DNA of 34,695 bases from a bacterium (lineage in GTDB: Bacteria; UBA4055). Position 1 is the first letter of the stretch. Each line of letters starts with the position of its first letter. The stretch is from positions 1 through 34,695 of the forward strand of contig JAKQBN010000024.1 of the NCBI GenBank assembly GCA_029559475.1, read 5' to 3'. Position numbers and translations under genes: made by a program. The notes beneath the pieces were generated by a model. The model saw only the letters and a list, made by a program, of their open reading frames with translations. It searched no databases and was not told where the DNA came from. Positions 1 through 34,695 of the stretch are shown here, piece after piece.

Positions 1-554
1 CTTCGCGCCCGGAATCCATTAAAACAAGGATTGAAACAACTGTCATAATATCGCTACTGAAAAGCATCACGTAATCTTCGCGCCCGGAATCCATTAAAAC
101 AAGGATTGAAACAGGGAGGAGCTGCCTAATGTCACATAGCAGATCAGAACTTCGCGCCCGGAATCCATTAAAACAAGGATTGAAACTGACAAAAAAGAAA
201 AGCACCGAAAAAGCACCGAAAAACTTCGCGCCCGGAATCCATTAAAACAAGGATTGAAACTCTTGAAAAACAGTACGGAACCGGAATAAGCGTCCCTGCT
301 TCGCGCCCGGAATCCATTAAAACAAGGATTGAAACCGCGCTTATAAGCGCCGTCGTCTTATCAGTTTTAAACTTCGCGCCCGGAATCCATTAAAACAAGG
401 ATTGAAACTAGTGTAAGTAAATTCTTCTTTCTTCTCGTATTCATACTTCGCGCCCGGAATCCATTAAAACAAGGATTGAAACTCTAAATGCACGTCAAGA
501 TAAAGCTCGGCAATATCCTTCGCGCCCGGAATCCATATCTAAGTAAATTAAGTG
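1..554 (+). CRISPR. CRISPR array, trailer end (7 intact repeats plus 1 decayed repeat)
   Basis: Seven identical 37-base repeats start at 1, 76, 150, 224, 299, 372 and 446. They begin CTTCGCGCCCGGAATCC and end ATTGAAAC. Seven spacers of 35-38 bases lie between them. An eighth repeat at 518 matches only for its first 19 bases (to 536) and then diverges. Inside the repeat, AATCC (positions 13-17) can pair with GGATT (28-32), giving a small hairpin. The ATTGAAAC 3' end is the usual 5' handle in many type I and type III systems, so transcription is probably on the plus strand; the decayed repeat then marks the trailer, and the leader, newest spacers and any cas genes lie to the left outside the window. 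The array begins exactly at base 1, so it is cut by the window edge. No cas gene is present here, so the type cannot be assigned. Confidence 0.97.
518..554 (+). repeat. degenerate terminal CRISPR repeat
   Basis: Bases 518-536 are identical to the first 19 bases of the repeat. The remaining half, including the GGATT arm of the hairpin and the ATTGAAAC handle, is lost, with only a loose GTGAAAAC resemblance near 552-559. Decay of the last repeat is typical of the leader-distal end. Confidence 0.85.
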
Positions 555-588
555 AAAACATTCCGCGTTTTTACGAGAAACCAGTTAA

Positions 589-1119
589 TTATTCTCTTGC
601 GTAAGCTACGAGATCTTTTATATTATCTTTAGACGTGAAATCGACGGGATTATCCATAGCAGCGAGCATTCCTTTTTCATCAGGCGTGAGTTCCCGCTTC
701 TTTCCTTTGGAAAGTATGCTTGCACGGAGAAGCTTCATCAGGAAACGGTCGAACATTCCCATTTTTGTCATATTCAAACCGCCTCTTAAATAAAAGAACT
801 TAAGATGAGCCTGCTCCTCGGGCGTAAAATTCTTGTTTTTGACCTTGTTTACGGCATTTTCTCTCCATGGAGTTGAGCCGGATGCGAAGATAATGAGTTT
901 TTTTGATCTCAGTCTGCTGAAATTAATTTTTATGAACCTGATTCCGTTGATACCGGCTGCGTAGAGTCCTCCTCCATATATAATGGTATCGTAATTATCT
1001 ATCATGGATCTGTCGAATTTATCCATCGGGAAAAGGTCCGCGCCTAGTTCCTGAGATATCCATTCAGCATATTTTTGCGTAAACCCTGTTTTAGAGCTAT
1101 AAATGACTGCGCTTTTCAA
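589..1119 (-). CDS. flavodoxin-domain protein (HemG-like)
   Basis: 176 residues. The N-terminus has a flavodoxin FMN-phosphate loop (YSSKTGFTQKYA, residues 7-18) and a second loop at YGGGLYAAGI, as in flavodoxins and the HemG-type protoporphyrinogen dehydrogenase, whose length is close (about 180). It should be a soluble, FMN-binding electron carrier or small flavoenzyme. The start is TTG at 1119; I accept it because GGAGG lies just upstream and the flavodoxin motif follows directly. It is the last gene of the Ehr operon, 19 bases after the Ehr-2 small subunit, so it may exchange electrons with that complex; this is inference. No haem-synthesis gene is nearby, which argues weakly against a true HemG role. 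No clear terminator is seen between its stop and the CRISPR array. Confidence 0.8.
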   Translation of the reverse strand: MKSAVIYSSKTGFTQKYAEWISQELGADLFPMDKFDRSMIDNYDTIIYGGGLYAAGINGIRFIKINFSRLRSKKLIIFASGSTPWRENAVNKVKNKNFTPEEQAHLKFFYLRGGLNMTKMGMFDRFLMKLLRASILSKGKKRELTPDEKGMLAAMDNPVDFTSKDNIKDLVAYARE

Positions 1120-1138
1120 AATCTGCCTCCAGTTTTAT

Positions 1139-1885
1139 TTATCTTCCGATGAGATCCAGCAATCCATTTTCAATATTGAGCGGGTGAGGGGGATTTCCAG
1201 GAATATAAAGGTCAACTTTTATGCGGTTTAGAAATTCCCTGTTGATAGCTTTGCTGCCTGCGAATATGCCGCCGCTGATGGCGTCAGTGCCGCAGAGTAT
1301 AAAAACTTTAGGCTCAGGAACAGCTTTCCATGCAATTTCAACAGCTTCAGCCATGTTCTCTGTGATCGGTCCTGTAACGAGAATTCCGTCTGCGTGACGC
1401 GGTGAGGCTACGAATTCTATTCCGTATCTCCCGATGTCGAAATTGGCGTTTCCGCATGCGTTCAACTCAAATTCAGCTGAATTGTCTCCGCCTGCAGATA
1501 CCTGTCTCAGCTTGAATGAGTTTTTGAATATATTTTTTATTTCCGGTCTGATCGCTTCCCTGTCGATTTCAACCGGAATATTTTCGCCTTCTTTAACTAT
1601 AAGGTGCTCAGGTATATTTGTGGATAATTTATAATCTGTTGTAAAGGTTATCTTTTCAGGGAATCGGAATGCGCACTCTCCGCAGAAAGTACATTTGCCA
1701 AGATCGATCCTGACCGGGTTTGCCGAAATAGCCGATACAGGGCATAATTCAACAAGTTTATTTTCATCCACTTTAACGGTGCTGATCTCAGGCCTGCCTC
1801 TAAAAGGTTCCGGTAGCTGAACGTTTTTCGGATCAGTTATGAACTGTTTTCCGTTATGTATTATTATCTTTATTTCGTCAAGCAT
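1139..1885 (-). CDS. Ehr-2 small subunit: ferredoxin domain fused to NuoB/HycG-like domain
   Basis: 248 residues. Residues about 40-80 form a reduced ferredoxin domain with Cys48 (LCPVSAI) and Cys65, Cys68, Cys71, followed by FP where a second cluster would need CP; this suits one [4Fe-4S] cluster. Residues about 125-248 match the NuoB / hydrogenase small subunit fold (FVASPRHADG at 158-167, PGNPPHP at 229-235). The four ligands of the proximal cluster (N2 in complex I) are all replaced: Asp134 and Ala137 for the CxxC, Asp201 in GTDA where GDCA is usual, Asn231 in PGNPP where PGCPP is usual. In E. coli formate hydrogenlyase the ferredoxin and small subunit are separate genes, so this is a fusion. 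Starts at ATG with AAGGA upstream, 11 bases after the large-subunit gene. Cytoplasmic, attached to the membrane arm. Electron partner unknown. Confidence 0.9.
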   Translation of the reverse strand: MLDEIKIIIHNGKQFITDPKNVQLPEPFRGRPEISTVKVDENKLVELCPVSAISANPVRIDLGKCTFCGECAFRFPEKITFTTDYKLSTNIPEHLIVKEGENIPVEIDREAIRPEIKNIFKNSFKLRQVSAGGDNSAEFELNACGNANFDIGRYGIEFVASPRHADGILVTGPITENMAEAVEIAWKAVPEPKVFILCGTDAISGGIFAGSKAINREFLNRIKVDLYIPGNPPHPLNIENGLLDLIGR

Positions 1886-1896
1886 GATAATTTTCC

Positions 1897-3420
1897 TTAA
1901 AGGTCATAGCCGCAGTAACTTAAATTGTAGCTTTTATTGTTTATCGGAAAATCGGATATTTCCAGATTTCTGAGAGAAAGTTCAAGAGCTTTCCAATTGT
2001 GCATCGACGGATCTTTTATTTTATAAAAAATCATATTTCCGGTATCATCAGTAAGTGCGCAGTGGCATATCTCACCGCGCCAACCCTCTGTAAGAGAAAT
2101 GGCAAAGCTGTCCGGTTTAAGTACAATTTCATTTACCGGTTTTTCTGAAGGAGTATCGAAATTTGCATTGGCTAAGATATTTCTGATCCAAGCTATAGAT
2201 CTCTTAATTTCTTTCCTGCGAAGCAGAAAGCGTGAAAAAACATCACCTTTAGGTAATATTACAGGCTCGATAGGAAATTGTATATAGCCTGCGAACGGGT
2301 GTGAAGAGCGTATGTCGCGGTTCAAATTTGCCATGCGGGCAGCCATACCTACCGCTCCTATAGACCTTATGAGGTCTTCATTTACCGTTCCGATATCATC
2401 GAACCGGTTTTGAACGCTTGAAAGTTTGTATGTTCTGTGCGCAAGTTCAACGAACTGAAATTCAAATTTCGTAAGTACTTCAAGTAACCTTTTTTTATGT
2501 TCATTCGTGAACGGCAGGTTTATTCCGCCGGGTCTGATCATACCTTTGCCGAGCCTGTTCCCGCACCATGACTGAGTATAGTTGATGATGCCGGTACGAA
2601 GTATCGCGAAAATATTTGCGCCTAGGCCGTAAGAAATGTCGGTGCATAAAGCGGCTATATCACCTACATGAATCGCTATTCGTTCAAGTTCAAGCGCAAT
2701 AGCCCGTTCGACCATTAGCTGTCCGCTTATTTTGATATCTCCCAAAGATTCTATAAGCTGGGCGAACGCAAGGCTGTGTCCGACAGCGGTATCTCCCGCA
2801 ATTGATTCAGAAAGGATAACGCGCTGGAGAAGCTGCTTTTTTTCAAGAATCAGAGCTTCAACTCCGCGGTGCTGCCACCCGAGCTGGATCTCAAGGTGAA
2901 GCACATTTTCACCATTGCAGATAAACCTGAAATGACCGGGCTCAATTATACCTGCGTGAACAGGTCCCACTCCCACTTCGTGTAGTTCATGGCTGTTGAT
3001 CTTGTAGAACGGATAATCGTTCACTTTCAAATTCCTGTCAAATCTGTCGTGCGGAAAGCGCACAGGTTTCAGCCATGGATGATCTTTGAAAGCTATACCG
3101 TAATTTTCAAAAATTTCGCGCTCGAAAATGTGCAGCGCAGTAATTTTAGGAGTCAATGAATTCAGTTGTTTAGGTTCAGAAGAAGCTAAGAAATGCGATA
3201 ATAAAATAATATCGCCTGCAGTATCATCAGCTATCGAGGCGATGAATCTCAGGCCGTTCTTATAAGGAGAAGCAAAATAGTTTACGCAGTGGTTCTCTTT
3301 CTTTGTCAGCAAATTTAAAGCAAGATCACTGAATTCGCTGTATGTATAAACAGGTATCAGGTTCAGATCGGTCGCCGAATTGTTCTTTACTCTACAGATA
3401 TTTTCAAATTTTTCGTTCAT
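1897..3420 (-). CDS. Ehr-2 large subunit, NuoCD/HycE-like, without [NiFe] ligands
   Basis: 507 residues. An N-terminal NuoC-like domain (about 1-145, with HIFEREIFENYGI) is joined to a NuoD / hydrogenase-3 large subunit-like domain (GVGPVHAGIIEPGHFRFICNG onward), the fusion seen in HycE and HyfG. In the hydrogenases the L1 site reads RICGIC; here the aligned segment is SESIAGDTAVGH (about residues 203-214), with no cysteine. The C-terminal L2 site (DPCxxC) is replaced by LSYCGYDL, with a single Cys503, and the protein ends there, as NuoD does, without a cleavable tail. The protein should therefore not bind a [NiFe] centre, which defines the Ehr class. The neighbouring stop and start codons are 6 bases apart. 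By eye it is very roughly 60% identical to the Ehr-1 copy in the conserved core. Confidence 0.93.
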   Translation of the reverse strand: MNEKFENICRVKNNSATDLNLIPVYTYSEFSDLALNLLTKKENHCVNYFASPYKNGLRFIASIADDTAGDIILLSHFLASSEPKQLNSLTPKITALHIFEREIFENYGIAFKDHPWLKPVRFPHDRFDRNLKVNDYPFYKINSHELHEVGVGPVHAGIIEPGHFRFICNGENVLHLEIQLGWQHRGVEALILEKKQLLQRVILSESIAGDTAVGHSLAFAQLIESLGDIKISGQLMVERAIALELERIAIHVGDIAALCTDISYGLGANIFAILRTGIINYTQSWCGNRLGKGMIRPGGINLPFTNEHKKRLLEVLTKFEFQFVELAHRTYKLSSVQNRFDDIGTVNEDLIRSIGAVGMAARMANLNRDIRSSHPFAGYIQFPIEPVILPKGDVFSRFLLRRKEIKRSIAWIRNILANANFDTPSEKPVNEIVLKPDSFAISLTEGWRGEICHCALTDDTGNMIFYKIKDPSMHNWKALELSLRNLEISDFPINNKSYNLSYCGYDL

Positions 3421-3426
3421 AATCCT

Positions 3427-4854
3427 CTAATTTATAGATTGTACGATTGAATTCATAAGCTCCTTAACGAATGCGGGTGTAAAGTAAGCAAGATAAAAGA
3501 CAAGCCCAAACAGGATGATCTGCGAAACAGGCTCGTATTTATTGATTATTGCTTTATCTTTCTGAAAATTATCCGGCAGTTTTCCGTAAAGCAGCTGCAT
3601 AGAATATTTGAAGATCACATACATTACTACCGAAAGTAAAACAATAATAGCTATAGCTATGTAGCTGTAACCTTCAGAAAAGAGAGCTCTCAGTATAAGA
3701 TATTCGCTTACGAACAAACCTGACGGAGGCACTGCTGTCGCTGTCATCAGACCGAGCAGATAAACAATCGCGCTGAATCCATTCTGTTTCATATAGTCGC
3801 CGGAATCAGGTATCCATCCGCTCCGGTAATATGCCCTGATCTGTCCGTAATGTAAAAATATCCCTGTTTTTGCAAGTGAGTGAAGCATAATATGCAGAAT
3901 GGCCGCATACAGACCCGGTTTTCCCAGTGATAAAGCTATTATGACAAGAGCCATATGTTCCATACTTGAATAAGCGAACATTCTGCTGAACCTTTTAACT
4001 TTGAAAAGCTGAACTGACATGATAACGAGACTGGTCATCCCGATAATGAGCAGAACGCGGTTGGCCCACACTGCGGACTCTGTTCCGGAAATTATACAAT
4101 AAAGTCTGAAGATAGCGACAAACCCGCCGTTCAGCACTGCAGTTGAAGTCAGCGCATTGACAGGGAAAGGAGCGATGGTCTTTGCGTCAACAGTGGCCGG
4201 ATATAGCGGGAAAATATTCATTTTGATACTGTAGCCTGTAACTAAAAGCAGGAAAGCCGCTTTCATGAAAAGCGGATCGATCAATTGGGCTACAGCTTGA
4301 AGATGTGTGTAAGACAATGATGAATCCTGCGCGTTACTTACTTTTACTGACAGAAGGAGTATTCCTATAAAAGCAAGAACGATCCCGAATGAAGAAATAA
4401 AAAGGAATTTCCATGCGGCTTCCAGTGCATTAGGATATCTTTCATGATATATAAGAAATGTAATGGCGACAGTAGTTATCTCAAGGCTGACCCATACAAT
4501 AACGATATTGTCAGCGAAATATATGCTGCTTAAAGCCGTTGAAAGAATGATTATCAAGCTTATAAATCTTCCTTTCATTTTTCTGTCATGTATATATCTT
4601 TCAAGATAATATCTGCTGTGCCAGAAAACAGGGATAAGTATTATGCTCAGCAGTCCGTTAAGCAGTATGCCAAGGCTGTCGAATTTAAAATAAACCGAAT
4701 CAGAGCTGTTCAGATTCAAATAAGCATAAACTGAAAGCGAAATGTGAAGAAGGCTGTAAACTGAAGCTGCGGAATAATTTATGCTCCGGTTCTTATTCGA
4801 AAAGACCGATAAGGCTAAAAGAGCTGATATTATAAAGAAGATCAATAGTGCCAT
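3427..4854 (-). CDS. Ehr-2 antiporter-like membrane subunit (HyfF/NuoN-like)
   Basis: 475 residues, almost wholly hydrophobic with about 13-14 membrane segments, of the Mrp antiporter / NuoL-M-N family. The conserved glutamate of the fifth helix is seen in VWVSLEITTVAITF and the lysine of the broken seventh helix in GYSIKMNIFPLYP. A further lysine is in LHSLAKTGIF. These residues carry protons in complex I. The usual histidine motif after helix 7 (P-H-x-W-L-P) is changed to PLYPATVDAK, unlike the Ehr-1 copy (PMHTIGIDAN), so this copy has drifted further. Lies one base from the preceding gene. It is likely the second ion-translocating subunit of the complex, in the cytoplasmic membrane. Confidence 0.9.
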   Translation of the reverse strand: MALLIFFIISALLALSVFSNKNRSINYSAASVYSLLHISLSVYAYLNLNSSDSVYFKFDSLGILLNGLLSIILIPVFWHSRYYLERYIHDRKMKGRFISLIIILSTALSSIYFADNIVIVWVSLEITTVAITFLIYHERYPNALEAAWKFLFISSFGIVLAFIGILLLSVKVSNAQDSSLSYTHLQAVAQLIDPLFMKAAFLLLVTGYSIKMNIFPLYPATVDAKTIAPFPVNALTSTAVLNGGFVAIFRLYCIISGTESAVWANRVLLIIGMTSLVIMSVQLFKVKRFSRMFAYSSMEHMALVIIALSLGKPGLYAAILHIMLHSLAKTGIFLHYGQIRAYYRSGWIPDSGDYMKQNGFSAIVYLLGLMTATAVPPSGLFVSEYLILRALFSEGYSYIAIAIIVLLSVVMYVIFKYSMQLLYGKLPDNFQKDKAIINKYEPVSQIILFGLVFYLAYFTPAFVKELMNSIVQSIN

Positions 4855-4855
4855 T

Positions 4856-5485
4856 TTAATCTTTCAGCTTATTTAAACTTGAGGTTGACATATTCCCAAA
4901 AGCGCTTCCTATCTTATCAATGAATATTCCGATGATGAGAACAGCTATAAGAATATCGATCAGAACCGCCATACTTACAAGGAACGGAAATTCGCCGCCG
5001 ACCGCCAGAGAAAGCAGGAACGCTCCGTTCTCAACGATCATAATTCCTACTATATGATTGAAGATGTTCTTGTGTACTATAGTGAAATATATCCCGCCGA
5101 GAATGGTTGAAAGAGCGATCGCAAGAAATTTCACATCGACGAAATGATTTCTGATTGAATAAGCGGTAAAGAAACTCGCTATGATAATTGCTGTTATTAT
5201 CAGCACGGAATAAAAGAACGGTATATAATTTTCCACAAGCCTGTTCAGGTTGTTAGTCCGCCTGATCCTGTTTAGGAACCGGGGAATTATTATAGCCTTG
5301 ACTATCAGAGTCTCAAGAAGAATAAGGATCAGACCGAGAAGATTTATCTCGATAAGGTTTATAAAGGCGATTATAAAGAGAAGCGTTCCCTGAACAGCAA
5401 GAAGGTTGATATGTTTCTCAACTCTTTCAGAAAGAAAGAAATATATAAGCGTGCAGGCGAATATGATAAGAAGTACTATCATCAT
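4856..5485 (-). CDS. Ehr-2 small membrane subunit (HyfE-like)
   Basis: 209 residues with about six or seven hydrophobic segments. Size, order in the operon and the segment VENGAFLLSLAVGGEFPFLVSM, about residue 150, match HyfE / HycC-associated subunits that hold a NuoK / MrpC-like helical domain; the membrane glutamate of the ENGAF motif is typical. It would sit between the NuoH-like subunit and the antiporter-like subunits. Its ATG overlaps the stop of the NuoH-like gene by four bases (ATGA), suggesting translational coupling. Partner in Ehr-1: 12113-12727. Confidence 0.87.
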   Translation of the reverse strand: MMIVLLIIFACTLIYFFLSERVEKHINLLAVQGTLLFIIAFINLIEINLLGLILILLETLIVKAIIIPRFLNRIRRTNNLNRLVENYIPFFYSVLIITAIIIASFFTAYSIRNHFVDVKFLAIALSTILGGIYFTIVHKNIFNHIVGIMIVENGAFLLSLAVGGEFPFLVSMAVLIDILIAVLIIGIFIDKIGSAFGNMSTSSLNKLKD

Positions 5486-6402
5486 GGCAGCATACCCACC
5501 TTTTCATGAATTATCAGGATCGTAAGAAATACTACTATTGAAAGTGCCGACAAAGTGATTATCCACTGCGCATTCCTCATCATTTTATTGCGGGCTCTGA
5601 ATGATTCCACAAACGCCACGAGAACAGCATAGATTATCTGGACTATCGGGAAGAATGCCAGCTGAACGAAATAATTATTCTGTATAGGCAGAACCAGATT
5701 GAAGATCAGGCTGCCGAATATCGCGAACTTAAGGCCGCCGGCAAGCTGAATAAGTCCCAGCTCAAATCCGCTGTGGTCAAGCACCATTACTTCGTGCACC
5801 ATAGTAAGCTCAAGATGCGTATTAGGGTCATCAACAGGAAGACGGCTGTTCTCGATCATCGAGAGCCAGAAAATCAGATATATCGACAGGGCAGAAACAA
5901 AATAGGTCAGGGCTGATTCGACATACAGGCTGCTGAAAATATCATAGAATGAATTATGTCCGGTATGCAGAGCTATTGAGCCCATTATGATAAAGAATAC
6001 CGGTTCGGCGAGAAGTGAATAAAAGGCCTCGCGGTTAGCTCCCATGCCTTCAAATCCGCTCCCGGTATCCATGGCTGCTATAATCATGATGAATCTTCCG
6101 GATGCCATAAGATAAGCGAACATTACAAAGTCGCCTTCAAATGAAAAAAGGGCTTTATAGTTGCCTACCGGAATGAAAAATACAGCTGTCAGGAGGGTAG
6201 AGAAATAGATTATCGGCGCTAGCTGAAACAGAAAACCTGTCGTCCGGCTGTAAACATTGCCTTTTTTCATCAGCTTGATTATATCGTAGAAATGCTGCAT
6301 AACACGGGGGCCTTTTCTTGCCGCGACCTTAGCTTTTACAACGGACACTATTCCGGGGAAGATCAGACTTGTGATCAATATTAAAACTAAACCTACACCC
6401 AT
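5482..6402 (-). CDS. Ehr-2 NuoH/HyfC-like membrane subunit
   Basis: 306 residues, about eight membrane segments. It belongs to the NuoH / HycD / HyfC family, which anchors the peripheral arm and carries ions towards the antiporter-like subunits. Signature stretches are ARKGPRVMQHFYDIIKLMKK near the N-terminus, GSGFEGMGANREAFYSL in the middle and ENSRLPVDDPNTHLELTMVH with HEVMVLDHSG after it. The acidic residues expected in this loop and helix are kept. Overlaps HyfE-like by four bases and lies one base from the NuoL-like gene upstream. Confidence 0.93.
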   Translation of the reverse strand: MGVGLVLILITSLIFPGIVSVVKAKVAARKGPRVMQHFYDIIKLMKKGNVYSRTTGFLFQLAPIIYFSTLLTAVFFIPVGNYKALFSFEGDFVMFAYLMASGRFIMIIAAMDTGSGFEGMGANREAFYSLLAEPVFFIIMGSIALHTGHNSFYDIFSSLYVESALTYFVSALSIYLIFWLSMIENSRLPVDDPNTHLELTMVHEVMVLDHSGFELGLIQLAGGLKFAIFGSLIFNLVLPIQNNYFVQLAFFPIVQIIYAVLVAFVESFRARNKMMRNAQWIITLSALSIVVFLTILIIHEKVGMLP

Positions 6403-6403
6403 G

Positions 6404-8386
6404 CTAAATTATCCCGAATATTGAAATTATAGTAATTACGATCACAAATACGATCGCGTACAAAAGGTAATGCTGAATATTTCCTGTCTGAAAAACTGCG
6501 ATCTTTTCCATAAAAGATAAAAGTCCGCCAACCGGTCTTGAAATAAGATTATCATCAAAAACATCAGAGCTTTCCGTTTTAAAATATGTTTCGGAGGGAA
6601 AGATCTTTTCCTTTGTCAAATACCTGAAGTGTTTTTTTACGCCGACAAGTAATCTTGCCTTCATTATAATGTATTCAGCATAAGAGGTAGCGCTGTACTG
6701 ATGAAGCGCGGGATCAGAACCCGTATAGGCGCAGCCCCAGGTAGGTCCGATGTCAGTGTGCCTGACTTTTGACAGCTTCAATTTTATTAAAAGCAGTATC
6801 CCGATAAATACAATCAGAAGGCTGAGCGACAGCGATATTCCCGACATTGTACCGGCCATATCTCTTAGAGAGCTTGTATCATCAACAATAACTCCTGCTA
6901 CAAAAGCCATCGGCCTTAACATTAAAAAAGGCATAACGCCGATCGCAATAATTAATATTCCGATTATGAATTTAGGAAAAAGCATAGAACTTCTTACCTC
7001 ATGGCTGTGCCTGGTTTTATCACTTCTCACAGTACCGAGAAAGATAATGCTGAATATTTTGGTAAAGCAGAATACCGCAAGACCGCCGATAACAGCTAGA
7101 GCTACAATTCCTGCCAGAAGAGTGACGCTCAGAATAGAATCGCTTACCATTAGTGATTTGAATAATCCTGTGTAAATCAGAAATTCTGATATAAATCCGT
7201 TGAAAGGAGGCAGACCGGAAATAGCAGCTGCTCCAAGCAGAAATAAAACTGCTGTCGCCGGCATTTTCTTCATCAAACCGCCCAAATTTTCAATATTTCT
7301 GGTATGCGTCTGCTGATAAATACTTCCCGCGGTATAAAATAACAGCGATTTGAAAAGCGCATGATTAAGCACATGAAGAAGTCCGCCGGCAAAACCAAGG
7401 CTGGCAAGAACAGGATTATTAATTGCGAGTCCCATCACTCCAATTCCGATCCCGATCCCGATAATTCCGATGTTCTCTATGCTGTGATAGGCGAGAAGCT
7501 TTTTATAATCGTGCTGAACGATGGCGATTGCCACGCCGAATATTCCTGAAATAATGGAGATTATCAGGATAAAAACACCTATCGGCATCAGATCTGAATG
7601 AATATAGGTCAGCACTCTGACGATACCGTATATACCCATTTTTATAATGACTCCGCTCATGATGCCTGATATGTGAGACGGAGCAGCAGGATGGGCATGG
7701 ATCAGCCAGGTGTGAAGGGGGATAAATCCGGCTTTTATACCGAATCCTATGAAGAAGAGCAGAAAAACCGGAAATGAGGGGTAAGTTTTAAAATACTGTT
7801 CTAAGCTATCAAACCCTATATTCTGTCCGGTCGCAATACTGCAGATAATAAAAGCCGTGATTATAAAATAAAAGGCGACATGCATCTGAATAAGAAATTT
7901 TATTCCGGCATCTTTGTTTTCCTGTTTGTCCGATTCGAAAATGATAAGGAAGAAGGCTGCAACCGACATCAGCTCCCAGAAGACAAGAAAGCTGATCCCT
8001 TCGCGGAGCATTACTACCATCAGCATAGAAATGTGCAGAAGCAGAAAATTAAAATAGTGCCATGCCATCTCCAGCCTGGTCTTATCACGCAGATAAGGTT
8101 TCAGATAACCTTTAGAGTATAATGCGCCTGTAAGAATCGTAATATTAATCACAAAAATGAAAAATGCGGATAGACTGTCTATCACCAAGCTGACATCATT
8201 CCCGATCAGTTCAAAAAGATATATTTGAAGAGGGCCGATCCGGTTGAAAGACAGATACATCAGATATCCCGTCACCACTATTAAAAATATCTGCGTTACG
8301 AGCATCTGGTAGTACTGGGATCTTTTTGGTAAAGTAAAAATTCCGAGAGCAGAAAAAGTTATGATTATGAAAATGATTTCTTTCAT
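6404..8386 (-). CDS. Ehr-2 antiporter-like membrane subunit (HyfB/NuoL-like)
   Basis: 660 residues, similar in length to E. coli HyfB (about 670), with many membrane segments. The key glutamate of helix 5 is in FLVFWELMSV (about residue 137), the helix 7 lysine is in GFGIKAGFIPLHTWL (about 217), and HAL-FK (LNHALFKSLLF) and the SGLPPFNGF turn follow. The C-terminal third has a soluble stretch (GPTWGCAYTG, SETYF) and a last membrane helix, as in HyfB. It should translocate H+ or Na+. It begins 4 bases after the Ehr-1 small-subunit stop, so both Ehr copies are probably on one messenger. Confidence 0.94.
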   Translation of the reverse strand: MKEIIFIIITFSALGIFTLPKRSQYYQMLVTQIFLIVVTGYLMYLSFNRIGPLQIYLFELIGNDVSLVIDSLSAFFIFVINITILTGALYSKGYLKPYLRDKTRLEMAWHYFNFLLLHISMLMVVMLREGISFLVFWELMSVAAFFLIIFESDKQENKDAGIKFLIQMHVAFYFIITAFIICSIATGQNIGFDSLEQYFKTYPSFPVFLLFFIGFGIKAGFIPLHTWLIHAHPAAPSHISGIMSGVIIKMGIYGIVRVLTYIHSDLMPIGVFILIISIISGIFGVAIAIVQHDYKKLLAYHSIENIGIIGIGIGIGVMGLAINNPVLASLGFAGGLLHVLNHALFKSLLFYTAGSIYQQTHTRNIENLGGLMKKMPATAVLFLLGAAAISGLPPFNGFISEFLIYTGLFKSLMVSDSILSVTLLAGIVALAVIGGLAVFCFTKIFSIIFLGTVRSDKTRHSHEVRSSMLFPKFIIGILIIAIGVMPFLMLRPMAFVAGVIVDDTSSLRDMAGTMSGISLSLSLLIVFIGILLLIKLKLSKVRHTDIGPTWGCAYTGSDPALHQYSATSYAEYIIMKARLLVGVKKHFRYLTKEKIFPSETYFKTESSDVFDDNLISRPVGGLLSFMEKIAVFQTGNIQHYLLYAIVFVIVITIISIFGII

Positions 8387-8390
8387 ATTA

Positions 8391-9146
8391 TCATTTTCCG
8401 ATTAACCTCAATACTCCATTTATGAAAGTGAGAGGATGAGCCGGGTTGCCCGGTACATAAAGATCTACCGGGTATTTTTCCAAAAATTTTCTGTTCACAG
8501 CATGCGAATCAGCGAACATTCCGCCTGATATCGCGTCCGTCCCGACTAGGATAAGTACCTTAGGACCGGGTGACGCATCCCAGCAGATCTGCAGAGCTTC
8601 AGACATGTTCTCAGTTATCGGGCCTGTAATAACAATACCGTCCGCATGTCTTGGTGAAGCGACGAATTCAATTCCGTATCTGCCCATATCAAAGTTTACA
8701 TTACCGGCCGCATACAGTTCAAATTCGCAGGAGTTGTCTCCGCCGGCTGAAACCTGTCTGAGCTTCAAAGCATTTTTAAAAAGTTTCCTGACTTCAGGTC
8801 TGACAATATTTTCATTGAATTTGATTTCGGAATCGCCTTTTCTGACGATAAGATTATTTTTATCATTCGAAGCGATTTTGTAATCGTTAGTGAATGCTAT
8901 CTTATCAGGGTAAGCCAGAGCGCATTCTTTACAGAAAACGCATTTACCTATATCTATCCCGAACCCGTCTTCGGTCGTTATAGCATTCGACGGGCACAAT
9001 TTTTTAATTTTCTCCGTTTCCTGATCAGTCGGATCTTCTTTTATCACAGGTCTCCCTCTGAATAATGGCGTAAGTACGGCTGTTTTCAGATCAGGCACAT
9101 ACTGGATGCCGTGCTGTCTTAATATTTTGAGTTCTTTTATTATCAT
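8391..9146 (-). CDS. Ehr-1 small subunit: ferredoxin domain fused to NuoB/HycG-like domain
   Basis: 251 residues with the same plan as the Ehr-2 copy. One-cluster ferredoxin domain: Cys51 (LCPSNAI) plus Cys69, Cys72, Cys75; the place of the fourth cysteine of that run is Tyr79 before Pro80. NuoB-like domain from about 128: FVASPRHADG, PGNPAHP. Of the four N2-type ligands only Cys140 remains (GDNSCEFE); the others are Asp137, Asp204 (GTDA) and Asn234 (PGNPA), the same replacements as in Ehr-2. One cysteine alone cannot hold the cluster in the usual way. The gene is 12 bases after the large subunit gene. Confidence 0.9.
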   Translation of the reverse strand: MIIKELKILRQHGIQYVPDLKTAVLTPLFRGRPVIKEDPTDQETEKIKKLCPSNAITTEDGFGIDIGKCVFCKECALAYPDKIAFTNDYKIASNDKNNLIVRKGDSEIKFNENIVRPEVRKLFKNALKLRQVSAGGDNSCEFELYAAGNVNFDMGRYGIEFVASPRHADGIVITGPITENMSEALQICWDASPGPKVLILVGTDAISGGMFADSHAVNRKFLEKYPVDLYVPGNPAHPLTFINGVLRLIGK

Positions 9147-9158
9147 ATCAGTCCCTTT

Positions 9159-10673
9159 TTAAAGGTCATAGCCGCAGTAGCTTAAGTCAAAACTTTTATT
9201 GCAGATCGGAAAATCAGATATCTCCTGATCCCTTACCGCAAGGGCAAGCGCGAACCAGTTATGCATTGAAGGATCACTGATCTTGTAATGCATAATATTC
9301 CCCTTCTCATCAGTAACCGCAAAATGGCATAATTCGCCTCTCCAAGCTTCTACGATAGACGCTGAAAAACGATCCGGTTTGAGCTTGTAATTATAATCCG
9401 GTTTCAAATTCGATTTTTCAGTATATTCCCATTTTGAGAGAAGCTCGAAAATATATTTCACTGATTCTTTTGCTTCAAGATAACGCAGCATTCCGCGGGC
9501 AAGAACATCCCCTTTTTCCTGAATTACGACCTGAGGTCTATGATTTTTGAAATACTGGAAAGGATGGGTCGATCTGATGTCTCTGGGGATGCTGCAGGTT
9601 CTCGCGGCCATTCCGACAGCGCCTATTCTATAAGCCTGTTCAGTAGTCACGATCCCGATCTCGTCAAATCTTCCAAGTACGCTAGGCAGAGAATAAATTC
9701 TTTCTGCCATATCAAAATATCTTTTTCCCGAATCATTCAGAATTTTTTTTATCTCTTCAACTGTTCTATCATTCAGCGGATAATTAGTTCCGAACGGTCT
9801 TACAAGCCCTTTTCCGAACCTGTTCCCGCACCAGAACTGAGTCGTATTTATTATGGTCGTTCGAAGCGCTTCGCATACGACCTGACCGAGCTGATATCCG
9901 ACATCTGTGCATAAAGCTGCAGTGTCACCTATATGAATTGCTATTCTTTCAAGTTCAAGAGCTATGCATCTTTCTATCTGAAGATCTTCGGGAGCTTCAA
10001 AATCTGCAAGCGACTCCATCAGTTGGCTGTGAGCAAGCGCATTTCCGACAGCTGTATCGCCGCCTGTGCTTTCTGAAAGAACGCACAGTTTGATCGGATT
10101 ATCATTCTGAAGCATCAGATTTTCAATCCCCCTGTGCTGATATCCAAGATGGATCTCAAGATGAAGTACCTTCTCTCCGTTGCAGATGAACCTGAAATGA
10201 CCCGGTTCGATCACTCCTGCATGAATAGGACCGACTCCGACTTCGTGAAGCTGGTCACTCATCATTTCGTAGAACGGATAATTATTCATAACTTTAATTT
10301 TGTCAGCTCTATTTTCAGAATATCTGACCGGTTTTGCCCACGGGTGCCCTTCAAAAGTGATCCCGAAGTTCTCAGCTATTTCCCTTTCAAAAATATGAAG
10401 CTGCGGAAATTCGGGTGTAAGAGAATCGAGCGCTGTTATCCCTGCCTTCAGTTCGTGTGATGACAAATAAATTTTCCCATCGCTGTCCTTAGCTATCGCA
10501 CAGATAAATTTCAGCTTATCATCTTTTCTGAATGCATAATAAGACAGGCAGTGGTTGTCCGAATCAACAAAGTACGATCTGAGCATATTTGCAAAATACT
10601 TATAACTCAGTACTGGTATATCCGCAAGATTTACCGAATCTGAATTATTGTATGTTTCGAGAAATAATTTCAT
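9159..10673 (-). CDS. Ehr-1 large subunit, NuoCD/HycE-like, without [NiFe] ligands
   Basis: 504 residues. NuoC-like N-terminal domain (HIFEREIAENFGI) fused to a NuoD / HycE-like domain (GVGPIHAGVIEPGHFRFICNG; IALELERIAIHIGDTAALCTD; WCGNRFGKGLVRPFG). The L1 site reads SESTGGDTAVGNAL with no cysteine, and the protein ends in LSYCGYDL, so at most one of the two L2 cysteines is kept. It lacks the C-terminal extension that hydrogenase maturation proteases remove. A catalytic hydrogenase role is therefore unlikely. GPxH, near the quinone- or substrate-site histidine of complex I NuoD, is retained. Paralogue of 1897-3420. Confidence 0.93.
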   Translation of the reverse strand: MKLFLETYNNSDSVNLADIPVLSYKYFANMLRSYFVDSDNHCLSYYAFRKDDKLKFICAIAKDSDGKIYLSSHELKAGITALDSLTPEFPQLHIFEREIAENFGITFEGHPWAKPVRYSENRADKIKVMNNYPFYEMMSDQLHEVGVGPIHAGVIEPGHFRFICNGEKVLHLEIHLGYQHRGIENLMLQNDNPIKLCVLSESTGGDTAVGNALAHSQLMESLADFEAPEDLQIERCIALELERIAIHIGDTAALCTDVGYQLGQVVCEALRTTIINTTQFWCGNRFGKGLVRPFGTNYPLNDRTVEEIKKILNDSGKRYFDMAERIYSLPSVLGRFDEIGIVTTEQAYRIGAVGMAARTCSIPRDIRSTHPFQYFKNHRPQVVIQEKGDVLARGMLRYLEAKESVKYIFELLSKWEYTEKSNLKPDYNYKLKPDRFSASIVEAWRGELCHFAVTDEKGNIMHYKISDPSMHNWFALALAVRDQEISDFPICNKSFDLSYCGYDL

Positions 10674-10681
10674 CTGCTGCT

Positions 10682-12109
10682 CTAATTAAATAAAATTTTC
10701 ACAGTCTGTTCTATCATGCCTTTTAAAAAAGGAGGCTGATAAAAGCAGAGAACGATTATTATAGTCAGAAAAATGTACTGGCTGACAGTTTCATACGGGC
10801 TTACTTTTTCATCAGCAACGAAATCCGGTTTTTCTCTCGGAGGTGAGAATACTACATGCATTACTCTGATTGTCGTGGCATAAATGATACAGCAAAGGAG
10901 AAAAGCTGCTGATATCAGAACGAACCAGTTCCCGTTCAGCACAAGGGCCTTAAAGATCATCATTTCCGTAAGGAACAAACCTGAGGGAGGAAAGGCCATG
11001 ATGCTGACGGCCCCGATTATCAGCACAAGAGCGCCTGCAGGAAATGTTTTCAGGTACCTTCCGCTGTTATCAAGCCATAACGTGCCCTGAACCCTGTAAA
11101 GCTGGTTCATTTGAATAAAAAGACTGGATTTTATGAACGAATGCAAAATTAGAAGAAGTATCGCGGCATAATACCCGTTCCCACCTACTCCGAGAGCTAT
11201 TGCCACAAGCCCCATATTTTCAAGTGTGGAATACGCGAACATTCTTTTCAAATGCTTTGCTTTCAGCATATATCCTGCGGCGGTGAGCAGAGATAACAAT
11301 CCTACAATAATAAGTATTTTATTCATCCATTCAAATATATCCGATCCGGATAGGGCTCCATAAACTCTTAAAAGCGTAATAAACCCCATGTTAACCAGCC
11401 CTGATGATATCAAAGCTCCAATAGGCGACGGAGCAACAGCATTTGCGTCTATACCGATCGTGTGCATAGGAAATATTTCCATTTTTGTGCCGAAACCGAC
11501 AAATATGAAAAGAAAGGCTATTTTTAAGTAAAGTGGCTTTGCATTGACAGCGACTTCTGAGATCGAAGCAAATGAAAGGTCGTTGTACGGCGTTCCGTTC
11601 ATCATCATAGAAATAAATAAGATCCCGATGAACGCAAGAGTTATACCCACAGAGCTTAAAAAAACATATTTCCAGGTGGCTTCGAGTGAAACAGTTGTCC
11701 TGTCATGATATATAAGACCTGCTACGGCAAGAGTTGTCGCCTCTGCGAAGATCCATAGAGCCGCAAGGTTATTTGAAAGATAAGCTCCGGTCATACAAGT
11801 TACAAGCAGAATAAGCGAGGAATGATAAATGTTGTATTTCCTTAAAGCATCTTTTGATACATAAATAAAGCCATGATAAATCACTGCGGTCACTATAATA
11901 GACAGAATAGACAGGAATAGAACTGCAAGGTTATCATAAGTAAAATAGATCAGGTCAGTGATTCCGATCCTTGTCCATGTATAAACAGTAAAGGAAATAT
12001 GTAATATTCCGAAAAATATAACTATTATCTTAGTAAGTGTCTTACTTTTGGAAAAGAAGATCGAGAAACCTAAGAGCGCGGATATTATAAAAAACAAATT
12101 CAATATCAT
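10682..12109 (-). CDS. Ehr-1 antiporter-like membrane subunit (HyfF/NuoN-like)
   Basis: 475 residues, the same length as the Ehr-2 paralogue, with about 13-14 membrane segments. It has the helix 5 glutamate in LWIFAEATTLAVAG, the helix 7 lysine in GFGTKMEIFPMHT followed by APSPIGALISSG, and a lysine in LHSFIKSSLF. These are the charged residues of the Mrp / NuoL-M-N proton channels. A predicted integral membrane subunit of the ion-translocating arm. Eight bases separate its stop from the large-subunit start. Confidence 0.9.
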   Translation of the reverse strand: MILNLFFIISALLGFSIFFSKSKTLTKIIVIFFGILHISFTVYTWTRIGITDLIYFTYDNLAVLFLSILSIIVTAVIYHGFIYVSKDALRKYNIYHSSLILLVTCMTGAYLSNNLAALWIFAEATTLAVAGLIYHDRTTVSLEATWKYVFLSSVGITLAFIGILFISMMMNGTPYNDLSFASISEVAVNAKPLYLKIAFLFIFVGFGTKMEIFPMHTIGIDANAVAPSPIGALISSGLVNMGFITLLRVYGALSGSDIFEWMNKILIIVGLLSLLTAAGYMLKAKHLKRMFAYSTLENMGLVAIALGVGGNGYYAAILLLILHSFIKSSLFIQMNQLYRVQGTLWLDNSGRYLKTFPAGALVLIIGAVSIMAFPPSGLFLTEMMIFKALVLNGNWFVLISAAFLLCCIIYATTIRVMHVVFSPPREKPDFVADEKVSPYETVSQYIFLTIIIVLCFYQPPFLKGMIEQTVKILFN

Positions 12110-12112
12110 TCA

Positions 12113-12727
12113 TCAGTCCTTAAGCTGGGTAAGCTGGTCAATATTAGGCTTTATCTTCATTCCGAAGAATCCGAGGATAAGAACGCCTACAAAAATATCG
12201 AGAAGGGTTCCGATATTTATCATCATGGGCATTTCACTTCCGACAGCTATGGAAAAGAGAAAAGCCGCATTTTCGAGTACAAGAAATCCGATAAGGTGTG
12301 AGATTATCAGTCTGTGAGTTACTATAATTATCAGCCCGGAGAACATTGTAAAGAAAGCTATAGTAAGGAAAACCGTGTCAACATACGGATTTTTAAGAGT
12401 ATAAGCCATAAAGATGCTTATAAATAGGGATATTATTATTAGCAGAAGTTCATAAAAACCAGAAAGGGCTTCGGTATTAACTTTTTCTACCCTGGTATTT
12501 TTTACGATAACATTTATCATATATGGTACGACCAGACCTTTAAAGAAAAAAGTCTCTGAAGATATAAAAATCAGATCTCCGATGCTGGCTTTATGAAGTT
12601 CAGCCAGGGTAATTCCGAAAAGAATGAATCCCTGCAGCCCCAAAAGCCTTGCATAAACGACGAACCTGTCAGTCACAGCCAGATAAACAATAGTTATAGC
12701 GAACATCACTGAAAGATAATTTATCAT
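12113..12727 (-). CDS. Ehr-1 small membrane subunit (HyfE-like)
   Basis: 204 residues with six or seven hydrophobic segments and the same VLENAAFLFSIAVGSEMPMM motif as its paralogue at 4856-5485. Positioned between NuoH-like and HyfF-like genes, as in hyf operons. Its start directly abuts the stop of the NuoH-like gene at 12728. Likely contributes the NuoK / MrpC-like part of the channel. Confidence 0.87.
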   Translation of the reverse strand: MINYLSVMFAITIVYLAVTDRFVVYARLLGLQGFILFGITLAELHKASIGDLIFISSETFFFKGLVVPYMINVIVKNTRVEKVNTEALSGFYELLLIIISLFISIFMAYTLKNPYVDTVFLTIAFFTMFSGLIIIVTHRLIISHLIGFLVLENAAFLFSIAVGSEMPMMINIGTLLDIFVGVLILGFFGMKIKPNIDQLTQLKD

Positions 12728-13639
12728 TTAAACGATTTTCCCTGTAATTATAATGATAATTATGAAAGCAATAAATGAAACGGCTGTCAAAGTAAGAATG
12801 AAATGAGGATTTTTACTCATCTTATTTCGTGCCCTGAATGATTCCAGCAGGCCGATTAGAACTGCAAACGATATTTGTATTAGAATGAACAGAATGATCT
12901 GTAAGAATATGTTCAGATCAGACGGTATCAGCAAGTTGTATATAATCGATCCGTAAACGGCAAATTTAAGATACGATGCAATGTGTATCAAAGCTTTATC
13001 AAAACCGCTGTTATCAAGAATCATAACTTCATGGATCATAGTAAGTTCAAGATGAGTTTTAGGATCGTCAACCGGGAACCTGCTGTTTTCTATCATGGCT
13101 ATCTGAACGAATAAATATACTCCGATTATGCTGAATATAAGCACGAAATCGCTCTGAGAAATATAAAATGATGTAAAGATATCGGAAAAAGATGTGTATC
13201 CTGTCAGCATAGCCAAAGTTGCAAGAAGTATAAAGAAAGCAGGTTCTACCAGCATTGAGAAAAGGGCTTCTCTGTTCGCGCCCATTCCCTCAAATCCGCT
13301 GCCTGTATCCAACGCGGAAATTATAATAAAGAATTTGCCTATAGCGAGGAGATATGAGAAGTAAACAAAATCGCTGTCAAAATCAAAAAAAGCGTGTTCA
13401 TTCGCAAAAGGTATAAGAAGCATCGCGCAAATAATTGCCGCAAGCCCGATAGTCGGCGCTATCTGAAATATAAAGCTGGCAGTACTACTGAAAATACTGT
13501 CTTTCTGAAGGAGAACTTTCAGATCGTAAATCGGCTGAAAAACTCCAGGTCCCTTTCTTCCTGACAGTATGCTTTTTGTTCTAAGAATTATTCCCGGAAA
13601 AATTAAAGCTGTTAGTATTGTTAAAATTATTCCTGTCAT
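12728..13639 (-). CDS. Ehr-1 NuoH/HyfC-like membrane subunit
   Basis: 303 residues, about eight membrane segments. Signature stretches GRKGPGVFQPIYDLKVL, GSGFEGMGANREALFSM and ENSRFPVDDPKTHLELTMIH followed by HEVMILDNSG identify the NuoH / HycD / HyfC family. It connects the cytoplasmic redox module to the membrane arm. One base from the NuoL-like gene upstream and none from the HyfE-like gene downstream, so co-translation is probable. Confidence 0.93.
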   Translation of the reverse strand: MTGIILTILTALIFPGIILRTKSILSGRKGPGVFQPIYDLKVLLQKDSIFSSTASFIFQIAPTIGLAAIICAMLLIPFANEHAFFDFDSDFVYFSYLLAIGKFFIIISALDTGSGFEGMGANREALFSMLVEPAFFILLATLAMLTGYTSFSDIFTSFYISQSDFVLIFSIIGVYLFVQIAMIENSRFPVDDPKTHLELTMIHEVMILDNSGFDKALIHIASYLKFAVYGSIIYNLLIPSDLNIFLQIILFILIQISFAVLIGLLESFRARNKMSKNPHFILTLTAVSFIAFIIIIIITGKIV

Positions 13640-13640
13640 A

Positions 13641-15638
13641 TCAGATAAGCTCGAAATAAGTTAGTACGAGTGCTGCAATAATGAATAAGAATATGTAAAG
13701 AATATAATGATGGATCTGACCGGTCTGCATTACAGCGATCTTTTTTAGAAGTTTAAGAATGAATTCTTTCGGATAGCTGATAATATAGTCATCGAAAATA
13801 TCTTTTGATACTGAGCTGAAACTTTTCTTTTCGGGAAATATATCGGTAGCCATAATTTCTTCAGATAATTTTTGTGATCTCAACACAGGATTAGCAAGCT
13901 CGATAAAGTTGTCTGAGTATGAATCAGCGGTGTACTGATGCTTCGATGTTCCGGCAGTGTAGCCGCATCCCCATGTTGGCCTGAGATCAGTTTTTTTCGA
14001 TCTGAAAATATTACGTCTGAAAGAGAAAAGAGCGGCTGTAATAATTATGAAAAGTCCGCTTAAAATATTTACCTGTAAAAGATTATTAAGCACGTTAGTG
14101 ATGATCGCGCTGTCATAAGCAGTATTTGTGAAAGTTTCTGAAACAATATTGAAAACAGGTACAACCACAATCGATGAAGCAAGGCCGATAACCATTATGA
14201 CGGATATAATGATGTATCCAGGTAGAATCATAGACATATTTACTTCTGTAGCTCCGCGAACCCTTATTGACCTCTCCTGACCGAGAAATGTTATTCCGTA
14301 CGCTCTAGTAAAACAGAAAAGGGCGAGTCCCCCGATCAGTGAAAGACCGATTATGCCTGACAATATAATGAAAGAATCATACAAACCTGATCCTGAAATA
14401 GACATGAACATACCGGAATATAAAAGATATTCTGATACGAAACCGTTAAATGGCGGCAGACCGCAGATGGCCAAGGACCCTATAAGGAAAATAAGAGCTG
14501 TATGAGGCATTTTTTTTACCAGTCCCCCTAGAACCTCCATATCTTTTGTGTGTGTGGCATGATTGACTGATCCGGCGGCAAAGAAAAGCATCGATTTAAA
14601 CAGCGAATGGTTCAATATATGAACAAGAGCGCCGCTGAAACCAAAGAGCACAAGTATTTGATTTTTCATTGCCATTCCGACAACTCCAAGACCTATTCCG
14701 ATCCCGATTATGCCGACGTTTTCAATAGTAGAATATGCCAGCATCTTTTTTATATCGCGCTGGGTTATAGCGGACATAATTCCCATGATTCCTGTAATCA
14801 GAGAAATTCCAAGTATTATTATTCCTATAGTCATAATATCGGACTGAAGTGCTGAAACGACTCTAAAAATACCGTAAAATCCCATCTTTATCATTATACC
14901 AGACATTATTCCGGATACATGAGAGGGAGCTGAGGGATGCGCAAGAGGAAGCCATGTATGGAGAGGTATAAAACCTGCTTTCATGCCGAATCCGATAAAG
15001 AACATCAGAAAAAGAATTGTGTTGGAATGATCTGAAAAATACGGTTTGAGCGAAGCAAAACCCATAACGCCGGTTCCGTTCTCCGCGATCATAAAAGCAA
15101 TAAGTATGAATAACATTCCTATATGCATCTGGATAAGGTAGTTTATGCCGGTCTTCATTATCGTCCGGTTCTCTGCGTTGAAAATAACAAGCATGAATGA
15201 TGAAATCGCCATTATCTCCCAGAGGATTATGAAAGCAGTTCCGTCCTGAAGCATAACGACCATGCACATCGAAATGTAAAGCCAGAAATATGAAAAGTAA
15301 TGTATTGAAAAACTCAGGGGGTATTTTATTCTGTAATAAGGCGAGAGGTATTTATATGCGTAAATGAACCCCGTGAGAGAAGTAAAGTTAATAGCGAGCA
15401 GAAAGAAAGAGGATAGTTTATCAATGTAGAACGAGAAATCAAAATTCAGAAATTCGAAATTCAGATCAACAATTAACGGCAGATCATCATAAAAAAGAGC
15501 TTTTATTCCCCATGACGAAGTTACAAACATTGCAATCAGCAATAATATCATAGTGAACAGGTACTTCAACCTGTTCGGAATGAAGTAAATTCCGACAGAT
15601 AATAATAATATAGCTGAAAACAATCCTGAAAACATCAT
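13641..15638 (-). CDS. Ehr-1 antiporter-like membrane subunit (HyfB/NuoL-like)
   Basis: 665 residues, NuoL / HyfB family. Helix 5 glutamate in FIILWEIMAISS (about residue 140), helix 7 lysine in GFGMKAGFIPLHTWLPLAH (about 219), LNHSLFKSMLFFAAGS and ICGLPPFNGF are all present, so the proton pathway looks intact. As in the paralogue, a soluble loop with PTWGCGYTAG precedes the last helix. Its ATG overlaps the DUF502 stop by four bases (15635-15638), tying DUF502 to the operon. Confidence 0.94.
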   Translation of the reverse strand: MMFSGLFSAILLLSVGIYFIPNRLKYLFTMILLLIAMFVTSSWGIKALFYDDLPLIVDLNFEFLNFDFSFYIDKLSSFFLLAINFTSLTGFIYAYKYLSPYYRIKYPLSFSIHYFSYFWLYISMCMVVMLQDGTAFIILWEIMAISSFMLVIFNAENRTIMKTGINYLIQMHIGMLFILIAFMIAENGTGVMGFASLKPYFSDHSNTILFLMFFIGFGMKAGFIPLHTWLPLAHPSAPSHVSGIMSGIMIKMGFYGIFRVVSALQSDIMTIGIIILGISLITGIMGIMSAITQRDIKKMLAYSTIENVGIIGIGIGLGVVGMAMKNQILVLFGFSGALVHILNHSLFKSMLFFAAGSVNHATHTKDMEVLGGLVKKMPHTALIFLIGSLAICGLPPFNGFVSEYLLYSGMFMSISGSGLYDSFIILSGIIGLSLIGGLALFCFTRAYGITFLGQERSIRVRGATEVNMSMILPGYIIISVIMVIGLASSIVVVPVFNIVSETFTNTAYDSAIITNVLNNLLQVNILSGLFIIITAALFSFRRNIFRSKKTDLRPTWGCGYTAGTSKHQYTADSYSDNFIELANPVLRSQKLSEEIMATDIFPEKKSFSSVSKDIFDDYIISYPKEFILKLLKKIAVMQTGQIHHYILYIFLFIIAALVLTYFELI

Positions 15639-16246
15639 TCTTTTACGACTCCTCCGGTAAGCAGGAACTGCATGGCTTTTTCGGTTTTCATGGGAAGATT
15701 CCTTATCTGTTCTGTGGTCACTATCATCAGAAAACCGCTCGTCGGGTTCGGTGTTGTGGGTATAAAGACCGAGAATCTTTTTACAGTCGGATCAGGATTG
15801 AACTCAGGTGTTACTTCTCCAGTATTGAATCCGATCGTCCATATATTTTTTGAAGGGTACTCGATCAGTACGGGATTGGAAAAGAAGGATTTTTTATTCG
15901 TCGAGAAAGAATCGATAACCTGCCTTACAGCTTTGTAGATAGGTCTTAATCCCGGGATGTGCATGAAAAATGAATCGGTAAGTGAAAGCAGAAGTTTTCC
16001 CATTACGGTTCTCATGAGTATCCCGAACCCCATGATCGCGAAGAACATTACTGTTATAGTCGCGATCTTGATAATGAACTGATGAGTATTCAAATACTCC
16101 TGTGGGATAAAGAAAATGAAATCTTCGATAATGCCTTCCATGAACCGGTAAACGAGCTTTATCACCCATATAGTTACTATCAGGGGTAATAGCGCGAGAA
16201 GACCCTGTATGAAATAGGAAAAAGCGGTTTTTGATAATCTTTTCAT
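15635..16246 (-). CDS. DUF502 family membrane protein
   Basis: 203 residues. Two hydrophobic segments at about 11-33 and 55-82, then a conserved soluble part (LTDSFFMHIPGLRPIYKAVRQV, VFIPTTPNPTSGFLMIV) typical of DUF502 proteins, whose function is not established. It is the first gene of the Ehr operon and overlaps the next gene by ATGA, so it is co-translated with Ehr-1. It may be an assembly or membrane-organising factor, or only a passenger; the sequence does not decide. A promoter candidate lies about 35 bases upstream. Confidence 0.88.
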   Translation of the reverse strand: MKRLSKTAFSYFIQGLLALLPLIVTIWVIKLVYRFMEGIIEDFIFFIPQEYLNTHQFIIKIATITVMFFAIMGFGILMRTVMGKLLLSLTDSFFMHIPGLRPIYKAVRQVIDSFSTNKKSFFSNPVLIEYPSKNIWTIGFNTGEVTPEFNPDPTVKRFSVFIPTTPNPTSGFLMIVTTEQIRNLPMKTEKAMQFLLTGGVVKE

Positions 16247-16279
16247 TTATCTGTCGGCTCCCGTCTTAAACAGGTCGGG

Positions 16280-16308
16280 AATGTAACAAAATATCGTTAA
16301 ATTTTCAA
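16280..16308 (-). promoter_or_regulatory. candidate promoter of the Ehr operon
   Basis: On the minus strand TTGAAA (-35, at 16303-16308) is followed after 17 bases by TACATT (-10, at 16280-16285). The leader between it and the DUF502 start has TCCCG and CGGGA able to pair, close to the weak ribosome binding site. No further good promoter is obvious inside the 15.7 kb operon. Confidence 0.5.
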
Positions 16309-16363
16309 GTTGTTTTTAATGTATAATTGGTATAAATTTTACTATCTTTAATACGGAGTGAAC

Positions 16364-19300
16364 ATGAAGTACTTTATTTCGGCGCTTTTTTTGGCAGCAT
16401 CGGTTTTTTTATTTTACGGCTGTTTTGAAAAACAGAGCAGCGGCAGGGCTGATTCTGAGCAGATCGCTAGATATTTAAGCTATACGCCTTCCGGTGTATT
16501 TCCGGGACAAACTATTGATGTGATATTTATAGCTCCTGTTCCCGGCTACACAAGTCCCGGATCGGAAATATCAGGAAAAGTACTGCGGTTCGATCCTGAT
16601 ATAGATGGAAAAACATTCTGGAAGGATGAACGTACGATCTCTTTTATACCTGACAAAGATCTTAAACAGGGCGATATTTACAAGGCTGTTCTCAGTCTGA
16701 AAAGTTTTTCCGAAACTTTTAATGAAGTGCCGGAATACGGATTCGAATTCACCATTCTGAAGAGGGACGTCCGTTCTTTCAGCGGTGATGTTATAGAAAC
16801 CTCGAATAATAAAGCTCTCTATGAGGCAGCTATAGCGTTCAATTATAAAACACGCCTTGAAGAGCTGAAAGAAGCTGTTGAATTCACGATGAACGGCAAT
16901 GATGTTCCATTCGAAATATTCAGTGGTGCAGACAGCAGTTCGTTCGTCTTCAGGTCTTCGGAGTTCCAGCAGTCGGACGAGAAAAAGCTGTTTGTGCTCA
17001 AGATCGACAAGAACAGGATCGAGATAGCTTCAGATTATGTTCATGAGTTCTCTTTTACAAAGAAAGAGGAAATGGAGATCATTCAGATATCGAGAAGAAC
17101 GGAAGATGAGAACCCTTCGATAGAGATAAAATTCGCTTCGGAACTGTCGCCGGATCAGGAAATTAACGGGTTGGTTTCAGTCAGTCCCGAAACTGACTTC
17201 GAGCTGAAAAAAACCGGTAAAAGTATAATAATCTCAGGGAATTTCGAATACGGCAAGGATTATAAAATTACTGTAAGCGGCAGCCTGATGAATAAATACG
17301 GCTACAGGCTGAAAAAGGATCACGTTTCTAATATTGGATTCATGGACAAAGCGCCTTTTCTTGATTTTATCGATAAAGGCTGTTTCCTTTCATCCGGCAA
17401 CAATAAAAAGATCAGGTTCTATTCCCAGAATATCAAAAGCGTTTATCTGACTGTTAAAAAAGTCTATGAATCGAATCTTGGACAGTTCCTTCAGAGAAGC
17501 GGATTAAGAGGAACACAGTCGGTCAACCGCTACGGATATTACGATTATTATTACGGATACGGCGAATTTGAAAGAGTAGGGATCGAAGTGTTAAAAGATA
17601 CGCTCTTTATAAAATCAAAGCTGAATGAAACATCCGTAAGCGAATTGGACTTAAGTAAACTCATTCCGAAAAAGGATAAAGGCTTATATGTGCTCGAACT
17701 GACTTACAGGGAAGAGAACACAATGTTCAGAAAAGGACCGGATTATTCTCAGTGGGATGAAAGATACCCCGCGCTTTCAGGTAAAGCCGAAAAGAACATC
17801 ATACTTTCCGATCTGGGAATGAGTATGATAAACTCGGAGAACGGAGTCTACGTTCATGTTTTCGATATCGAATCAGCTTCTCCTGTATCTGGAGCAGTAG
17901 TAAAACTTCTGGATTTCCAGAATCAGGTTCTGGCAGAAGCATCGACGGATTACAGGGGAAAAGCCGAATTCGGAAAGCAGAAAAGGGAAGTATTTTGCAC
18001 AACTGCAGAAAAAGATAACGCAAGATCGGTTATTAAGGCGAACGAGATGCAGACCGCCTTTTCGGCTTTCGACATAGGGGGAGCTGACTTCAATTCTGAT
18101 CAGACAAGAGGATACATATATACCGACCGCGGAATTTACAGACCGGGAGATGATATCAATGTATCGATGATATTCAGAAACAAGGACAACACTTTCCCGA
18201 AAGATCATCCCGTTAAAATAAGAATAAGCGACCCGACAGGAAAGATCCGCACAGAAGATGTACTTAAAAAAGGTGAGGACGGGTTCTACAGCTATAAAAT
18301 GAAGATCATGCCCGAGGACATGACGGGGCAGTGGATATTTACATCCGAGGCGGGCGGAAAAACGTTCACGCAGGGGATAAGCGTCGAGACGATAGTGCCT
18401 GAAATGCTTGACGTAAAGTTAACGGCAGATAAAGACAGCCTCGGCCCGAATGATTCTTCTCTAAAAGTCAAATTAAGTTCGAATTATCTTTTCGGAAGTC
18501 CCGCGTCAGGGCTGAGAGCGAACGTAAACTATTCGATATACCCTCGAGATAAATTCTTCCCTAGATACAGAAATTATACTTTCAGAAGCGAATCTGAAGG
18601 ATTTTCCAGCTATGATGGATCGCTTTTCAGCGGAACGCTCGATGCCGAGGGAGTAAAAACCGCGGATTTCACCGTTCCGAAGATAACTAAGGCTTCATCG
18701 GCTGCGGTGATAAGGTTCAATGCAGAAGTTCTTGAAGAAGGCGGAAGACCTAACAGGAGCGCGAAAACGGTAAATATCGATCCTTACGATTCCTACGTGG
18801 GTATCGAAAAAATGAAATCCGGTTTTATTAAAGCCGGAACAAAACAGGATTTTAAAACGGTGCTTCTCGCTTCGGACGGATATATTCTTCAGGGTAGGGA
18901 CATGAAGATCAGAATATACCTGAACGAAAGCTACTGGTGGTGGGATTACAGCGGCACTAACAGCAGAATGAACTACAGATCCGATTTCGAGACGCGGCTG
19001 GTATATGAACAGGATTTCGTTTCAGGTTCCGCTCCGTACAAATTCAGCTATAATTTCGGTGGGGACGGCCTGTATCTGATCGAAGTTTCTCAGAAAGTGA
19101 AAGGAACACATTCGGCAGCGTTTTTCGTCAGCGCTTCATACTGGGGCGGCGAGACGGCGGACATTAATTCCGCCGACTTCCAGGCTTTAAGGTCAGATAA
19201 AGAGATCTATAAACATGGCGAGACGGCCGTCATAAAATTCCCGGCGCAGGAAAAGTCGCGCGTGCTCGTTTCGGTCGATAAAGGATCAGTCAATATCGAT

Positions 19301-21892
19301 AATTACAGTTTTGCGGTAAAAGACAAGGAAGCCGTAGTTGAGATCCCGGTCAAAAGTTCTATGGCCCCTAACGTTTACTGCACGGTGAGCGTGATCCAGC
19401 CGAATTCGGAAACGGGTAATGACAGGCCGGTAAGGATAATCGGAACAATACCCGTAAAGGTCGAGGATCCGGGATCGAAACAGTCTATAACCGTAACTAT
19501 GCCTGAAGTTTTAAGGCCGAACGAGAAATTCAAATGCAGAATAAAGGCTGATAAAGAATCTCAGTTCACGATCTCAGTAGTTGATGAAGGGCTTTTAAGC
19601 ATAACGGATTTTATATCGCCTGACGCATGGAAACATTTCTTCGGGAAATTAAGGCTCGGAACTACGTTTTATGACTTATACGGACTAGTAATAGGCGCGA
19701 ATAAAGGGCCTGTTTCCAACACTTTTTCGATAGGCGGAAGTATGGCTCTGGCAGAGAGAGCGAAAATGCTTTCTCAGACCAAGGCGGACAGGTTTAAGCC
19801 GGTAGCTCTTTTTAAAGGCCCGGTGAAAACAGACGGGAACGGGAACGCCGAAGTCGAATTCACGATGCCTGAGTACGTCGGTGCCGTGCGTGTAATGGCG
19901 GTATGCGCTGATGAAGGCAGATACGGCGGTTTTGAGAAAAGAGTCCAGGTAAAAACCGAAATAATCGCAGTGCCGTCTATTCCTAGAGTTCTAGCGTCGG
20001 GAGATGAGGCGGAGATACCCGTTACGGTATTCTGCATGGACGAACGGATAAAAGACGCAGAAATCACACTTGAACTGAAAGGTCCGCTGACTACCGAGGT
20101 CAAAAAGCAAAGTGTAAGTTTTAACGGAATAGAAAATAAAACTGTTTATTTTAGAATAAAAGCGAAAGACGAGATCGGAACAGGAAATATAAAAGTTACA
20201 GCGCTTTCGGGAAAATTCAGCTCGGTAAGCAATACTGAAATAGCGGTAAATCCGGTATCACCGAGAGAATTCAAGTCCGTCACTGTAATTTGCGAAAAAG
20301 GAAGTTCGGTTGAATTAAATATCCCGGATTATATGGCTGGAACTGTAAACGCGACTGTTACAGTTTCAAAGATAAAGATGCCAGACCTCTCAAAAAGGAT
20401 GCATTATCTTATAGAATATCCTTACGGATGCCTAGAACAGACAGTATCGGCATCATTCTCGCAACTGTCGGTCAAACCTCTTTTAAAGCAGCACAGTTCA
20501 ATTTACGAAAAACTGGATGAGAACATCAATTCCGGTATTTCCAAATTGAGAAAATTCCAGAATGCCAACGGGTCGTTCAACTATTGGCCTCAGTACGGAA
20601 ATAATTACAGCGGATGGTCGGACATCTACGCGGGACATTTTATGACGGAAGCTAAGAAGAAAGGTTATTTTGTACCAACCGACATGTACGACAACTGGAA
20701 GAGAAGCGCACATTCCATGGCTGTTAAATACAGGACTGAAAGTTTAAAAGGGGTTTTCAGGAACAGGAACGATTACAAAAATTACGAAATATATTACAGG
20801 GTGAGGGAGCAGATATACAGGCTGTATGTACTAGCACTTGCAGGAGAACCCGAAACAGGCGCGATGAACATAATGAAGGAAACTAACCTCGCTTATCTGG
20901 ATGATACGGAAAAATGGATACTTTCCACCGCCTATAAATACGCGGGAATAAACGAGACCGCGAGATCTATCGCGGATCAGGCCGGAGTTCTAATTCAGGA
21001 TTATAAAGAAATGAGGTATTCATTCGGAACGCTGGAAAGGGACAAGGCGTTCATTCTTTCGGCTCTCTGCGATAACGGCAGGGAAACGAAGGCAGTTGAG
21101 CTTTATAACCATCTGATCGATGAAATTGCATCTGAAGAATGGTATTCCACTCAGACTTTAGGATTCATGATGCTTTCTGTCGGTAAATTCATGGAAAAAT
21201 ATCCGGCTTATTTCAGATCGGACTCGAAGCTGTCAGGAGTGATAAGAGCCGATAAGGGCAAAGAAGTCAAATTTTCGGTAAAAGAGGCATCATATACGAC
21301 AGAAATAGCTTCCATGCCTAATCAGAAAATAACCGTAATATCTGATAAAGCATCGCAGATAGAGAAGTGTTTCGTGACGCTCAATTACGACGGGATCCCG
21401 CTCAGGCCATCAGAGAAAAGAGAGGCTAAAGGGTTGACGCTTCAGAGATCGTTCACATCTAAAGCAGGGATCACCGACGCGAAGGTCATGAAGCAGGGAG
21501 ATAATTTTACCTTAAAGATCAGGATCACGAAAACTACTCCGAATGAGCTCAGGAACATGGCTCTCGTGCAGATCATTCCGTCAGGTTGGGAGATCGACAA
21601 TAAGCGCATAGGCGACCCTGACGCGTACAATTCGGCGGACGAAACGAGATCATATTACTACGGTGACGATACATATAAGTCGTCTATGAGGATCAGGTAC
21701 ACGGATATCAGGGACGACAGAGTAATGTGGTTCTTTGATATGGACAAAGATTCCAAAACCGCCGATTTCGAGATCGGGCTGAAGGCTGTCACCACAGGAA
21801 AATTCTATCTGCCAGCTACGATGGTGGAATCTATGTATTCAAGGGAGTATTATGCACTAGAACCGGGCATGAAGGCCGAAGTTAAGAAATAA
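16364..21892 (+). CDS. bacterial alpha-2-macroglobulin, lipoprotein
   Basis: 1842 residues from ATG at 16364. I prefer this to the GTG at 16358 because GGAG (16355-16358) is then five bases upstream and would otherwise be inside the start. Lipoprotein signal: MKYFISALFLAASVFLFYGC with Cys20. The body is a chain of macroglobulin domains, with a thioester motif GCLEQT at Cys1356, followed by a helical thioester domain. The family traps proteases in the periplasm by means of the thioester. It is followed by pbpC, the conserved partner in E. coli (yfhM-pbpC) and many other diderms, pointing to defence of the envelope during cell-wall repair. Divergent from the Ehr operon with about 117 bases between. 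Confidence 0.95.
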   Translation: MKYFISALFLAASVFLFYGCFEKQSSGRADSEQIARYLSYTPSGVFPGQTIDVIFIAPVPGYTSPGSEISGKVLRFDPDIDGKTFWKDERTISFIPDKDLKQGDIYKAVLSLKSFSETFNEVPEYGFEFTILKRDVRSFSGDVIETSNNKALYEAAIAFNYKTRLEELKEAVEFTMNGNDVPFEIFSGADSSSFVFRSSEFQQSDEKKLFVLKIDKNRIEIASDYVHEFSFTKKEEMEIIQISRRTEDENPSIEIKFASELSPDQEINGLVSVSPETDFELKKTGKSIIISGNFEYGKDYKITVSGSLMNKYGYRLKKDHVSNIGFMDKAPFLDFIDKGCFLSSGNNKKIRFYSQNIKSVYLTVKKVYESNLGQFLQRSGLRGTQSVNRYGYYDYYYGYGEFERVGIEVLKDTLFIKSKLNETSVSELDLSKLIPKKDKGLYVLELTYREENTMFRKGPDYSQWDERYPALSGKAEKNIILSDLGMSMINSENGVYVHVFDIESASPVSGAVVKLLDFQNQVLAEASTDYRGKAEFGKQKREVFCTTAEKDNARSVIKANEMQTAFSAFDIGGADFNSDQTRGYIYTDRGIYRPGDDINVSMIFRNKDNTFPKDHPVKIRISDPTGKIRTEDVLKKGEDGFYSYKMKIMPEDMTGQWIFTSEAGGKTFTQGISVETIVPEMLDVKLTADKDSLGPNDSSLKVKLSSNYLFGSPASGLRANVNYSIYPRDKFFPRYRNYTFRSESEGFSSYDGSLFSGTLDAEGVKTADFTVPKITKASSAAVIRFNAEVLEEGGRPNRSAKTVNIDPYDSYVGIEKMKSGFIKAGTKQDFKTVLLASDGYILQGRDMKIRIYLNESYWWWDYSGTNSRMNYRSDFETRLVYEQDFVSGSAPYKFSYNFGGDGLYLIEVSQKVKGTHSAAFFVSASYWGGETADINSADFQALRSDKEIYKHGETAVIKFPAQEKSRVLVSVDKGSVNIDNYSFAVKDKEAVVEIPVKSSMAPNVYCTVSVIQPNSETGNDRPVRIIGTIPVKVEDPGSKQSITVTMPEVLRPNEKFKCRIKADKESQFTISVVDEGLLSITDFISPDAWKHFFGKLRLGTTFYDLYGLVIGANKGPVSNTFSIGGSMALAERAKMLSQTKADRFKPVALFKGPVKTDGNGNAEVEFTMPEYVGAVRVMAVCADEGRYGGFEKRVQVKTEIIAVPSIPRVLASGDEAEIPVTVFCMDERIKDAEITLELKGPLTTEVKKQSVSFNGIENKTVYFRIKAKDEIGTGNIKVTALSGKFSSVSNTEIAVNPVSPREFKSVTVICEKGSSVELNIPDYMAGTVNATVTVSKIKMPDLSKRMHYLIEYPYGCLEQTVSASFSQLSVKPLLKQHSSIYEKLDENINSGISKLRKFQNANGSFNYWPQYGNNYSGWSDIYAGHFMTEAKKKGYFVPTDMYDNWKRSAHSMAVKYRTESLKGVFRNRNDYKNYEIYYRVREQIYRLYVLALAGEPETGAMNIMKETNLAYLDDTEKWILSTAYKYAGINETARSIADQAGVLIQDYKEMRYSFGTLERDKAFILSALCDNGRETKAVELYNHLIDEIASEEWYSTQTLGFMMLSVGKFMEKYPAYFRSDSKLSGVIRADKGKEVKFSVKEASYTTEIASMPNQKITVISDKASQIEKCFVTLNYDGIPLRPSEKREAKGLTLQRSFTSKAGITDAKVMKQGDNFTLKIRITKTTPNELRNMALVQIIPSGWEIDNKRIGDPDAYNSADETRSYYYGDDTYKSSMRIRYTDIRDDRVMWFFDMDKDSKTADFEIGLKAVTTGKFYLPATMVESMYSREYYALEPGMKAEVKK

Positions 21893-21974
21893 TCAGGGAT
21901 AAAGGATTTTCTGCATAAAAAAATATTCAGCATCAAAAAAAATACTGATAATAGTATCAGCGGTTATTTTATTT

Positions 21975-24218
21975 TTGTTCATAAGCATACTTTTTATCCC
22001 GATTAAGTTGGAACCGGAAAAAGGTTTTTACAGCCGGGTAGTGCTTGACAGGAACGGCGAGCTGTTAAGGGTCTTTCTTAACAAAGACGAGCAGTGGGTA
22101 TATCCCGATACAGGATCTCCGGTACCTGAAAAGCTAAAAGAGTGCGTGATCAATTTTGAGGACGGGCGGTTCTATTATCATCCGGGGATTGATCCGATAG
22201 CCGTTGCGAGAGCGTTCTACGGAAATATTTCAGGATCGAAAAAGAGCGGCGCGAGCACTATCACGATGCAGCTCGCAAGGATCAGAGATCCAAAGAAAAG
22301 AAATTTATGGAACAAGTTCATCGAAAGCCTTCAGAGCTTCAAGCTGGAGCTATTCTTAAGAAAAGAAGAGATCCTGACCGGATACCTGAACGGAGCGCCC
22401 TACGGAAGGAATATCATAGGATATCAGACAGCTTCGCTGAGCTATTTCGGGAAGTATGCCGAAGAACTGAGCTGGGCGGAAGCGGCACTATTAGCTGTTC
22501 TGCCCAATTCGCCGGGAGGAATGAGCCCGGGAATAAACCACGAAAGGCTGATCCTAAAGCGCGACAGGCTGTTAAAAAAGCTTCTTGATGATAATATCAT
22601 TACTCAGGATATTTATCAGACTGCAATACTGGAGAAAGTCACTTTAAAGCCTTATCCGTTCCCGAAATCAGCTCCTCATGCCGCGGAATACTGTGTACGC
22701 AAATCAAAGGACGACCTGATAAGATCAACGATAGACAGAGAACTTCAGGAACGGGTGGAGCAGATAGTTTCAAGGCACAGCGAATATCTGAAAAATGACG
22801 GTATCTACAATCTGTCTGTACTTGTCTGCGAAACGAAATCAGGAAAAATCAGAGCTTATGCCGGTTCGCAGGATTACTGGGATAATTCGAAGTCGGGAAA
22901 AGTTGACGGAGTTCAGGCTGTCAGATCGTCCGGATCTATATTAAAACCATTTCTTTATGCGAAGTGCATAGACGCAGGGACGATCTGCGAAAATTCTCTT
23001 ATTGAGGATATACCGATCAATATTTCATCCTTTTCTCCGAAGAACGCCGACGATACATTTTCCGGCCTTGTCAGAGTGAAAAAAGCACTCATTTCATCAT
23101 TGAACGTTCCCGCAGTGATCCTGCTTAAACGATACGGCCTGAAACATTTTTACGAAGATCTTAAAAAGATGGGCATCCGCAGCCTGACAAGAAGGGCTGA
23201 AGACTACGGTCTGTCGCTCATTATCGGCGGAGCGGAGACCAGCCTTTGGGATGTGGTCAGCCTGTACAGAGGCCTCGGAAATTACGGAGAATTCGGGCAG
23301 CTCAAAGTATTCGAAAACGCTCCGGACGAAAAGAAAGAAAAGTGCCTGTCAAAAGGAGCGTCCTATATTACTCTAAAAATGCTTGAGGAGGTCAGGCGTC
23401 CGGGTATAGAATATTTCTGGAACGTGTTCGAAAATTCGCGTCCGGTGTCATGGAAAACAGGCACGAGCTACGCTCACAAAGACGCATGGGCTCTTGGAGT
23501 CACTCCCGAATGGACGATAGGAATCTGGGCGGGGAATTTTGACGGCGAGACCAACAAGATGATATCAGGCGCGCAGACCGCAGGCCCTCTACTTTTCGAT
23601 ATTTTTAACAGCATAAGTTCTCAGGATTATAAACCTTTCTATGCGCCTCAGAATGAACTAAAAAGCGTAATGGTCTGCAAAGATACGGGATTCACACCTT
23701 CACCGGACTGTCCCGAGCCCGAAGCCGTCTTCATGCCGAAGAACAGCCCCGCTCTACCGGTGTGCCGGTATCATAAAAAGATACATCTTTCAAAAGACGG
23801 TTCTGAGCAGGTCTGCTCGCTGTGCTGGGATAAGGATCATATAGAGAAAGTGATCCTGAAGTATCCTCCGCTCATAGCCAGAACGATGAAAAAAGCGGGA
23901 GCGGATATCTATATGGTGCCTGAGCATAAAAGATCATGCCCGTCTCTGGAAAGCTCAGACGACCTCTCAATAGTTTATCCGATAGCAGGAACGAGGATCT
24001 ATATACCCAAGGATATCGGCGGGGCTCAACAGAAGGTCAAGCTGGATGTGGCGGACACAAAGAAGGATGCAGTCGTTTACTGGTATATTGATGGAGTTTA
24101 TTTCGGAATGACCGAATCCGACCACAGCCTGTATGTGAACCTCGAAAAAGGATATCATATCCTGAAAGTAATCGATTCCGGCGGAAAATCGTCAGAAGTC
24201 AGGTTCGAAGTTATATAA
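21975..24218 (+). CDS. pbpC: penicillin-binding protein 1C
   Basis: Bifunctional peptidoglycan synthase. Glycosyltransferase 51 domain with FEDGRFYYHPGID (catalytic Glu near residue 61) and GASTITMQLARI. Transpeptidase domain with SxxK (SSGSILKPF, about 318), SLN (SSLNVPAV) and KTGTSY (about 493). A C-terminal PbpC-type domain holds several cysteines (VCKDTGFTPSPDCPE, VCSLCW). The start is uncertain: 21975 is TTG in the middle of the membrane anchor. The frame is open back to 21903 and upstream codons encode the first half of the anchor (ILIIVSAVILFLF), yet contain no ATG, GTG or TTG. AAAGGA at 21901-21906 would suit a start near 21915 (ATA); an ATT is at 21906. Partner of the macroglobulin gene. 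Confidence 0.93.
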   Translation: MFISILFIPIKLEPEKGFYSRVVLDRNGELLRVFLNKDEQWVYPDTGSPVPEKLKECVINFEDGRFYYHPGIDPIAVARAFYGNISGSKKSGASTITMQLARIRDPKKRNLWNKFIESLQSFKLELFLRKEEILTGYLNGAPYGRNIIGYQTASLSYFGKYAEELSWAEAALLAVLPNSPGGMSPGINHERLILKRDRLLKKLLDDNIITQDIYQTAILEKVTLKPYPFPKSAPHAAEYCVRKSKDDLIRSTIDRELQERVEQIVSRHSEYLKNDGIYNLSVLVCETKSGKIRAYAGSQDYWDNSKSGKVDGVQAVRSSGSILKPFLYAKCIDAGTICENSLIEDIPINISSFSPKNADDTFSGLVRVKKALISSLNVPAVILLKRYGLKHFYEDLKKMGIRSLTRRAEDYGLSLIIGGAETSLWDVVSLYRGLGNYGEFGQLKVFENAPDEKKEKCLSKGASYITLKMLEEVRRPGIEYFWNVFENSRPVSWKTGTSYAHKDAWALGVTPEWTIGIWAGNFDGETNKMISGAQTAGPLLFDIFNSISSQDYKPFYAPQNELKSVMVCKDTGFTPSPDCPEPEAVFMPKNSPALPVCRYHKKIHLSKDGSEQVCSLCWDKDHIEKVILKYPPLIARTMKKAGADIYMVPEHKRSCPSLESSDDLSIVYPIAGTRIYIPKDIGGAQQKVKLDVADTKKDAVVYWYIDGVYFGMTESDHSLYVNLEKGYHILKVIDSGGKSSEVRFEVI

Positions 24219-24250
24219 AAAAAGGGGCTTTTTAGAGTCCCTTTTTTTTT
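24218..24250. terminator. bidirectional terminator after pbpC
   Basis: GGGGCT (24224-24229) pairs with AGTCCC (24236-24241), one G-T pair, loop of six. It is flanked by an A run on the left and nine T residues on the right, so it can end pbpC transcription and also that of the small minus-strand ORF at 24276-24398. Confidence 0.85.
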
Positions 24251-24275
24251 GTGGAGTGAGTGATGAGGAGAGAAT

Positions 24276-24398
24276 TTAGAATCCGAAGTGGGATTTGATC
24301 CTGTTCATGTTCTGTCTGAATTTGAAGTGGATATTAATTTTTTCTACTTCTTTCTGATCTTCTGTTGTCATCTGTATGTTTTTATTATTGTTTTTCAT
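24276..24398 (-). CDS. possible small protein, 40 residues
   Basis: The only coding candidate in the 365-base gap between pbpC and tRNA-Val. ATG at 24398 with AGAGGA about seven bases upstream, stop TAA at 24276. The product is MKNNNKNIQMTTEDQKEVEK at the N-terminus and ends RQNMNRIKSHFGF: polar, basic, no signal peptide or membrane segment, not recognised. A good ribosome site and an end close to a terminator facing it support it; the length and lack of homology speak against. The rest of the gap (24400-24539) is AT-rich with a 10-base palindrome TTTCGCGAAA at 24496-24505 and no other gene that I can see. Confidence 0.45.
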   Translation of the reverse strand: MKNNNKNIQMTTEDQKEVEKINIHFKFRQNMNRIKSHFGF

Positions 24399-24539
24399 TT
24401 TATTTTCCTCTTTGCGGTTTTGTTTTAGCTTACACCGGTAATCTAATACCTTTTATATATACTTCAAATATATCTCCGACAGAACGCCGAAACTGTTTCG
24501 CGAAATGCATAAAAGGCGAAATAAATTGCAAATTCGTAA

Positions 24540-24568
24540 TTGACTTTTTTATTAAAAATTCTTAAAAT
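24540..24568 (+). promoter_or_regulatory. promoter of tRNA-Val
   Basis: TTGACT (24540-24545), 17 bases, TAAAAT (24563-24568). The predicted start of transcription is about ten bases before the tRNA. Confidence 0.65.
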
Positions 24569-24583
24569 TGCGGTTCGTTCATT

Positions 24584-24658
24584 GGGGGTATGGCTTAGTT
24601 GGTTTAAAGCGCTAGCTCGACAAGCTAGAGATCACTGGTTCAAGTCCAGTTATCCCCA
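24584..24658 (+). tRNA. tRNA-Val (GAC)
   Basis: Full cloverleaf. Acceptor GGGGGTA pairs with TATCCCC (651-657 of the 24 kb block) with one G-T. D stem GCTT/AAGC. Anticodon stem CTAGC/GCTAG, loop TCGACAA with anticodon GAC. T stem ACTGG/CCAGT with loop TTCAAGT. Discriminator A; CCA not encoded. Position 33 is C instead of the nearly universal T. Confidence 0.9.
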
Positions 24659-24661
24659 CGA

Positions 24662-25765
24662 CTATTGTTCAGACCATTTCTTCATGAACTCTATTAAAGC
24701 CTGCCTTCCGGCAGGTTTTTCATTTCTGACGTAATATCCCGAATTCGCAACCCCGGTTATCAGGCATTCTTCAAGTCCGAGGCCGGAAATATATCCCGCA
24801 TAGAATCCCGCGTTGAAAATGTCTCCCGCTCCCGTTGAAAGTTTTGGTTCGGGTGTATAAGGCCCGTCAATGATGAACGAACCTTTCTCCGCGCACACTG
24901 CGGCCTGTTTTATGCTGTGGATAACTATGGCGGACAAAGGCAGGTTCCTTCGGATATTCTCCGCCAGCTGCTTTATGTCTTTATATTCCGAACCGGCTCC
25001 GGTTACTTCAGATATCTGAACGGCTTCGGATTCGTTCAGACCGAGTATCACGTCGGCATATCCGTTCATTTCAAGAAGCAGTTCAGTGCAGAGACTGAGG
25101 TCAGCTCTAGAACGCTTCTTGGGATCTGTAAGGTCAATGTAGACGGTTTTTCTTTCGTCCATTCCTGAGAAGATCTTTGTGATCTGCGCGAAAATGTCGT
25201 TCATTAATGGTATCATTGTCCAGTTGACGAAAGCGAAATATGAATTGTCAGTTATCATTTTTTTCAGCTTTTCTTTGCCTACAGCTTTTATGATCTTATC
25301 CCAGCTGATATCAAGAACGCTCTGCGGGTAATTGAACATCACCTTACCGTCATGCATTTCGAAAGCATCGGTTATGCCCGGATCGCAGAATGTAACGGCG
25401 GTTCTGCATCTGTCGGTAAAAGGTTTAAATATCGACAGAATTTCATTTGCACCCATCGAACCTATTATGTCGATCTGATTGTCCAGAAGGGCAAGCGAAT
25501 TAGCCATGATCGGACCGTTGCCGCCCATGCTCGAGCGCTCTTTGACGATCTCAACATTAATGCTTTTCCCGGCTCCGCTTCTTATCCTGTCCGCGAAAGT
25601 GACAATATCGGTCATCGGTACAAAATTCTTATTATCTTTTCTTACAAGCACAGGCTTTAAGATGTTATCTATAAAACCATCGAAACCTACGAAAACATTA
25701 CCCCGTTTATCCGAAGAGCTGAATTTTTCTGCAGTTCTGATTATAAGTTCTTTCTGTTCCGCCAT
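24662..25765 (-). CDS. PfkB-family carbohydrate kinase
   Basis: 367 residues. N-terminal GFDGFIDNIL, a central SSMGGNGPIMANSLALL, and the C-terminal PfkB / ribokinase signature STGAGDIFNAGFYAGY with the anion hole and catalytic Asp315. These show a cytoplasmic kinase that moves phosphate from ATP to a sugar or nucleoside hydroxyl. The substrate cannot be read from the sequence. It is slightly longer than ribokinase (about 310). Single gene, converging with tRNA-Val on its 3' side and divergent from the DUF554 gene. Starts at ATG with AAGGAT upstream. Confidence 0.9.
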   Translation of the reverse strand: MAEQKELIIRTAEKFSSSDKRGNVFVGFDGFIDNILKPVLVRKDNKNFVPMTDIVTFADRIRSGAGKSINVEIVKERSSMGGNGPIMANSLALLDNQIDIIGSMGANEILSIFKPFTDRCRTAVTFCDPGITDAFEMHDGKVMFNYPQSVLDISWDKIIKAVGKEKLKKMITDNSYFAFVNWTMIPLMNDIFAQITKIFSGMDERKTVYIDLTDPKKRSRADLSLCTELLLEMNGYADVILGLNESEAVQISEVTGAGSEYKDIKQLAENIRRNLPLSAIVIHSIKQAAVCAEKGSFIIDGPYTPEPKLSTGAGDIFNAGFYAGYISGLGLEECLITGVANSGYYVRNEKPAGRQALIEFMKKWSEQ

Positions 25766-25808
25766 AGTTCATCCTTTTTGTTGACGATAATATAAAAAAA
25801 TTGCATAG

Positions 25809-25837
25809 ATTATAACAGTTTATTTTATTATTTTACA
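25809..25837 (-). promoter_or_regulatory. promoter of the PfkB-family kinase gene
   Basis: On the minus strand TGTAAA (832-837 of the 25 kb block), 17 bases, TATAAT (809-814), with TGT just before TATAAT, giving an extended -10 (TGTTATAAT). The -35 lies in the inverted repeat at 25831-25848. Confidence 0.55.
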
Positions 25838-25848
25838 GTCCTGTAAAA
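25831..25848. promoter_or_regulatory. perfect inverted repeat, candidate operator
   Basis: TTTTACAG-TC-CTGTAAAA: eight-base arms and a two-base spacer. It covers the -35 of the kinase promoter and is 17 bases before the DUF554 start, so a bound repressor could control both divergent genes. No T run follows, so a terminator is less likely. Confidence 0.45.
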
Positions 25849-25864
25849 ATCGGGAAAGAAATAA

Positions 25865-26542
25865 ATGATCGGAACGATAGTAAATACCGGTGCGGTGATA
25901 GCGGGTGGGCTTATCGGCGTTCTTATTCATTCCAGAATGCCTGAAAAGATCACAAAGACCACTTTCCAGGGGATAGGGCTGTTCACGATCTATATAGGAA
26001 TATCCATGGCGTTAAAAACCCAGAACGTCCTTATTATGGTTTTCAGCATAGTTTTGGGCGCAATTTCCGGCGAGCTTATCGATATAGAATCGAAAATGGA
26101 GAAGATCAGCGAATGGGGAAAGAAAAAGATAGGCTCGAAGAACGATAAATTCACTGAAGGTTTCGTAACGGCTTTCATGCTTTTCTGCATGGGTTCGATG
26201 ACGATACTCGGTTCTATCGAAGAAGGTCTGGGAGGCAAACCGACCCTTCTTTTAGCAAAATCTTTCCTGGACGCATTCGGAGCGGTGGCACTGGCAGCAA
26301 CTTTAGGTATCGGAGTAATGTTCTCAGCGGTACCGCTTTTCATTTATCAGGGCGGACTGACACTGCTCGCGGGAGTTGTACAAGGATATCTTACTGACCC
26401 GATGATCGCCGAGGTTTCAGCTGTCGGCGGGCTGATGCTTCTGGGAATGGGAATAACTATTCTCGAGATCAAAAAGCTGAAAGTGCTGAATCTTCTGCCG
26501 GCTCTGGTTTTCGCGGCTGTTTTCGCATATTTTATAAAATAA
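25865..26542 (+). CDS. DUF554 family membrane protein
   Basis: 225 residues, about six or seven hydrophobic segments. The start MIGTIVNTGAVIAGGLIGVL, the middle FMLFCMGSMTILGSIEEGL and PLFIYQGGLTLLAG are characteristic of DUF554 (YdfK / YqgA) proteins, which are inner-membrane proteins of unknown function, possibly transporters. Begins with ATG after a GGGAAAG ribosome site. The ettA gene follows 18 bases downstream, so they are probably one transcript. Confidence 0.92.
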   Translation: MIGTIVNTGAVIAGGLIGVLIHSRMPEKITKTTFQGIGLFTIYIGISMALKTQNVLIMVFSIVLGAISGELIDIESKMEKISEWGKKKIGSKNDKFTEGFVTAFMLFCMGSMTILGSIEEGLGGKPTLLLAKSFLDAFGAVALAATLGIGVMFSAVPLFIYQGGLTLLAGVVQGYLTDPMIAEVSAVGGLMLLGMGITILEIKKLKVLNLLPALVFAAVFAYFIK

Positions 26543-26560
26543 TTCATTTAAGGATATATA

Positions 26561-28231
26561 ATGGCAGACAACAAGATAATATTCTCGATGGAAGGCGTAA
26601 GCAAGATCTACCCGCCCCAGAAAAAGGTGCTGAACAATATCTGGCTTTCCTTCTATTACGGTGCTAAGATAGGCGTTCTCGGGCTTAACGGAGCCGGAAA
26701 ATCGAGCCTGTTAAAGATCATCGCGGGGCTCGATAAAGAGATCGACGGAAAGGTCACTTTCGATAAAGACTACAAGATAGGTTATCTGCATCAGGAGCCC
26801 GAGCTTGACGAAACTAAAACCGTAAAGGAAGTCGTTCAGGAAGGAGTCCAGCACATAGTCGATGTCGTTAAAGCGTTCGAAGATGTCAGCGCAAAGCTAG
26901 GAGAACCTTTATCGGATGACGAAATGAACAAAGCGATCGAACTTCAGGGTGAACTGATGGAAAAAATGGACCATCTTGACGCCTGGGACCTTGATCATAC
27001 GCTCGAAGTGGCCATGGATTCATTAAGATGCCCGCCTGACGACATGCCTGTAAAAGTCCTTTCCGGCGGAGAAAGAAGAAGGGTCGCGCTCTGCAGGCTG
27101 CTTTTAAGCAAGCCTGACATTCTTCTATTAGACGAGCCAACGAACCATCTGGACGCCGAGAGCGTTTACTGGCTGGAACAGTTCCTTCACAATTATCCGG
27201 GTACTGTGATAGCCGTAACACACGACAGATATTTCCTCGACAATGTAGCGGGATGGATACTTGAGCTCGACAGGGGGGACGGCATCCCGTGGAAGGGCAA
27301 CTACAGTTCATGGCTCGAGCAGAAGGCAGCGAGGCTTGCCAACGAGGAAAAGCAGGAATCTAAACGGCAGAAGATCTTAAAGCGCGAGCTTGAATGGACA
27401 AGAATGAGCCCGAAAGCCCGCCAGGCCAAAGGCAAGGCAAGGCTGAACGCATATGAAGCCATGAACAGCGAAGAGGTAAGAGAAAAAGAACAGAAACTCG
27501 AACTTTTCATACCGCCGGGACCCAGATTGGGTGATCAGGTGATCGAGATAGAGAATCTGAAAAAAGGGTTCGGGGACAAAGAGCTCATTGACGGGCTTTC
27601 AATGAAGATCCCCAAGAACGCCGTAGTCGGGATAATCGGTCCGAACGGCGTTGGTAAATCCACATTGTTCAGAATGATAATGGGCGAAGAGAAGCCCGAT
27701 GAAGGCACGATAACGATTGGAGAAACAGTCAAACTAGCTTATGTAGATCAGTCGCATAAGGACCTTATGCCTGATAAGACTATATATGAAGTCGTAAGTC
27801 AGGGACACGAACTTCTTGATGTGAACGGCACTGAGATAAACGCAAGGGCTTATATCAGCAGGTTCAATTTCTCAGGCACCGACCAGCAGAAAAAGATATA
27901 TATGATTTCAGGCGGGGAGAGGAACAGGCTGCATCTCGCCATCACTCTTAAGGAAGGCGGGAACGTGATCCTTTTAGACGAGCCTACAAATGATATCGAT
28001 GTGAACACGCTGAGAGCGCTTGAAGAGGCGATAGAGGATTTTGCGGGATGTGTACTCGTAATATCGCACGACAGATGGTTCATAGACAGGCTTGCGACGC
28101 ACATACTTTCGTTCGAGGATGACGGTCAGGTAGTGTTCTTCGAGGGGAATTTCCAGGATTACGAAGAGAAAAAGAAACAGAGACTTGGAGACATAAGTCC
28201 GAAGCGTCCGAGATTTAAAAAACTGATGTAA
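26561..28231 (+). CDS. ettA: energy-dependent translational throttle ABC-F ATPase
   Basis: 556 residues against 555 for E. coli EttA. Two ABC domains without membrane segments. First: Walker A GLNGAGKSS, signature LSGGERRRVALCRLL, Walker B LLLDEPTNHLD. An arm and interdomain linker with RELEWTRMSPKARQAKGKAR, typical of ABC-F. Second: GPNGVGKST, ISGGERNRLHLA, VILLDEPTNDID. EttA binds the ribosomal E site and couples translation to the ATP/ADP ratio. The subgroup is chosen from length, linker sequence and the ISGGERNR motif. Confidence 0.95.
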   Translation: MADNKIIFSMEGVSKIYPPQKKVLNNIWLSFYYGAKIGVLGLNGAGKSSLLKIIAGLDKEIDGKVTFDKDYKIGYLHQEPELDETKTVKEVVQEGVQHIVDVVKAFEDVSAKLGEPLSDDEMNKAIELQGELMEKMDHLDAWDLDHTLEVAMDSLRCPPDDMPVKVLSGGERRRVALCRLLLSKPDILLLDEPTNHLDAESVYWLEQFLHNYPGTVIAVTHDRYFLDNVAGWILELDRGDGIPWKGNYSSWLEQKAARLANEEKQESKRQKILKRELEWTRMSPKARQAKGKARLNAYEAMNSEEVREKEQKLELFIPPGPRLGDQVIEIENLKKGFGDKELIDGLSMKIPKNAVVGIIGPNGVGKSTLFRMIMGEEKPDEGTITIGETVKLAYVDQSHKDLMPDKTIYEVVSQGHELLDVNGTEINARAYISRFNFSGTDQQKKIYMISGGERNRLHLAITLKEGGNVILLDEPTNDIDVNTLRALEEAIEDFAGCVLVISHDRWFIDRLATHILSFEDDGQVVFFEGNFQDYEEKKKQRLGDISPKRPRFKKLM

Positions 28232-28239
28232 TAAAAAAA

Positions 28240-28263
28240 GCCCCGGTCATCCGGGGCATTTTT
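28240..28263. terminator. bidirectional terminator between ettA and the flavin reductase gene
   Basis: GCCCCGG (28240-28246), loop TCAT, CCGGGGC (28251-28257), followed by T residues; a run of A before it serves the opposite strand. It ends ettA on the plus strand and the oxidative-stress operon on the minus strand. Confidence 0.93.
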
Positions 28264-28788
28264 TTACTTCTCTTCGGCGTGATAATGGGTAGCGTTCTTT
28301 GAGAGCTTCCCTTTCAGTTCCTTGTGATAGAAATCGTAGGTCATAGGCTGGAGATCATGATTTAGGATCTCAGCTTCTGTAACCCTGCCGATAAATACTG
28401 TATGAGAACAGCAGTCATGGCTGTTGATCACTTCACACTCTATGTATCCGCACATTTTATCTTTGATGTACGGTGCTCCGTTTTTTCCGAGTTCATAGCT
28501 GCAGTTCGCAAATTTATCATAGTTTCTTCCGGTCCTGAAACCGAACGGTCCGATATCGGTCATCTCGCACCTGTCGGAAATTATCGAGACAGTGAAAACT
28601 CCGCTTTCCTTAATGCATTCGTGCGTATAGTTATTTTTAGATATACTTATAAGCATTGTTGCAGGATCAGGTGATATTTGCACAACAGTATTCGAGAGCT
28701 GAGCATTGATATTATCGCCTTTCTTTGAAGATACGATATACATACCGTAAGTGACTTTGAACAAGGTTCGAAAATCCATTTTATTCAC
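28264..28788 (-). CDS. flavin reductase domain protein (FMN-binding split barrel)
   Basis: 174 residues of the flavin reductase-like family: VTYGMYIVSSKKGDNINAQL, SPDPATMLISISKNNYTHECI, GVFTVSIIS and FGFRTGRNYDKF. The same domain forms the N-terminal half of high-molecular-weight rubredoxin, which passes electrons from NADH through rubredoxin to flavodiiron protein. Here a separate rubredoxin and the flavodiiron protein are in the same operon, so this may be the NAD(P)H-side reductase; that is inference. It overlaps the preceding gene by eight bases and is the last gene of the operon. Confidence 0.87.
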   Translation of the reverse strand: MNKMDFRTLFKVTYGMYIVSSKKGDNINAQLSNTVVQISPDPATMLISISKNNYTHECIKESGVFTVSIISDRCEMTDIGPFGFRTGRNYDKFANCSYELGKNGAPYIKDKMCGYIECEVINSHDCCSHTVFIGRVTEAEILNHDLQPMTYDFYHKELKGKLSKNATHYHAEEK

Positions 28789-29755
28789 CTTTTCCGCGTC
28801 GTAAGAACTGAACTCTGTCGTAGATGGCGTTATCCTTTCTGCTCAGTTTACCTCTGAAGGCCGAAAGTTCCTTATAATTGTGTTTCTCCATCCATGATCT
28901 AAGTTCATTAAGCGATCTGCCTATTACGTTAAATGAGTTCAGATACAAAGATGATGTCATTTGAACTGCCTTAGCGCCTGCAAGTATCTGTTTTACAATA
29001 TCTTGTCCGTTATGCACGCCTGTAGTGGCAATCAGATCGGTCTCCGCGAAATCCGACATTATCGCTATCCATCTGAGAGAATTTGAGATCTCTGAAGGGG
29101 CAGAATATGGATATCCGCTGATCATCTTCTCATTTTCTATGTCGATATCAGGATTGAATGGTTTATTGAAAAGCACAAGGGCTTTTGCGTCCGTTCTGGA
29201 TATTGTCAGCAGGTCTTTAGCGAGAGTGTCAGAATAATAACCCAGCTTAAATGAGAAAGGTATCTTCAAATGCTTTTTAAGTTCAGCGGCGATTTTTAAA
29301 GCAGTTGAAACGTAAGTATGATCCGTAACGGCTGGATCGGAAGGAAGATAATAGAGATTTATCTCAAGACCGTCAGCACCTGCTTTTTCTATTTCGGATG
29401 AGAACTCCACCCACTTGTCAAAAGAAGCGCAGTTAATACTGGCGATAACGGGTATTTTCACTGCGGCTTTAGCCTGGACTATCAGATCGAGATAATTACC
29501 TACAGCGTTCTTTTCTTCAAAATACCTGACATAATCATTAAGCTCAGGATGCGCGAACGTGCTGCCGATCTCGCCCATGGTGTCGTAAGCATCGTTCATT
29601 ATCTGTTCCTGGAACAGCGATTTAAGAACTACCGCTCCGGCTCCGGCTTCTTCCAGTTTTTTTATGGATTCAACTGATTCGGTATAACTGCATGATCCGA
29701 TAATAAGCGGATTCTTCAGCTTCAGACCGGCTACTTCTACGGACAGATCTGTCAT
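28781..29755 (-). CDS. dihydroorotate dehydrogenase-like flavoprotein
   Basis: 324 residues, a TIM barrel resembling class 1 dihydroorotate dehydrogenase: VAGLKLKNPLIIGSCSYTES at the start, VIASINCASFDKWVEFSSEIEKAGADGLEIN, FSFKLGYYSDTL, ATTGVHNGQDIVKQILAGAKAVQMTSSLY (phosphate-binding end). The usual active-site region after LEINL differs (YYLPSDPAV), so it is probably not a pyrimidine-synthesis enzyme. Such DHOD-like proteins are common in anaerobes and mostly uncharacterised. Its place in the oxygen-defence operon suggests a redox role. Confidence 0.85.
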   Translation of the reverse strand: MTDLSVEVAGLKLKNPLIIGSCSYTESVESIKKLEEAGAGAVVLKSLFQEQIMNDAYDTMGEIGSTFAHPELNDYVRYFEEKNAVGNYLDLIVQAKAAVKIPVIASINCASFDKWVEFSSEIEKAGADGLEINLYYLPSDPAVTDHTYVSTALKIAAELKKHLKIPFSFKLGYYSDTLAKDLLTISRTDAKALVLFNKPFNPDIDIENEKMISGYPYSAPSEISNSLRWIAIMSDFAETDLIATTGVHNGQDIVKQILAGAKAVQMTSSLYLNSFNVIGRSLNELRSWMEKHNYKELSAFRGKLSRKDNAIYDRVQFLRRGKGE

Positions 29756-29769
29756 TTTATTCTCCGGCT

Positions 29770-30222
29770 TTAATTTTCTTTTAAAACGGTCTCGTCGTAC
29801 AGCTTTTCGAATTTAAGCTTGTGATCAGATTCTTCAGCAGCTATTTTGGAGAATAATTTTCCGGTAGGGCTGTCTTCGAATCTAACTGCGAGATCTTCAT
29901 AAAGGGCTTTGGATTTTTCTTCTCTTTTCATCGCGATTATGAGAATATCCTGATAATCCATATCCTGAGACGGTTCTTTTTCAACCATATAATCGGATAT
30001 ATGCAGGTTCTTTATCTGCTGGATGCTGATATTGTCTATACCTTTAGTTCGTATACTGTTCAGCACACTGATGTGGCCCGTTTCCATTGCGGCCAGTTCT
30101 TTAAGCATGTCACGAACACCTGCGAATTTTGTTTTTTCCTGAAGCGCGGTGTAAAATTCAACCGCTTCCTTTTCTCTGTCAATTGCAAAGTCAATAATGC
30201 TGTTCAGACCGGTATTTTCCAT
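29770..30222 (-). CDS. ferritin-like diiron protein, rubrerythrin family without rubredoxin domain
   Basis: 150 residues, four-helix bundle. Diiron ligands can be placed at Glu19, Glu47 and His50 (METGH), Glu101 or Glu102, Glu131 and His134 (EESDH). There is no C-terminal CxxC pair, so electrons must come from another protein. Probably reduces hydrogen peroxide or stores iron. Lies between rubrerythrin and the DHOD-like gene with 14-22 base gaps. Confidence 0.87.
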   Translation of the reverse strand: MENTGLNSIIDFAIDREKEAVEFYTALQEKTKFAGVRDMLKELAAMETGHISVLNSIRTKGIDNISIQQIKNLHISDYMVEKEPSQDMDYQDILIIAMKREEKSKALYEDLAVRFEDSPTGKLFSKIAAEESDHKLKFEKLYDETVLKEN

Positions 30223-30244
30223 ATCCGTCTCCGTTTTATATCAT

Positions 30245-30817
30245 TTAATAAGGTTCTGTATATACTTCGAAATAAGCCTGCGGGTGAAGACATGCAGGAC
30301 ATTTTTCCGGAGCTTTTTTGCCTTCGTGAAGATATCCGCAGTTCAGGCATTTCCAGACTATTTTACCGTTTTTTTCAAAAACTTTTCCCGCTTCGAGATT
30401 TTCATAAAGCTTTTTGTATCTTTTTTCGTGAGCTTTCTCGACCTCGGCGATCTTTTTGAAGCAGAGAGCAATATCTTTAAAGCCTTCTTTCTCAGCGATT
30501 TTTGCGAATTCCGGGTACAAATCCGTCCATTCTTCATGTTCGCCTTCTGCCGATGCTTTAAGATTTTCTAGCGTTGTTCCGATCATTCCAGCCGGATACA
30601 TGGCTGTTATCTCCACCATTCCGCCCTCAAGGAATTTAAAAAATCTTTTCGCGTGTTCCTTTTCATTTAAAGAAGTTTCCGTAAATATCGCGCTTATCGA
30701 TTCAAGCCCTTCTTTTTTTGCCTGTTTAGCAAAATAATCGTATCTCATTCTTGCCTGCGATTCTCCGGCGAATGCTTTAAGCAGGTTCTGTTCAGTTTTT
30801 GATCCTTTAAGTTTCAT
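30245..30817 (-). CDS. rbr: rubrerythrin
   Basis: 190 residues, standard length. Diiron domain: Glu19 (FAGESQA), Glu52 and His55 (NEKEH), and later EGEHEEW and [11 protein letters not shown]-terminal rubredoxin domain with [12 protein letters not shown] and [13 protein letters not shown], four cysteines binding one iron. It reduces hydrogen peroxide to water with electrons from rubredoxin or NADH-dependent reductases, in the cytoplasm of anaerobes. ATG with AGGAGA upstream. Confidence 0.96.
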
Positions 30818-30833
30818 GTTGTCTCCTGTAAAA

Positions 30834-31211
30834 TTATTTTATCCACAATCCGTGTATGTTGCAGTACTCTTTTGCTACAAGCTTATCACTGTACTGAACG
30901 CAGAATTCAGCCTGAGGTTTATCGCCGGGCTTAAGATATTTTTTCTGGGTCCATGCGCCGTTCGTGACTTCTATCCACTCGATGTAGTGTTTCTCCTCCA
31001 TCGGATGATCTATAGAGCCGACTTTTACAAGAATTCCTTTATCTGTTTTTTCAATAACCGGAACATGTTTTTCGTTAGAAGCGTCAACCGAGTTTTCATT
31101 TATAAGGTTCATGGGCTGACCGCAGCATACAAGATCGCCGCCTCCTTCATGCACTACTTCAACAATGTTGCCGCACAGTGCGCATTTATAGAATTTCTGA
31201 AATTTTGCCAT
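30834..31211 (-). CDS. dfx: desulfoferrodoxin (superoxide reductase)
   Basis: 125 residues, the usual class I (2Fe) size. N-terminal desulforedoxin domain with Cys10, Cys13, Cys29 and Cys30. The catalytic domain has Glu47-Lys48-His49 (EKHVP), His69, His75, Cys117 and His120 (CNIHGLW), the His4Cys iron centre. It reduces superoxide to hydrogen peroxide with electrons from rubredoxin; peroxide would then pass to rubrerythrin, the next gene. Confidence 0.96.
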
Positions 31212-31236
31212 GATGATCTCCTTTATGTTATCGTTT

Positions 31237-31749
31237 TTATTTTGCAGGAATTAGTGGGGTATAGACTCTCGCTCCAAGATCTTTGTCGAGCATGAATATT
31301 CCGTTCGAATTTTCTTTTATCAGAGTGAGTTTGTCTATAATAGCCCTATCGTTCTCTTCCTCTTCCACCTGCTCGTCTATGTACCACTGAAGGAAATTGA
31401 AAGTAGCCCTGTCTTTTTCTTTCTCAGCCAGATCCACGAGACCGTTTATGCATTTTGTAATATGCTGTTCATGCTTGAGAGTGGCTTTGAATGCATCAAG
31501 CGGAGATTTCCATTTATTATCAGGCTCTTTTATCTCGAAAAGCTTTACTTCTGCACCCTGCGAAAGGAGGTAGTTATAGAATTTCATTGCGTGATCCCTT
31601 TCTTCCTTTTCCTGAACGGACATCCAGTTGGCGAATCCTTCAAGTCCGATATTTGAAAAATATGCCGACATTGAAAGATACAGATATGAAGAGAAAAGTT
31701 CTTCCTGGATCTGTTTATTGATCGCAGCTTCCATTTTTTTGCTAATCAT
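31237..31749 (-). CDS. ftnA: ferritin
   Basis: 170 residues from the ATG at 31749. A start 36 bases further upstream would overlap the flavodiiron gene and lacks a ribosome site, while AAGGAGAGGA precedes 31749 closely. Non-haem ferritin: Glu17 (QEELFSSYLYLS), Glu50 and His53 (EERDHAMKFY), Glu about 94 (KHEQH) and QWYIDEQVEEE. It forms a 24-subunit iron store and removes ferrous iron that would react with peroxide. In the middle of the oxidative-stress operon. Confidence 0.94.
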   Translation of the reverse strand: MISKKMEAAINKQIQEELFSSYLYLSMSAYFSNIGLEGFANWMSVQEKEERDHAMKFYNYLLSQGAEVKLFEIKEPDNKWKSPLDAFKATLKHEQHITKCINGLVDLAEKEKDRATFNFLQWYIDEQVEEEENDRAIIDKLTLIKENSNGIFMLDKDLGARVYTPLIPAK

Positions 31750-31759
31750 GTTCCTCTCC

Positions 31760-32935
31760 TTACAATGATTTATGTTTTTCTTCAAGTGATTCTATCATCT
31801 GATCAAGTTTTTTAAAATCCTCCGCTCTGGGAAGACCCTTTACAAGGACAGGTTCAATAATTTCAACCTTTAAATTCGGTATCAGACCCGCAAGCTGATC
31901 TACCATTTTTCCGCCCCAGCCGTATGAACCGAAAATGGAAACGAATTTGGCTTTCGGCCTTAAGGCATTAGCGAGAAAAGCGGAATAAACAGCGGCAGGA
32001 TGAGCGCCTGCAAGTACTATGGGCGAACCGATAATGATCGTAGATGCGTCAACCAGCGACATCGCAAGCTCTCCGATATCAGTGACGGGCAGATTGAACA
32101 TTTTAACAGAAAATCCTTTCTTTATAAGCCTACCAGTCAGATATTCGGCCATAATTTTCGTACTGCCGTGCATTGAAACGTAAGGTATCAGAACTTCTTT
32201 TTTAACTTTATCGGAAGTCCAGTCCCTGTAGGCGTCAATTATTATTTCGGGCTTATCATAAATTGGACCGTGACTTGGCGCGATCATTTTAATATCATAA
32301 GCAGTAACTTTATCGACATTTTTTGCCACAGTAGTCCTGAACGGCATCATGATCTCGGCATAATACCTTTTAGCTCCGTGTACTACGATAGGATTTTCTC
32401 CGGCGTACAAATCCGATCCTGCGTAATGCGAACCGAAGAAATCGCAGGAGAAAAGAATCTTGTCTTCTTCAAGATAAGTTACCATAGTTTCAGGCCAGTG
32501 TACCCACGGAGTCATAAGGAACCTCAGGGTTTTGTTCCCCAGCGAAAGGGTTTCATTATCTTTTATGACCATGAATTTTTCTTCAGCTATGTGCAGAAGA
32601 TCGATCTCGAAAGCTTTACATTTATCATTCGTTACTACAACAGCTTCCGGGAATTTCTTTAAAAGCATCGGTATAGAACCGGAATGATCCTGTTCGGCAT
32701 GGTGAGTTATAATGTAATCTATCTTTTTGATCCCCAGTTCACAAAGATTCATTTCAAGTTCTGTCCATTTTTCAGGATCCACAGAATCGATCATAGCGGT
32801 TTTTTCACTTCCTTTAATTAAGTATGCGTTATAACTTGTACCGTCAGGAAGCGGAATAAGCTCATCGAAGATCCTTCTGTCCCAGTGGATCGAGCCTACC
32901 GAGAAAATATCCTTTTTAACAGACCTTACAGGCAT
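31760..32935 (-). CDS. fprA: flavodiiron protein (rubredoxin:oxygen oxidoreductase)
   Basis: 391 residues. The metallo-beta-lactamase-like domain has His79-x-Glu81-x-Asp83-His84 (HHAEQDHSG), with later ligands in WVHWPE and CDFFGSH. A flavodoxin domain begins near 252 (VSMHGSTKIMAEYL; GSPIVLAGAHPA). It reduces oxygen (or NO) to water (or N2O). I use the second ATG, 32935, because GGAGG at 32943-32947 is seven bases from it but only one base from the ATG at 32941. The rubredoxin gene, its electron donor, ends only two bases upstream. Confidence 0.95.
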   Translation of the reverse strand: MPVRSVKKDIFSVGSIHWDRRIFDELIPLPDGTSYNAYLIKGSEKTAMIDSVDPEKWTELEMNLCELGIKKIDYIITHHAEQDHSGSIPMLLKKFPEAVVVTNDKCKAFEIDLLHIAEEKFMVIKDNETLSLGNKTLRFLMTPWVHWPETMVTYLEEDKILFSCDFFGSHYAGSDLYAGENPIVVHGAKRYYAEIMMPFRTTVAKNVDKVTAYDIKMIAPSHGPIYDKPEIIIDAYRDWTSDKVKKEVLIPYVSMHGSTKIMAEYLTGRLIKKGFSVKMFNLPVTDIGELAMSLVDASTIIIGSPIVLAGAHPAAVYSAFLANALRPKAKFVSIFGSYGWGGKMVDQLAGLIPNLKVEIIEPVLVKGLPRAEDFKKLDQMIESLEEKHKSL

Positions 32936-32937
32936 GA

Positions 32938-33096
32938 TCATACCTCCTCAAAATCGTCTTTTCCCACGCCGCATACAGGGCATACCCAGTCATCGGGGAT
33001 ATCTTCGAAAGCCGTTCCGGGTTTTATTCCGCCGTCAGGATCTCCCTCTTTCGGATCGTAAATGTAGCCGCATACTACGCACTGATATTTTTTCAT
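32938..33096 (-). CDS. rubredoxin
   Basis: 52 residues: [19 protein letters not shown] at the start, [16 protein letters not shown] at the end. Two CxxCG knuckles bind one iron. Canonical length and aromatic positions. ATG at 33096 with GGAGGAA upstream. It carries electrons to the flavodiiron protein next to it and probably to desulfoferrodoxin and rubrerythrin downstream. Confidence 0.97.
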
Positions 33097-33146
33097 TTTG
33101 ATTCCTCCGTGTTTTTATATTTAGTCTGTTGTGTTTCTCTTACTTT

Positions 33147-33176
33147 AATATATAAGCAGAAATCATTTAAAATCAA
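33147..33176 (-). promoter_or_regulatory. candidate promoter of the rubredoxin-fprA operon
   Basis: On the minus strand TTGATT (33171-33176), 18 bases, TATATT (33147-33152), about 50 bases before the rubredoxin start. The region is AT-rich and could hold a Fur/PerR site, but I see no clear palindrome at it. Confidence 0.4.
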
Positions 33177-33183
33177 AAGGATT

Positions 33184-33600
33184 TTATTTATTTTTCAGAC
33201 AGTTCTTACAGGTTCCGTAAATATTAACAGTATATTCATCAAATTTATGACCGTTTCTTTTCACGTGATCTAAAAGATCAAAGCCAGACTCGATGTCATA
33301 TATTTTTCCGCATTTGCCGCACAGGAAATGAAAATGACTGCTTTTATCGTAGTCAACTCTCAATTCAGTAGAGTTAACGAATCTCATCGAAGAAATTATG
33401 CCGTTATCAATAAGAGATGATATTACATTATATACTGTCATTTTTGAGATCGCAGGAAATTTTGTTCTGATAAACTCATAAAGCTGCTCGAGAGTAGGAT
33501 GTGTTCTATTTTCGTCAAGATATCTAAGTATCTCAAGCCTTTGCTGGGTAATTTTCATTTTTTTGTCTTTGAGCGTTTTCATGTATTTTGTGTACGGCAT
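33184..33600 (-). CDS. Fur/PerR-family transcriptional regulator
   Basis: 138 residues. Winged helix (ITQQRLEILRYLDENRTHPT; ISKMTVYNVISSLIDNGII) followed by a dimerisation domain with metal sites: HFHFLCGKCGKI and C-terminal GTCKNCLKNK, giving the two CxxC pairs that bind structural zinc. The histidine in HPT and the HFH pair match the regulatory metal ligands of PerR. Standing directly upstream of the rubredoxin-to-flavin-reductase genes on the same strand, it is probably a peroxide-sensing repressor of them. PerR rather than Fur is inferred from context. ATG with AAGGGG upstream. Confidence 0.9.
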   Translation of the reverse strand: MPYTKYMKTLKDKKMKITQQRLEILRYLDENRTHPTLEQLYEFIRTKFPAISKMTVYNVISSLIDNGIISSMRFVNSTELRVDYDKSSHFHFLCGKCGKIYDIESGFDLLDHVKRNGHKFDEYTVNIYGTCKNCLKNK

Positions 33601-33610
33601 ATTTAACCCC

Positions 33611-33623
33611 TTATTAATTATAA
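33611..33623. promoter_or_regulatory. possible Fur/PerR box upstream of the regulator gene
   Basis: TTATTAATTATAA is a near-palindrome (TTAT...ATAA) resembling the AT-rich Fur/PerR operator. It lies 11 bases upstream of the regulator start, suggesting autoregulation. The region is AT-rich in general, so chance is possible. Confidence 0.3.
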
Positions 33624-33702
33624 CATTTACAATTTAATAATTCATACTCACCATGTCAAGTATTATTTTAAATATTTTTTATACTTTCATTAATTTATTA
33701 TC

Positions 33703-33730
33703 TTGATTAATTTTTTCCGGCTGATTAAAT
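33703..33730 (+). promoter_or_regulatory. candidate promoter of the hypothetical gene at 33756
   Basis: TTGATT (33703-33708), 16 bases, TTAAAT (33725-33730), 25 bases before the ATG. Confidence 0.35.
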
Positions 33731-33755
33731 TGATATCACGAATAAAGGCTTGCAA

Positions 33756-34259
33756 ATGATCAAAGACATTATTCTAAGGCAGATGAAGACATATCCGTTT
33801 ATGGAAAAAGAAGATCTTTATAAACTATTATTCCAGTCTTTTATGGGTCCCGGTCATGCGGTGAATAATATTTTTTCAGTCGTTCAGTGGATGAATGACG
33901 AGATACAGAACATGGCCGATTATAATGATACATCAACATATGAAGATCTTGATCCTTCAAACGGAATGGTAAGGGTAAATCTAAGGCCTTTCTTAAAAAG
34001 CGGGGGATCGAAAGAAAAGCTTTTGAACGCATTTATAATGACCGCCAATTCATTTAAAGGAAGCAGGGATAATCTGATAGACGGAATCAAAGAATCTATT
34101 GAATTGTCGAATGGAGGACTTTTACCGTTTGATACGGCTGAACTGAGAGATTTTTTTACAGATCTGGAAAACAGAGGTTTTCCCGCGATTCATCATTCCG
34201 AAAAATACAGATTAAATCATAAACCGGCATACAGAGTGATCCAGAAAAAATATCTTTGA
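33756..34259 (+). CDS. uncharacterised protein
   Basis: 167 residues from ATG at 33756; a TTG six bases earlier is possible, but AAAGG at 33744-33748 fits the ATG better. No family recognised. Mixed helical soluble protein, no signal peptide or membrane helix. Notable stretches: MEKEDLYKLLFQSFMGPGHAV near the N-terminus with a Gly-Pro-Gly-His turn, NGMVRVNLRPFL in the middle and HHSEKYRLNHKPAYRVI at the end. Clustered His and Asp/Glu residues could bind metal, which is only a guess. Single gene divergent from the PerR-type regulator and followed by the tRNA promoter. Confidence 0.8.
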   Translation: MIKDIILRQMKTYPFMEKEDLYKLLFQSFMGPGHAVNNIFSVVQWMNDEIQNMADYNDTSTYEDLDPSNGMVRVNLRPFLKSGGSKEKLLNAFIMTANSFKGSRDNLIDGIKESIELSNGGLLPFDTAELRDFFTDLENRGFPAIHHSEKYRLNHKPAYRVIQKKYL

Positions 34260-34279
34260 TGTTCTTCCCCAAAATTCTG

Positions 34280-34308
34280 TTGACAACAATTTAAATTTAT
34301 ATTATCTT
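34280..34308 (+). promoter_or_regulatory. promoter of the tRNA-Ser pair
   Basis: A consensus TTGACA (34280-34285), 17 bases, TATCTT (34303-34308). Transcription would start near 34315, thirty bases before the first tRNA. Confidence 0.65.
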
Positions 34309-34344
34309 TGGTGACTTGAAAAAGCGGAGGTCTCTCCAAAGACC

Positions 34345-34428
34345 GGAGGATTAGTCCTAACTGGCAAGGCAGCGGTCTTGAAAACCGCCGTGGGTGACCA
34401 CATGGGGGTTCGAGTCCCTCATCCTCCG
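34345..34428 (+). tRNA. tRNA-Ser (TGA)
   Basis: Acceptor GGAGGAT/ATCCTCC fully paired, discriminator G. Anticodon stem GCGGT/ACCGC, loop CTTGAAA, anticodon TGA at 34379-34381. Long variable arm with GTGG/CCAC. T stem GGGGG/CCCTC with loop TTCGAGT. CCA not encoded. The D stem is short, as usual for serine. Confidence 0.95.
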
Positions 34429-34436
34429 CTCAAATA

Positions 34437-34524
34437 GGGGAATTGGCTGAGTGGCTTAAAGCAGCGGTTTGCTAAACCGTCGTACCGTAATTCGGTACCG
34501 CAGGTTCGAATCCTGTGTTCCCCG
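34437..34524 (+). tRNA. tRNA-Ser (GCT)
   Basis: Acceptor GGGGAAT/GTTCCCC with one T-G pair, discriminator G. Anticodon stem GCGGT/ACCGT, loop TTGCTAA, anticodon GCT. Long variable arm GTACCG/CGGTAC. T stem GCAGG/CCTGT with loop TTCGAAT. Eight bases after the first tRNA-Ser, so both come from one precursor. Confidence 0.95.
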
Positions 34525-34536
34525 CATAAAACAAAA

Positions 34537-34557
34537 AAGGCAGTTTCCAACTGCCTT
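34537..34557 (-). terminator. hairpin with T run on the minus strand
   Basis: AAGGCAGTT-TCC-AACTGCCTT, a perfect nine-base stem. The T run follows only when read on the minus strand, so it would stop transcripts coming from the right; on the plus strand it could still help to end the tRNA transcript. Confidence 0.6.
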
Positions 34558-34567
34558 CAGACTGTCG

Positions 34568-34601
34568 AAAAAGTTCTTGAGAAATCAGGGACTTTTTTTT
34601 T
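34568..34601 (+). terminator. terminator after the tRNA-Ser pair
   Basis: AAAAAGTTC (34568-34576) pairs with GGACTTTTT (34589-34597), including one T-G pair, and T residues continue to 34601. The remaining bases to 34695 are AT-rich and show nothing that I can support. Confidence 0.65.
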
Positions 34602-34695
34602 ACATTTGAATTATACACGCACGCATACATTACATATAATGAAATAGATGCAAAATACACAATATTTTTCTTGCGTTAGGATTGTTTTATGCTTA

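Follow-up and report, generated by a model that had tools for sequence, protein, structure and literature searches.

Energy-converting-hydrogenase-related (Ehr) complexes combine large and small subunits related to those of group 4 hydrogenases and complex I with antiporter-like and NuoH-like membrane subunits. Ehr complexes without [NiFe] motifs are already well described, and their function is not known (PMC6349859, PMC10284858, PMC10432482, PMC7304191, PMC7894505). The defining features, i.e., this subunit composition, the absence of the [NiFe]-binding CxxC motifs and a gene order of L-H-E-F-CD-FdB that is conserved across phyla, were all found in both of the Ehr copies carried by the 34,695-nucleotide stretch of bacterial DNA analyzed here (hereafter, the window). 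The Ehr of Geomonas (L099) consists of the same six subunit types, encoded in the same order, and lacks the [NiFe] ligands as well. It retains, however, the proximal (N2-type) cluster and both ferredoxin-type clusters, whereas the complexes described here have lost N2 along with one of the ferredoxin-type clusters. Further, the Geomonas system has two NuoL genes, whereas in the window each set has a single NuoL gene and two entire sets are stacked. Retention of the proximal cluster is a property of the Geomonas branch and lies outside the published Ehr definition. We regard the missing proximal cluster, which, like the loss of one ferredoxin-type cluster, had gone unseen in an initial annotation of this DNA, as the result that matters most.

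The 12 open reading frames were called on the minus strand as two six-gene sets, A (1139–8386) and B (8391–15638), separated by a spacer of 4 bp (8387–8390). In both sets, the 5´–3´ order was NuoL-like, NuoH-like, HyfE-like, HyfF-like, NuoCD-like and ferredoxin–NuoB fusion, with adjacent genes overlapping by up to 4 bp or separated by up to 12 bp. Subunit families were assigned with Pfam and NCBIfam for all of set A and for the fusion protein and large subunit of set B (FdB_B and CD_B); the remaining four genes of set B were typed by similarity to set A and by family alignments. Set B thereby comprises a NuoL/HyfB-like antiporter subunit (13641–15638, 665 aa), which keeps the strict Glu, Lys and His residues of its family, a NuoH-like subunit (12728–13639, 303 aa), a HyfE-like subunit (12113–12727, 204 aa), a HyfF-like antiporter subunit (10682–12109, 475 aa), a NuoCD-like large subunit (9159–10673, 504 aa; PF00346, 3.8e-30, and PF00329) and a ferredoxin–NuoB fusion (8391–9146, 251 aa; PF01058, 7.1e-20). 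The corresponding set A products are a NuoL/HyfB-like antiporter subunit (6404–8386, 660 aa; NCBIfam hydrogenase 4 subunit B, 4.7e-144), a NuoH-like subunit (5482–6402, 306 aa; PF00146, 1.4e-27), a HyfE-like subunit (4856–5485, 209 aa; NCBIfam hydrogenase 4 membrane subunit at 4.8e-12, under the model cut-off), a HyfF-like antiporter subunit (3427–4854, 475 aa; Pfam/NCBIfam), a NuoCD-like large subunit (1897–3420, 507 aa; PF00346, 1.1e-26) and a ferredoxin–NuoB fusion (1139–1885, 248 aa; PF01058, 1e-20). These open reading frames and family matches bear out the initial description of two complete tandem sets in identical order, 4 bases apart, and the copies are, as also stated there, clearly diverged, with 34–57% identity between A and B per gene.

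The genome to which the window belongs (G000) comprises 2.28 Mb at 92% completeness, and its Complex1_49kDa matches were confined to sets A and B. The same tandem, with the sets in the same order, was present in a second species of the genus, represented by a separate metagenome-assembled genome (G002). Given the low identity between A and B, the locus is not explained by an assembly repeat, and this divergence together with the recurrence in G002 ruled out the artefact that the initial annotation had entertained. Contamination was rejected as well, based on that recurrence and on another gene of the contig, which has homologues with 63–70% identity in genomes of the family.

Charged residues of the membrane arm were scored when conserved in at least 80% of sequences in each of the four membrane subunit families. 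Nearly all were present in both copies, except at S290 in the set A HyfF-like subunit, a position at which 94% of the family have Lys, and at a small number of mild substitutions, and the membrane arms thus look intact from their sequences. The dN/dS values relative to G002 were 0.006–0.09 across all twelve genes, and both sets look functional and are under strong purifying selection.

To locate the ligand positions in the large subunit, a profile of 40 large subunits was aligned to HycE. The L1 site, where hydrogenases carry CxxC, reads E205, A208, D210 and T211 in set A (2788–2808, minus strand) and E201, G204, D206 and T207 in set B (10053–10073, minus strand), with the two cysteine positions corresponding to A208/T211 and G204/T207, respectively. 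The L2 site and C-terminus read S501-Y-C503-G504-Y-D506-L507 in set A (1900–1920, minus strand) and S498-Y-C500-G501-Y-D503-L504 in set B (9162–9182, minus strand), and the two L2 cysteines of HycE align with S501/G504 and S498/G501. All four [NiFe] ligand positions are therefore replaced in both proteins. Aligning the large subunits, which the initial annotation had proposed as a check, revealed no intact CxxC at L1 or L2 and confirmed the replacement of the L1 motif reported there. The reading of L2 as LSYCGYDL with one cysteine was right as to sequence, but that cysteine (C503 in A, C500 in B) lies one residue off the ligand position.

Both large subunits stop three residues past the last L2 position, at what we take, by our own count, to be the Arg that immediately precedes the HycE cleavage site; they terminate where hydrogenases are cut to maturity. 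HypD is needed for building the [NiFe] cofactor. It was not found in any of 13 genomes from the window's small phylum; controls, positive ones among them, gave the expected results. With the ligands replaced and no HypD found in 13/13 genomes, neither Ehr complex should bind [NiFe], as had been claimed initially; neither the four Cys ligands nor the Hyp machinery of a group 4 [NiFe] hydrogenase was found.

The closest structural resemblance was to formate hydrogenlyase-1 and -2 (Hyc and Hyf, group 4a). An AF2 model of CD_B (pLDDT 89) had HycE as its top match (7z0s_E, Z 41.3, rmsd 2.6, 489 residues aligned), and the NuoB part of an FdB_B model (pLDDT 92) matched HycG (7z0t_G, Z 18.6, rmsd 2.2, 138 aligned). 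According to these models, the cytoplasmic arm retains the hydrogenase fold, and the HyfB/E/F-like membrane subunits are likewise shared. Hyc and Hyf, however, have four [NiFe] cysteines plus the N2 ligands, whereas all the [NiFe] cysteines and the N2 set are replaced here; unlike in Hyc and Hyf, the C-terminal extension for cleavage is absent from sets A and B and HypD was not found in the genome.

In the small subunit, alignment to MbhJ and HycG showed that the proximal-cluster Cys positions are occupied by Asp-Ala-Asp-Asn in set A (D134, A137, D201 and N231; 1193–1486, minus strand) and by Asp-Cys-Asp-Asn in set B (D137, C140, D204 and N234; 8445–8738, minus strand). The ferredoxin part has four of eight cysteines left, so that one of the two ferredoxin-type clusters is gone. 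The ligands of the sole retained [4Fe-4S] cluster are C48, C65, C68 and C71 in set A (1673–1744, minus strand) and C51, C69, C72 and C75 in set B (8922–8996, minus strand); we take them to correspond to those of the second cluster in ferredoxins with two clusters, at the N6b position of complex I. These four cysteines were invariant in 78/78 small subunits, whereas the proximal set was intact (CCCC) in 36 of the same proteins and had been lost from the other 42.

Almost all of the proximal losses (41/42) fell into one mostly Bacteroidota clade, in which the loss held for all 41 scored members; Ehr proteins outside it, including those of Geomonas, keep the proximal cluster. The remaining loss was found in a distant Ehr (L027, 7246–7992; ligands DAGD), for which the tree needs a second change and which is probably an independent event. 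Among the 42 proteins, Asp was found at position 137 in 40 and an acidic residue at position 204 in 40, and Cys140 was missing in 15. Because even this leftover cysteine is dispensed with in 15/42 proteins, it is very unlikely, on sequence grounds, that a cluster would be held at the former proximal site. Small subunits could be sorted into three grades, with both ferredoxin-type clusters and N2 (14), one and N2 (22), and one without N2 (41). One exception (L053, 1950–2720) has lost the proximal cluster (DDHS) with both ferredoxin-type clusters present, which indicates that the two losses are separable.

No description of proximal-cluster loss in Ehr was found in the literature searched, whose scope did not extend to the defining paper (Marreiros 2013), and the N2 loss may already have been remarked there. 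The tandem is a genus-level peculiarity, and the N2-less Ehr branch is the broader point. For complex I, the central question still open is how redox chemistry at N2 is linked to the pumping of ions. A widespread, selected relative that has a whole pump and in which N2 has given way to Asp/Asp/Asn is a natural experiment for finding out which elements of this coupling require N2.

The overall architecture and the charged membrane residues are shared with respiratory complex I (NuoB, NuoD, NuoH, NuoI and NuoL), whereas the NADH module, N2, N6a and the quinone-site Tyr of that enzyme are all absent here. Like sets A and B, MBS is a complex-I-family pump without [NiFe]; it keeps two [NiFe] cysteines and uses a three-Cys proximal cluster as catalyst (PMC7684303). 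Of the four proximal cysteines, sets A and B have 0 and 1 left, respectively, and thus do not possess such a cluster. These comparisons bear on a further reading, in which Ehr would reduce quinone or sulphur in the manner of complex I or MBS and by a novel mode of binding. The antiporter arm, which is as in complex I, and the large-subunit fold, which in the CD_B model is also near NuoD (Z 37–38), would fit such an enzyme, but the NuoD quinone-site Tyr position aligns with Gly in these large subunits and the cluster that serves as the MBS catalyst is precisely the one that is lost, which makes a reductase of this kind quite improbable.

About even credence is given to a joint model in which two separately derived clusters of the mostly Bacteroidota type were stacked and encode ion-translocating oxidoreductases with a remodelled reaction. 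The model takes up the gene content, ligand losses, conservation and non-sister origin of A and B, and adds an electron path, a substrate and a direction that we infer. One genus would have acquired two complete Ehr clusters, which came to lie head to tail, flanked by a DUF502 gene and a flavodoxin gene. Each set would form a membrane complex of the complex-I/formate-hydrogenlyase kind, whose ion-translocating arm (NuoL, NuoH, HyfE and HyfF types) is intact. A soluble low-potential donor (ferredoxin, flavodoxin or the electrons of an NAD-type formate dehydrogenase) would reduce the retained [4Fe-4S] cluster, and the electrons, by an assumed path without N2, would act on some molecule in the former [NiFe]/N2 pocket. 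This pocket would be lined by conserved carboxylates, in set B those of D137 and D204 in the small subunit and of E201, D206 and D503 in the large subunit, and the reaction within it would presumably power the translocation of ions by way of NuoH and the antiporter subunits. For the N2-less Ehr branch as a whole, we propose more tentatively, and with less than even confidence, that it is a complex I superfamily class pumping or using ions without [NiFe], N2 or quinone chemistry, by means of a carboxylate-lined pocket.

The main rival to the oxidoreductase model is a non-redox, ion-driven function, in which N2-less Ehr would move ions or use a gradient, with the [4Fe-4S] cluster structural or sensory, similar to Mrp antiporters or DabA/DabB. 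In the DabA/DabB CO2 pump, a NuoL-like subunit drives CO2 hydration. The lack of both [NiFe] and N2, with Asp/Asp/Asn at the N2 ligand positions, the full set of ion-translocating residues and the failure to find a conserved redox partner gene are all consistent with this possibility, and the retained cluster could be structural only. Nevertheless, the invariance of the single [4Fe-4S] motif, pocket residues conserved like those of an active site and the relatives with N2, which are more plausibly redox-active, argue against it, and we regard it as somewhat unlikely.

The genes around Ehr were surveyed for conserved partners. No conserved partner gene was found near Ehr in 80 loci, nor across the N2-less clade; a helix-turn-helix-like cluster, associated with the CCCC type, occurred in 7 of the 80. 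A pairing of Ehr with an NAD-type formate dehydrogenase, for which the complex would be the membrane partner, has been proposed for Margulisbacteria and Saganbacteria (PMC6349859), and the Ehr of Geobacter is more abundant on formate (PMC7894505). In line with this, FdhA and an OxlT-family MFS transporter are encoded directly beside ehr-B in a genome of the same family (G009), NuoF and an OxlT-family gene (78% identical) lie 2.7 kb upstream of Ehr in L031 with FdhA on the same contig, and FdhA fragments and molybdate transport genes lie on the tandem's contig in G002. The window's genome itself has two TGA-containing FdhA genes. However, no Fdh-alpha match at 1e-20 was obtained in at least 5 of the 14 Ehr-bearing Bacteroidota genomes, so a formate dehydrogenase was rejected as an obligatory partner; the formate-gene linkage held at only about 3/85 Ehr loci, and the best model match of the OxlT-family transporter was a lactate transporter. 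The neighbouring loci thus give a limited hint of a link to formate metabolism, and a dedicated formate dehydrogenase partnership appears unlikely.

Other redox systems were also recorded. The formate dehydrogenase locus of the window's genome (L139, G000:C17, 4594–16880) encodes both enzymes, whose in-frame TGA probably specifies selenocysteine. A NuoEF fusion is encoded there too, as is an OxlT-like transporter that carries a long insertion rich in Ala, Glu and Thr. In G002, a group A6 [FeFe] hydrogenase with NuoE/NuoF partners, HydE, HydF and a HydG-like gene (G002:C48:4390-11568; L117, L024) adjoins the tandem; it was discarded as a partner, as it was not found in G000 or G009. A Rnf or Nqr complex is likely in the window's genome because one NQR2/RnfD/RnfE-family protein was detected. 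With no [NiFe] hydrogenase expected, one operon with two diverged copies provides a clean setting for identifying the reaction.

The origin of the pair was analyzed with an 88-row large-subunit tree and a 36-row six-subunit tree. In both, set A grouped with L030 (Acetofilamentum sp.) and then with L031, L070 and L032 (Ancylomarina), while set B grouped with G009 and then with L038; the nearest relatives of each set are thus different, Bacteroidota-dominated, single-copy Ehr clusters. Gene order, adjacency and the 34–57% identity would be expected had A and B arisen by tandem duplication within this lineage and later diverged, but the A/B split is the same in the large-subunit tree and forcing A, B and G009 together was rejected by the AU test (p = 0.00027), which makes such a duplication extremely unlikely. 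Hence, of the initial view of an old pair kept by selection, the selection held and the old duplication did not, as A and B are not sisters in either tree. The lineages of A and B are old, but as a pair they were observed in just two species, both belonging to a single genus: the synteny search suggested initially recovered the tandem in G002, and among 13 genomes of the window's phylum both sets occurred only in G000 and G002, with B alone in G009. The 14 Bacteroidota genomes had one Ehr copy each, G047 having in addition a distant homologue with 28% identity.

In the window, the tandem is flanked by genes for a DUF502 protein, the first of the operon (15635–16246, minus strand; PF04367, 5.3e-28), which is outside the Ehr complex, and for a flavodoxin-domain protein (589–1119, minus strand; PF12724, 2.5e-20), which probably is too. 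In G011, a flavodoxin gene with 59% identity to that of the window follows DUF502 after 5 bp, with no Ehr between them; both genes were therefore rejected as Ehr partners and are probably neighbours of the insertion site. No such flavodoxin gene was found around the G002 tandem. Between G000 and G002, synonymous divergence was 0.44–0.70 for A and 0.70–1.13 for B, compared to 1.24 to saturated for six flanking genes, a difference that could partly reflect codon bias. The apparently empty G011 site, the patchy occurrence in the phylum and the lower synonymous divergence of the cassettes strongly suggest that the tandem is a laterally acquired, stacked insertion, with the empty site being a single comparison from another genus. 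No donor genome with the A+B tandem was found, and a search for plasmid carriage of close relatives gave only matches below 60% identity, the ten listed being at 31–40%. Separately, a Cytophagales metagenome-assembled genome (L073, 9989–11509) has a solitary Ehr large-subunit gene beside a peroxiredoxin-like gene, with no other ehr genes within 10 kb.

Finally, other features of the window were noted. A CRISPR array with at least seven repeats of 37 nt (CTTCGCGCCCGGAATCCATTAAAACAAGGATTGAAAC), approximately 74 nt apart, is located at the contig edge (1–540). At 16358–24218, a very large gene for a lipoprotein-like product (1844 aa) precedes one resembling that for penicillin-binding protein 1C, and the two look, by eye, like an alpha-2-macroglobulin/PbpC pair. 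Rubrerythrins, ferritin, and flavodiiron-like and flavin reductase-like proteins are encoded at 28264–32941, in what appears by eye to be an oxygen-defence cluster that is partly conserved in G002.
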